48,536 nt of DNA. It comes from Mesorhizobium sp. Root552. GTDB taxonomy: Bacteria; Pseudomonadota; Alphaproteobacteria; Rhizobiales; Rhizobiaceae. The DNA is taken from contig NZ_LMFV01000011.1 in assembly GCF_001427285.1 (NCBI RefSeq), positions 71,078 to 119,613 of the forward strand, written 5' to 3'. A program made the position numbers and the translations under genes. Below, piece by piece: positions 1-48,536 of the stretch (the first letter of the stretch is position 1; every line of letters starts with the position of its first letter). The notes below the pieces were generated by a model, which was not told the origin of the DNA, made no database searches, and was given only the letters and a program-made list of their open reading frames with translations.

Positions 1-717
1 GGGGGCTCATCACCCAGCCGCACACCGTTATGCGACCAATCCGGCACCGACGCCCTTCCCTGATACCCGGTGCGCACCAGGTCTCCCGCAAGGGCGATGG
101 CATGAGTATGGGGGAGATGCCGAGGAGGTGGATAAATGGGGTGAAGGATTTTGCGGGGAGGCGTGATTTGTCCACTACGCGATCAGAAGCCTCACAAGAA
201 CAACACCCCCCTCTGGCCTGCCGGCCATCTCCCCCTCAAGGGGGGAGATCGGCAGCTTCAAGCTTACAGCCGCCTCTGTGACCTCAGCACCGGATGAAAG
301 CATGGCAATCGGGTGATCTCCCCCCTTGAGGGGGAGATGGCCGGCAGGCCAGAGGGGGGGTGCCTGACGAGGCACTCGATCGGCAACCGGATTGCGCCTC
401 TTCATCAAAGGGGAGAGAAAGCGCGCTGGTGCCCAGAGTAGTGCCGCGATGTCACGGAATGGATCCCGGATATTCCTTCCTCGCTTCGCTGGAAAGCGAA
501 TTCCGTGATGACGAAACGTAGGGATGCCTTGCTTCAGCCGGGTTACGGGAAGCGGAGGTGTTGTGCGCTCGTGCTTGCGCAGGGGCGTGGCGGCTCCCCG
601 GCTGGCGGGAAGTGTCAGCTTTGATCATCCGAAAAAAATATTGTCGGGTATCCGTCGCGATGATCGTCCTATGATGGAACTGCCACCGATCCCACCCCAG
701 CCAAGGAGCAAGCCATC
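1..717. other. Intergenic leader with repeats, no convincing gene
   Basis: No convincing gene was found before the VOC gene at 718. The region holds a perfect long inverted repeat (206-359, listed separately). It also holds a second, imperfect inverted pair: GTCACGGAAT at 451-460 and ATTCCGTGAT at 500-509, 9 of 10 bases complementary. On the minus strand a frame stays open from about 190 to the left edge, but it has no convincing start, ribosome site or recognisable domain. The mosaic of short palindromes resembles the dispersed intergenic repeats common in Mesorhizobium-like genomes (from memory, not searched). Confidence 0.55.
206..359. repeat. Perfect 45-bp inverted repeat, 64-bp spacer
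   Basis: Bases 206-250 are the exact reverse complement of 315-359, separated by 251-314. Each arm also contains smaller self-complementary parts: CTCCCCCTCAAGGGGGGAG-type, with a G/C run on each side of TCAA, and CTGGCCTGCCGGCCA-type. The transcript of either strand could fold into one very long hairpin or two small ones. There are no transposase remnants nearby. It looks like two opposed copies of one dispersed intergenic element rather than insertion-sequence ends. Confidence 0.9.
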
Positions 718-1494
718 ATGCCAAGCGCAGCGAAATCCTTCTTCTGGTACGAGTTGATGACCACCGACATGGACGCGGCGGAAGCGTTCTACACCAGGGT
801 TGTGGGCTGGGGCGCCGAACCGTTCGACGGCGGGCCTGGAATGCCACGCTATACGGTCATGAAAGTCGGCGACCGCGGTGTCGGCGGCATCATGACCTTG
901 CCCGAGGAGGCCGGCAAAATGGGCATGCCGCCGGCCTGGGTCGGATATATCCACGCCGACGACACCGACGCAGCGACCGCCTCGGTGAAGAAGGCGGGCG
1001 GCAAGGTGCACAGGGAACCTTCGGATATTCCGGACGTGGGGCGGTTCTCGGTCGTCGCCGATCCGCAAGGCGCGGTGTTCATGTTGCTGCAGCCGAGCGG
1101 TCCCGACCAGCCACCCGTAGCCATGGGCACGCCGGGCCATATCGGCTGGCGCGAACTCATGGCCACCGACTGGCAATCGGCGCTGGATTTCTATTCCGGC
1201 CAGTTCGGCTGGAAAAAGGACGACAGCATCGACATGGGCGAGATGGGCATCTACCAGCTGTTCTCGGTCAATGGCGAACAGAACGGCGGCATGATGAACC
1301 GCTCGCCGAACATGCCAGCCCCCGCATGGCAATTCTATTTCAACGTGCCGGCCATCGACGCCGCCGCCAAGCGCGTGACCGATGGCGGCGGCACCATCAC
1401 CTTCGGCCCGATGGAAGTACCCGGCGGACAATGGGCGATGAATTGCATGGACCCGCAAGGCGCGCATTTCGGCCTCGTCGCGCCGGTGCGCTGA
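718..1494 (+). CDS. VOC family protein, two glyoxalase-like domains
   Basis: 258 residues built from two tandem vicinal-oxygen-chelate repeats, roughly residues 5-125 and 137-256. The repeats start with matching segments (WYELMTTDMDAAEAFYTRVVGW and WRELMATDWQSALDFYSGQFGW share the E-L-M-x-T-D...FY pattern), so an internal duplication is visible. Family members are metal-dependent isomerases, dioxygenases or resistance/binding proteins. The substrate cannot be read from sequence. It is probably cytoplasmic, as no signal peptide is seen. The start is supported by AAGGAG at 703-708, nine bases ahead of the ATG. The gene appears monocistronic and is followed by about 150 bp without a gene. Confidence 0.85.
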   Translation: MPSAAKSFFWYELMTTDMDAAEAFYTRVVGWGAEPFDGGPGMPRYTVMKVGDRGVGGIMTLPEEAGKMGMPPAWVGYIHADDTDAATASVKKAGGKVHREPSDIPDVGRFSVVADPQGAVFMLLQPSGPDQPPVAMGTPGHIGWRELMATDWQSALDFYSGQFGWKKDDSIDMGEMGIYQLFSVNGEQNGGMMNRSPNMPAPAWQFYFNVPAIDAAAKRVTDGGGTITFGPMEVPGGQWAMNCMDPQGAHFGLVAPVR

Positions 1495-1646
1495 CCTCGA
1501 TCCAGCCAGGTTTTCCAATGGCTTGAACCGGATTGAAGACTCTGCATAGGAACAAGTTGAATCGGAACGCGAAGCCGCGCGTTCCGATGAAAACGTTAAG
1601 ATCCGCAGCAAGATTCCCTTTATGAATTGCGCTTAAAGCTGCGGCC

Positions 1647-2240
1647 ATGTCCGCGTACAGTTTTAGTCGAATTGTTCCTGTCCTCGCCCTGCTTGCGCTT
1701 GCGTCTTGTGCAACGCCGCCGAGCCAGATCAACAATGTCTGCGCCGTGTTCGACCAGCGCGACGGCTTCGTCGGCAATTGGCGCACCGCTGCCGAACAGA
1801 CCGAACGCAAATATGGCGTGCCGGTGCCGGTGCTGATGGCGACGGTGCGCAAGGAATCCGGCTTCAAGGGCAATGCGCAACCGCCGCGCGCGACACTGCT
1901 GGGCTTCATTCCATGGAAGCGACCCTCCAGTGCCTACGGCTACTCGCAAGCGCTTGATGGAACCTGGGCGCAATACCGCGCCGAAAGCGGCAATTTCGCG
2001 GCCCGCCGCAGCAGCTTTGCCGACGCCATCGACTTTATCGGCTGGTATCACGCCAAGAGCGCCGACAGCCTCGGCATCGACCGGACCGACACCTACAATC
2101 TCTACCTTGCCTATTATTCCGGCTGGACCGCCTACAAGCGCGGCGACTGGCGCAGCAATACCGGCATCCAGAGATACGCCCGCGAGACGGACGAGATGGC
2201 CCGCAACTACGCGGCGCAGTTACAGACCTGCACGCAATAA
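1647..2240 (+). CDS. Lipoprotein with lytic transglycosylase-like (SLT) fold
   Basis: 197 residues. A short hydrophobic N-terminus ends in a lipobox (LALASC) with Cys21, so export and lipid anchoring are expected. The segment around Glu70 (VRKESGF) followed by a later AYGYSQ-type stretch and NLYLAYYSGW resembles the catalytic Glu and downstream motifs of soluble lytic transglycosylases, which cleave the MurNAc-GlcNAc bond of peptidoglycan. At under 200 residues it is a minimal domain. Catalytic activity is inferred from the family. It is convergent with the ABC ATPase gene that ends at 2287, with a strong hairpin between them. Confidence 0.75.
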   Translation: MSAYSFSRIVPVLALLALASCATPPSQINNVCAVFDQRDGFVGNWRTAAEQTERKYGVPVPVLMATVRKESGFKGNAQPPRATLLGFIPWKRPSSAYGYSQALDGTWAQYRAESGNFAARRSSFADAIDFIGWYHAKSADSLGIDRTDTYNLYLAYYSGWTAYKRGDWRSNTGIQRYARETDEMARNYAAQLQTCTQ

Positions 2241-2241
2241 C

Positions 2242-2273
2242 CAAGACCTCGGTATCGCTGATACCGAGACTTG
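2242..2273. terminator. Bidirectional hairpin between convergent genes
   Basis: CTCGGTATC (2248-2256), loop GCT, GATACCGAG (2260-2268) is a perfect 9-bp stem. Outer CAAG (2242-2245) and CTTG (2270-2273) extend it past small bulges. It lies in the 46-bp gap between the SLT lipoprotein and the ABC ATPase, which converge, so it can serve both. There is no T-run, so it may rely on Rho or protect 3' ends. Confidence 0.55.
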
Positions 2274-2286
2274 ATCGGGGTCGCCG

Positions 2287-4617
2287 CTACTTGCTCTTGG
2301 CCGGCTTGGCCTTCGGTGCGGCTTTGCCCTGAGCTTTCGCAGCCTTGGTCTTGGCGGGCTGGGCCTTTGCGGGTTGGGCCTTCGCGGACCTGGCCTTCGG
2401 TGCCGCACCAGCCTTGGCTGACGCCGGTGCGGTGGCCACAGGCTTTGCTTTGGGCGCAGGCTTGGCCGACGCAGGTTTCACGGGTGCCTTTTTGGCCGGC
2501 GCTTCCTCCGCGTCGCCATTTGCGAAGCTGATCACCGGCTCCATCTTTGCCAGCACGTCATCGGCCAGCCAGCACAGGCTCTTGTGGCCGCCGCCGAGGT
2601 CCTTCACCGGCGGAACCTTTGTCTCGCACAGATTGTCCGGCACCAGATGCTTGTAGCGGCAGCGGGTCTGGAACGGGCAACCGGTGGGTGGGTTCATGGC
2701 CGAAGGAATGTCGCCCTCGAGCACGATGTGCTTCTTGACCACCGAGGTGTCGGCAATCGGGATCGCGGACAAAAGCGCCTCGGTGTAGGGATGATAAGGC
2801 GGCGAGAAGATCTGGTCCGTCGTGCCCTGCTCGACGATATAGCCGAGATACATGACGACGACGCGGTCGGCGATATAGCGCACCACCGACAGGTCATGGC
2901 TGATGAACAGGAGCGTCGTCTTGTTCTTGCGCTGGATATCCATCAACAGTTCGGTGACGGCGGCCTGAACCGACACGTCGAGCGCCGAGACGGGCTCGTC
3001 GGCCACCACCACCTTGGCCTGGCCGGCAAAGGCGCGGGCAACGCCGATGCGCTGCTTCTGGCCGCCGGAAAGCTGGCGCGGCTTGCGTTCGGCGAAGGCC
3101 CGCGGCAGCTTCACCAGGTCGAGCAGTTCCAGCATGCGCTGGCGCCGGTCTGCCGGTGTATTGCCGACGTTGAACTTCTCCAGCGTGCGGATGATCTGCG
3201 AGCCGACGGTGTGGCTGGGATTGAGCGTATCGAACGGGTTCTGGAACACCATCTGGATCGAGGAGACGGTATCGACGTTGCGCTTTTCGATCGGCGTCGA
3301 TTCGATCTCGGTGTTGCCGAGCGAGACATCGCCGGAGCTTGCCGTTTCCAAGCCGAGCAGCACCTTGGCGAGCGTGGACTTGCCGCAGCCGGACTCGCCG
3401 ACGATGGCCACCGTCTCGCTTTCGCGCGCCTCGAAGCTGATGGTTTCGTTGGCCTTGACGGTGCGCCCCTCGCCGCCGCCGAAGACGCCGCCGGCGCCGA
3501 CCTGGTAGTACTTCTTGAGATTGTCGACCTTGAGCACCGGCGCGCCGGGCTTGACCGGCGCGCTGGCTTTCTTGGTGCCGGGCGGCAGCGCCTCCCAGTC
3601 GATCTCGTTGAAGCGCACGCAGCGCGAGAAATGGCCTTCATGGCCTTCCACCGGGATCATCGGGATTTCGGCGGCGTTGCACACGCCTTCGACGAAGTGG
3701 TGGCAGCGCGGGCCGAAATTGCAGCCTTTCGGCCGTTCGTGCGGCAGCGGCAGCTGGCCGGGAATGGCGATCAGCGGACGCGCGTTCTTGTCCGCGCCCG
3801 GCAACGGGATGGAGCGGAACAGCCCTTGCGTATAGGGATGGCGCATGCGGTCGAAGACATCCTTGATCTCGCCGGTCTCGACCGCCTCGCCGGAATACAT
3901 CACCGTGATCTTGTCGCAGGTCTCGAGGATGAGGCCGAGATTGTGCGAAACGAAGATCATCGAGGTGCCGAAGCGCTGGCCGAGCCCCTTGACCAGTTCG
4001 ACGATGCCGGCCTCGACGGTGACGTCGAGGGCCGTGGTCGGCTCGTCAAGCAGGAGCAGCGCCGGCTTCGACAAAAGCGCCATCGCGATGACGATGCGCT
4101 GCTGCTGTCCGCCCGAGAGCTGGTGCGGGAAGGACCGCATCATGCGCTCCGGGTCAGGCAACTTGACGGCGCGCACCATTTCGAGCGCTCTGCCGTAGGC
4201 TTCGCTCTTGGACACCTTGTCGTGGATCAGCGGCACTTCCATCAACTGCTGGCCGATCTTCATCGCAGGGTTGAGGCTCGCCATCGGCTCCTGGTAGATC
4301 ATGGCGATCTTGTTGCCGCGGATGGAGCGAAGCTCCTCCTCCGACATATCGCCCATGTCCTTGCCCTGGAACCTGATGCGTCCGCCGACGATCCTGCCGA
4401 CATTGGACAGGTCGCGCATGATGCCGAGCGAGACGGTCGACTTGCCGCAACCCGATTCACCGACGATGCCCATCGCCTCGCCGGGCATGACGGTGCAGGA
4501 AAAGTCCATCACCGCCGGGATCTCGCCCTTGCGGGTGAAGAAGGAGATCGACAGGTTTTCGATCTCGATGATGGGTTGGGCGCCTGCTGTGTTCGTAGCT
4601 TTGACGGCTTCGTTCAT
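2287..4617 (-). CDS. Fused double ATPase of peptide/opine/nickel-type ABC importer
   Basis: 776 residues. It fuses two DppD/DppF-like ATPases that power import from the cytoplasmic face. The first ATPase has Walker A GESGCGKST (53-61), signature LSGGQ (167-171) and Walker B LLLLDEPT. The second repeats GESGCGKST and LSGGQKQR at about 400-520. Each half ends in the oligopeptide-transporter tail with Cys-rich GCNFGPRC and GCPFQTRC motifs, typical of the family. Residues from about 705 to the end are an unusual Ala/Lys/Pro-rich low-complexity tail of roughly 70 residues. It is the last gene of the operon whose binding protein starts at 8652. The gap to the permease upstream is 10 bp. Confidence 0.9.
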   Translation of the reverse strand: MNEAVKATNTAGAQPIIEIENLSISFFTRKGEIPAVMDFSCTVMPGEAMGIVGESGCGKSTVSLGIMRDLSNVGRIVGGRIRFQGKDMGDMSEEELRSIRGNKIAMIYQEPMASLNPAMKIGQQLMEVPLIHDKVSKSEAYGRALEMVRAVKLPDPERMMRSFPHQLSGGQQQRIVIAMALLSKPALLLLDEPTTALDVTVEAGIVELVKGLGQRFGTSMIFVSHNLGLILETCDKITVMYSGEAVETGEIKDVFDRMRHPYTQGLFRSIPLPGADKNARPLIAIPGQLPLPHERPKGCNFGPRCHHFVEGVCNAAEIPMIPVEGHEGHFSRCVRFNEIDWEALPPGTKKASAPVKPGAPVLKVDNLKKYYQVGAGGVFGGGEGRTVKANETISFEARESETVAIVGESGCGKSTLAKVLLGLETASSGDVSLGNTEIESTPIEKRNVDTVSSIQMVFQNPFDTLNPSHTVGSQIIRTLEKFNVGNTPADRRQRMLELLDLVKLPRAFAERKPRQLSGGQKQRIGVARAFAGQAKVVVADEPVSALDVSVQAAVTELLMDIQRKNKTTLLFISHDLSVVRYIADRVVVMYLGYIVEQGTTDQIFSPPYHPYTEALLSAIPIADTSVVKKHIVLEGDIPSAMNPPTGCPFQTRCRYKHLVPDNLCETKVPPVKDLGGGHKSLCWLADDVLAKMEPVISFANGDAEEAPAKKAPVKPASAKPAPKAKPVATAPASAKAGAAPKARSAKAQPAKAQPAKTKAAKAQGKAAPKAKPAKSK

Positions 4618-4627
4618 GGCTGGCTCC

Positions 4628-5785
4628 TCAATCCTTCATCGATTGCTCGCGTAGCGAGTCGGCTAGCAGGTTAAGACCGAGCACGAATGACATCAGTGCG
4701 ATCGTCGGCGGCAGCGCCGGATGGATGAAGGAACGCAGCAGGCGGCTGGCGTCCTTGATCGCGGTGCCCCAGTCCGGGCTTTCCGGCGCAAGACCCAATC
4801 CGAAATAGCCGAGCGTGCCGAGCAGGATGGTGGTGTAGCCGATGCGCAGGCAGGCATCGACGATCAGCGGGCCGCGCGCATTGGGCAGCACTTCCCAGAG
4901 CATGATGTACCACGGGCTCTCGCCGCGGGTCTGCGCGGCGGCAACGTAGTCGCGCGTCTTGATGTCCATGGTGAGACCGCGCACGATGCGGAACACGCCG
5001 GGCGACGAGGCGAACACCACCGCCACGAAGATGTTGAGCTGGTTGGGATCGATATGGACGATGCCGAGCGGATCGGCGTCGAACACCAGCCCCACATACA
5101 CCCAGCCTCCCAAGATGAGGGTGATGCCGAGCAGGAGGTAGAGCCGGTCCGGCCGCTTCTTGAAGCGTGTCCAGAACAGCGTGCAGAAGAAGATGATCGG
5201 GAACAGGAAGAACAGCCCGGCCATGCCGTAGGGGATCGGGGTGTCCATGATGCCTGGCGTCACCAGAAGATAGAACAGAAGGATGACGGGGAAGGCCAGC
5301 ACAAGATTGGCGAGGAACGACAGGAAGGAGTCGATGCGCCCGCCATAATAACCGGCAGGCAGGCCGAGCGTTATGCCGACCATGAGCGCAAAGGCGGTAG
5401 CCGCCGGTGCGATGATGAGCACGATCTGGCTGCCATAGACCATGCGCGAGAACACGTCCCGCGCCAGCTTGTCGCCGCCAAACAGGAACACCTTGTGCGT
5501 GGCCGGCTCGATGGCGCCGGGTAGCGCATCCTTCATGACGACGATCTGCTCGAGCGGATTGAACGGCGAGATCGTCGAAGCGAAGATTGCCGTAAACAGC
5601 CAGAACAGGCAGATGCCGACGCCGGCAATGCCGACGCCGCTGTCGAACAACTGGCCGTAGAGGCCGAGCTTCTTCTTGAAATAGAAGCTGCTACCCATCA
5701 CCAGCGCAATCGCCAGCCATGTCGGCCAGAAGCGCGCGATCACGCCTAAAATGACGCCGAGGGTTCCAACATACTCAAGCTGCAT
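4628..5785 (-). CDS. ABC importer permease (DppC-like)
   Basis: 385 residues with several membrane spans. It carries the BPD_transp_1 coupling region (AAQTRGESPWYIMLWEVLPN, the EAA-loop type seen in dipeptide permeases) in the C-terminal half. It pairs with the permease encoded just upstream to form the membrane channel. I chose the ATG at 5785 because AGGAGG lies just before it and the neighbouring gene stops at 5799. A longer in-frame reading up to 5935 would overlap that gene and has a non-membrane, Ser/Arg-rich start. A soluble central insertion near residues 150-200 makes it longer than the ~300 residues usual for DppC. Confidence 0.88.
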   Translation of the reverse strand: MQLEYVGTLGVILGVIARFWPTWLAIALVMGSSFYFKKKLGLYGQLFDSGVGIAGVGICLFWLFTAIFASTISPFNPLEQIVVMKDALPGAIEPATHKVFLFGGDKLARDVFSRMVYGSQIVLIIAPAATAFALMVGITLGLPAGYYGGRIDSFLSFLANLVLAFPVILLFYLLVTPGIMDTPIPYGMAGLFFLFPIIFFCTLFWTRFKKRPDRLYLLLGITLILGGWVYVGLVFDADPLGIVHIDPNQLNIFVAVVFASSPGVFRIVRGLTMDIKTRDYVAAAQTRGESPWYIMLWEVLPNARGPLIVDACLRIGYTTILLGTLGYFGLGLAPESPDWGTAIKDASRLLRSFIHPALPPTIALMSFVLGLNLLADSLREQSMKD

Positions 5786-5798
5786 GGTCCGGATCCTC

Positions 5799-6833
5799 CT
5801 ACTGAACCCGGATACGCGGGTTGAGATAAGCGTAGCCCACGTCGGAAATGAGTTGCGTAATGAGAACGATGAACACCGACACCAGCGAGCAGCCGAGCAG
5901 GAGATCGATGTCGTTGTTGCCTGCCGCTTCGACAAGCACGTAGCCGAAGCCCTGGTAGCGGAACATCACCTCGACGATGACGACGCCGGTGAGCAGCCAC
6001 GGGAATTGCAGCATGATGACAGTGAAGGGAGCGATGAGCGCATTGCGCAGCGCGTGCTTGATGACGACGGACGAAAAGCTGAGGCCTTTCAACCGCGCAG
6101 TGCGGATATATTGCTGCGTCATGACTTCGACCATCGAGGCGCGCGTCATGCGGGCGATGTAGCCGATGCCGTAAATGGCGAGCGTCATCACCGGCAGCGT
6201 GAAATTGTAGAAGGTGATGCCCTGGCTGGCGGACGCAGCCGAGCCGTTCAGCCATCCGAACCAGGAGGCGAAGATGACGGTGAAGATAACGCCCGAGACA
6301 TACTCCGGCGTCGCCGTCGTTGCGATCGAGGCGACGGACAAGGTGCGGTCTGTGCGCGAGCCTTCGCGCATGCCGGCAAGGATGCCGATCAAAAGCGATA
6401 TCGGCACCATGACCGCCAGCACCCAGAACATCAGGATGCCGGTGGCGCCGAGCGCCGGAAACAGCTTTTTCGAGACGTCTGCCTTGAACTTGGTCGAGCA
6501 GCCGAAATCACCTTGCAATACGCCTGAATAGACCGGCTCGACGGGATCGCTGCAGAACGAGAAGCGTTGCGAAGCCTTGCCGGTCGCCGGATCGATGATC
6601 GGCGATTTCTTGATGACACCCAGCCATTGGCCATAGCGGACGAAGAAGTTCTGGCGGTAGCCGTGGTTGACCAGCCACCCTTCAAGCTGCTCCGCCGAAG
6701 TGTGCATCTCGGTCTGGCTGATGGCGAGCTTCTTGAGGTTAGGCTCGAGATTGACCAGGAAAAACACGACGAGCGTGAGGCACAACATGGTCAATGCCAT
6801 TGTGCCCAGGCGTCTCAAAACAAAGGATAACAT
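5799..6833 (-). CDS. ABC importer permease (DppB-like)
   Basis: 344 residues. The N-terminus MLSFVLRRLGTMALTM is the classical start of DppB-type inner-membrane permeases (a first span preceded by FxLRRL). Later spans include the coupling-loop segment RTARLKGLSFSSVVIKHALRN. I chose the ATG at 6833 over 6869 because the extra twelve residues are not seen at this family's start. The second permease follows with a 13-bp gap, so the two are probably translationally linked. A soluble insertion lies between the first and second spans, at about residues 50-120. Confidence 0.88.
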   Translation of the reverse strand: MLSFVLRRLGTMALTMLCLTLVVFFLVNLEPNLKKLAISQTEMHTSAEQLEGWLVNHGYRQNFFVRYGQWLGVIKKSPIIDPATGKASQRFSFCSDPVEPVYSGVLQGDFGCSTKFKADVSKKLFPALGATGILMFWVLAVMVPISLLIGILAGMREGSRTDRTLSVASIATTATPEYVSGVIFTVIFASWFGWLNGSAASASQGITFYNFTLPVMTLAIYGIGYIARMTRASMVEVMTQQYIRTARLKGLSFSSVVIKHALRNALIAPFTVIMLQFPWLLTGVVIVEVMFRYQGFGYVLVEAAGNNDIDLLLGCSLVSVFIVLITQLISDVGYAYLNPRIRVQ

Positions 6834-6953
6834 GGCGCCCCCTGCCGGCAGGGTCGGGGTCAGGTGCAATCAACCCACGAACGTTGGCATGAGCCGACCC
6901 GGAAAGTCAGGTGATTTTCGCAAAGCCGGCATGCTTGCGTATCGTACCCGCGA

Positions 6954-6979
6954 GGGAAGGGAGCGCAAGGCTCCCTCCC
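6954..6979 (-). terminator. Hairpin 3' of the binding-protein gene
   Basis: GGGAAGGGAGC (6954-6964) pairs with GCTCCCTCCC (6970-6979) with one bulged A. It lies 17 bases past the stop of the solute-binding protein and before the first permease gene. Stem-loops here commonly stabilise the binding-protein part of the message or reduce read-through, giving more binding protein than permease. No T-run follows. Confidence 0.5.
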
Positions 6980-6996
6980 CTGCTGGGTTCGATTGG

Positions 6997-8652
6997 TCAG
7001 GCCTCGTCGAGCCAGACCTTACCGTAGTCGTGCTCGAAAGTTGGGTGCATGGCATAGCCCTTCACCGCGGCTACCGAGTGGCTGTAGAGCTTGCGCCAGT
7101 ACGGCTGGATGAGAACGCCGGAATCCTGCAGGATCTGCTCGATGTCCTTCATCAGTTCCTTGCGCTTGGCAGCGTCGGCCACGGCCAGCGCAGCGTTCAG
7201 CTTGGCATCCCAATCCGGGTTGGACCAGGCTGCTTCGTTCCAGGCTTCGCCGGTGCGGTAAGCGATGGCCAGAACCTGCACGCCGAGCGGGCGCATGTTC
7301 CAGTTGGTCATCGACAGCGGATATTTCGTCCAGTCGTTCCAGAAGGTCGAGCCAGGCAGGACGGTGCGCTTCACCTTGATGCCGGCGTCGCGCATCTGCG
7401 CGGCGATGGCGTCACCGGTGTTCTTGTGCCAGTCCTCGTCCACAGTGATCAGCTCGTGCTCGAAATCAGCCTGACCGGCTTCCGCCATCAACGCCTTGGC
7501 CTTGGCCGGATCGCGCGCCACCTTCGGCAGCTCGTAATATTCCGGATGAATCTGGCAGACGTGATGGTTTTCGGCGACCGTTCCCGCATTGCCGTAGCCG
7601 AGCTGGAGGACGACGTTGTTGTCGACCGAAAGCTGCAACGCGCGGCGCACCTTTTCATCGTCGTAAGGCTTGTTGGCGACGTTGGTGCGGCAAACGATGG
7701 TCGATGCCGTGACGACTTCCGACTTGACCAGATCGAGGCCGTCGAGGATCGACACATAGTCGGCGGAGGTTTCGAAATTGGTGTGGACTTCGCCGGCTTC
7801 GAAGGCACTGACCATGGCGGCCGGATCGGTGCCGTAGTCGATCAGCTCGACGCCGTCCAGATAAACCTCGCCATCCCACCACTTGTTGTCTTCGCGGCGC
7901 TTGTAGACGACCTTCTGGCCGACATCGTAGGACACGAGTTCGAACGGACCGGTTCCGATCGGGCAGGCCTTGAAGTCGCCGCCCTTCTCATCGAAGCTCT
8001 TGTGCACGATGAGGCCCGGATAGTCGCACATGTTCGGGATCAGCGCGATGTCGGGCTTGGCGAGCTTGAGCTTGACGGTGTTGTCGTCGACCTTGGTGAC
8101 GGCGCTTTCGTCGAGCTTGCCGGTCTTTTCATCGACCAGCGTGCCAAGGCGGCCAGGCATGGAGTTGCCTTCGGCGCTCTTGTCGCCCCAGCGCTTGAGG
8201 TTGAAGATCACATCGTCGGCGGTGAAGGCGTCGCCATTCGACCAGGTGACGCCCTTGCGCACATGCAGCGTGTATTCGGTGGCGTCGTCGTTGACGTCCC
8301 AGCTCTCCAGCAGATAGGGGCGGAAGGTGTAGTCGTTGGTGTACTTGACCAGCGGCTCGAGCGCCTGGCGCTCGGCATTGGCGATTTCCGACCAGTCGGC
8401 CTTGCGCGGGTCCTTGGGATCCTTGATCCACTGGGCAACCTTGAGGATGCCGCCCTTCTTGGGCTGGTCCTGAGCCTGAGCCGGCGTCGGGGCGGCAAGC
8501 CCGATCATGCCGTAAGCCATCGCCGTGGAAGCACCGAACACGCTGGCGAGAGCAAGGAACTCGCGACGGTCGACCTTGCCAGCTTTCGCCAACTCGGCCA
8601 TTTCGACGATATGTGCGGGAACTTGGTCGCCATTACTTTTATAGGTTTTCAT
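6997..8652 (-). CDS. Periplasmic peptide/nickel-type substrate-binding protein
   Basis: 551 residues, SBP family 5. The N-terminus reads [15 protein letters not shown] followed by a hydrophobic stretch and APTPAQA. It has a Tat-like RR motif placed after a roughly 30-residue leader, as often seen in rhizobial family-5 binding proteins. The body contains the family pattern near [21 protein letters not shown]. It captures the ligand (peptide, opine or similar; not determinable) in the periplasm and delivers it to the permeases downstream. GGGAG at 8659-8663 (minus strand) supports the ATG. First gene of a four-gene operon. Confidence 0.9.
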
Positions 8653-8684
8653 TTGTAACTCCCATTGTTGGCTTTCCGCCTTTT

Positions 8685-8713
8685 AACATTCCGCATCACA
8701 TCGCCGATGTCAA
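8685..8713 (-). promoter_or_regulatory. Putative promoter of the peptide-type importer
   Basis: On the minus strand a perfect -35 TTGACA (8708-8713) is followed after 17 bases by AATGTT (8685-8690), a weak -10. The start codon is about 33 bases beyond. Spacing fits a sigma-70 type promoter; the -10 match is only partial. Confidence 0.45.
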
Positions 8714-8933
8714 AACCGGCGATAAATTTGGAACCTGCGCAAATGTGCAACTTTGAAAAGCAGGCAGTGTGCGCGATTGCGACAGGATTGACGTAAATTT
8801 GTTATTGGCGGCGCGTTTTTTTGATTTCCGCACGCCACGACGCGCAAGCATTTCATGCCCTTGCAGCAACGGCATATCTGCGCATCCGCTGTCAGCGGCC
8901 ATTGCCCCGCTATGCAAATTTGCGTGAAGGAAC

Positions 8934-8955
8934 CCGATCCCCAAGCTTGGGTCGG
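8934..8955 (-). terminator. Possible hairpin 3' of tamB
   Basis: The 12-bp palindrome CCCAAGCTTGGG (8940-8951), with outer CCGA/TCGG arms (8934-8937 and 8952-8955), lies a few bases beyond the tamB stop. A folded form would have an AGCT loop and a two-base bulge. There is no T-run, so terminator activity is uncertain. Confidence 0.35.
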
Positions 8956-8956
8956 A

Positions 8957-11900
8957 CTAGTATTCCTTCTCGTAGAAGATGCCGCCCTTGGCCTCGCCTG
9001 CATCGGAAGCTTCGCCGCGAAGCTTCACGCCGCGTCCGACATTGAGGTCGATGCGGGCCTTGCCGGAACCCGGCTTCTCACCCTTCTCAAGCGAAAGGTA
9101 AGTGCGGTCGTTAAGGTATTTGCCGGCGGAAACGGCGGTGCCGCCCTTCTCGTCGGTGGTGACATCAAGGTCGTCGATGCCGATGGCGTTGCGCAGGTTC
9201 TGCAACAGCGAGGTGGAGCCGCCGACGCCGGCAAGCTGGGCGGCGGCCGATGCGAGTTGCGCGATCTGCAGCGGCGACAGGTTCGACATCGAGCGCCCGA
9301 AGATGAGCCGGGCCAGCACCTCGTCTTCCGGCAGCGCAGGCACGGAGGAGAAGATGAACTTCGGATTGGTCGCCTCGCCCGAGACGGTGATGGTAACCGT
9401 CGCATCCGACGCGGTCGATTCCGCGACAAGGTTGAGATAGGGCACAAGCGAGCCGGAGAAGCTCAGGCTTCCTTCGGTGAAATTCAGCCGCTTGCCGAGG
9501 ATTTCGAGGCGGCCGCGCCTGAGCGTGAACTTGCCGACCGCCTGCGGTGACGATGTCGGGCCGGTGAGCTTCAGCGAACCGCCGAGTTCGGCATCGACGC
9601 CCCTGCCCTGGACGAAGATTTCGTTCGGCGCATTGATGGTGAGATCGAGCGTGACCGCGCCGCTGCCGCTTGCTCCGCCACCTGCCGGGCGCAATGCCCT
9701 GTCCTGTTCCCTGACGGCCGCCGGCGCATTCTTGTGCCGGACGCCGAGTTCCGACAACGAGCCGGGCAACTTGTTGGGCACGGTGATGACGGTGCGCGCA
9801 AGATTGATGACACCGGAGAGAACCGGGGAACTGGTCAACTGCCCCTTGATGGCAAGGTCGCCGCCAAGGTTCGCCGTGACGATGCGGCCATCGGTGTAGC
9901 GCCCGTTGGTGAGCTTGAGATTAAGGTCGGCCGGGAAGCCGGACGCAGGGTCGATGCCAACCGTGCCGCCCGCAGTCAGACTGCCTCCGGACGACAGCGT
10001 GCCGGTGAGCCGGTTGACCGTTGCGACGCCATTGCCAAGGCCGATGTCGAGGGCGATGTCGTTGATGGCGATGCCGGCAGAGGCGGCGACGAAACGCGCG
10101 CCGTTTGCGCGGACCGACCCGCTGATGACGGGCTTGGAGGCAGGCCCGCGCACCTGGACGGCGACGTTGGCCGTGCCGCTGAGCGAGAGGCCCTGCGCCG
10201 CCATCTTGCGCGACAGGAAGGCGAACGGGACGTTGCCGTTGAAATCAAGCGACAGGTTGGGTGCGCCGGCAGTGGTCACAGTGCCGCCGCCCTTGAGGCC
10301 AAGACCGGCGCCATCGGCAATGTCGGCCGTAAAGGTCAGCTTGTTGGCCTGGAAGGTGCCGGACGAACCGACGTTCAGCGCACCGAGGCCGGCGCTGCGC
10401 GTCTGCGCCACCTGCACGCCGGAGGTCTTGATGTCATAGGCAATGCTCGGATTTGCCGGCGCGCCGGTCACTTTGACCGTGCCCGAAACCGAACCGGACG
10501 CATCGAGGCCTGGAGCGAAGTTATTGGCGACCGCAATCGGCACGCCGGCAAGCGCGGCGTTGATGGCGAGAGCGTCGCCGACCGAGCCGGTGACCGTTGC
10601 CTTGCCGCCGCCGATGGCGAGCACGATCTTTTCCAGCGTCGTCTTGCCGTTGGCGATCGCGATGGTCGATGGTGCTGCGATGCTGGCCTTGACGCCCCGG
10701 AAAGTCGCGTCTCCCGAGACAAGCTCGACAGTCGTCGTGCCGCTGGCGACTTTGACGCGGCCCTTGGCCTTGGCCGGAATGTCCTTGACGGTCGCGCCGC
10801 CTGAGAATGCCGTCCAGTCGCCGTCTCGCGCCAGATCGACGGCGATGCCGCTGATGACGGTGCCGCCCAAGGTGACGCCGTCGGCGCGGATGGCTCCCGA
10901 GATTGCAGGCGCAGCGGCATAGTTGGCGATGAGCGCATCGATGGTGACGCCCTTGGCGGAGAGGTCGCCGCGCGTGATGCCCGCCGTGCTTGCCTTGACG
11001 TCGACCTGCGGAACGCCGCCGGGCTTGGAAAAGACGACGGCGCCGCGCACTTCGCCCTCGGCCTTTTCAAGCGCGAGCGCGGCCAGCGGGCCGATGTCGG
11101 GCAGTTCGAAGCTGACCTTGCCTTCGGGCAGGAACGCATCGTCAAGCACGAGATCGCCAGCGATCCGGTTCTTGCCGAGCGACAGCGTGAGCCCATTGAT
11201 CTCGCGCCGCCCGTCGGTGGTCTTGAGAACCGCCTTGCCCTGCAGGGCCTGGCCGGCGACATCGGCGGCAAGCGTCACCTCGGCTGCAGGATTTGCCGCA
11301 TCCGCCTTGCCGGTGGCGCTGAGCTTGAGGCCGGTGATCTCGCGATTGGCGACGACGAGCTTGTCGCTGTTCAGCGTAGCGGCGACATCGGGCGCCAGAG
11401 GCGAACCCTTGGCGGTGACGGCAAGCGCAATGGCGCCGCTGGCATCCTTGGCGAGCGTGGAGATGTCGGCCAGCGCGCCCTTGAGGTCGGCTGCGATCTG
11501 GCCGTCGATGAAGGAACCGCTGCCGCTGGCCGACAGCGGGCCGGACAACAGGTCGAGCTGGTCGGCCGTGACGTTGCCGCTGCTGTCGCGCTTCACGGCG
11601 ACGGAGAGCGTGGTGCGTTCGCCAAGTACGGGCCGCGCGGCGACCGGCAGCGCGGCGGACGCGGCATCGGCCTTGACGTTGAGTTCGATCGAACCATCGG
11701 CAAGCGAGACCTGGCCGTCGAAGCCGCCCTTCAGCGCATCGCTGGTGATGAGGCCCTTGCCGACCGTGATGGTGTCCTTGGTCACGTCGCCGTCCACCTG
11801 AGCGGTGATCTTGCCGGCGATGAGCGGCGCGATGGTGGGATTGTCGAGGCCGATCCTGTCGGCAGTCACGGTGCCCGAGATCGGGCCGCTGCGGTTGGCC

Positions 11901-13132
11901 ACGTCGAAGGCGTCCGAATGCAGCGCCATCGCAATGTTGTCGACCTTGGTGACATTGGTCGCGACCTTGGAAAGACGCGCCTCGATATCGACGGCAGGCG
12001 CGCTGCCCTCGCCAAAGGCGCGCAGCGATGCCGATTTCAGCTCGATGTCGATCGGGCTTTCCTCGCTGCCGAGGGACAAAGGCACTGTCGGGCCGGCGGA
12101 CTTGAACTCGACGGAAAAGTCGCTGGCGCCCTTAGGATTGATGCTGCCCTTGGCCTCGCCATGCACGGCGGCGGTGTCGAAGGTGGCGTTTTCGATCTCG
12201 ATGCCGCCATCGTTGGTGGCCGTGCCGGCAAGGTCGAAACTGGTCCGGCCGCCGAGCAGCGACTTCAGGCGCAAAGGCACGAAGCCCGCGAAATCGCCAT
12301 CGCCCCTTGCTTCCACGCGGCTGCCCTTGTCGGTGAACTGATGGCGGCCGGTGATCTGGGTGATCAACTGGCCATCGACGTTGAAGGCGGCGCGGCCGTT
12401 CCAGTCGGCGAGCGGCCCGTTGCCGGAAACGACGATGTTGACCGGCGGCGCATCCGGCAGCTTGAGCAGGTTGGCGATGATGCCGCCGGCCGGCTCGTCG
12501 GCGCGCACATCGAGGTCGAGCCGGTTGTCATCGGGCAGGAAATGCACGGAGGCATCGACGGTGCCTTGCTTGCCGTCATGGCGCGCGAGGCTGAGATCCG
12601 CCTCGACGGCGAGCGGCGAACGCTCGGCCCGCACACCACCCTTGGCGGCGAGTTCGGCAATGCCGGCTCCGGCCAGCGCCTCGCCGAGCGCGATCTGAGG
12701 CAGGTCGATTTCGCGGATGTCCACGGAAACGGGCAGCGAAAAGCCGTCGCTGTTCTTCGGCTGCGCGTTCGGATCGGCGACAGGCGCACGGGCCGCCTCG
12801 ATGCGCCCGACTGCAACGCGGTCGGCGCGGAAGGTACGCGACAGCAGGGCGAGCGGCGACCAGTCCACCGCGACCTCGCGCAGCACCAGCCACGGCCCTT
12901 GCGTGTCTTCCAGGACGACATGATCGACGGTGAGGTTGCCGGACCAGACGCCGCCAATACCGCTGACGGTGACCTTGCTGCCCTCGGACGAGGCGGCATT
13001 GGAAATCAAGCCCGCAAGATTGTCGCGGCCACGCTCGGTGGTGGTGAGGACGACAAGCGCGCCGATGGCTGCGGCCACCACGACGAGGGCCGCATAAAAC
13101 AACACGCGCAGGATGCGTCTCACGATTGCCAT
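8957..13132 (-). CDS. tamB: Translocation and assembly module protein TamB
   Basis: 1391 residues from the ATG at 13132. It has an N-terminal membrane anchor (residues about 5-30, VRRILRVLFYAALVVVAAAIGALVVL), then a very long beta-rich repetitive body (predicted beta-taco), then the conserved TamB/DUF490 C-terminal domain near the end. TamB spans the periplasm from the inner membrane to its outer-membrane partner. In this family it aids outer-membrane protein insertion and lipid transport between membranes. The longer reading to 13204 would run back into tamA and lacks homologous-looking sequence. It sits 25 bp after tamA, so the pair is almost certainly one operon. Confidence 0.92.
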   Translation of the reverse strand: MAIVRRILRVLFYAALVVVAAAIGALVVLTTTERGRDNLAGLISNAASSEGSKVTVSGIGGVWSGNLTVDHVVLEDTQGPWLVLREVAVDWSPLALLSRTFRADRVAVGRIEAARAPVADPNAQPKNSDGFSLPVSVDIREIDLPQIALGEALAGAGIAELAAKGGVRAERSPLAVEADLSLARHDGKQGTVDASVHFLPDDNRLDLDVRADEPAGGIIANLLKLPDAPPVNIVVSGNGPLADWNGRAAFNVDGQLITQITGRHQFTDKGSRVEARGDGDFAGFVPLRLKSLLGGRTSFDLAGTATNDGGIEIENATFDTAAVHGEAKGSINPKGASDFSVEFKSAGPTVPLSLGSEESPIDIELKSASLRAFGEGSAPAVDIEARLSKVATNVTKVDNIAMALHSDAFDVANRSGPISGTVTADRIGLDNPTIAPLIAGKITAQVDGDVTKDTITVGKGLITSDALKGGFDGQVSLADGSIELNVKADAASAALPVAARPVLGERTTLSVAVKRDSSGNVTADQLDLLSGPLSASGSGSFIDGQIAADLKGALADISTLAKDASGAIALAVTAKGSPLAPDVAATLNSDKLVVANREITGLKLSATGKADAANPAAEVTLAADVAGQALQGKAVLKTTDGRREINGLTLSLGKNRIAGDLVLDDAFLPEGKVSFELPDIGPLAALALEKAEGEVRGAVVFSKPGGVPQVDVKASTAGITRGDLSAKGVTIDALIANYAAAPAISGAIRADGVTLGGTVISGIAVDLARDGDWTAFSGGATVKDIPAKAKGRVKVASGTTTVELVSGDATFRGVKASIAAPSTIAIANGKTTLEKIVLAIGGGKATVTGSVGDALAINAALAGVPIAVANNFAPGLDASGSVSGTVKVTGAPANPSIAYDIKTSGVQVAQTRSAGLGALNVGSSGTFQANKLTFTADIADGAGLGLKGGGTVTTAGAPNLSLDFNGNVPFAFLSRKMAAQGLSLSGTANVAVQVRGPASKPVISGSVRANGARFVAASAGIAINDIALDIGLGNGVATVNRLTGTLSSGGSLTAGGTVGIDPASGFPADLNLKLTNGRYTDGRIVTANLGGDLAIKGQLTSSPVLSGVINLARTVITVPNKLPGSLSELGVRHKNAPAAVREQDRALRPAGGGASGSGAVTLDLTINAPNEIFVQGRGVDAELGGSLKLTGPTSSPQAVGKFTLRRGRLEILGKRLNFTEGSLSFSGSLVPYLNLVAESTASDATVTITVSGEATNPKFIFSSVPALPEDEVLARLIFGRSMSNLSPLQIAQLASAAAQLAGVGGSTSLLQNLRNAIGIDDLDVTTDEKGGTAVSAGKYLNDRTYLSLEKGEKPGSGKARIDLNVGRGVKLRGEASDAGEAKGGIFYEKEY

Positions 13133-13157
13133 TTGGTCCGCTCGCCGTTCAGTCCCG

Positions 13158-15086
13158 TCAGAATGCCTGGCCGATGCCGGCATAGATGCCGAAACGCGGA
13201 TCACCCGGGTCGCGGTTCAGCGGCACTGCCGCATCGACCCGAAGCGGTCCGAACGGTGTCAGATAGCGCAGACCGACGCCCGCGCCCACCTTTACGTCGG
13301 AAAAATCAGGAAACTGCTTCGTTGAAACCGTTCCGGCATCGATGAAAGGCACGATGCCGATGGTGTCGGTGACGGCGATGCGCATCTCCACCGATGTCTC
13401 GAAGAACGACAGACCACCGGTCGGTGTGCCGTTGATGTCCTTCGGGCCGATGCCTTGATAGGAATAGCCGCGCACCGACCCGCCGCCGCCAGCATAGAAG
13501 CGCCGGTCCGCCGGCACCTCGTCGACGTTGGCGCCGAGGATCGAGCCGATGGCTGCACGGCCGGCAAGCACGAACTTGTTCGAATCGGAAAGCGAGTAAT
13601 AGGCGGACCCCTCGCCCTTCAGCTTGATGAAGGCATTGCCGTTTTCGATGTCGTAGCTGGGCTCGGCGAAGGCAAGCGCCCTGAAGCCCCTCGTCGGGTT
13701 CAGCTTGTTGTCGCGGTTGTCGAAGACATATTGCAACGGCACCGAAGCGATCAGGAACTCGTTCTTGCCGAAGGCGTCGGTGATTTTCGAATAGTCGAGC
13801 GAAAGTTCAGCCGAAACCGTCTGGTATCTGGTCAGCTCGTAGGAAAGCCCGACCCCGCCCTTGACCGAAAAGCGGTCGTATGCGTCGGGATGCTCGTAGA
13901 CCGTTTTCAGATTGGCGAAGAATTTCGAGGCAGGCCCGACCACGCCCGGTTTCTCGAACATGATGCCGGCATTGTAGTTCAGTTCCGAGAGATCGTTGGA
14001 GCCGATGCCGCTGATCGAACCGTCTATGCCCAGCTTCTCCGCACGTCCGAACAGGTTGCGGTGGCCCCAGTAGCCTTCCAGCCCCAGACCTTCGGTATTG
14101 GAAACCGTGCCGCCGATGCCGAAATAGCGCGGCTTGCGCTCGCTGACCTGGACGGCAATGGGAATATTGCCGTCAGCATCGAGCTGATCGGCTTCCTTCA
14201 ACGTAACGCTGTTGAACACCTCAAGGCCAAGCAACCGTTCGCGTGCCTGGTCGATCTGCTCGGGCGAATATTGCGCGCCGCGCTTCAGGCCGGTCATGTA
14301 TTCGGTAAATTCGCGATCTACCTGCTCGGTGCCCTCGACGGTGGTGTTTCCATAACCGGCGACCGGACCGGCCGCGACCGTCAACGTCACGTCGAGCGTG
14401 GTGGTCTTGTGGTCGGCCACGATCTCGCGGTCGGTGATTTGCGCAAGGGGCCGGCCTTCTTCCTTCAACGCCCGGACGATCAGGCCCTCGGCCTTCAGGA
14501 TCGCGCCGGAACTGGCGTCGCCGCCCGCGATCAGGCCGAAGTCGGCACTGGCAAGGCCAGCCGCATCGCCTTTCAGCACGATGTCGCCAAGCGTGAACTT
14601 CGGACCGGGCGCAACGTCGATCACGACCGGGATCGGTTGCGGTCCCTTGAATTCCGCATCCGGCGGCAGATCGTCAATCGACTGGCCGGCAATGGTGACG
14701 TTGACGACGCCCTCGTAGCGGGCATCGGAGTAAAGTGCCGCCACCAGTTGCTCGCGGTCGCCGCGCGCCTTGGTCAGCAAGCCGAGCGAACCGGACACCG
14801 GCCTGTCTTCGTCGCTCTTCAGCGCCGAGGCCGCTTCCAGTTTCTTCATGAGGTCCTTGTCGGCGTCCGGCGCGTTGATGGTGACGGAATAGCGCATGGG
14901 GTCGACAATGTCGGCATCGTCCTCCTCGGACGATCCCCACAACTTGATGCCGAAAAGTTCGAAGGCGGCGGCAGGTTGTATCTGGGGCAGAAAAACCGCC
15001 GAGCCGAGCAGCGCGAGCACAAGCCAGCGCGTAAGCCGCAGCTTCGCTTCCCGCCCTCCTGCTCTGAACGCAATACTCTTCAGCAT
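13158..15086 (-). CDS. tamA: Outer-membrane assembly protein TamA (Omp85 family)
   Basis: 642 residues. Signal peptide of about 42 residues (RLTRWLVLALLGSAVFLP...AAAF), then POTRA-type domains to roughly residue 300, then a 16-strand barrel. The barrel has the Omp85 loop motif GGGGSVRGYSYQGIGP around residue 540 and a terminal phenylalanine, the usual barrel-sorting signal. With TamB it forms the TAM complex. The codon before the ATG is GTG (GTGATG), so a start at 15089 is also possible. I prefer the ATG because AGGGG lies just upstream. The gene is divergent from the alpha-2-macroglobulin gene across about 270 bp. Confidence 0.92.
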   Translation of the reverse strand: MLKSIAFRAGGREAKLRLTRWLVLALLGSAVFLPQIQPAAAFELFGIKLWGSSEEDDADIVDPMRYSVTINAPDADKDLMKKLEAASALKSDEDRPVSGSLGLLTKARGDREQLVAALYSDARYEGVVNVTIAGQSIDDLPPDAEFKGPQPIPVVIDVAPGPKFTLGDIVLKGDAAGLASADFGLIAGGDASSGAILKAEGLIVRALKEEGRPLAQITDREIVADHKTTTLDVTLTVAAGPVAGYGNTTVEGTEQVDREFTEYMTGLKRGAQYSPEQIDQARERLLGLEVFNSVTLKEADQLDADGNIPIAVQVSERKPRYFGIGGTVSNTEGLGLEGYWGHRNLFGRAEKLGIDGSISGIGSNDLSELNYNAGIMFEKPGVVGPASKFFANLKTVYEHPDAYDRFSVKGGVGLSYELTRYQTVSAELSLDYSKITDAFGKNEFLIASVPLQYVFDNRDNKLNPTRGFRALAFAEPSYDIENGNAFIKLKGEGSAYYSLSDSNKFVLAGRAAIGSILGANVDEVPADRRFYAGGGGSVRGYSYQGIGPKDINGTPTGGLSFFETSVEMRIAVTDTIGIVPFIDAGTVSTKQFPDFSDVKVGAGVGLRYLTPFGPLRVDAAVPLNRDPGDPRFGIYAGIGQAF

Positions 15087-15089
15087 CAC

Positions 15090-15355
15090 CCCTGTTTAAC
15101 GCACAAAGTTAAAATTCGACTGAAGTTTCACGCATTTCGTAAAGCGGCCACAATCCACTTGTCTGAAATGAGAAGACGTTGGAATTCACTCCTTCTGTCC
15201 CTTTGCAAGAATGCGTGACTTCAATTTAAGGCTGCATAGCGGCGATCGGTCCAGAATGAAACCGTTACATCACGGCACGTGGCCGTCGCCAGATTGACAA
15301 GCATGAGCGATATTTGAAACCTGCCGGCATGGCAGAAGCATCTGGAGGGAATGCG
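15090..15355. promoter_or_regulatory. Divergent promoter region tamA / alpha-2-macroglobulin
   Basis: A 266-bp gap between divergent genes, AT-richer than its flanks. A TTGACA occurs at 15294-15299 on the plus strand, but no good -10 follows at normal spacing. GGAGGGA at 15344-15350 is the ribosome site for the gene starting at 15356. No small gene is convincing here. Confidence 0.45.
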
Positions 15356-18300
15356 ATGACAATTCGCGCTGCTCGTGGTTTCCCCGTCCTCATTCTCCTC
15401 TTCCTCGCTTTGACGGGAGCGGCATTCGCTGCCGAAACCCGGCGCATCGTCACCACCCAGAATGCCGACTATTTCGGCTTCGACCTGCGCTCGGAGCAGA
15501 ACGTCACGCTCGACCAGTGCGAAAGCGCCTGCCTCGGCGACCCGGCCTGCCGCGCCTTCACCTACAACAACAAGGCCAAGTGGTGCTTCCTGAAGTCCGA
15601 CTTCAACGCCTTGAAGGCCTTCAACGGCGCAACCGCAGGCAAGGTGGTGGTTGCCGACAGCGACCCCGACATCGGCGCGCCGCCCGCGCTCGCTTTCTTC
15701 CCGGCATGGATGGCCGATCAGGCCGACCAGTATCGCAACCGGCTGACCGGCCCCAACTATCCCAAGCCGGGCGACGGCCTGGGCGAGCTGATCAACCAGG
15801 CCGAGCAGTCATCGCTGACCGGCGACAGCCGCGGCGCCATGCAAAAATACGAAGCCGCCGTTTCGGCGATGCCCAGCGATGGCAAGCTCTGGCTTGAGCT
15901 GGCGCGCGCAACGCTTGCAACCCAACCGACCGACAGCCAGGAAACCGCAAACCTGCAGGCCAATGCGACCTCGGCCGCGCTCAACGCCTATAAATTGCTG
16001 CGGACGCAAACGACGCGCGCCGACGCGCTTGCGCAGATTGCCGCCGGCCTCGACCGCCGCGACCTCTACCGCCCGGCCCTGCAGGCCTATGAGGCAAGCC
16101 TTACCTTGCTGAACTCGGCGTCCGTTCGCGCCGGCTACGAGGATCTCAAGGCACGCAAGGGTTTCCGCGTCATCGAACACAGCGTCGATGCCGACACCAG
16201 CGCACCCCGCATCTGCGCGCAGTTTTCCGAGGATTTGGTCAAGACCGGCGTTGACTATACGCAGTTCGTGCGCGTGGACGGCGGACCGCCCAAGGGCATC
16301 GAAGCCAAGGACCGCCAGATCTGCGTCGAGGGCCTCGAACACGGCCAGCATTATGAAGTTTCGTTCCGCTCCGGCCTGCCGGCTGCCGTCGGCGAGGTCA
16401 TCGCAGCGCCTGTGGTGCTGTCCATCTATGTGCAGGACCGTGCGCCGTCAGCCCGCTTTACCGGCGACAGCTTCGTGCTGCCGGCTGGCGCGCGGCGCGG
16501 CATTCCGATGGTCAGCGTCAACATGGCCGCCGCCGACATGAAGCTCTACCGCATCGGCGACCGTGCGCTGACCCAGCTTCTTTCCGGCTACCAGTTCCTG
16601 CGGCAACTGGATGGCTACGATATCTCAAGCATCGCCGACCAGATGGGCGCACCCGTGTGGGAAGGCCAGCTCGAAATCGCCAACGACCTCAACAAGGAAG
16701 TCACGACCTCCTTCCCGGTGGACGAGGCGCTGCCGCAGCGCAAGCCGGGCGTCTATGTGCTGACCGCGCAGCCGGTGGATGACCACAGCGACGAGTGGAA
16801 CTCGCGTGCAACGCAATGGTTCGTCGTCTCCGACATCGGTCTTTCGACTTATACCGGACAGGACGGCTTGAGCGTGTTTGCCCGCTCGCTTGGCAGCGCC
16901 AAGCCGCTGGCAGGCGCGGAACTGACGCTGCTTGCCCGCAACAATGAAATCCTCGGCACCGCGACCACCGACGCTGACGGCCGCGCGGTGTTCAATCCCG
17001 GGCTAACACGCGGCGAAGGCAGCATGGTTCCCGCCGTGCTTATGGCCAAGCAGGGCGATCAGGATTTCGTCTTCCTCGACATGGCGCGCGCCGGATTCGA
17101 CCTGTCCGACCGCGGCGTGGCTGGCCGTGCTGCCCCCGGCGCACTGGACGTCTATGCATGGACCGAGCGCGGCATCTACCGCGTCGGCGAAACGGTGCAT
17201 GTTTCGGCGCTTGCCCGCGACGACACCGCAAAGGCCGTGGACAACCTGCCGCTGACCTTCATCTTCACCCGCCCCGACGGCGTCGAGGACAGGCGGATCG
17301 TCAGTGACGGCGCGACTGCTGGCGGCCATGCTGTCGATCTTGCGCTTGAAGCCAACGCCATGCGCGGCACCTGGTCGGTTGCCATCCACACCGACCCCAA
17401 GCAGGCGGCGGTCGCCAGCCAGATGTTTCTGGTCGAGGACTTCGTGCCCGATCGCATCGAGTTCGACCTGACCGCCGACAAGACGGAAATCGCCGCAGGC
17501 GAAACGGCCAACGTGACCGTTGACGGGCGCTTCCTCTATGGCGCGCCAGCGGCGGGGCTTGCCATCGAAGGCGAGCGCACGCTCTCGACCACGCGCGAAT
17601 GGGATCGCTTCAAGGGCTTCGTGTTCGGCCTTGCCGACGAGCAGGCCGGCGAACCGTCGGTTACGCCGCTGGCCGACCTGCCGCGGGTGGGCGACGACGG
17701 CAAGGCGACCTTCCCCCTGGCGGTGGACCAACTGCCTTCGACGACGCAACTGGTCAATGCCAAGGTGACGGTGCGCATGCGTGAGACCGGAGGGCGGGCC
17801 GTCGAGCGATCGCTGACGCTCAACATTCGCCCGCAAGGCGAAATGATCGGCATCCGCCCCGACTTTACGGACGTGCCGCAAGGCGGAACGGCGAAGTTCA
17901 GCCTGATCGCCGTCGATCAGGCGGGCAATCGCAAGGCACTGGCAGGCGCGAACTGGTCGCTGGTCAAGGTCGAGCGGAACTACCAGTGGTACCGTTCCGG
18001 TAATTCGTGGAACTATGAGCCGGTGACCTTCACCAAGGCGGTTGCCGACGGCACGCTCGACATCGCCGCCGACAACGAAGGCACGGTGTCCCTGCCCGTG
18101 GACTGGGGCCGCTACCGGCTGGAGGTGGATTCGCCCGATCCGGATGGCCCGGCGACAAGCTATGAGTTCGACGCCGGCTGGTATGTCGAGGCAAGCTCGA
18201 CGGAGACGCCGGACGGACTGGAAATCGCGCTCGACAAGGAAAGCTATGCCGCTGGCGACACGGCCAAGCTCAAGGTCTCGCCGCACTTCGCCGGCGAGCT

Positions 18301-20824
18301 TCTGGTGGCGATCGGCGCGGACCGGCTGGTGAAGACGGTGACGGCATCGATCCCGGCTGAAGGCGGCACCGTCGATATTCCGGTCGGCGAAGACTTGGGC
18401 GCAGGCGCCTACGTCACGGCGACGCTGTTCAGGCCCGGCGACGCGCAGGAAACGCGCATGCCTGCCCGCGCCATCGGCGTGAAGTGGCTTTCGATCGACC
18501 CCGGCGCAAAGAAGCTGGCGTTGACGCTGACGCCGCCGGAGAAGACGGAGCCGCGTCAGGTCCTGTCGATCCCGGTGCAGGTAACCGGCGCCGAAGCCGG
18601 CAGCAAGGCCTATGTGACGGTTGCGGCGGTCGATCTCGGCATCCTCAACCTTACCAACTATAAAGTTCCCGATCCCGAGGACTGGTTCTTCGGTCAGCGC
18701 ATGCTGGGGCTGGAGATGCGCGACCTTTATGGCCGCCTGATCGACGGCTCGCTCGGCGCGATGGGCCGCCTGCGCACCGGCGGCGACGGGGCCGCCATGC
18801 AGTCGCAAGGCAGCCCGCCGACCGAACAACTGGTCGCGTTCTTCTCCGGCGTGGTGGAACTCGACGCCGAGGGCAAGGCCAACGTCGCCTTCGATATCCC
18901 GCAGTTCAACGGAACAGTGCGGGTGATGGCAGTTGCCTGGACCAAGGATGCGGTCGGCCACGCGACGAGCGACGTCATCGTGCGCGACCCGGTGGTGATC
19001 ACCGCCGGCCTGCCGCGCTTCCTGGCCCCCGGCGATGCGGCGACGATGCGGCTCGACTTCGCCAATACGGACGGTCCGGCCGGCGATTATGCGCTCAACG
19101 TCACCAAAACGGGCGACATCACCATCGGCGACGATGCGGTGCCGCAGAAGGTGACGATGGAACAAGGCAAGCGCCAGACGCTGACCGTACCGCTGATCGC
19201 GGTCGAGCCGGGCGATGCCTCGGTGACGGTGAGCCTGACGCATGCCGACGGGCCAGCCATCGAACAGACGCTTTATTTGCCGGTGCGTCCGGCGCAACTG
19301 CCGGTGACGACACGCATGGTGGTCGATCTCGGACCCGGCAGGTCGCTCAGGGTAGACAAGGAACTGCTGGCGGCGAGCCTGTTGCAGGGCGCATCCGTCA
19401 GTGTCGGCGTGTCGCAATCCTCGGCGCTCGACGTGCCCTCGCTGCTGCTTGCGCTCGACCGCTACCCCTATGGCTGTGCCGAGCAGACGACGAGCCGCGC
19501 GCTGCCCTTGCTCTATGTCAGCGAAATGTCGAAGGGCTACGGCATGGCGGTGGACAAGGACCTGCACGAACGGGTGCAGCAGGCGATCGGCCGCGTGTTG
19601 AACTACCAGGCCTCCGCAGGTAGCTTCGGCCTTTGGGGACCCGGGTCGGGCGATTTGTGGCTCGACGCCTATGTCACCGACTTCCTGACCCGCGCCCGCG
19701 AACAGGGCTATGCGGTGCCGGCGCAGGCATTGAGCCAGGCGCTGAACAACCTCCAGAACTCGCTCGGCTACGACCAGGACGTGGAGGATCGCGGCACCGA
19801 CATCGCCTATGCGCTCTACGTACTGGCACGCAACAAGAAGGCGTCCATCGGCGACCTGCGCTACTATGCAGATACGCAGCTCGAATCGTTCACCAGCCCG
19901 ATGGCGGTGGCGCAGCTTGGCGCGGCGCTCGCGCTTTATGGCGATGCGCAACGCTCGGAGGCGACGTTCGAGGCGGCTCTCAATCTGGCCGACGATACCA
20001 CCGGGTTCGACTACTACCGCGCCGACTATGCCTCGCCACTACGCGACGGGGCGGCGATGCTGGCCCTTGCGGCGGAAAGCAAGCCGACCCCTGCGGTGGT
20101 GCCGCAACTGGTGAAGCTGGTGGCGAAGGAGCGCGAGGCGGCGCGCTGGACGAGCACGCAGGACAATGCCTGGATGCTGCTGGCCGCACGTGCGCTTAAG
20201 GATGGCAACGATACCATTTCGCTGAGCGTTGATGGCGCGGCCCACAAGGGCGCCTATTCGAACGAGATCGCCGGCGGCGATCTGGTCCAGAACCCGCTCA
20301 CCATCGCCAACACCGGCAAGACGCCGCTGGAAGCTGTGGTGACCACGGTGGCGGCACCCAGCCAGCCGCTGCCGGCAGGCGGCGACGGCTTTACCATCGA
20401 GCGCACCTACTATCGCCTCGACGGCAGCGAAGCCAACGTGACGGAGGCCGAGCAGAACGAGCGCTACGTGGTGGTGCTGAAGGTGCGCGAACTGAACGAC
20501 TGGCCGTCGCGCGTGCTGGTGACCGACCTGCTGCCGGCAGGATTCGAGATCGACAATCCGAGCCTTGTTTCCAGTGCGCAATTGTCGAATTTCGGCTGGC
20601 TTGGCCAGACCGAGGCCGCGCATCTGGAATTCCGCAACGACCGCTTCGTCGCTGCCTTCAATCCGAACGAAGGCGACGGCAGCCGCGACCTCACGCTCGC
20701 CTATGTCGTGCGCGCGGTAACGCCCGGCGTCTATGCCCATCCGGCGGCAAGCGTGGAGGACATGTACCGGCCTCAATATTCGGCCCGTACCGCCACCGGC
20801 ATGATGGAGGTGAAGGCGCAGTAG
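15356..20824 (+). CDS. yfhM: Bacterial alpha-2-macroglobulin with N-terminal PAN domain
   Basis: 1822 residues from the ATG at 15356, chosen for GGAGGGA just upstream and a clean signal peptide (FPVLILLFLALTGAAFA). Residues about 30-105 form a PAN/apple-like module with paired cysteines (DQCESACLGDPACRAF, WCFLKSDF). The MG/A2M body follows, including the intact thioester motif YGCAEQ with Cys1374 and Gln1377. In this family an attacking protease cleaves a bait region, the thioester reacts and the protease is trapped, protecting the periplasm. The partner pbpC begins 4 bp after the stop, the conserved yfhM-pbpC arrangement. The signal lacks an obvious lipobox, unlike the E. coli lipoprotein. 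Confidence 0.92.
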   Translation: MTIRAARGFPVLILLFLALTGAAFAAETRRIVTTQNADYFGFDLRSEQNVTLDQCESACLGDPACRAFTYNNKAKWCFLKSDFNALKAFNGATAGKVVVADSDPDIGAPPALAFFPAWMADQADQYRNRLTGPNYPKPGDGLGELINQAEQSSLTGDSRGAMQKYEAAVSAMPSDGKLWLELARATLATQPTDSQETANLQANATSAALNAYKLLRTQTTRADALAQIAAGLDRRDLYRPALQAYEASLTLLNSASVRAGYEDLKARKGFRVIEHSVDADTSAPRICAQFSEDLVKTGVDYTQFVRVDGGPPKGIEAKDRQICVEGLEHGQHYEVSFRSGLPAAVGEVIAAPVVLSIYVQDRAPSARFTGDSFVLPAGARRGIPMVSVNMAAADMKLYRIGDRALTQLLSGYQFLRQLDGYDISSIADQMGAPVWEGQLEIANDLNKEVTTSFPVDEALPQRKPGVYVLTAQPVDDHSDEWNSRATQWFVVSDIGLSTYTGQDGLSVFARSLGSAKPLAGAELTLLARNNEILGTATTDADGRAVFNPGLTRGEGSMVPAVLMAKQGDQDFVFLDMARAGFDLSDRGVAGRAAPGALDVYAWTERGIYRVGETVHVSALARDDTAKAVDNLPLTFIFTRPDGVEDRRIVSDGATAGGHAVDLALEANAMRGTWSVAIHTDPKQAAVASQMFLVEDFVPDRIEFDLTADKTEIAAGETANVTVDGRFLYGAPAAGLAIEGERTLSTTREWDRFKGFVFGLADEQAGEPSVTPLADLPRVGDDGKATFPLAVDQLPSTTQLVNAKVTVRMRETGGRAVERSLTLNIRPQGEMIGIRPDFTDVPQGGTAKFSLIAVDQAGNRKALAGANWSLVKVERNYQWYRSGNSWNYEPVTFTKAVADGTLDIAADNEGTVSLPVDWGRYRLEVDSPDPDGPATSYEFDAGWYVEASSTETPDGLEIALDKESYAAGDTAKLKVSPHFAGELLVAIGADRLVKTVTASIPAEGGTVDIPVGEDLGAGAYVTATLFRPGDAQETRMPARAIGVKWLSIDPGAKKLALTLTPPEKTEPRQVLSIPVQVTGAEAGSKAYVTVAAVDLGILNLTNYKVPDPEDWFFGQRMLGLEMRDLYGRLIDGSLGAMGRLRTGGDGAAMQSQGSPPTEQLVAFFSGVVELDAEGKANVAFDIPQFNGTVRVMAVAWTKDAVGHATSDVIVRDPVVITAGLPRFLAPGDAATMRLDFANTDGPAGDYALNVTKTGDITIGDDAVPQKVTMEQGKRQTLTVPLIAVEPGDASVTVSLTHADGPAIEQTLYLPVRPAQLPVTTRMVVDLGPGRSLRVDKELLAASLLQGASVSVGVSQSSALDVPSLLLALDRYPYGCAEQTTSRALPLLYVSEMSKGYGMAVDKDLHERVQQAIGRVLNYQASAGSFGLWGPGSGDLWLDAYVTDFLTRAREQGYAVPAQALSQALNNLQNSLGYDQDVEDRGTDIAYALYVLARNKKASIGDLRYYADTQLESFTSPMAVAQLGAALALYGDAQRSEATFEAALNLADDTTGFDYYRADYASPLRDGAAMLALAAESKPTPAVVPQLVKLVAKEREAARWTSTQDNAWMLLAARALKDGNDTISLSVDGAAHKGAYSNEIAGGDLVQNPLTIANTGKTPLEAVVTTVAAPSQPLPAGGDGFTIERTYYRLDGSEANVTEAEQNERYVVVLKVRELNDWPSRVLVTDLLPAGFEIDNPSLVSSAQLSNFGWLGQTEAAHLEFRNDRFVAAFNPNEGDGSRDLTLAYVVRAVTPGVYAHPAASVEDMYRPQYSARTATGMMEVKAQ

Positions 20825-20828
20825 GTCG

Positions 20829-22910
20829 ATGACCCGTCTCCGCAAATTAGCAATCGGGACAGCCGGCACGGCCATATTGGTTGCGCTTGGCTCGGTTGCG
20901 CTCTGGCGGCTTGACAGTGCCTACCCTCCTCCGTTGCCGGAGAAGTTGACGGTGTCTGCCGAAGTGCTCGACCGCGACGGCCAGTTGCTGCGCGCTTTCG
21001 CGACACCGGACGGCTATTGGCGGCTTGAAACCGGTATCGACAAGGTCGACAAGGCCTTCATCGACATGCTGGTCGCCTATGAGGACAAGCGCTTCTGGGA
21101 CCACAGTGGCGTCGATGTGCTGGCGCTCGGGCGCGCGGCGCTGCAGTTCGCCGGCAATGGCCGCATCGTTTCCGGCGGCTCGACGCTGTCGATGCAACTG
21201 GCCCGCCTGATCGAGCCGCGCGAAAGCCGCAGCGTATGGGCGAAACTGCGCCAGATCGCCCGCGCGGTGCAGATCGAGCGACGGCTTTCCAAGCGCGAAA
21301 TACTGGAACGCTACCTGACGCTGGCGCCGTATGGCGGCAATCTGGAAGGCGTGCGCGCCGCATCTCTGGCCTATTTCGGCAAGGAGCCGAAGCGCCTCAC
21401 CGTGTCGGAAGCCGCCCTGCTCGTCGCGCTGCCACAACTGCCGGAAAAGCGCCGCCCCGACCGAAACGCCAAGACAGGGCAAACGGCGCGCGACCGGGTG
21501 CTGGCGCGCATGGTGTCGGCAAAGATGCTTGGCGAACGCGAGGCCGCGCGCGCGGCGCTGGAGGACGTGCCGACCACGCGGCGCGACCTGCCGGCGCTCG
21601 CCGCGCATGCCAGCCTGGCCGCGCTACGCACCGCAAAGCCGGGAACCCTGCCACAACTCACCATCCGCAAGAGTGTCCAGCAAGGGCTGGAAACAGTGGC
21701 GCGTGAGGCTGTGACCCGGCTCGGCCCGAAACTGTCGGTCGCCATGGTGCTGGCCGATTCGCGCACCGGCGACATTCTGGGTGAAGTCGGATCATCCTCT
21801 TTCACAGATTCCGGACGATCCGGCTGGATCGACATGACCCGCACCCTGCGCTCGCCGGGTTCGACCCTGAAGCCGTTCATCTACGGCCTCGCCTTCGAGC
21901 AAGGGCTGGTGGCGCAGGAAACGCTGATCGAGGACAGCCCGGCCGATTTCGGCGGCTACCGGCCGAAGAATTTTGACATGGGCTATCAGGGCGATGTCAG
22001 TGTGCGACAGGCCCTGCAACTGTCGCTGAATGTGCCGGCGGTGCGCATACTGGATGCGGTGGGACCGGCCCGGCTGACCGCCCGCTTCCGGCAAGCCGGC
22101 GCAAACACGGTGCTGCCGCCGAACGAAGCGCCGGGGTTGGCAATCGGCCTTGGCGGCGTCGGCATTACCCTTCGAGACCTGGTGCAGCTTTACACAGGTC
22201 TCGCCAATGGCGGCAAAGTGCATCCGCTGCGCGACGGCACCGAAGCCGTACCGGTGACAGGCGCTGCCACTACCTTGCTCGACCCGCAGGCCAACTGGCA
22301 GATCACCGACATTCTTTCGGGCGTGAAACCGCCGGAAGGCGCGTCGGTGCGCGGCATCGCCTACAAGACCGGCACCTCCTATGGGTATCGCGATGCCTGG
22401 TCGGTTGGCTTCGACGGACGCTACGTGCTTGGCGTATGGGTCGGACGGGCCGATGCCGGCGCGGTACCCGGCCTGTCCGGCTACGTCTCCGCCGCCCCCA
22501 TCCTGTTCGAGGCCTTTGCCCGTTCCGGTATCGCGACCGTTCCACTGCCCAGCCAGCCCGCCGGCACCTTACGGCCACGGCGCGATGACCTGCCGGTGAC
22601 GCTCGCGCGTTTCGGCTTGTCGGGCGATGGACTTGTCGCGGCGACCGCAACCGAACCTGCGCCGCACATCGTCTTTCCACCCGACGGCGCCCGCGTCGAT
22701 CTGGACGTTGCTTCAGCCGGCGCAACGCCGCTTGTGTTGAAACTGCAAGGCGGGCGCGCGCCGTTTCGCTGGCTGGCCAACGGCAAGCCGCTCGTCGGGC
22801 AGGATCGCCGCCGCACCGCTACCTGGCAGCCGGATGGTGCTGGCTATGCTACGCTTACGGTGATCGATGCAGCCGGCCGCGCGGCGAGCGTGAAAGTATT
22901 TGTGGAATAA
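20829..22910 (+). CDS. pbpC: Penicillin-binding protein 1C
   Basis: 693 residues, bifunctional class A type. An N-terminal anchor (about 8-28) is followed by the GT51 transglycosylase domain, whose motif EDKRFWDHSGVD contains the catalytic Glu. The transpeptidase domain has its active-site triads: STLK (Ser345, Lys348), SLN (Ser399-Asn401) and KTG (Lys513). A C-terminal BiPBP_C domain follows, at about residues 610-690. It polymerises and possibly cross-links peptidoglycan in the periplasm. It is co-transcribed with the alpha-2-macroglobulin gene; in the accepted view PBP1C repairs wall damage while A2M traps proteases entering through the breach. Confidence 0.93.
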   Translation: MTRLRKLAIGTAGTAILVALGSVALWRLDSAYPPPLPEKLTVSAEVLDRDGQLLRAFATPDGYWRLETGIDKVDKAFIDMLVAYEDKRFWDHSGVDVLALGRAALQFAGNGRIVSGGSTLSMQLARLIEPRESRSVWAKLRQIARAVQIERRLSKREILERYLTLAPYGGNLEGVRAASLAYFGKEPKRLTVSEAALLVALPQLPEKRRPDRNAKTGQTARDRVLARMVSAKMLGEREAARAALEDVPTTRRDLPALAAHASLAALRTAKPGTLPQLTIRKSVQQGLETVAREAVTRLGPKLSVAMVLADSRTGDILGEVGSSSFTDSGRSGWIDMTRTLRSPGSTLKPFIYGLAFEQGLVAQETLIEDSPADFGGYRPKNFDMGYQGDVSVRQALQLSLNVPAVRILDAVGPARLTARFRQAGANTVLPPNEAPGLAIGLGGVGITLRDLVQLYTGLANGGKVHPLRDGTEAVPVTGAATTLLDPQANWQITDILSGVKPPEGASVRGIAYKTGTSYGYRDAWSVGFDGRYVLGVWVGRADAGAVPGLSGYVSAAPILFEAFARSGIATVPLPSQPAGTLRPRRDDLPVTLARFGLSGDGLVAATATEPAPHIVFPPDGARVDLDVASAGATPLVLKLQGGRAPFRWLANGKPLVGQDRRRTATWQPDGAGYATLTVIDAAGRAASVKVFVE

Positions 22911-23172
22911 AATTCGCCAGGCGATTCACAAGATTCGCGTTTCCCAGCCAAGCCCGCCGGGTCAACGCGGACGCAGAAACCGCCACGGCTTGCCTCGCTG
23001 CCGGATTTATTGTGCTGCACAGCGGTCAAGCGAGGACGGTCGAGCAAAAATCTCCCTCTCCCAGCGGCATTTTGGGAACAGAAGCACCATCTGATACATA
23101 AAAACGCAATGATGGGCGCATTCCAATTTCTACAAATTCAGTAGAGTAAAGCTGTGCTCAACGGAGGGTTCC
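22911..23172 (+). promoter_or_regulatory. Upstream region of the sulfate importer
   Basis: A 262-bp gap with no credible gene. Close to the start it holds TCTAC-N7-GTAGA (23129-23145), a small inverted repeat set in AATTTCTACAAATTCAG. GGAGGG at 23163-23168 is the ribosome site. AATTTCTA and ATTCAG both recur in front of the second sulfate-binding protein (27062-27075), suggesting a shared regulatory site or promoter part. Confidence 0.45.
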
Positions 23173-24201
23173 ATGACCCATTCTCACCTCAACAAATGGC
23201 TCGGCATTTTGCTGGCCGGTTCGGTTCAGTTCGGCACCTTGGGCTTTGCGCTCGCCGATACGACCATCCTGAATGTCTCCTACGATCCGACCCGCGAACT
23301 CTACAAGGTCTACGACGAGGCCTTTGCCAAGCATTGGAAAGCCGAAACCGGTGAAACGGTCACCATCCAGCAATCGCATGGCGGTTCCGGCAAGCAGGCG
23401 CGTGCGGTCATCGACGGCCTTGACGCCGATGTCGTGACGCTGGCGCTCGAAAGCGACATCAACGCGATTGTCGATAATTCGAAGAAGATCAATCCTGACT
23501 GGCGCTCGAAGTTCGAGAACAACTCGGCCCCCTACACGTCAACCATCGTGTTCCTTGTCCGCAAGGGCAACCCCAAGGCTATCAAGGACTGGGGCGACCT
23601 GATCAAGGAAGGCGTGCAGGTCATCACGCCAAACCCGAAGACCTCCGGCGGCGCGCGCTGGAACTATCTGGCGGCATGGTCGTGGGCGAACACCGAGTAC
23701 GGTGGTGACGAAGGCAAGATCAAGCAGTTCATTGCCAACCTCTATGCGCACGTACCCGTGCTGGACACCGGAGCGCGCGGCTCCACGGTGACCTTTGCGG
23801 AACGTGAACTGGGCGACGTGCTGCTGGCTTGGGAAAACGAAGCCTATCTCGCGCTCGACGAATTCGGCGCGGACAAGTTCGACATCGTGATCCCGCCGAC
23901 ATCGATACTGGCCGAACCGCCGGTTGCCATCGTCGATGCAAATGTCGATGCGAAGGGTACAAGAAAGGTCGCGGAAGCCTATTTGAGCTACCTCTATTCG
24001 GCAGAAGGCCAGACCATCATCGCCAAGAACCATTACCGGCCGGCAAAGCGCGACCTGGTGCCGGCGGAAGACCTGGCGGCGTTGCCCGATATCAAGCTGG
24101 TCACCATCGACGACCCGCTTTTCGGCGGATGGAAGAAGGCCCAGCCTTACCATTTCGGTGACGGTGGGATATTCGACCAAGTCTACAAGCCGGCACAGTA
24201 A
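23173..24201 (+). CDS. Sulfate/thiosulfate-binding protein
   Basis: 342 residues with an N-terminal signal peptide ending near FALA. The sulfate-binding signatures of the family are present: SYDPTRELYK near the mature N-terminus, QQSHGGSGKQARAVIDGL and NPKTSGGARWNYLAAW. It binds sulfate or thiosulfate in the periplasm and passes it to CysTW. First gene of the operon, 27 bp before cysT. A second binding protein lies at the other end of the cluster; which of the two is Sbp-like (sulfate) and which CysP-like (thiosulfate) cannot be told by eye. Confidence 0.92.
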   Translation: MTHSHLNKWLGILLAGSVQFGTLGFALADTTILNVSYDPTRELYKVYDEAFAKHWKAETGETVTIQQSHGGSGKQARAVIDGLDADVVTLALESDINAIVDNSKKINPDWRSKFENNSAPYTSTIVFLVRKGNPKAIKDWGDLIKEGVQVITPNPKTSGGARWNYLAAWSWANTEYGGDEGKIKQFIANLYAHVPVLDTGARGSTVTFAERELGDVLLAWENEAYLALDEFGADKFDIVIPPTSILAEPPVAIVDANVDAKGTRKVAEAYLSYLYSAEGQTIIAKNHYRPAKRDLVPAEDLAALPDIKLVTIDDPLFGGWKKAQPYHFGDGGIFDQVYKPAQ

Positions 24202-24228
24202 TCACCGTACAAAGAAGCAAGGGACCGC

Positions 24229-25080
24229 ATGACCACAGCTTCCGCGCAAGCGGGGTGGCGATTCAAGAAACCGAGTGTCATTCCGGGCTTCGGATTGACG
24301 CTCGGCTTTGCGCTTGTCTACCTCACCCTCATCATCCTCATTCCGTTGTCCGGCCTTGCCTGGCGCTCCGCTTCGCTGGGCTGGACCGATTTCTGGGCCA
24401 TCGCCACCGACCGGCGCACCATCAACGCGCTTAAGATCAGCTTCGGCACCGCCCTTGCGGCCGCAGCCGTCAATGTCGTGTTCGGAACCATCGTTGCCTG
24501 GGTGCTGGTGCGCTACCCCTTTCCGGGACGCCGGATCGTCGACGCCATGGTCGACCTGCCCTTCGCCTTGCCGACCGCTGTTGCCGGCATTGCGTTGACG
24601 ACACTTTACGCGCCAAAAGGCTGGATCGGCATCCTGCTCGCCCCGCTGGGCATCAAAATCGCCTACACGCCTGTCGGGATCATCGTGGCGCTGGTTTTCA
24701 TCGGTTTGCCGTTCGTCGTGCGCACCGTCCAGCCGATCATCGAGGAAATCGACAAAGAGGTCGAGGAAGCAGCGGCTACGCTTGGCGCGACGCGCTGGCA
24801 AACCATCGCGCGTGTGCTGTTTCCCGGGCTGGCGCCGGCCATCGTCACCGGGTTTGCACTGGCCTTCGCGCGCGGCGTTGGCGAGTACGGTTCCGTCATC
24901 TTCATCGCCGGCAACCTGCCCAACGTGTCGGAGATCGCACCGCTGCTTATCATCATCCGGCTGGAAGAGTTCAACTATCCGGCGGCGACGGCGATCGCGG
25001 CAATCATGCTGGTGATCTCATTCGCCATGTTGCTGGTGATCAACCTGCTGCAGGCATGGAGCCGCAAACGCTATGGCTGA
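24229..25080 (+). CDS. cysT: Sulfate ABC importer permease CysT
   Basis: 283 residues, about six membrane spans. The inner-membrane coupling loop [21 protein letters not shown] is characteristic of CysT/CysU. The first start has AAGGGA upstream. The last 8 bases overlap the start of cysW (ATGGCTGA), indicating translational coupling. It forms the channel with CysW. Confidence 0.93.
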
Positions 25081-25954
25081 TCCGGTTCTTTTTGCTGCCG
25101 ATCCAAATCCGGAAATCGCTTCCGGCATCACCGAATCACGGCCGGCGCGCTGGGGGCTGATGGCAATCGCCTTCATCTTCCTGACGCTGTTCCTAGTTTT
25201 GCCGCTGGTTCTGGTGTTCATGGAGGCCTCGCGCAAAGGCCTCGGATACTTCTTCGAAACGCTGGGCGAGCCCGATACCTTGTCGGCCATCCAGCTGACG
25301 CTGCTGGTCGCGGCCATTTCTGTTCCGCTCAACCTGGTGTTCGGTGTGGCTGCAGCCTGGGCCATCGCCAAGTTCGAGTTCAAGGGCAAAGCCTTCCTGA
25401 CCACACTGGTCGACCTGCCCTTTTCGGTTTCTCCGGTCATTTCCGGCCTTGTCTACGTGCTTCTGTTCGGGGCGCAGAGCGCCCTTGGACCGTGGCTGAA
25501 GGCAAACGGCATCGAAATCCTTTTCGCGGTGCCCGGCATCGTGCTGGCAACGATTTTCGTGACGTTTCCGTTCGTGGCGCGCGAACTGATTCCGCTGATG
25601 GAAGAACAGGGCACGGGCGACGAGGAGGCCGCGATTTCGCTTGGCGCAAACGGTTGGCAGACCTTCTGGTATGTGACCTTGCCCAATATCAAATGGGGCC
25701 TGCTCTACGGCGTATTGCTGTGCAACGCCCGCGCCATGGGCGAGTTCGGTGCGGTCTCGGTGGTGTCCGGCCACATTCGCGGCCAGACCAACACCATGCC
25801 GCTGCACGTAGAAATCCTCTACAACGAGTACAACGCCGCCGGAGCCTTTGCCGTGGCCTCGCTGCTGGCTGGGCTGGCGCTGGTCACTTTGGCGCTGAAA
25901 ACGCTTCTGGAAATGCGCTACGGCGCTGAAATCGCCGCCACACGCGGACATTGA
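25073..25954 (+). CDS. cysW: Sulfate ABC importer permease CysW
   Basis: 293 residues, six or so spans. The coupling loop [22 protein letters not shown] and the CysW-typical [21 protein letters not shown] segment are present. It overlaps cysT by 8 bases, and cysA begins 12 bases after its stop. It is the second half of the membrane channel for sulfate or thiosulfate. Confidence 0.93.
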
Positions 25955-25966
25955 CAGGGTCATCTC

Positions 25967-27013
25967 ATGCAAGTTCGCGTAGAAAATGTCCGCAAGGAAT
26001 TCGATACCTTCCCTGCCCTGCACGATGTCTCGCTCGACATCCGCTCGGGCGAGTTGATCGCGCTTCTCGGGCCGTCCGGCTCGGGCAAGACGACATTGCT
26101 GCGGCTGATCGCCGGGCTGGAACAGCCGACCATCGGCAAGATCTTCTTTGGCGACGACGATGCTTCGGAACGATCGATCCGCGAGCGCAATGTCGGCTTC
26201 GTGTTCCAGCATTATGCGCTGTTTCGCCATATGACCGTGGCCGACAATATCGGCTTCGGCCTCAAGGTGCGGCCTTCGGCAACGCGGCCGCCGGCGGACG
26301 AAATCCGCAAGCGCGCTTCGACGCTGCTCGACCTGGTACAGTTGTCGGGCCTCGAGAAACGTTATCCGGCGCAGTTGTCCGGCGGCCAGCGCCAGCGCGT
26401 GGCACTCGCCCGCGCCATGGCGATCGAGCCGAAGGTGCTTCTGCTCGACGAGCCTTTCGGCGCACTGGACGCCCAGGTACGCCGCGAGTTGCGGCGTTGG
26501 CTGCGCGAGATCCACGACGCCACCGGTCACACCACCGTGTTCGTGACGCACGATCAGGAGGAAGCGCTGGAACTCGCCGACCGCGTCGTCGTCATGAGCC
26601 AGGGCCGCATCGAGCAGGTCGGCACCGCCGATGAGGTCTACGACCAGCCGAACTCGCCTTTCGTCTACGGCTTCATCGGCGATTCCAGTTCGCTTCCAGT
26701 CAAGGTCGAGGACGGGCAGGTCTGGTTGACCGACCGCCCGATCGGTCTTGCGGCACCCGATGCGCCGACCGGCCCGGCGACGCTGTTCTTCCGCCCACAC
26801 GATGTCGAATTGCTGGACGAGTGCGCCGGCTGCCTTGCCGGCACGGTCGCCGCCAGCCGGCGCGTGGCAGGCACCAAGCGCGTGGAACTGGAGATCGGTG
26901 GCCATCGTGAGCGTGTCGAGATCGAGCTTCCGGTCGATCACCCGGCGGCGCAGAGGAGCCGCATCGCATTCAGGCCACGCAAATGGAAGGTTTTTCCATC
27001 GGCCGCGAATTGA
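25967..27013 (+). CDS. cysA: Sulfate ABC importer ATPase CysA
   Basis: 348 residues. Walker [10 protein letters not shown] (35-43), Q-loop [14 protein letters not shown], signature LSGGQRQR, Walker [13 protein letters not shown] and switch His in [10 protein letters not shown] are all intact. A C-terminal TOBE-like regulatory domain follows after residue 240. It energises uptake through CysT and CysW. No gene lies in the 144 bp to the second binding protein. Confidence 0.94.
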
Positions 27014-27055
27014 TTCCACAGCGCAGGAATATTCGCCTCGGAAATGGTTCTCATT

Positions 27056-27079
27056 GAGGTTGAATTTCTATTCAGCCTC
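27056..27079. promoter_or_regulatory. Imperfect palindrome upstream of second sulfate-binding gene
   Basis: GAGG-T-TGAA-N6-TTCA-G-CCTC is an inverted repeat centred 90 bases ahead of the start at 27158. The core shares AATTTCTA and ATTCAG with the region before the first binding-protein gene. This is a plausible operator or overlapping promoter, perhaps for the Rrf2 protein encoded downstream; the regulator assignment is inference. Confidence 0.4.
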
Positions 27080-27157
27080 TGCTGGCGGCAGCCATGTACC
27101 TCGCGCGGCAAGGCCGGCCGCGGCTATATGATGGCACCACTCTCATTGGAGCCCATC

Positions 27158-28144
27158 ATGAAACGCCTTCTGCTTGCCGCCACCGCCGCTGCGGGTCTGC
27201 TTTTGTCCTCGGCCTCGGCATGGTCCGCCGACAAGCTGCTCAACGCTTCCTATGATGTTGCCCGCGAATTGTTCGTGGCGATCAACAAGGCTTACGTCGC
27301 CGAACACCCCGGCGTCACCATCGACCAGTCGCATGCCGGCACCTCCAAGCAGGCGCGGGCCATCGTCGAGGGCCTGGCGGCAGACGTGGTCACCTTCAAC
27401 CAGGTCACCGACATCGATTTCCTGGTCAAGAACGGCCTTGTCACGGACGATTGGCAAAAGGATTTCCCCAACAACGCCTCGCCCTTCTATTCGCTGCCCT
27501 CCTTCCTCGTGCGCTCGGGCAACCCGAAGAACATCAAGGATTGGGACGATCTGGTGCGCGACGACGTGCAGGTGATCTTCCCGAATCCAAAGACCTCCGG
27601 CAACGCGCGCTACACCTATCTGGCGGCAACCGCCTACGCCAAGGAGAAGTTCAACAACGACGACGCCAAGGTGAAGGAATTCATCACCAAGATCTTCGAC
27701 CACGTGCCGGTGTTCGATACCGGCGGCCGTGCCGCCACCACCACCTTCGTGGAGCGTGAACTGGGCGACGTGCTGATCACCTTCGAATCCGAAACCTATG
27801 GCGTGCGCAAGGAATTCGGCGAAGGCAATTTCGAACAGGTGACGCCTTCGGTCAGCCTTCTGGCGGAATTCCCGGTCGCCATCGTCGACAAGGTGGCGGA
27901 CGCCAACGGTTCGCGCGATCTGGCAAAGTCCTACCTTGAATTCCTGTATTCGCCGGCAGGCCAGAAGATCGAAGCCGAGAATGGCTTGCGCGTGCACGAC
28001 GAAAAAGTGCTGGCTGAATTCAAGGCCAATTTCCCCGATGTCAGGCTGGTCACGGTGGAAGACGTGTTCGGCGGCTGGGACAAGGTCCAGGCCGAGCACT
28101 TCGCTTCCGGCGCGCTGCTCGACCAGATCTACGGCAATCGCTGA
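27158..28144 (+). CDS. Second sulfate/thiosulfate-binding protein
   Basis: 328 residues from the ATG at 27158, preceded by TTGGAG (27146-27151) and giving a clean signal peptide (KRLLLAATAAAGLLLSSASAWSA). A start at 27044 would add 38 non-signal residues. The mature protein repeats the family signatures (DQSHAGTSKQARAIVEGL, NPKTSGNARYTYLAA) and is clearly a diverged paralogue of the first binding protein. It probably widens the ligand range of the same CysTWA channel. It is followed by a good intrinsic terminator, so the operon ends here. Confidence 0.92.
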   Translation: MKRLLLAATAAAGLLLSSASAWSADKLLNASYDVARELFVAINKAYVAEHPGVTIDQSHAGTSKQARAIVEGLAADVVTFNQVTDIDFLVKNGLVTDDWQKDFPNNASPFYSLPSFLVRSGNPKNIKDWDDLVRDDVQVIFPNPKTSGNARYTYLAATAYAKEKFNNDDAKVKEFITKIFDHVPVFDTGGRAATTTFVERELGDVLITFESETYGVRKEFGEGNFEQVTPSVSLLAEFPVAIVDKVADANGSRDLAKSYLEFLYSPAGQKIEAENGLRVHDEKVLAEFKANFPDVRLVTVEDVFGGWDKVQAEHFASGALLDQIYGNR

Positions 28145-28165
28145 CCGTCGTTTACATGCCCAGGG

Positions 28166-28189
28166 AAAGCCGGCTTCGCGCCGGCTTTT
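28166..28189 (+). terminator. Rho-independent terminator after sulfate operon
   Basis: AAAGCCGGC (28166-28174), loop TTCGC, GCCGGCTTT (28180-28188) is a perfect 9-bp GC-rich stem that runs into T bases. It lies 22 bases past the stop of the second binding-protein gene and is the best intrinsic terminator in the window. Confidence 0.8.
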
Positions 28190-28237
28190 CCGCTTTCGTG
28201 GCCCGGCCTCCGATTCGGCCAAAAAGTCACGAAAAAT

Positions 28238-28254
28238 CAATATGTTTTATATTG
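28238..28254. promoter_or_regulatory. Palindrome upstream of the Rrf2 gene
   Basis: CAATAT-N5-ATATTG is a perfect inverted repeat in an AT-rich island about 85 bases before the Rrf2 start. Rrf2 regulators often bind AT-rich palindromes and repress their own genes, so autoregulation is plausible but not shown. Confidence 0.45.
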
Positions 28255-28337
28255 TATATGGATTTAGTGGGCCCTATCATGTGGAGAGCGACGGTGAGCC
28301 TGCGACCAAGCGAAAAGCCGGCTGGTGACGCCGCCGC

Positions 28338-28814
28338 ATGACCACTCCAAGAACTGTCTCGGGCATGCTCACGAAAAAAGGCAAATACGGTCTGAAGGCA
28401 CTGGTGCACCTGTCGCGCCTGCCGCCTGAGCAACTTGCCTTTGTGAACGACATCGCGGTTGCCAACCACATCCCCAAGAAGTTCCTTGATGCTATTTTGG
28501 GCGAATTGCGCAACGCGGGCTTCGTCCAGAGCCGCAAGGGCAAGGACGGCGGCTACCGGCTCGCCCGCCCCGCCGCGGATATCAAGATCGGCCATGTCAT
28601 TCGCGTGCTCGACGGACCGCTGGCGCCGATTTCCTGCGCCAGCCGCACGCAATACCAGCGTTGCGACGACTGCGACGAGACGACTTGCGAAGTCCGCCAC
28701 ATGATGTTGGAGGTCCGCCAGGCGATTGCCGATGTGCTAGACAACCGCAGTCTTGCCGCCATGCGCGATGCCGACAACGACGACTTTCCGGCGGAACTGG
28801 CTTCGAGCCTTTAG
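28338..28814 (+). CDS. Rrf2 family transcriptional regulator
   Basis: 158 residues. Winged helix-turn-helix in the first 75 residues (LTKKGKYGLKALVHL, IPKKFLDAILGELRNAGFVQSRKGKDGGY), the standard Rrf2 pattern. Cysteines at 100, 109, 112 and 117, with His121, lie where IscR, RirA and NsrR bind an iron-sulfur cluster, so redox or iron/sulfur sensing is possible. Met10 (28365) is an equally plausible start, as many relatives begin MLTKKGKYGLK. It sits directly after the sulfate importer and may govern it. It ends 4 bases into the convergent MFS gene. Confidence 0.88.
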   Translation: MTTPRTVSGMLTKKGKYGLKALVHLSRLPPEQLAFVNDIAVANHIPKKFLDAILGELRNAGFVQSRKGKDGGYRLARPAADIKIGHVIRVLDGPLAPISCASRTQYQRCDDCDETTCEVRHMMLEVRQAIADVLDNRSLAAMRDADNDDFPAELASSL

Positions 28815-30040
28815 GCCGCGACCTGAGCCCGCCTACGTGACTGCGACAGGATCGTCAGCATGACGAAGATGTTGAGCAGGTTCCAGCCAATGCCGTTGAG
28901 GAACGCTGCTGCATAAGACCCGGTCAGGTCGTAGATCCAGCCGGACATCCATCCACCGAGCGCCATGCCGAGGATCGTTGCGGTGATGACGATGCCGACG
29001 CGCTGCCCTGCTTCCTTCGCCGGCAGATATTCCCGGATTACCACCGCATAGCTTGGAACGATGCCGCCTTGCGACAGGCCGAATACCAGCGAGACAACGT
29101 AAAGCGAGGCTAGGCCGTCGAAAGGTATGTAGAGCAAAAGCGCCAGGCACTGCAGGATCGAGCCCAGCAGGACCGTCCTGACCCCGCCGATCCAATCTGC
29201 GATGAACCCTGAGCCGATACGGCTGACGATGCCGGCCGCCATCATCAGCGCCAGCATTTCCGATCCGCGCGCCATGCCGTAGCCAAGGTCCATGCAATAG
29301 GCGACCAGATGGACCTGCGGCATCGACATGGCAACGCAACAGGCGAGCCCCGCGATGACGAGCAGCACCTGAAGGGCACGAGGCGAAAGCGAACTTGCCA
29401 GCATCGGCTTCGCGTTGCCTTCCACCGAGAAGGCTTCATGCGGAGCCGGTCGCCTCAGCAACAGGATCAGAGGTATCATCGTGAAAAGGCAGATCACGCC
29501 AATGCCGGCATAGGTGAAACGCCATCCCTCCGCCTCGATTGCCCACGGCATCAGCGCAGGCCAGATCGTGCCTGCGATGTAATTTCCCGCCGCGGCCACC
29601 GCGACTGCCACGCCACGGCGGCGCTGGAACCAATGCGAGATGTCGGCGATCAACGGCCCGAAGTTAGCCGCCGTGCCGATGCCGATGAGGAAGCCGTGCG
29701 CCAGTACGAACTGCATGTTCGAATGCGCCAGCGAGGCGAGGATGAAACCTGACCCCAGGGCGAGGCACGAAATCAGCGCCGGACGCCAGTAGCCGACCGT
29801 ATCGATCGCCCGACCGACGACGACATTGCCCACAGCCACGCCGACCAGTGTCGCCGCATATGACAAAGAGGCGCCGGCGCGGTCGATGCCGAACTCCGCC
29901 TGCACGGAAGGCAGTACGACGATCACTGCCCACATGCCAGCGCCGCCTATGGTGCCGAGGACCAGCGAAATCGCCAGCCGGAGCCAAGCGTACGGACCGT
30001 CGATTGGAGAAACGCCGGATGCGGTCGAGGAAGGATGCAC
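28811..30040 (-). CDS. MFS transporter, monocarboxylate/oxalate-carrier-like
   Basis: 409 residues with about twelve membrane spans. The loop WFQRRRGVAVAVAAAGNYIAG between spans resembles the oxalate/formate and monocarboxylate carrier branch of the major facilitator superfamily. Substrate unknown; its place after the sulfatase gene suggests it imports the substrate or exports a product. The gap to the sulfatase is 112 bp, so it may have its own promoter. Its stop shares TTAG with the end of the Rrf2 gene. Confidence 0.85.
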   Translation of the reverse strand: MHPSSTASGVSPIDGPYAWLRLAISLVLGTIGGAGMWAVIVVLPSVQAEFGIDRAGASLSYAATLVGVAVGNVVVGRAIDTVGYWRPALISCLALGSGFILASLAHSNMQFVLAHGFLIGIGTAANFGPLIADISHWFQRRRGVAVAVAAAGNYIAGTIWPALMPWAIEAEGWRFTYAGIGVICLFTMIPLILLLRRPAPHEAFSVEGNAKPMLASSLSPRALQVLLVIAGLACCVAMSMPQVHLVAYCMDLGYGMARGSEMLALMMAAGIVSRIGSGFIADWIGGVRTVLLGSILQCLALLLYIPFDGLASLYVVSLVFGLSQGGIVPSYAVVIREYLPAKEAGQRVGIVITATILGMALGGWMSGWIYDLTGSYAAAFLNGIGWNLLNIFVMLTILSQSRRRAQVAA

Positions 30041-30152
30041 TGTGCCGCTGGTCCGATTGCGCCTGATGATGGTTCACGACGAGCATATCCACTCACTTGC
30101 GGGCGCTGCTGCACCACACACGGAAAGCCGTCGTTCCAACGTCGGCTCAACT

Positions 30153-31703
30153 TCAGGGTCGGGAAAACACGCCTTCGCTGGTCAACTGCATATTGGTCAG
30201 CGTGCGTTCGGCATGGGTGAGCCGCCAGTTCAGCATCTTTTGCGCATAGTCGCGCACGACCGCCGCCATCTCGGGACGATCGGCCAGATTGTGCATCTCA
30301 TCGGGATCGCTGGAGAGGTCGAACAAGAGCGGCGGCAAGGCCGCGAAGTGCACGTATTTGTAGCGCGCGTCGCGGATAACGGCGTAGCTGCACTCGTCCG
30401 ACTTGATGCCAAGGGCGGTTTCGGCTCGCTGTGCCTTCACCGTGCGGAAATCGTGCTCGAAAAACACTTCCTCGCGCCAGTTCGCAGGCGGCGTGCCATG
30501 CACATGGCCGAGCAGCGACGTGCCATCGCAAGTGCGCGGCACGGGCAGGCCAAGCCAATCGAGAATGGTCGGCATGATGTCTATCGCTTCGGTGAAGGCT
30601 TCCACACGAGCACCCCTTGAGACATTGGCCTCCAGCCTCGGGTCGCGGATCACCAACGGCAGGTGAAACGCCTGGTCGAAGTAGATTTCCTTGCCCCAGA
30701 CATGATGCTGGCCCAGCATCTCGGCGTGATCGCTGGTGACGACGATCAGTGTGCGCTCGTACTGCCCCGTCGCCTTGAGATGGGCGATGATACGGCCAAG
30801 ATGATGATCCACCTCCGAAACCAGGCCATAATAGGCGGCGCGCATCTGTCGGATTTCGAGGTCGTCGGCCTCTACCGGATTGAATGGACTGTGATCGTCG
30901 TATTTACCGGGCTCGCCGATGCGTTCCAACTCATACGCCAGCAGCGGATGCTGGCGTCTTTCCTCCGCCAGTGTAGGCGCACGCGCGGGAAACACCACGT
31001 CCTTCGGATCGACCATTGCATTGTAGGGTTCAGGGACGATCAGCGGAGGATGCGGGCGATAGAACACGAAATGTGCGAACCACGGCGCTTGTTCGCGCTC
31101 CGACATCCAATCGATGAAACGGTCGGTAAGGAAAGCGGTCTCGCTTTGCCCGGCCGGATAGACCGCAGGAATGAAACGAAAGCCGCGATCTTGCGGCAAG
31201 TCGAATGGCTGGCGCGGTCGAAAGGCATCGTCGCGGCCATTGGGAAGGCTGTAGCCAAGCGTCTCGAGATGGGCGACCCATGCCGCCATGTCGTCGGGCA
31301 GATGGAGCGCGGCGTCGAAGCCCGGCAACACGCCCTTGTCGTAGCCGGTAAGCACCGGATCGTCCGGATCGCGCCCACGCGGGTCCATGCTGGTGTCGGT
31401 GTAGCCGAACAGTGCAGGTTCGTAGCCGGCCTTGCGCGCCTCCAGCGCGACATTGGCATGGCGGGCATCAAGCGGCGTGCCGTTCCTGCCCGACCGGTGG
31501 TTCATCAAATAGAGGCCGGTTAGCAGGCTCGCCCGCGACGGCCCGCACGGCGTGCATTGGCCAAAGTGGTTCTTGAACAGCACGCCATCAGCGGCAAGCG
31601 CATCGAGATTGGGCGTGCGCACATTGGGGTGGCCGAGTGCAGAAATGCAGTCCGCCCGCCACTGGTCGGCGCAAATGAACAGGACATTCGGCTTACTGGT
31701 CAA
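30153..31703 (-). CDS. Sulfatase / phosphonate monoester hydrolase family
   Basis: 516 residues from a TTG at 31703. The family motif CGPSRASLLTG is present, with Cys53 as the residue converted to formylglycine. The metal site begins with ICADQWR (Asp13) and continues with VTSDHAEMLGQHHVWGKE. Length and spacing match rhizobial phosphonate monoester hydrolases, which hydrolyse phosphonate and phosphate diesters and sulfate esters. A longer TTG start at 31742 is possible. I prefer 31703 because GAGAG precedes it and it gives the usual short N-terminus. Cytoplasmic (no signal). No formylglycine-generating enzyme is encoded in the window. It is downstream of a GntR gene and upstream of an MFS gene. 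Confidence 0.85.
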   Translation of the reverse strand: MTSKPNVLFICADQWRADCISALGHPNVRTPNLDALAADGVLFKNHFGQCTPCGPSRASLLTGLYLMNHRSGRNGTPLDARHANVALEARKAGYEPALFGYTDTSMDPRGRDPDDPVLTGYDKGVLPGFDAALHLPDDMAAWVAHLETLGYSLPNGRDDAFRPRQPFDLPQDRGFRFIPAVYPAGQSETAFLTDRFIDWMSEREQAPWFAHFVFYRPHPPLIVPEPYNAMVDPKDVVFPARAPTLAEERRQHPLLAYELERIGEPGKYDDHSPFNPVEADDLEIRQMRAAYYGLVSEVDHHLGRIIAHLKATGQYERTLIVVTSDHAEMLGQHHVWGKEIYFDQAFHLPLVIRDPRLEANVSRGARVEAFTEAIDIMPTILDWLGLPVPRTCDGTSLLGHVHGTPPANWREEVFFEHDFRTVKAQRAETALGIKSDECSYAVIRDARYKYVHFAALPPLLFDLSSDPDEMHNLADRPEMAAVVRDYAQKMLNWRLTHAERTLTNMQLTSEGVFSRP

Positions 31704-31754
31704 AGGCTTGCTCTCGTTCCCGGAATCAGTTTGCGAACCCAATCATGGAGACCT

Positions 31755-32495
31755 TCAGGAGCCGCGCGCAATAGTCCTGTCGGTGGCGGCGAGCAGTTTG
31801 CGCACGGCGCGGCGCGCGGCTTGCGGGCGCTGCAGGCGAATATTGCGCTCAACCGTTTCGTGCAGCACTTGCGCCAGCGCCAGATCGTCGCCTTCGCGCG
31901 TAGTGAAGAGAAACAAATGATGGAAAGCCTGCTCGATCAGCACGCCGAGCGGCACCAGAAGATCGTTTCCAGACGCCTGCAAAATGGCGAGGTGAAAGCG
32001 CGTGTCGGCGCTCGTGCGCTCTTCCAGCGAATTTGCTGCGCCCATGACGCGACAGGCTGAGCTGATTTCGGCCATCTGAGCCTCGGTGCGTCGCGTCGCA
32101 GCAAGGGCGGCAGCCTCCGGTTCAATGATGTGGCGAAACTCCTGCACCGACTTCAGGAACGCCTCGCGGTCGGGTGCAGCCGCGTACCAGGCCAGCACGT
32201 CGCGGTCGAGCAGGTTCCAGCGCTCCCTCGGCTCGACGCGGCTGCCGATCTTGGGTCGAGATGCCAACAGGCTCTTGGCCATGAGCATCTTGATCGCTTC
32301 GCGCACGGCCGAACGGCTGATGTCGAATTCCTGCGACCAATGCGCCTCGTTGGGAAGGATCGTTCCCGGCGCGTAGTCGCCGCGCACGATACGCTGCCCG
32401 ATTTCATTGGCGAGAGAGGCGTGCAGGCTGGTCCCTGAATCGGAAAGCGACTCGCGCGAGCGAGATGTCCTCGATCTGGATTTCTTCTCGTCCAT
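31755..32495 (-). CDS. GntR/FadR-type regulator with FCD domain
   Basis: 246 residues. GntR winged helix at about residues 25-95 (EIGQRIVRGDYAPGTILPNEAHWS, SRSAVREAIKMLMAKSLL), then an all-helical FCD ligand domain from about 105, with the metal or acid-binding type His and Asp pattern. Such proteins respond to small organic acids or sugar acids. GAGGAAAG precedes the ATG. Only a few bases separate its stop from the sulfatase gene, so it likely controls the sulfatase and MFS genes. Confidence 0.9.
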   Translation of the reverse strand: MDEKKSRSRTSRSRESLSDSGTSLHASLANEIGQRIVRGDYAPGTILPNEAHWSQEFDISRSAVREAIKMLMAKSLLASRPKIGSRVEPRERWNLLDRDVLAWYAAAPDREAFLKSVQEFRHIIEPEAAALAATRRTEAQMAEISSACRVMGAANSLEERTSADTRFHLAILQASGNDLLVPLGVLIEQAFHHLFLFTTREGDDLALAQVLHETVERNIRLQRPQAARRAVRKLLAATDRTIARGS

Positions 32496-32552
32496 GCTTT
32501 CCTCGCCTACGAGCCGCAGCCCTGTGCCAGAAAGGCGGCGAAGAAGAAAGTG

Positions 32553-33569
32553 TCAAGGCTTGCCGGCTTTGTGCGCATCGAGCATGCGGCGTGCGCTTTC
32601 CTCGTCGGTGATGAGCACGGTGGGCGCAAAAAGGTTCATCGCGCCAAGCAGCGCCTCGATCTTTTCCTGCCCGCCGGAGGTCAGGATGCGCATAGGCGCG
32701 CGGCGCAGGCGATCCACCTCGACCGACATGACAAGATCGTTGACCGGGTGATCGACAAGATCGCCGTTCCTATCGAAGAAATGGAACAGAAGGTCGCCCA
32801 CCGCCCCGCGCGCCAGCAAGGCCTCCCGGTCGGAATCCTTGAGGAAGCCGCCACGGTAGAACGTCGTGGCCGAAGCGATGCCGCCAATGCTGACCAGCAC
32901 GGCGTCGAGCGTATCGGCAAGCTGGAAGATTTCCTGCAGGCCGCACCGTTCGACCAGCGCAACCTTGGTCGCAACGCTGTCGACCACGGCGGGAGTCGGG
33001 ATGAGATAGCCGTCGCCCTGGAAGGCCTGCGCGAATCGCCAGGCAAATTCGGCCGGGTTGAACCGACGCGCCACGCCGACGCCGCCGAGCAGGGAGATTA
33101 CCTTGAAGTCGCTCAGCGATTTCGAGCTGATGAAAGGCAGGCTCCCGAACAGCGTCTGGCCCCAACCGACACCCACCCGCATGCCCGACTTCATGGTTTC
33201 GGACACGAAGCTTCCGGCCTTGGCGGCAATGGCCGGGATCGGATCGGCTTCCGGCGCTGACAATGGCGCAACGATGGCCTGTTCGAGACCGAACGCCTTT
33301 TCCAGCGCCCGCTCCAGCCGAACGATCTCGACCAGTTCGCTTTCAATGGCGATCTTGACCTCGGCGCGCGCGCGCGCTTCGGCCAGCATGCGCACCACGG
33401 TAACCCGCCCGATGCCGAGGACATCCGCGATTTCGTTCTGCGTCATCTGCTCGATGAAATACATCCAAGCCGCGCGTATCCTGAGACGATCGCTGCGGTT
33501 TTCGCTGGCCAGATGGCTGGTTGCCTGGTCTTCGACCGACCCGGCGCTCCTGCGCGGCTTTCTTGCCAA
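32553..33569 (-). CDS. SorC/DeoR-type sugar-binding transcriptional regulator
   Basis: 338 residues from a TTG at 33569. HTH near residues 30-75 (AAWMYFIEQMTQNEIADVLGIGRVTVVRML), then the sugar-phosphate-binding domain of the SorC family (from about 80), which is related to glucosamine-6-phosphate isomerase folds. The longest reading starts at 33629, but its first twenty residues are unlike family members. GGGGGAG lies nine bases before the TTG. It may regulate the GntR-sulfatase-MFS genes downstream (57-bp gap) or the phosphotransferase genes nearby. A paralogue is encoded at 46947-47918. Confidence 0.85.
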   Translation of the reverse strand: MARKPRRSAGSVEDQATSHLASENRSDRLRIRAAWMYFIEQMTQNEIADVLGIGRVTVVRMLAEARARAEVKIAIESELVEIVRLERALEKAFGLEQAIVAPLSAPEADPIPAIAAKAGSFVSETMKSGMRVGVGWGQTLFGSLPFISSKSLSDFKVISLLGGVGVARRFNPAEFAWRFAQAFQGDGYLIPTPAVVDSVATKVALVERCGLQEIFQLADTLDAVLVSIGGIASATTFYRGGFLKDSDREALLARGAVGDLLFHFFDRNGDLVDHPVNDLVMSVEVDRLRRAPMRILTSGGQEKIEALLGAMNLFAPTVLITDEESARRMLDAHKAGKP

Positions 33570-33638
33570 TGCTCTCAACTCCCCCGAGATTCGTTCACCA
33601 TTCCTTAGCAATTCGGCGCAACTGCACAATATGATCTA

Positions 33639-33666
33639 TTGACCGAGTATGTGGGTTGGGAACAAT
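33639..33666 (+). promoter_or_regulatory. Putative promoter for the gene at 33724
   Basis: TTGACC (33639-33644), 16-base spacer, AACAAT (33661-33666): four of six -10 bases match. ACTGCACAA occurs as a direct repeat at 33621-33629 and 33679-33687, flanking it, and could be a binding site for the divergent SorC regulator. Low-certainty reading. Confidence 0.35.
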
Positions 33667-33723
33667 CCTACTTTCGACACTGCACAAGTTCAGCACGCGA
33701 CCCACACCAAGCCGAGGCGTTAA

Positions 33724-34530
33724 ATGCTGCGTGAAATCTCCGAAGAGGTACGCATCAACCTGAAGGATCGGCTGCGCGACGTGCGCCAGGCCATCCGCCA
33801 GCGCCGCCACGACAGCGGCCGCTCGAACCTGCTGCCATTGCCGGGCGCGGGAGGCTCGGTGCCGTTTCCGCTGCGCGAGATCGAAGGCCTGCTCGGGCAT
33901 GCCGTGAGCGCGTTCGACGACGCCATGACGGCAGCCGAAACGCTGGTGCCTTATGAGGGTCGACCCACAGGCGCTCCGCGTTCGCTGGAAGCCTACTTCT
34001 CGCTCAAGGGCAAGCAGAACCTGCTGGCCGGGGAACGGGCATTCCGCCGCGACATGTATTATCTGGTCAAGACCATGCTGGCGCGAAGGAACGCCAGCGC
34101 CGACCGTGTGCATGAGGCGAGCTTTGCCGCCGTCCACGCCGCGATGCTGCAGCGCCATCCTGACCTGCTCACAGCGCTCGGCAACACGACGGGCGAGACG
34201 GACCGGACGGCACAGGTGGCGCAGATTTGCGCGGCACTGGTCGTCGAATTCCTGCACCAGCGTCCGTTGCGGCTCGAGATACCTGAAGGCGCCGTCAAGA
34301 ACCCGATGGAGGCCGAAAGCGCGCTTACCATCTCGCTGCTGGCCCCGGCGGCACTCGCCTGCGGGCTTGCCAGCATCGGCACAGGCGAAGAGCCGGATTC
34401 CGATCCGCTGGAAATCGCGGCGCTGGCGGTCGAGGCGCGGCTCGACAGGATCATAGCGGCTTGCCGCGGGGGCGATCCGGTTGCCGAGCTGACACCCGTC
34501 TTTGCGATGCTCCTGTTTCACCTGCGCTGA
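33724..34530 (+). CDS. Conserved-looking protein of unknown function
   Basis: 268 residues. I do not recognise a domain. The N-terminal third is basic and helical (RINLKDRLRDVRQAIRQRRHD), the middle has a long helix with FSLKGKQNLLAGERAFRRDMYYLVKTML, and the C-terminal third is Ala/Leu-rich but charged enough to be soluble. No signal peptide is seen. It is divergent from the SorC gene and convergent with ptsI, from which a strong hairpin separates it. Codon usage matches the neighbours, and no overlapping frame looks better, so I take it as real. A role in the neighbouring carbohydrate system is possible by position only. Confidence 0.65.
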   Translation: MLREISEEVRINLKDRLRDVRQAIRQRRHDSGRSNLLPLPGAGGSVPFPLREIEGLLGHAVSAFDDAMTAAETLVPYEGRPTGAPRSLEAYFSLKGKQNLLAGERAFRRDMYYLVKTMLARRNASADRVHEASFAAVHAAMLQRHPDLLTALGNTTGETDRTAQVAQICAALVVEFLHQRPLRLEIPEGAVKNPMEAESALTISLLAPAALACGLASIGTGEEPDSDPLEIAALAVEARLDRIIAACRGGDPVAELTPVFAMLLFHLR

Positions 34531-34583
34531 GGCAGGCATCTGAGGCGAAGAAGCCAAAAGACCGTAAAAACAACGTCGTAGGC

Positions 34584-34612
34584 GCTTCCGCTGAATCAAG
34601 TTCAACGGAAGC
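34584..34612. terminator. Hairpin between convergent genes
   Basis: GCTTCCGCTGAA (34584-34595) pairs with TTCAACGGAAGC (34601-34612) with one mismatch and a short loop. Outer CAACG/CGTTG (34571-34575, 34616-34620) may extend it. It lies in the 92-bp gap between the convergent unknown gene and ptsI and could act on both strands. Confidence 0.6.
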
Positions 34613-34622
34613 CATCGTTGCA

Positions 34623-36596
34623 TCACCCGGCCTTGCCCAATTCGACGACCACCTTCTTGGCGCGCGGGACTGATGCCGGGCTCATGCTGAGCTCGGTCAG
34701 GCCCATGCGGAGGAAAGCTGGAATGAGATCGGGGCGGCCAGCCGCCTCGCCGCACATGCCGACCATGATGCCGGCCTCGACGCCTGCCTTCGCCGTCATT
34801 TCGATTGCCGCCATCACCGCCGGATTGGCGACATCGTTGAGCTTCACCACGGTTGGATTAAGCCGGTCGGCGGCCATCACATACTGGGTCAGGTCGTTGG
34901 TGCCGATGGAGAAAAACGCCACTTCCCTGGCCAGCGCAGGCGCGATCAGAACAGCTGCCGGCGTCTCGATCATCACCCCCAGCGCGAATTCGCCGAACGC
35001 CGTGCCCTGCTGCTTCAATTCCACCTTGCATTCCTCGATCAGCACGCGGGTGCGGCGAACCTCGTCGAGGTCGGAAACCATCGGCAGCATCACCTTGACG
35101 TTGCCGTGGACGGCGGCGCGCAAAAGCGCCCTCAACTGCTGCTTGAAGATATCCGGCCGGTCGAGGCACATGCGGATGCCGCGCCAGCCGAGGAACGGGT
35201 TCTCTTCCTCGGGGAACTCGATGCCCGCGATAGGTTTGTCGCCACCGATGTCGAGAGTGCGCACGATGACCGGATACGGTGCGAACGCCTTGGCAAGCGC
35301 GCTGTAGGTCTCGGCCTGCATGTCTTCGGACGGCAGGTGCATGTGGCGCATGAACAGAAGCTCGGTGCGAAACAGCCCGACGCCCATAGCGCCCGCCTCT
35401 TTCGCCGCATCGATTTCCTCAAGCGAGCCAAGATTGGCCGCGACCTCGATGACGGTGCCGTTGGCGAGCGTCGGCACAGTGTCCCTGAACATGGTCAGCG
35501 CGTCGCGTTCGGCCCTGGCGTCGCTCATGCGTCTCTCGTAATCCGCACGCGCGTCAGCATCGGGATCGGCAATGATGGCGCCGGAATTGCCGTTGACCGC
35601 AACGACCTTTGCCGAGCGCAACTCAGCAACCCGCTCGCCCAATCCCAGCACGGCGGGAATGCCGTGCGAGCGCGCGATGATGGCGATGTGTGACGTCGCT
35701 CCGCCGTGACCACAAACGACGGCACCAATGCGCTTCAATGGTGCACGGGCGAGATCCCATGCCCCTATATCGTCGGCAATGAGCACCGCGCCCTGGGGAA
35801 TCTGTTCGAGGCTGACATCGTCTTGTCCGAGCAGCGCAAGGCATATCTGCCGCCCCACCGCCTGCATGTCGTCGGCCCGCGCGTTGAGGTAGGGGTCCTC
35901 GACTGCGCCGAATTCCTCCGCCAGCCTTGAACTGACAGCAATGGTTGCGGCAACGGCATCGGCGCCCTCGCGGATCATCGCGACCGTGTCGCCCACCAGC
36001 GTCTCGTCACCGGCGATATCGCGCAGCGCCGCGACGATGCCGCGATCGCCACCTGCCAGCGTCTCGTCGGCAAGGGCCTTGTCCATGCGGGTGCGCACGG
36101 CGGCAATTGCTGCCTGGAATTTCGCCAGTTCCGGCTCGATCTCGTGCGCCGCGAGCGCACGGCCATCGGAGCGGATCTCAGGCGGGAAATGCGCGAATGC
36201 CGGACCGAGATGCACACCCTCGCTGGCGGCGATGCCGACAAGTCCTGAATCGGAAGCCGCCTGCGACAGCGGCGGCGCAGGCTGAAGGGCAACCGCGTCC
36301 GCACCATCGGCCTTTGCAGCGTCATCTTCTTCCAGGCCGGCGCGAGGGTTTTCCAGATAACCGATCAGCGCCTCGACCGCCTCGATGGCATCCGCCCCGT
36401 TGGCGCGCACGGTGACTTCCTGCCCTTCCTTGACGCCGAGCAGCATCAGCTTGACGGAGCTCTTGGCGCTGACCGCCTTGCCGTCCTTGACGATATCGAC
36501 CTCGGATTCGAAGCTCTTGGCGAGCTTGACGAACCTTGTAGCCGGACGGGCATGCAGTCCTTCATGCACCCTGACGATCGTCGAGCGTTCCATCAC
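34623..36596 (-). CDS. ptsI: HPr-Enzyme I fusion of the phosphotransferase system
   Basis: 657 residues. An HPr domain comes first, residues 1-82, with the phosphorylated His15 in VHEGLHARPAT and the regulatory-site region AKSSVKLMLLG. After a linker to about 115, Enzyme I follows: swivelling domain with GGATSHIAIIARSHG (active His303), PEP-binding barrel with GTNDLTQY, and catalytic Cys615 in MCGEAAG. It transfers phosphate from PEP through HPr to EIIA. It lacks the GAF domain of the rhizobial nitrogen-type Enzyme I. GTG (36596) and ATG (36593) are adjacent possible starts. Last gene of the glucitol-type operon, 43 bp after the EIIA gene. Confidence 0.9.
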   Translation of the reverse strand: MMERSTIVRVHEGLHARPATRFVKLAKSFESEVDIVKDGKAVSAKSSVKLMLLGVKEGQEVTVRANGADAIEAVEALIGYLENPRAGLEEDDAAKADGADAVALQPAPPLSQAASDSGLVGIAASEGVHLGPAFAHFPPEIRSDGRALAAHEIEPELAKFQAAIAAVRTRMDKALADETLAGGDRGIVAALRDIAGDETLVGDTVAMIREGADAVAATIAVSSRLAEEFGAVEDPYLNARADDMQAVGRQICLALLGQDDVSLEQIPQGAVLIADDIGAWDLARAPLKRIGAVVCGHGGATSHIAIIARSHGIPAVLGLGERVAELRSAKVVAVNGNSGAIIADPDADARADYERRMSDARAERDALTMFRDTVPTLANGTVIEVAANLGSLEEIDAAKEAGAMGVGLFRTELLFMRHMHLPSEDMQAETYSALAKAFAPYPVIVRTLDIGGDKPIAGIEFPEEENPFLGWRGIRMCLDRPDIFKQQLRALLRAAVHGNVKVMLPMVSDLDEVRRTRVLIEECKVELKQQGTAFGEFALGVMIETPAAVLIAPALAREVAFFSIGTNDLTQYVMAADRLNPTVVKLNDVANPAVMAAIEMTAKAGVEAGIMVGMCGEAAGRPDLIPAFLRMGLTELSMSPASVPRAKKVVVELGKAG

Positions 36597-36639
36597 ATCT
36601 ACTCTGTTGTTCTCAATACGACCGCGAAACGGCCAGATT

Positions 36640-37020
36640 TCAGGCCGTGATCGTGATGACCGTATCCGGCTTCAATGCGGCGACGAGTTCATCCGTCTCG
36701 ACCGTCGAGGCGCAAATCTCGCCCGGTCTTTCGGCGCTTCCCGCGCCATTGAACGTGATCACGACATGGCCGATTTCGCGCACTTTCGCCCACGCGCTCG
36801 GGCCAATGGCTGTGATCGTAGCGGATACCGGGCCAATGGCGATCGACGCACCGACCTGCGGTGCGCCGACGCTGGGCCCCTCTTCCGTTTTGTGCAGAAC
36901 GGAGACTTCGGCCAGTTCAGGCGGCGAGCCATCTGCGAACAGGATGATAACGCCGCCTTCGGCGAGGTCCGCCACTTCGGGCCCGATAGCCGTAACCCGT
37001 GTTCTCAAAAGAACTGTCAT
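36640..37020 (-). CDS. srlB: Glucitol/sorbitol-type PTS component IIA
   Basis: 126 residues, close to the 123 of E. coli SrlB. Phosphoryl-accepting His43 lies in VSVLHKTEEG. The family's beta-rich body, with VGDxVxIGPxxxxxTAIGPxAWxKVREIGHVVITFNG-type sequence, is well preserved (GPSAWAKVREIGHVVITFNG here). It takes phosphate from the HPr-EI fusion and passes it to EIIB. Located between the EIIB and ptsI genes. Confidence 0.9.
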   Translation of the reverse strand: MTVLLRTRVTAIGPEVADLAEGGVIILFADGSPPELAEVSVLHKTEEGPSVGAPQVGASIAIGPVSATITAIGPSAWAKVREIGHVVITFNGAGSAERPGEICASTVETDELVAALKPDTVITITA

Positions 37021-37041
37021 GTGGCGAACCTCGATTTTAAC

Positions 37042-38052
37042 TTACAGAACGAACAGGCTGACGACCCATGCGATCAGCACGGAGACGGGGCCCATGATCT
37101 GGCGGCTGATCAGCACCGCCGGCACGCCGATCTCGATCGTCTTCGGCTTGGCTTCGCCAAGCGCCAGGCCGACCGGGACGAAGTCGCAACCCACCTGCGT
37201 GTTGTAGGCAAACAGCGCCGGCAGGGCCATTGCGGGCGAGATCGTGCCATTGGCTATCTGCGGGCCGATGATGGCGACGCCGATGACCTGCGCGATCACC
37301 GCGCCCGGCCCCAATATGGGCGACAGGAACGGCAGGCCGCAGATGGCCGAGATGATCAACAGACCGATGATGTTGTTGGCGAGCGGTCCCATCGGCTGTG
37401 CCAGCACGTCACCGATGCCGGTATAGAGGATGAGGCCGATCAGCATGGTCACGAACGCCATGAACGGCAGGACGTTGCGGATCACCTGGTCGATGGTGCG
37501 GCGACCGGCATTGAAGAAGATGCCGACCACGCGTCCCATGATGCGGCCGATCGAGCTGATCAGGTTGACGAAACCGCCTTCGTTCGGCAGCGGCTGGGCC
37601 GCCGACGCCTTGGAAGACGAACTGCTGCTGCTTGATGCCATGGATGCGCCCCCCGCGCTTGTCACTGCTTCCGAGCCGTCGGCCATGGCGACGTTCTCCG
37701 GCTTGACGCCTGATACATAGATGTCTTCGGTGATGAACTGGGCAAGCGGCCCAGCCTGTCCGACCGGCGTCAGGTTGACGGTCGGGATGCGCTTGCGCGG
37801 ATAGACGCCGCAACGAGCGGTTCCGCCGCAATCGACGACGACGACCGCCATTTCGCCTTCGACGGGCGGCGCCTTGAAGCCATCCACGGCTTCGGCGCCG
37901 GTCATCTCGGCGATCAGCGCGGCGACCGGATGAATGCCGCCGCCTGTGACGGACACCACCTTGTTGCGCTGCTCGTCAGGCTGGATGACGAGCGGGCCGC
38001 CCCAGCCACCGGAGCCCTTGGAAATCTTTACGGCTTTGTATGTCTTGGCCAT
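37042..38052 (-). CDS. srlE: Glucitol/sorbitol-type PTS component IIB(C)
   Basis: 336 residues. The N-terminal cytosolic EIIB domain has the phosphocysteine Cys81 in TARCGVYPRKRIPTVN. The C-terminal part has several membrane spans and forms part of the channel. A Ser-rich linker (MASSSSSSSSKAS) at about 145-155 joins the domains. Conserved GGIHPVAALIAEMTGAEAVDGF and QVGCDFVPVGLALGEAKPKTIEIG match SrlE. E. coli SrlE has 319 residues, so the length fits. Gaps of 17 bp (upstream) and 21 bp (downstream) fit one operon. Confidence 0.9.
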   Translation of the reverse strand: MAKTYKAVKISKGSGGWGGPLVIQPDEQRNKVVSVTGGGIHPVAALIAEMTGAEAVDGFKAPPVEGEMAVVVVDCGGTARCGVYPRKRIPTVNLTPVGQAGPLAQFITEDIYVSGVKPENVAMADGSEAVTSAGGASMASSSSSSSSKASAAQPLPNEGGFVNLISSIGRIMGRVVGIFFNAGRRTIDQVIRNVLPFMAFVTMLIGLILYTGIGDVLAQPMGPLANNIIGLLIISAICGLPFLSPILGPGAVIAQVIGVAIIGPQIANGTISPAMALPALFAYNTQVGCDFVPVGLALGEAKPKTIEIGVPAVLISRQIMGPVSVLIAWVVSLFVL

Positions 38053-38069
38053 GTTGTCCTCCCGCCCGC

Positions 38070-38831
38070 TTAGAGCTCAACGCCCTGGCGGCGTGCCATG
38101 ATGGCGGTGATGCGTTCGGTCAGCATGCCCTTGAACAGGATGACGACGAGGCCGACGATGGCGTACCAGATCGCAACCTGGATATGGTAGCCGCTGGCGA
38201 CTGCGCCCTTCTTCTCAAGCTCGAGAAGCGCCACCAGAATACCGCCCCAGACGAAGTATTCGCCCGGATTGATATGCGGGAACAGGCCGAGCGGCGGATG
38301 AACGTAGGAAACGGCCGCATCGTAGAAGGCCGGCTTGTGCTTTTCTTCGAGAAACGAACCGAAGGTGTAAGCCATCGGGTTGGTCAGGAAGAAGACGGCG
38401 AGCAAAGGCAGCACCGTATAGCGGGTGAGCGCGATCCTGCCGGCGCCGCGGGCAAGACCATGCACGCGTTCCTCACCGACCAGCTCGGTCACCGCATAAA
38501 ATGCCGTCATCAGCACGACGAGCGTCGGAATGATGCCGGTGACGAAGCCGGCAAACACTTCGCCGCCCTTCTGGAAGATGCCGATAAAGTACTTGCCGAT
38601 GGCGGTAAGCCAGCCAAGCTGCTCTTCCTGCTGCACTTCGTTCAGCTTTTCGCGGAACTGGTCGACGGTGAGGTTGCCACTGTCGGCTTGAGCCAGAACG
38701 ACGAGTTGGTCTGAGGCATGCTCCACGGCAAGCTTGCCGTGCAAGGCAGCATCCGAGACCATCGAACCCGCGACATGCAGGTTCTGCATGGCCAAGTCGG
38801 CATGCTGCGCCAACATTGAAAATACAGACAT
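38070..38831 (-). CDS. srlA: Glucitol/sorbitol-type PTS component IIC, extended
   Basis: 253 residues, against about 187 in E. coli SrlA. From residue 78 it follows the family (YFIGIFQKGGEVFAGFVTGI, then PLGLFPHINPGEYFVWGG). The first 72 residues are extra: a charged, mostly helical stretch with LTVDQFREKLNEVQQEEQ. The start is firm, because AGGAGGAAAA immediately precedes the ATG and there is no alternative ATG at the E. coli-like position. It forms the membrane translocator with SrlE. The extension could dock a partner; its function is unknown. Confidence 0.88.
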   Translation of the reverse strand: MSVFSMLAQHADLAMQNLHVAGSMVSDAALHGKLAVEHASDQLVVLAQADSGNLTVDQFREKLNEVQQEEQLGWLTAIGKYFIGIFQKGGEVFAGFVTGIIPTLVVLMTAFYAVTELVGEERVHGLARGAGRIALTRYTVLPLLAVFFLTNPMAYTFGSFLEEKHKPAFYDAAVSYVHPPLGLFPHINPGEYFVWGGILVALLELEKKGAVASGYHIQVAIWYAIVGLVVILFKGMLTERITAIMARRQGVEL

Positions 38832-38884
38832 TTTTCCTCCTAATGCCGCGCTGCCCTACTATCCCGGTAGGCTTGCGGCGCCCT

Positions 38885-39322
38885 CTATGCGCTTGCTGCA
38901 CTCAAGCCGGACAAGCCCGGCTCTTTCCCCGGCTCCGACCGTGCCCGGTCGATCTGCTCGATCGCCCGCTTCACGGCCTCGGCCACACCGGGTTCCCCCT
39001 CCCCAAGAACTGCAGGGTTGGACCGGATGCTGTCGAGGGTTGCCCCTTCAAATTCCTCGTGACGCTTGAACTTGGTGAACACCGAGCGCCCGCTCATGAT
39101 CAAAAGCCTGCGCACGATCAGGTCGGGCGTCACCACGAGCAGCACGATCGTGCCCTTGCGAAAACGGCCGCGACTGTTACCGGCGCCGACGAAGCCGTCC
39201 TTGTACTTCTCGGTGATGCCCTTGAAGACATCGGTGTAGTGGCGCATCTGCATCCACACGCCGAGCGCCTGCAGCCCCCAGACGAGCGCCAGCAGTAGCA
39301 ATGCCCATTGCCAAATTGCCAT
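38885..39322 (-). CDS. gutM: Glucitol operon activator GutM-like protein
   Basis: 145 residues from the ATG at 39322, with GGAGGAAGG upstream. The reading to 39391 adds 23 residues that are unlikely. One N-terminal membrane span (IWQWALLLLALVWGLQALGVW) is followed by a soluble domain with DVFKGITEKYKDGFVGAGN and FRKGTIVLLVVTPD, matching GutM. In enterobacteria GutM activates the glucitol operon. Here it is the first gene of the operon, whereas in E. coli it lies after srlD. The DNA-contact mode of this membrane-anchored protein is not established. Confidence 0.85.
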   Translation of the reverse strand: MAIWQWALLLLALVWGLQALGVWMQMRHYTDVFKGITEKYKDGFVGAGNSRGRFRKGTIVLLVVTPDLIVRRLLIMSGRSVFTKFKRHEEFEGATLDSIRSNPAVLGEGEPGVAEAVKRAIEQIDRARSEPGKEPGLSGLSAASA

Positions 39323-39385
39323 CAGGCCCTTCCTCCCAAGCCTCCGCGCGGCCGCACGCTCGGTGGCGCAACATGCCCAATTAGA

Positions 39386-39394
39386 GAACATTTG
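39386..39394. promoter_or_regulatory. GAACATTTG element at the glucitol-PTS promoter
   Basis: GAACATTTG (plus strand) lies just downstream of a perfect TTGACA -35 on the minus strand (39405-39410), whose -10 would be TCTCTA or TCTAAT. The element is thus in the -35/-10 spacer of the gutM operon promoter. The same nine bases recur before the HAD gene and, as GTTCATTTG, in the palindrome before the Fbp-type operon. A common SorC-type operator is inferred. Confidence 0.4.
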
Positions 39395-39484
39395 TTTTCT
39401 TGAGTGTCAATATGTATGATTTCAACAGCCCCGTTGGCACAGCGGATCGGCATGCTAGAATCACCCTTCAAAAGGGATTTGACG

Positions 39485-40135
39485 ATGGATATTCGGTTCA
39501 AGGATGAGTTGGCGTCAATGCCCGACCTGCGCCACCGCCTGAGGCGACTGCGTTGGTTTCGCGCCACTTTTCGCGCCAGCGCTCGTGCCGTGACCGAAGC
39601 CTATGGCATTCGTTTCGTCATTGACGACGCGAAACTTACCCGCGCCTTCCTCGACTGGATCGAGATTGCCGAAGCCGACAAGAAGTTTGCGGAAATCGAC
39701 CGCGCCGATTTCATCGTCTTTGCCGCCGGTCTCGTCCTGCGCGAATTGATTCGCCAGGATCCCGCCAAGGCAACAGGCGAAGTGTCGCGCCAAAATGACG
39801 AGGCCGCAGGTCAGGAAAGCACGGAAGAAATCGTGCGCTTCTGGCCGGAAGGCTTCCTCTATACCAACTATTGCGTCTCCGCGGTCGCGGCCATCCACGA
39901 ACAGGAGTTCGGCACGGCTCCGACCATCGACAAATGCGCCGACGACCTGCGCACATGGTGGTCCTATCGGGAAAACGTCACGGAAATGCCGGCCTACGCC
40001 GTGGCTTTCCTGGATCGTTTCCTCGGCAGCGAACCGAACTGGGTTTCGCCCGACCATGTGCCGTCGCGACGTGCCATGCGACAGATGCTGCAATCGCTGT
40101 CAGGCCAGCCTGCGACAGGTTTGCCCACACAGTAA
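39485..40135 (+). CDS. Protein of unknown function, divergent from gutM
   Basis: 216 residues from the ATG at 39485, with AAGGGA upstream. The reading back to 39404 is less likely. I do not recognise the family. The sequence is soluble, Arg-rich near the start (LRHRLRRLRWFRATFRAS), with a mid-region YxxNYCVSAVAAIHEQEF and RTWWSYRENVTEMPAYAVAFLDRFLG. It is divergent from the glucitol-PTS operon and 75 bp before a HAD phosphatase gene on the same strand. A link with either is positional inference. Confidence 0.7.
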   Translation: MDIRFKDELASMPDLRHRLRRLRWFRATFRASARAVTEAYGIRFVIDDAKLTRAFLDWIEIAEADKKFAEIDRADFIVFAAGLVLRELIRQDPAKATGEVSRQNDEAAGQESTEEIVRFWPEGFLYTNYCVSAVAAIHEQEFGTAPTIDKCADDLRTWWSYRENVTEMPAYAVAFLDRFLGSEPNWVSPDHVPSRRAMRQMLQSLSGQPATGLPTQ

Positions 40136-40150
40136 TCCATCGGCGCTATT

Positions 40151-40159
40151 GAACATTTG
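40151..40159 (+). promoter_or_regulatory. GAACATTTG element upstream of the HAD gene
   Basis: GAACATTTG overlaps a possible promoter for the HAD gene: TTGAAC (40149-40154), 15 bases, TATAGC (40170-40175). The spacer is short. The element matches the one before gutM exactly. Confidence 0.35.
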
Positions 40160-40210
40160 CATTTTCAACTATAGCGATGTGCGCGTTTTGCGAATTGGAG
40201 AAGGCAGCGC

Positions 40211-40885
40211 GTGGCATCATCCCCACTGATCATCTTCGACTGCGACGGCGTACTGGTGGATAGCGAGCCGCTGGCGGCGCTCGCTTATGAGCGTGTTTAC
40301 GAGAAGCACGGCATGAGCGGTGTGAGCGCCGACATCATTGCCCAGTGCATCGGCATGAAGCAGGCCGACATCATCGTGCGCATCAAGGAGCTTACCGGCC
40401 ATCAGTTCCCGGCAGAAGCAGGCGACGACATCTGGGCGGAAACAAAGGCGCTTTTTACCGAGCAGCTTGCCCAGACCCGGGACCTCGCTGCATTCCTGTC
40501 ATCGCTTGGAGAGAAGCGCTGCGTGGCGTCCTCCTCCTCGCTCGAACGCATTCACCACAGCCTCGATGTCACTGGATTGGCTACGTTTTTCGGTGATGCA
40601 ATCTTTTCCTCTTCGATGGTCAAGCGCGGCAAGCCGGCGCCGGACATCTTCCTTTTCGCAGCCGAGAAGATGGGAGCGGAGCCGGCCAACTGCGTGGTGA
40701 TCGAAGACTCACCCTTCGGCGTCGAAGGTGCGGTCGCAGCCGGCATGACGGCAATTGGCTATACAGGCGGCAGCCACAGCTATTCCAGCCACGGCGAGGT
40801 TCTGTCTGCCCGAGGAGCAACTGCGATCTGCAAGGACTGGATCGAAGTCGGCAGCAAACTTCGCGAGTTGGGCTTTACTGCCTGA
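40211..40885 (+). CDS. HAD-family sugar-phosphatase-like hydrolase
   Basis: 224 residues, starting with GTG; GGAGAAGG at 40197-40204 fixes the start. All four HAD motifs are seen: DCDGVLVDSE (nucleophile Asp10, Asp12), ASSSSLE (Ser of motif II), KRGKPAPD (Lys of motif III) and EDSPFGVEGAVAAG (acid of motif IV). The cap is the small helical type used by beta-phosphoglucomutase and sugar-phosphate phosphatases. It hydrolyses a phosphorylated metabolite, probably a sugar or polyol phosphate. Its position next to the polyol PTS, with no sorbitol-6-phosphate dehydrogenase gene in the window, makes it a candidate for removing that phosphate (inference). It is convergent with surE. Confidence 0.88.
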   Translation: MASSPLIIFDCDGVLVDSEPLAALAYERVYEKHGMSGVSADIIAQCIGMKQADIIVRIKELTGHQFPAEAGDDIWAETKALFTEQLAQTRDLAAFLSSLGEKRCVASSSSLERIHHSLDVTGLATFFGDAIFSSSMVKRGKPAPDIFLFAAEKMGAEPANCVVIEDSPFGVEGAVAAGMTAIGYTGGSHSYSSHGEVLSARGATAICKDWIEVGSKLRELGFTA

Positions 40886-40898
40886 TCCGGCTGCCGGC

Positions 40899-41636
40899 TC
40901 AAAGGCTGACGACCAGCTCATCGCCAAGGCGCGTTTCGCCAAACCAGTTCAGACGGTTGATGCTGACGGAACCAGCATCGACAACGCTGTTTTCATCACC
41001 CGGCGTCGTGTCGTGCCCACGTCCGCGCGGCAATAAGAGCACGGTACGGTCGCCATCGGTTTCAACCACTTCGGCGGTCCGGCCAATCTTGTCGCGACCG
41101 ATGCGGGGCTGCCTGATTGCGGCGGGTAGCGCGGCGGGCAGGTTGATGCTGAGCCAGTGCCCTTCGACCGCCCATTCGTCACGCTTTTCCCATAGCGATC
41201 CGATCAGGCCCGCCAGCCAGGTTTCATCCCCAGGGCCGACAGTCGGATTTTTCACACGCGAGATGCCGATTGCGGGAATCCCCCAGAAGGTTGCCTCGCG
41301 GGCAATGCCGAGCGTTCCGGAATAGGCGAGGTCCTCGGCCACGTTGCGGCCGTCATTGACGCCGGCAAGCACGAGGTCCGGCTTGGGCTGATCCTTGAAC
41401 AGCCACGCCATCGCTGTAATCACGCAGTCGGCGGGTCGGCCGGAACAGGAAAAGCGTTTCTCAGCCCGTCGCTGCATGGTGATGGGCTGAGCCAGCGTCA
41501 GCGACGGCCCCGCAGCCGTGTGCTTCTTCTCGGGCGCGACCACCCAGACATCGTCACTCAAATGCCGTGCCGCTTCGGCAAGACGGGCAATGCCCGGCGC
41601 ATCGATGCCATCATCGTTGGAGATCAGGATGCGCAT
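40899..41636 (-). CDS. surE: SurE 5'/3'-nucleotidase family protein
   Basis: 245 residues from the ATG at 41636, preceded by GGAGAGAT. The longest reading (to 42206) would overlap the upstream gene out of frame. Metal ligands are in ILISNDDGIDAPG (Asp8, Asp9), with the conserved GRPADCV and AGVNDGRN segments. Most SurE proteins read SGxxNxGxN, so the Asp after Asn is a variant. SurE proteins dephosphorylate nucleoside monophosphates and short polyphosphates. The canonical rhizobial surE lies beside pcm. This one is last in an importer operon, so it is probably a paralogue with a catabolic role (inference). Confidence 0.88.
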   Translation of the reverse strand: MRILISNDDGIDAPGIARLAEAARHLSDDVWVVAPEKKHTAAGPSLTLAQPITMQRRAEKRFSCSGRPADCVITAMAWLFKDQPKPDLVLAGVNDGRNVAEDLAYSGTLGIAREATFWGIPAIGISRVKNPTVGPGDETWLAGLIGSLWEKRDEWAVEGHWLSINLPAALPAAIRQPRIGRDKIGRTAEVVETDGDRTVLLLPRGRGHDTTPGDENSVVDAGSVSINRLNWFGETRLGDELVVSL

Positions 41637-42802
41637 CGTATCTCTCCGTTTCCTACCGCCAGCCGGTCGCCGGTGCGGCTTTCGACCTGCAATGCAGGTA
41701 TGCGGGAGGCCAATCGGGAAAGCTCCGCCGGCCCGCATGAATGTCCGAGCACCGGGGGACGTCCGGCCTGCTCCCAGATGGCGACATTTCCCGACACGGT
41801 CGGATGCGTTGGCATCCTGATCCAGTCCGCGCGACCCTTTGCATGGAGGATTTCGCCCGGCGTACCGGCCGGTAGATGGCCGCTGAGCAGGATCGGACAG
41901 TTGGCCGCGTCTGCCAGCGGAATCAATCGAGCCGACGGGCCGGCGCGGCCCATTCCATCGTCGGCAAGCAGAGGGCAGTCCGGCAAAGGCTGTCCATCCG
42001 ACCAGTCGAGAGCTTGCGCGAGACGCTTGCGAAGCACATCGGCAATACTCGGCCTGAGCGCCGCATCCGCCTCGATCTGGGCCTGCAAGGATGCGCGCAT
42101 TGAGGCATGGATGGCGAACCGGCCCGGCATCGCAGCGATAAGTTCCAGCGACCGGCCCGACAGCGGCGTCGGCAGCAGGCAACCTCCATTGTGCGCTTCG
42201 ATCCAAGCGGCAATCTGCCTGGCGCGATCGGTGCCGGAGACAGGGTCGGCTCCGTAGGAAGCATCCAGCATGACGAGATCACAGGCCGGGATCGGATCCA
42301 TGACGAAGACCGCGCTATCTGGCACCACGTCCGCGCAATAGACGACGCGGGTCTCGCCAGCGCTCGCGGCGAACCAGACGCCACCGACCACGTGGCCCGA
42401 CCGCCCGGTGCCGATACTCAAGCCCGCAACCTCCAGACTATCGCCGGGCCGAAACAGCTCGATCCTGTCGGCGGGAAACGGGAAGGCGCGCAAAAGCTCA
42501 GGCTCGGCATAGGCTTCCAGCGTCGCCGGCGCCTCATCCAGCGTTTCAGCCGTCATCAGGATGCGGCCGGAAAAACCCTTCGATAACAACCAATTCAATG
42601 CACCGACATGATCCTCATGCGCGTGCGAGACCAGCACCGCTTCAAGATCGGCAACAGAATCGACTTGCGGGTAATACTCCTTGCCGCTCGCGCCGACCTT
42701 GATGCCGGCGTCGAGCATCACGCGTCGCCCGCCATGACCAATGACGATGCTGGTCCGGCCCTTTTCGCCGAACCCGCCAGCAAGTTCGATTGAAAGCGTC
42801 AT
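41624..42802 (-). CDS. MBL-fold metallo-hydrolase
   Basis: 392 residues. The zinc-binding motif SHAHEDHVGAL (His60, His62, Asp64, His65) and later ligands near GTGRSGHVVGG (His) and YCADVVPDSA (Asp) are seen. The overall order resembles the beta-lactamase-fold hydrolases related to RNase J/CPSF-type nucleases, with a long insert between metal motifs and a C-terminal LGHSCGP. Cleavage of a phosphodiester or another ester is likely but not specified. It overlaps surE by 13 bases, and its ATG shares ATGA with the stop of the ATPase gene. Translation is therefore coupled along the whole operon, implying that it acts on the imported compound. Confidence 0.85.
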   Translation of the reverse strand: MTLSIELAGGFGEKGRTSIVIGHGGRRVMLDAGIKVGASGKEYYPQVDSVADLEAVLVSHAHEDHVGALNWLLSKGFSGRILMTAETLDEAPATLEAYAEPELLRAFPFPADRIELFRPGDSLEVAGLSIGTGRSGHVVGGVWFAASAGETRVVYCADVVPDSAVFVMDPIPACDLVMLDASYGADPVSGTDRARQIAAWIEAHNGGCLLPTPLSGRSLELIAAMPGRFAIHASMRASLQAQIEADAALRPSIADVLRKRLAQALDWSDGQPLPDCPLLADDGMGRAGPSARLIPLADAANCPILLSGHLPAGTPGEILHAKGRADWIRMPTHPTVSGNVAIWEQAGRPPVLGHSCGPAELSRLASRIPALQVESRTGDRLAVGNGEIRCAS

Positions 42803-43878
42803 GCCGGTTTTCCGTTCGGAATGAGCCAGCCGGACATGATCTTCAGCCTGATCTGCGATCCGGGTTCGAACGACCCAGGCTCTTGACGCTCGACATGCAG
42901 ATGGAGGTCGGGCTGAAGCGTCGGCGAAAGCTCGACGCGCACCGCACCGCCCTTGTAGATGGCGCGGGTGACGGTGGCGTCGAAACCAGCCTCACCTTTG
43001 CCGGCTATCTCCAGATCGGGGGATCGGATGCAGATTTTGGCATCGGCGCGCGGCAACTCACCGGGACGGCAGCGGACCACGACCTCATGTCCAAGCACCT
43101 CGACCCGAACATGTCCCTCCTGTTCAGCGCTCAAGACCCTGGCCGGCAGCACGATGCCCTGTGCGATGAAGGAGGCGACCATCTCGTTGGCGGGTTCGCG
43201 GTAGAGGTCGCGCGGCGCGGCAAGCTGCGCCAGCCGGCCATGATCCATGACCGCGATGCGATCGGCCAGCGCCATCGCCTCGGCCTGGTCGTGGGTGATG
43301 TAGACGATCGTGGTACCGGTGCGCTTGTGGAAGGCGGCGAACTCGTCCTCCATCGACGCGCGCAGATGCACGTCGAGATTTGCCAGCGGCTCGTCGAACA
43401 GCACCAGCGAAGGCGCGGCGACAAGGCATCGCGCCAGCGCCACGCGCTGCCGCTGGCCGCCGGAGAGATTGGCGGGACGCCGGTCCGCCAGGCCGTCGAG
43501 ATTGACCAGGGACAATGCATCCGCAACTCGCTGGCGCGCCACGGCCTTGTCCACCTTGGCGACCTTCAGCGAATAGCCGACATTTTCCGCAACAGTCATG
43601 TGCGGCCACAGCGCATAGTTCTGGAAGACGATGCCGACGCGGCGCTTTTCCGGCGGCACGCTGCCGCTGGCATCCGAAACCACGTCGCTGCCGATACGGA
43701 TCTGACCGGAACTGATCTTCTCGAACCCGGCGACAAGCCTCAGCAAAGTGGTCTTCCCGCAGCCGGAAGGACCAAGCACGGCAAGAAACTCGCCGTCGCG
43801 AACATCGAGTGACACATCCTTGACGGCGTCATAGTCGCCGAAGGTCTTGGTCACATTGGCGATGGTCAGTCCCGCCAT
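42799..43878 (-). CDS. ABC importer ATPase, Fbp/Afu (CUT1-like) type
   Basis: 359 residues from the ATG at 43878, with GTGGAG upstream. The longer reading to 44406 falls inside the permease gene. Walker A GPSGCGKTT (36-44), Q-loop VFQNYALWPHMTV, signature LSGGQRQR, Walker B VLFDEPLANLD and His-switch ITHDQAEA are intact. A C-terminal TOBE region follows. It overlaps the permease gene by 13 bases and the MBL gene by 4. It energises import of the ligand held by the binding protein encoded at 45732. Confidence 0.92.
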   Translation of the reverse strand: MAGLTIANVTKTFGDYDAVKDVSLDVRDGEFLAVLGPSGCGKTTLLRLVAGFEKISSGQIRIGSDVVSDASGSVPPEKRRVGIVFQNYALWPHMTVAENVGYSLKVAKVDKAVARQRVADALSLVNLDGLADRRPANLSGGQRQRVALARCLVAAPSLVLFDEPLANLDVHLRASMEDEFAAFHKRTGTTIVYITHDQAEAMALADRIAVMDHGRLAQLAAPRDLYREPANEMVASFIAQGIVLPARVLSAEQEGHVRVEVLGHEVVVRCRPGELPRADAKICIRSPDLEIAGKGEAGFDATVTRAIYKGGAVRVELSPTLQPDLHLHVERQEPGSFEPGSQIRLKIMSGWLIPNGKPA

Positions 43879-45569
43879 GGCAGCACTCCACTTGGAAGGT
43901 AAGGGGCAAGCAGGTTGGTCACCAGCATCAGGACGAAGGTGATCGCGACCGTGATGGCCGACATTGCCGCCGCGTAGTTGGAATCGCCGCCTTGCTCGAA
44001 CGAGAACATGACGACACCGATGGTTTCGGAACCGGACGACCACAACAGCGCCGAAACCGTCAGTTCGCTGAGCGCGGTCATGAAGATGAGTAGCCCGCCC
44101 GCAATAGCGGCAGGCGCTACCAGCGGAAATACGATGGTGCGCAAGCGCGTGAACAGCCCTGCCCCGGCAACCTGCGCCGCTTCCTCGAGCGCCCGGTCGA
44201 TCTGATGGTAGCCGCTGACGGTGGGCCGCAGCGCCAGCACCAGGAAGCGGGCGAGGTAGGCGTAGAGGATGATCCAGACGGTATTGTAAAGCTGGATGCC
44301 GGTGAACGGGATCGGCCGCAGGAACATCAAGAGCGCCGCAATGGCAAGCACCACGCCGGGCAGCGCGTAAGGCAATTCGATCAACAGGTTGACCAGCCTG
44401 ATCCACCTTTGCTTGCCCCAGGCGATCAGATAGCCAACCGGCACGGCGACAAGCACGGCGAACACCGCAGCGGCGATGGAAAGGGCAAAGCTGTTGAAAA
44501 AGGCGCGCCTCGATCCAGCATGTTCGAACAGGACGAAGCGATAGTTGTCGAGCGTCGCGGTGGCTGACGAAAGGGCAATGCCATAGCCCGGAACGAGCGA
44601 GGTCAGGACCAGACCGAACAGCGGCAGGACAAGGATCAATATGATGAGCAGCCAGATACCCGCCTCGACCGGCACGCGCCAGCGTCCCAGTTCATAAGGT
44701 TCGGCCGAAAGCGACGTCGAAGAGATGCGATAGTCGCGCCGCCTGCTCATGATTTCCTGGGTGACGATGCCGGCCATGGCGATGACGCCGATCAGTACCG
44801 ACAGGAACGCCGTCTCGCCCAGAACCGCTGGACCGCCGCCGGCCAGCTTCTGGTAGATGAGCGTTGGCAGGACGAGATAGTTGGCGGGAATGCCGAGGAA
44901 GGCAGGGATGCCGAAATTGCCGACGCAGGACACGAAGGCCAGTGCTGCTGCCGCCATTATAGAGGGCGTCATGAGCGGCAGCACCACTGTGCGCAGTACT
45001 GTGAACCAGCCTGCGCCGCCCGCTCGTGCGGCTTCGACCAGTTCACGCGGCAGCTTGCGTAGACCGGCACGCACGAGAAGGAAGACCAGCGGCCCGTATT
45101 GAACGCCGAGCAGCAGGATTATGCCTTCAGTGGAATAAAGCGGATTGCGGGTGCCGAGCGGCGGCGCAAGGCCGAGCAGCTTGAGGAAGGGACTGGCCGG
45201 GCCGAACAGTTGCAGCCAGGCAAGCGCCGTCACCTGCGGCGCGATCATCAGCGGCATGACATAGCACAGCACAAGCACGCCGCGTCCGCGAATATCGGTC
45301 AGCGTGACCAGAAGCGCCACGAACGTGCCGAGCACGACGGCGAGCAATGTGCCGAATACGCCGACGACGAGCGTGTGCCATGTCGCCACCCACGTCGCCG
45401 AACTGGACAGTCCAAGGCGGATCGCGGTGTCGGAGACAACGCCGCCCGGCGCCACCACCTCCTTCAAGAGGCGCAGCATCGGTAGCAGCGACAGAAGCAC
45501 GATGACAACGGCTACCGCCGCCGTCAGGGCCATTTCCTGGCCCCGGCTTTCCTTCACCCTTGCAGTCAT
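43866..45569 (-). CDS. ABC importer double permease, FbpB/AfuB type
   Basis: 567 residues, two tandem BPD_transp_1 domains with about twelve spans, so a single chain forms the whole channel. Each half has its coupling loop (ELVEAARAGGAGWFTVLRTVVLP and ALEEAAQVAGAGLFTRLRTIVFP), showing the internal duplication. AGGAACG precedes the ATG. It follows the binding-protein gene after 162 bp that contain a strong stem-loop. FbpB, AfuB and HitB have the same architecture and carry ferric iron or sugar phosphates. Confidence 0.92.
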   Translation of the reverse strand: MTARVKESRGQEMALTAAVAVVIVLLSLLPMLRLLKEVVAPGGVVSDTAIRLGLSSSATWVATWHTLVVGVFGTLLAVVLGTFVALLVTLTDIRGRGVLVLCYVMPLMIAPQVTALAWLQLFGPASPFLKLLGLAPPLGTRNPLYSTEGIILLLGVQYGPLVFLLVRAGLRKLPRELVEAARAGGAGWFTVLRTVVLPLMTPSIMAAAALAFVSCVGNFGIPAFLGIPANYLVLPTLIYQKLAGGGPAVLGETAFLSVLIGVIAMAGIVTQEIMSRRRDYRISSTSLSAEPYELGRWRVPVEAGIWLLIILILVLPLFGLVLTSLVPGYGIALSSATATLDNYRFVLFEHAGSRRAFFNSFALSIAAAVFAVLVAVPVGYLIAWGKQRWIRLVNLLIELPYALPGVVLAIAALLMFLRPIPFTGIQLYNTVWIILYAYLARFLVLALRPTVSGYHQIDRALEEAAQVAGAGLFTRLRTIVFPLVAPAAIAGGLLIFMTALSELTVSALLWSSGSETIGVVMFSFEQGGDSNYAAAMSAITVAITFVLMLVTNLLAPYLPSGVLPWRD

Positions 45570-45685
45570 GGTTGCGTTCCTAAGCCCTTGAATATGCGTA
45601 ACGACTGCACGGCAAGCCTCGGGATTTCCCCATCCGCGATTGCCGAGGGATCATGCGTCGTTTTCCGCGCGGCGCAAATGAGGCA

Positions 45686-45717
45686 TTCGCTGCGGCAGGA
45701 TCACCCGCCGCAGCGAA
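45686..45717 (-). terminator. Strong stem-loop 3' of the binding-protein gene
   Basis: TTCGCTGCGGC (45686-45696) is the exact complement of GCCGCAGCGAA (45707-45717), an 11-bp stem with a 10-base loop. It lies 14 bases beyond the stop of the binding-protein gene, before the permease gene. There is no T-run. It likely stabilises the upstream message and lowers expression of the downstream genes. Confidence 0.65.
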
Positions 45718-45731
45718 CGGCCACTGTTCAA

Positions 45732-46718
45732 TTAACCGCCGAACAGCTCGGAGAACTTGGCCTTGTCGGCTTCCGTCTTCTCGACGATCGCCTTGGTGTC
45801 GAACGACATCACCTTGACGGCAACCCCCTCGGGCAGCCAGGCGGGACGTCCGACCGAAGCCTTGGCCGGCAGGTAACCCATGTCCAGCGCCAGCTTCTGG
45901 CCTTCATCTGACAGGATGAAATCGACAAATGCCTTGGCGCCCTCGACATTCTTGGCGCTCTTCATGATCGCGACCGGCTCGGTCACGGCAGGCACGCCTT
46001 CTTCGGGGAACACGAACTCGACCGGCGAACCCTTGGCCTTGGCATTCATGGCCATGAAGTCGACGAGGATGCCGTAGGGCTTCTCGCCGCTTGCCACCGA
46101 CTTCAACACCGCGCCGTTGCCGCGCACACTTACCGTATTGTTATCCTTCAACTTCTGGAAGAAATCCCAGCCATAGTTGGAATCGCCGGCGAAGCCCGAA
46201 AGCAGATAGGCCGCGGCACCGGAATAGAGTGGGCTCGGCATGACGAGACCATCCTTGTATTCAGGCTTTGCAAGATCTGCCCAGTGCGCTGGCTTTTCGG
46301 CAGCAGCGGTATTGTAGGCGATGCCGGTGGTGATCAGCTTGGAGCCGAAATAGGTCTTGTCCTTGTCGTAGGCGTCTGCCTCGATACCGTCGAGCTTGGC
46401 TTCTGGATAGGCAAGCAGCCGGTCATCTTTCTTCAAGAGCTCCATGCTGACCGCATCCGCGATCAGGAGCACATCGGCCTGCGGGCTGTTGGCGGCGAAC
46501 TCGGCAGCCAGTTTGGTCATGATATCGCTGGTGCCGGAGCGATAGATATTCACTTCCGTGCCGGGATGGGCGGCCTTGAAGGCCTCGACCGTCTTTGCCG
46601 CATCAGCCTCGGGCTGCGACGTGTAAAGAGTAAGCGTATCGGCGCTGGCCGACCCCGAAACGAGCATGGCGGCAAGCGTGATCTGGCTCGCCAAAAGTGT
46701 GATGAAACGCGTCTTCAT
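45732..46718 (-). CDS. Periplasmic binding protein, Fbp/Afu-type importer
   Basis: 328 residues from the ATG at 46718, with AGGAGG immediately upstream. Starting at 46787 would add 23 residues. The signal peptide ends near SGSASA. The body has the family-1/6 pattern of FbpA/AfuA proteins: DTLTLYTSQPEADAAKTVEAF, FGSKLITTGIAYNT and GAKAFVDFILSDEGQKLALDMGYLPA. Ligands in this family include ferric ion, 2-aminoethylphosphonate and sugar phosphates. A paired C-terminal Tyr-Tyr iron motif is not seen, which argues against ferric ion. First gene of the operon, divergent from a SorC regulator. Confidence 0.9.
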   Translation of the reverse strand: MKTRFITLLASQITLAAMLVSGSASADTLTLYTSQPEADAAKTVEAFKAAHPGTEVNIYRSGTSDIMTKLAAEFAANSPQADVLLIADAVSMELLKKDDRLLAYPEAKLDGIEADAYDKDKTYFGSKLITTGIAYNTAAAEKPAHWADLAKPEYKDGLVMPSPLYSGAAAYLLSGFAGDSNYGWDFFQKLKDNNTVSVRGNGAVLKSVASGEKPYGILVDFMAMNAKAKGSPVEFVFPEEGVPAVTEPVAIMKSAKNVEGAKAFVDFILSDEGQKLALDMGYLPAKASVGRPAWLPEGVAVKVMSFDTKAIVEKTEADKAKFSELFGG

Positions 46719-46832
46719 TGAGACCTCCTGATCCTTTGTGCATGGCGTCCCCGGACTTGACCGGATACAACCTGCTCCTCCCTGCACGGCGTATATGACC
46801 CGTGGATGACAACACGCCTGCAGTTATATGAT

Positions 46833-46868
46833 ATGTTCATTTGTTCGTTGTCAAATACAAATGAACAT
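46833..46868. promoter_or_regulatory. 12-bp inverted repeat around the importer promoter
   Basis: ATGTTCATTTGT (46833-46844) and ACAAATGAACAT (46857-46868) are perfect reverse complements with a 12-base spacer. The spacer holds TTGACA on the minus strand (46849-46854), the -35 of the importer operon. One arm lies in the -35/-10 spacer and the other just upstream. The site is 79-114 bases before the divergent SorC gene. This is the layout of a repressor or activator operator; SorC binding is inferred from position. Confidence 0.75.
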
Positions 46869-46946
46869 TGTTAGAGTGACAAAATCGTCACGCACAGTGG
46901 GCACACTATGCGGGGGATCGAGCGTGAATGCGGAGGGTCAGGCGCG

Positions 46947-47918
46947 ATGGGCAAACGCAAGGTGGACAAGTCCGGCATCGAGGTGCCGATGGTGTCTTCC
47001 GACCTTAACGTCAAGACCGCATGGCTCTACTACGTCGAGGGTCTGACCCAGGAACAGATCGCCGAAAAGCTTGGAGTGAGCCGCGTCAAGGTGATGCGCA
47101 CGCTGGCGGCTTGCACAGCCGAAGGCCTTGTCGTCACAACCATCAATGCCGAAACGACCGCACAGGTGGCGCTGGAACGAGCGCTTGAAAAGCGCTGGGG
47201 TCTCGATGCCGCAGTGGTCATACCGACGCCTTCGGACAAGGATCATCTCGAAAAGGCGATCGGCCATGCCGTTGCGCTCTATATTGGCGAACAGATGCAG
47301 GACGGCATGACACTGGCCATCGGTGGCGGGGCGACACTGCACGCCAGCCTCGCCTTCATGGCCAGACGCCAGCTTAAATCGGCCTCCGTGATCGGACTGG
47401 TCGGCTCGCTGCCGCATTCGCAATGGATCAATCCGTCGATCGTCGCCGCCAAGGTGGCGGAAGTACTGGGTGTCGACAGCTACCAGATCACCGCGCCGGT
47501 CATGCTGCACGACCCGGCCTTGCGCGATCTTTTGTGGGCCCAGCCGGAACTGCTCGATGTCAGGCGGCGCGCCGCCGATGCCGATATCGCGCTCATCACG
47601 GTCGGCGAGATCTCGCCAGAAGCCACCATTTTTCGCCATGCAATCGTGCCTGCAGCGCTTATCCCCTCGCTCAGAGCAAAAGGCGCGGCAGCCAACATCC
47701 TGTCTTATTTTGTTGATTCGGCAGGTAAATTAATCGAGCACGAGATTAACGACCGCGTCATGGCCATCGGTCTCGATGTGGTCAGCGCAATTCCCAATGT
47801 GGTGCTGGCTGCAGGAGGCCGCCACAAGATCGCGGCGATCCGCGCAGCCCTGAAGGCAGTGGAGGCCAACGTGCTGATCACCGACAGCGAGACGGCAAAG
47901 GCGCTCAGCGAAGGATAG
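46947..47918 (+). CDS. SorC-type sugar-binding transcriptional regulator
   Basis: 323 residues from the ATG at 46947, chosen for GGAGGG at 46932-46937. HTH at about residues 25-60 (TAWLYYVEGLTQEQIAEKLGVSRVKVMRTL), then the sugar-phosphate effector domain (GDxxLAIGGGATLHASL-like loop and LAAGGRHKIAAIRAAL). Family members sense phosphorylated sugars, and phosphate groups bind in that loop. It is divergent from the Fbp-type importer with the palindrome between, so it most likely regulates it. Paralogous to the protein at 32553-33569. Confidence 0.9.
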   Translation: MGKRKVDKSGIEVPMVSSDLNVKTAWLYYVEGLTQEQIAEKLGVSRVKVMRTLAACTAEGLVVTTINAETTAQVALERALEKRWGLDAAVVIPTPSDKDHLEKAIGHAVALYIGEQMQDGMTLAIGGGATLHASLAFMARRQLKSASVIGLVGSLPHSQWINPSIVAAKVAEVLGVDSYQITAPVMLHDPALRDLLWAQPELLDVRRRAADADIALITVGEISPEATIFRHAIVPAALIPSLRAKGAAANILSYFVDSAGKLIEHEINDRVMAIGLDVVSAIPNVVLAAGGRHKIAAIRAALKAVEANVLITDSETAKALSEG

Positions 47919-47927
47919 GAAGCAATT

Positions 47928-48248
47928 CTAGATCAGGCCGCGTTCGCGCAGGAAATCATCGATCCCGACATGGGTCATTTCCTCGAACTCGGCGATCGCT
48001 TCGGCCATGCGCTGGCGCTGGCTGGCAAGCAGTGTGAACACCTGCCGCATTTCACCCGAAACGCCAAAGCGGCCCCAGCGTTCGGCAATATGGGCCGGAA
48101 GGCCAATGTCGGCGCAGAACGCTTCCAGGCTTTCATAGCCGAGCTCACGCACGAAGGCCTTGGTATCTTCCGCCGACATGCGCTGCTCGAAGGCATGGTC
48201 GTGAAGGCGTTGCGCCATCAGCCTTATGTCTGCGGGAGACGCCCCCAT
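47928..48248 (-). CDS. Small protein of unknown function
   Basis: 106 residues, charged and helical (LMAQRLHDHAFEQRMSAEDTKAFVRELGY; LPAHIAERWGRFGVSGEMRQVF). I do not recognise a domain. The ATG at 48248 has a poor ribosome site. The frame remains open for about 120 bases upstream without ATG, GTG or TTG, and that part reads like plausible protein (VRNFVSRL just before the Met), so the true N-terminus is uncertain. It is convergent with the SorC gene, ten bases apart, and follows pdhC on the same strand after about 190 bp. Confidence 0.55.
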   Translation of the reverse strand: MGASPADIRLMAQRLHDHAFEQRMSAEDTKAFVRELGYESLEAFCADIGLPAHIAERWGRFGVSGEMRQVFTLLASQRQRMAEAIAEFEEMTHVGIDDFLRERGLI

Positions 48249-48435
48249 GAGCCTGGAGACGAAATTCCGGACTTCAGAAGGCTGGAAGGGGGGCAGGGGC
48301 TGAACTCCTCGTGGCCGGGATGCGTTCGCGAAGCGAAAGGCATCTCCTGTAACTAGCTCAATATAACCGATCTTCCAGACAGGTCACTGCGCAAGATCAA
48401 ACAGATGCCAGAGGCGGCAACACCACCGCTATCTG
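48249..48435. other. Gap between pdhC and the small unknown gene
   Basis: About 190 bp. It contains the in-frame upstream extension of the small gene (see that entry). I see no terminator and no clear promoter. Confidence 0.4.
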
Positions 48436-48536
48436 TCACACCAGCATGGCCATCGGGTTTTCGATGAGGCGCTTGAAGGCGCCGATGAGTTCGGCTCCGA
48501 GTGCGCCGTCCACCGCCCGATGGTCGGTCGAGAGCG
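48436..48536 (-). CDS. pdhC: Dihydrolipoamide acetyltransferase (E2), C-terminal end only
   Basis: A reading frame enters from the right edge and ends at TGA (48436-48438). The 33 visible codons end STDHRAVDGA...AFKRLIENP...LV, the catalytic end of 2-oxo acid dehydrogenase E2 with the DHRxxDG motif (active-site His). This form of the tail fits pyruvate dehydrogenase E2, which transfers the acetyl group to CoA. The rest lies outside the window, so the assignment to pyruvate rather than another 2-oxo acid complex rests on the DHRAVDG variant and the alphaproteobacterial context. Confidence 0.85.
   Translation of the reverse strand, partial: LSTDHRAVDGALGAELIGAFKRLIENPMAMLV

Follow-up and report, generated by a model that had tools for sequence, protein, structure and literature searches.

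The intermediates of the methylerythritol phosphate (MEP) pathway are biosynthetic metabolites, and one of them, MEcPP, is also a stress signal in plants. The enzyme DXR-II (DRL) interconverts 1-deoxyxylulose 5-phosphate (DXP) and MEP. Like acetoin, DXP belongs to the acyloins; acetoin can be split by the TPP chemistry of complexes of the acetoin dehydrogenase kind. Known beta-CASP proteins cleave nucleic-acid phosphodiesters, SurE enzymes act on nucleotides, and SorC proteins sense phosphorylated sugars. Section 6 of PMC3847144 describes roles for K191, K193, T229 and R320 of DXR-II and the conservation of H250, and the same paper cites functional DXR-II paralogues in M. loti and O. anthropi. 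In the Afu-type binding protein AfuA, residues H205, D206 and E229 form the sugar-coordinating motif (PMC4546632). Escherichia coli engineered for high pathway flux releases both MEcPP and DXP (PMC6833178). The wild-type bacteria that were tested had no detectable MEcPP in their culture medium (section 9 of PMC3487848). In the literature searched, mostly without subscription papers and preprints, we found no organism described as living on MEP-pathway intermediates and no catabolic pathway of the kind proposed below.

The window, a stretch of 48,536 nucleotides from a contig of Mesorhizobium sp. Root552, carries a five-gene importer and hydrolase set near one end. A scan with a profile of its metallo-beta-lactamase-fold protein (MBL) found 103 relatives, and all counts out of 80 refer to the best 80 of these 103 loci. 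The features of this part of the window are:

45732..46718, minus strand: periplasmic binding protein (SBP) of the SBP_bac_6/Afu type, 328 aa; closest solved structures 8x1a, AfuA (4r72) and P5PA (6wce)
43866..45569, minus strand: ABC permease, 567 aa, a fusion of two BPD_transp_1 domains; NCBIfam PhnU2 scores 155.6 bits against a cut-off of 593.25
42799..43878, minus strand: ABC ATPase with a TOBE_2 domain, 359 aa (Pfam and NCBIfam)
41624..42802, minus strand: beta-CASP metallo-beta-lactamase-fold hydrolase (MBL), 392 aa
40899..41636, minus strand: SurE-type phosphatase, a dedicated paralogue, 245 aa; PF01975 151.2 bits
46834..46867, no strand assigned: probable SorC operator, TGTTCATTTG-N14-CAAATGAACA, overlying a -35-like TTGACA of the minus strand
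46908..47918, plus strand: divergent SorC/DeoR-type regulator; PF04198 186.9 bits, cut-off 27
47928..48248, minus strand: conserved 106-aa ORF between E2 and SorC, with a match in 52 of the best 80 loci
48436..48534, minus strand: end of the E2 acyltransferase gene of the cluster, 33 codons including the stop, cut by the contig end

As the original prediction had it, binding protein, double permease, ATPase, MBL and SurE follow one another on one strand, with overlaps of 13 (SurE/MBL), 4 (MBL/ATPase) and 13 bases (ATPase/permease); the SorC gene is divergent, and the gap between SBP and permease is 162 bases. This order is kept in 74 of the best 80 loci, so the set is not a chance assembly, and SurE lies immediately after MBL in 78. 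The exceptions are two loci at contig starts (L007, L055), one without SurE (L016), one with another ABC transporter (L045), a lone MBL (L073) and a rearranged locus (L080). The expected conservation of gene order is thereby found, and the view of the set as dedicated and conserved holds, given also a second SurE paralogue in the genome. The 106-aa ORF has no match in Pfam or NCBIfam.

In 20 of the best 80 loci, the five genes stand at the end of a longer run, DRL-E1a-E1b-E2-SBP-permease-ATPase-MBL-SurE, in this order on one strand, with the E1 and E2 genes encoding a CoA-acylating dehydrogenase complex. The run is uninterrupted, with short gaps, in 11 of the 20 (Bosea, Chelatococcus, a Rhizobiales isolate, Rhodospirillales, Burkholderiales and betaproteobacterial MAGs), all nine genes occur somewhere on the locus in 27 of the best 80, and in one (L068) the two blocks are swapped, with the five-gene set first, but still co-directional. 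The window holds 33 codons of E2 only; the N-terminal part of E2 ends contig C24, which carries matching DXR-II-E1-E2 genes in the order seen in M. ciceri, and the two contigs would join through E2 in this genome. The earlier reading had missed the DXR-II, E1 and E2 genes beyond SorC, as well as a complete sorbitol-type PTS downstream. Thirty of the best 80 loci have no DRL, E1, E2 or PTS genes within the fetched flank, although in both the family sample and the 19 cassette genomes the DRL linked to E1 is mostly found at another place in the genome.

The linked DRL matches Brucella DXR-II (3upl, 508 bits), and K191, K193, T229, H250 and R320 are kept in all 20 aligned DXR-II-type sequences, placing it within that group. 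Neither of the two DLO-type outgroups keeps this set: in L117, T229 and H250 are replaced by S and F, and L120 lacks K191, T229, H250 and R320. A tree of 22 DXR-II/DLO sequences left 9 of 19 forks open and joined two long branches, and no ancestry of DXR-II was therefore drawn from it. DRL is present in all 19 cassette genomes searched and stands beside E1 genes in 18. One cassette genome, that of Phyllobacterium sp. YR531, contains only one DRL, and no E1 gene adjoins it. Nine of the 19 also carry canonical IspC, so that DRL is not needed for synthesis there, and in all nine DRL is E1-linked. The window genome has IspG, lacks IspC and has DXR-II as its sole DXR-type enzyme, and its single DRL must therefore also serve synthesis.

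Within the family, DRL occurs in 129 of 199 genomes and, at the same threshold, in nine of the ten with MBL, the tenth (G096) showing DRL in pieces only. Bare co-occurrence of DRL and MBL was set aside as evidence because DRL replaces IspC in this family, and E1-linked DRL was taken as the test instead. It was found in 8 of 9 MBL-bearing genomes and in 13 of 72 MBL-less genomes with DRL (Fisher p 4.8e-5, uncorrected for kinship). These 81 genomes comprise nine of the ten MBL-bearing genomes and the better-scoring 72 of 120 MBL-less DRL genomes, for some of which one of two DRL copies was covered. Where both copies were fetched, exactly one was E1-linked in 10 of 11 genomes.

Downstream of the five-gene set, at lower coordinates, lie the PTS and other neighbors:

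40211..40885, plus strand: HAD-family sugar phosphatase-like gene, with a match in 26 of the best 80 loci
39404..40135, plus strand: recurrent neighbor protein, found again in relatives' loci; no Pfam or NCBIfam family match
38885..39391, minus strand: GutM-like activator; PF06923 84 bits
38070..38831, minus strand: PTS IIC (SrlA), sorbitol/glucitol-type; NF049923 185 bits, above the cut-off of 150
37042..38052, minus strand: PTS IIB (SrlE), sorbitol/glucitol-type; NF049924 455 bits, above the cut-off of 400
36640..37020, minus strand: PTS IIA (SrlB), sorbitol/glucitol-type; PF03829 90.2 bits
34623..36596, minus strand: HPr-enzyme I fusion; TIGR01417 450 bits and TIGR01003 83 bits, both above cut-off
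32553..33629, minus strand: second SorC/DeoR-type regulator, adjoining the PTS; NF053881 184 bits, below the cut-off of 420

The recurrent neighbor protein may be MltR-like. The HPr-enzyme I fusion supplies the PTS with a phosphoryl-transfer chain of its own. DRL-E1-E2 is paired with a sorbitol-type PTS in 15 of 20 E1-linked loci; in a single genome, L223, its partners are a PfkB kinase and a sugar ABC importer. The PTS, this ABC-PfkB pair and the Afu importer are different entry modules, each able to deliver a polyol phosphate. We take DXR-II to lie beside a sorbitol PTS in Listeria as well; a literature search for this arrangement found nothing.

The best NCBIfam model for the divergent regulator is Bacillus DeoR (178 bits, below the cut-off of 420). 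Its probable operator recurs in 46 of the best 80 loci, each time no more than 400 bases ahead of SBP, and at one other site in the fetched DNA (L235); shuffles of 2.65 Mb gave no site and shuffles of 120 loci gave one. A single operator common to all modules was sought and not found. No site of the SBP type was found before the DRL or PTS operon, and in Mesorhizobium-type loci the SBP operon is therefore probably regulated apart from them. Of the 11 uninterrupted loci, just three (L069, L071, L075) show a clear operator-like site ahead of DRL, and the sites in L077, L078, L079 and L081 are within the shuffle level, so the evidence for co-regulation there is weak.

We consider it probable that these five genes serve uptake and trimming in a route that would break down a phosphorylated methylerythritol compound for carbon and phosphate by running the opening steps of isoprenoid synthesis in reverse. 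The analysis establishes the genes with their order and conservation, the residues of DXR-II, the fold of the beta-CASP protein and the conservation of the operator; all substrates, the catabolic direction and the junction of the two contigs in this genome are inferred from these. The ligand taken up would be derived from MEP, with the cyclic diphosphate MEcPP as the likeliest candidate. The Afu-type importer would take up MEcPP, the beta-CASP enzyme would open its phosphate bridge, and the beta-CASP enzyme together with SurE would yield MEP. DXR-II, working in reverse, would oxidize and rearrange MEP to DXP, which E1-E2 would cleave to acetyl-CoA, glyceraldehyde 3-phosphate and NADH, as acetoin is cleaved by acetoin dehydrogenase. 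The sorbitol-type PTS would be a second entry, converting free methylerythritol to the same MEP, and the SorC proteins would sense a sugar phosphate of the pathway.

The binding protein is significantly related to solved AfuA (4r72; E 6.7e-17 over residues 30-281). With the alignment numbered by hand (offset 2), the sugar-coordinating H205, D206 and E229 correspond to V219, D220 and V245, so that only the aspartate is kept, whereas the phosphate side is partly kept: S37 corresponds to T63, S148-G149 are retained and T150 is replaced by alanine. Since AfuA and P5PA, which bind sugar phosphate and pyridoxal phosphate respectively, are its nearest relatives of solved structure, the phosphorylated ligand originally predicted is likely, but its description as nucleotide-like finds no support. 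Iron uptake was rejected: AfuA and P5PA are nearer to SBP than ferric-binding proteins are, and what we take to be the paired iron tyrosines of the latter are absent from the SBP alignment with 1y4t. The prediction as first made, of sugar phosphate or nucleotide uptake followed by MBL esterase opening and SurE dephosphorylation, unrelated to methylerythritol, is in our view unlikely. It agrees with the ligands of the SBP relatives, with the sensing of phosphorylated sugars by SorC proteins and with the action of SurE on nucleotides. It leaves unexplained the nine-gene run with DXR-II and E1-E2 and the higher frequency of E1-linked DRL where MBL is present, and the change of two of the three AfuA sugar-binding residues (H205 to V219, E229 to V245, with D206 kept; PMC4546632) also counts against it.

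SurE has a clear family domain (PF01975, 151.2 bits against a cut-off of 22.1), although none of the 13 matching NCBIfam SurE models reaches its cut-off, the nearest being TIGR00087 (131.1 against 135.1). At what we take to be the metal-binding positions (D8, D9, S39/S40, N94), D8, D9 and N94 are kept and T40 stands at the serine position, all four invariant in 14 relatives. The genome has two SurE genes; the other lies on contig C34 between serS and pcm (names from sequence reading), in the canonical serS-surE-pcm order. The expected second surE beside pcm is thus present, and the window copy, not being the sole one, can be regarded as the dedicated paralogue that had been proposed. A nucleotidase of this kind would suit CMP released from CDP-methylerythritol, and a variant of the same pathway would have CDP-methylerythritol, another methylerythritol phosphodiester or MEP as the ligand, with the beta-CASP enzyme splitting it and SurE dephosphorylating the by-product. 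The linkage evidence is identical for this variant. We know of no extracellular CDP-methylerythritol, which tells against that ligand, and MEcPP and DXP are exported at measurable rates while MEP appears in traces only (PMC6833178); we regard the variant as quite unlikely.

MBL is a beta-CASP protein over its full length, with the CPSF73/TTHA0252 fold, in which a beta-CASP domain is inserted into the MBL domain. The HxHxDH motif at 60-65 (H60, H62, D64, H65), H137, D158, D180, H333 and H354 are invariant in 18 relatives; D180, H333 and H354 may represent motifs A, B and C, on our own reading of the alignment. Since known family members cut nucleic-acid phosphodiesters, a phosphodiester or phosphoanhydride is a likelier target than a carboxyl ester, and a carboxyl-esterase or lactonase role was discarded because model and profile indicate beta-CASP phosphodiesterases. 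The predicted opening of an ester bond thus gives way, this being a full-length beta-CASP protein and not a generic esterase, while the order of MBL followed by SurE would still fit a phosphate-bridged compound that is opened and then dephosphorylated. Of the earlier interpretation as a whole, the dedicated conserved set and the probable phosphorylated ligand stand, and the nucleotide-like compound and the ester bond do not. The fold, with RNases nearest, and the SurE family would also suit oligonucleotide scavenging, a beta-CASP nuclease and a SurE nucleotidase acting on imported fragments. We judge this very unlikely: there is no nucleoside transport, kinase or base-salvage gene among the named neighbors, the DXR-II and E1-E2 linkage would go unexplained, and we know of no importer of this class for oligonucleotides.

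Least likely of all is an anabolic salvage of methylerythritol phosphates for isoprenoid synthesis and not carbon, which accords with the genome's use of the MEP pathway (IspG present) and DXR-II as its only DXR-type enzyme, but imported MEcPP or MEP could join synthesis without DXR-II, E1 or E2, which in the same run draw carbon out of the pathway, and E1-linked DRL is kept even in the 9 of 19 cassette genomes that have IspC. Returning to breakdown for carbon and phosphate, E1-alpha scores 386.2 bits against the pyruvate dehydrogenase (PDH) equivalog cut-off of 393.85 (371 in Chelatococcus), and no acetoin-specific E1 model is among its matches. Pyruvate and glyceraldehyde are joined to 1-deoxyxylulose by purified PDH (PMC3424233), making the carbon-carbon bond of the proposed DXP cleavage in the opposite direction. 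Both this reaction and the release of MEcPP and DXP by engineered E. coli speak for the pathway. Counted against catabolism are the partnerless loci, the YR531 DRL, the frequency of DRL in the family at large, the double duty of the sole DRL in the window genome, the lack of a common operator, the PMC3487848 result, the nucleic-acid role of beta-CASP proteins and the nearness of E1 to PDH.

More tentatively, at slightly below even, we suggest that Alphaproteobacteria and some of the betaproteobacteria represented by MAGs eat MEcPP and methylerythritol released by plants and microbes via a retro-MEP pathway, and that DXR-II arose as a catabolic enzyme that later replaced IspC in lineages such as Brucella and Mesorhizobium. 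If so, a catabolic origin would explain the puzzling occurrence of DXR-II in organisms that already possess IspC or are missing the remaining pathway steps, and the question raised in section 9 of PMC3847144, why DXR-II arose and persists beside DXR-I, would become testable. It would also assign a role to the many operons of the 'MBL + SurE + iron-type ABC' kind, add a small-molecule role to the beta-CASP family, predict a DXP-splitting dehydrogenase complex, and mean that a plant retrograde signal could be removed by rhizosphere bacteria.

Several known systems are comparable in part. The AfuABC hexose-phosphate importer (PMC4546632) and P5PA (PMC8427247) likewise take up a phosphorylated ligand intact by means of an Afu-type binding protein, and Thr37 of P5PA matches T63 of SBP at the AfuA S37 position; in contrast to AfuABC, the permease here is one fused protein, H205 and E229 are both valine, and beta-CASP and SurE genes follow the importer. 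MBL shares its whole fold with the beta-CASP RNases (TTHA0252, CPSF73, RNase J) but belongs to an operon for the uptake of what is probably a small molecule and has about 20% identity to the nearest solved members. The glucitol (gut/srl) operon has IIC, IIB, IIA and GutM in common with the window PTS, which differs in having its own HPr-enzyme I, with no SrlD-type dehydrogenase gene named beside it, and in adjoining DXR-II-E1-E2 in relatives. Brucella-type DXR-II (PMC3847144) shares family and active-site residues with the linked DRL; it is described there as biosynthetic, in a text from which words starting 'catabol' or 'reverse' and the term 'pyruvate dehydrogenase' are absent, whereas in the present loci importers and a CoA-acylating complex accompany it. 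Finally, the aco acetoin dehydrogenase and PDH share the order E1-alpha, E1-beta, E2 with the cluster, whose E1-alpha, in contrast, falls below the PDH equivalog cut-off and is linked to DXR-II, and whose substrate would be DXP.

The five genes and divergent SorC/DeoR-type regulator of the original prediction are borne out by gene calls and domain matches. The start codons of the set, and a phosphotransferase system (PTS) elsewhere in the window, are:

41636, minus strand, ATG of SurE
42802, minus strand, ATG of the beta-CASP hydrolase (MBL)
43878, minus strand, ATG of the ATPase
45569, minus strand, ATG of the fused permease
46718, minus strand, ATG of the Afu-type binding protein (SBP)
34623-39391, complete sorbitol-type PTS, including GutM and a dedicated HPr-enzyme I fusion

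The claimed overlaps of 13, 4 and 13 bases follow from the ATG positions, and the check for another surE beside pcm found a second SurE on contig C34, between serS and pcm. Public genomes were scanned with an MBL profile and the best 80 of 103 loci were taken. Within these best 80 of 103, the order SBP-permease-ATPase-MBL-SurE, predicted to be conserved, occurs in 74, MBL is immediately followed by SurE in 78, and a SorC-type gene lies upstream on the opposite strand in 62. The closest named locus is that of Mesorhizobium sp. 61-13, with 86–100% protein identity across the cassette region. We have very high confidence that the cassette is a dedicated, conserved system. In Limoniibacter (L045, 3515-11899), a peptide-type ABC transporter with two ATPase domains in one ORF precedes MBL-SurE; importer and trimming pair may therefore be separable. 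In L062, a 446-aa ORF (11991-13331) matches an unnamed MltR-like protein at its start and, on visual inspection, looks HAD-like further on, so it may be a fusion of these two recurrent neighbours. The cassette of a record titled Bacillus subtilis SK6B4 is Pseudochrobactrum-like, and this record is probably mislabelled or contaminated.

A palindrome, TGTTCATTTG-N14-CAAATGAACA, overlies a -35-like TTGACA between the regulator gene and SBP. Allowing up to 4 mismatches, sites were found in 46 of the 80 loci, every one of them no more than 400 bases upstream of SBP, with the window's own additional to these; the fetched DNA held one site outside such regions (L235). Shuffled sequence gave none in 2.65 Mb, and a separate shuffle of 120 loci gave one. 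Three loci (L041, L043, L058) keep the palindrome before SBP without an adjoining SorC match. Elsewhere in the window are an Rfam match to the Ruegeria cis52 sRNA (6044-6220, 60.5 bits) and an ARAGORN tRNA-His (19900-19986, anticodon atg) that lies within a long ORF (15314-20824) and is probably spurious.

In Bosea, Chelatococcus and others, genes for an oxidoreductase and for E1-alpha, E1-beta and E2 of a CoA-acylating dehydrogenase complex sit between SorC and SBP. The oxidoreductase is DXR-II, which interconverts DXP and MEP (508 bits against Brucella 3upl); K191, K193, T229, H250 and R320 are conserved in all 20 aligned DXR-II-type sequences, whereas two DLO-type outgroups lack the full set. 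All nine genes are present on the fetched DNA of 27 of the 80 loci, in the same order on a single strand in 20, and uninterrupted (match-to-match gaps of at most 250 bases) in 11 of those. In the other nine of the 20 the order holds with insertions: a conserved 106-aa ORF in L041, and this ORF plus the reversed SorC gene in eight Mesorhizobium loci. In L068, outside the 20, the two blocks are exchanged. As counter-evidence, the fetched DNA of 30 of the 80 loci had no match to DXR-II, E1, E2 or PTS; among these, the downstream flank was under 10 kb in four and the upstream flank short in two.

At genome level, DXR-II was found in all 19 cassette genomes searched and adjoins E1 genes in 18; nine also have the canonical IspC, and in all nine DXR-II is E1-linked. 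A family sample of 199 genomes contained MBL in 10, DXR-II in 129 and IspC in 72, with DXR-II and IspC together in seven and neither in five. DXR-II was E1-linked in 8 of 9 MBL-bearing genomes versus 13 of 72 MBL-less DXR-II genomes examined (Fisher p 4.8e-5, uncorrected for kinship), the exception among the MBL-bearing genomes being G063 (same place as G207, L124). Where two DXR-II copies were both fetched, exactly one was E1-linked in 10 of 11 genomes, as though the two copies were divided between synthesis and some other role; in G176 (L200, L214) neither copy adjoins E1 genes. A functional link between the cassette and DXR-II-E1-E2 is highly probable.

The Root552 genome (4.62 Mb, 63 contigs) has IspG and lacks IspC in a genome search. 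The window stops at its contig end, and its final 99 coding bases (48534-48436, minus strand) are an E2 C-terminus; contig C24 carries DXR-II, E1-alpha, E1-beta and an E2 cut by the contig end. C24 and the window's contig are probably adjacent, judging by synteny with the complete M. ciceri record, and the contigs alone would also allow C24 to be joined to C34. An E2 core was assembled once, at the C34 end before a dihydrolipoamide dehydrogenase-like gene (a relative's core matches it at 91%), as expected if two near-identical cores disrupted assembly. The catalytic core seems to be repeated (window 48436-48536; C24 and C34 ends), and such repeats probably broke the assembly; E2 is also cut at the contig start in L004, L008, L011, L020 and L034.

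Contexts of 20 E1-linked DXR-II genes (13 MBL-less and 7 MBL-bearing genomes) were surveyed. In 15 of these (10/13 and 5/7, respectively), a sorbitol-type PTS carrying a dedicated HPr-enzyme I is found no more than about 10 kb away. Of the other five, L224, L227, L234 and L237 are cut off by the end of their contig on the side of E2, and L223 (3728-9228) has a sugar ABC importer and PfkB kinase in place of the PTS. DXR-II-E1-E2 thus pairs with three kinds of entry module: it would be fed by a PTS coupling import to phosphorylation, by an ABC importer plus kinase with phosphorylation afterwards, or by Afu-ABC, beta-CASP and SurE, which would import an over-phosphorylated compound and then trim it. 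The shared product would be a polyol monophosphate accepted by DXR-II, namely MEP. The named genes beside the window PTS, in this alphaproteobacterium, include no SrlD-type dehydrogenase. Next to the PTS regulator lies a PehA-like phosphoric/sulfuric ester hydrolase (30153-32495; 620 bits, under the 900 cut-off), accompanied by a GntR-type regulator and an MFS transporter (28811-30040).

DXP is an acyloin, with its methyl ketone adjoining a carbinol. A TPP-dependent E1 could therefore cleave it between C2 and C3; the acetyl group would pass to lipoyl and CoA, releasing glyceraldehyde 3-phosphate. Purified PDH is reported to form 1-deoxyxylulose from pyruvate and glyceraldehyde (accessible text of PMC3424233, referring to Yokota and Sasajima 1986). 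The catabolic direction via MEP and DXP is likely. As the imported compound we favour MEcPP, the cyclic diphosphate, for two reasons. Of the pathway intermediates, MEcPP and DXP are those that engineered E. coli releases at a measurable rate (accessible parts of PMC6833178; PMC3487848), and only MEcPP has to be both opened at its bridge by a hydrolase and dephosphorylated by a phosphatase to become MEP. Against this, the accessible part of PMC3487848 reports no MEcPP release by the wild-type bacteria tested, and we regard MEcPP as ligand as an even call; the whole pathway, with a methylerythritol phosphate as import, is somewhat more probable. Downstream of SurE, L021 (12131-13825) and L044 (11928-13682) carry a gene for a Na/Pi cotransporter with PhoU domains (PF02690 match), in keeping with phosphate release.

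In the accessible text of PMC3847144, DXR-II is treated as biosynthetic, its evolution in DXR-I strains is posed as a question, and it also occurs in mevalonate-route-only strains and two strains with neither route; a 2026 review, in its accessible part, still sees no pattern in its distribution (PMC13001223). Literature searches of partial coverage found no catabolic pathway of the proposed kind. That retro-MEP catabolism was the origin of DXR-II is a bolder reading, which we advance tentatively at slightly below even. The cassette itself we rate as an importer-plus-catabolism operon, a known type, with an unusual predicted substrate.
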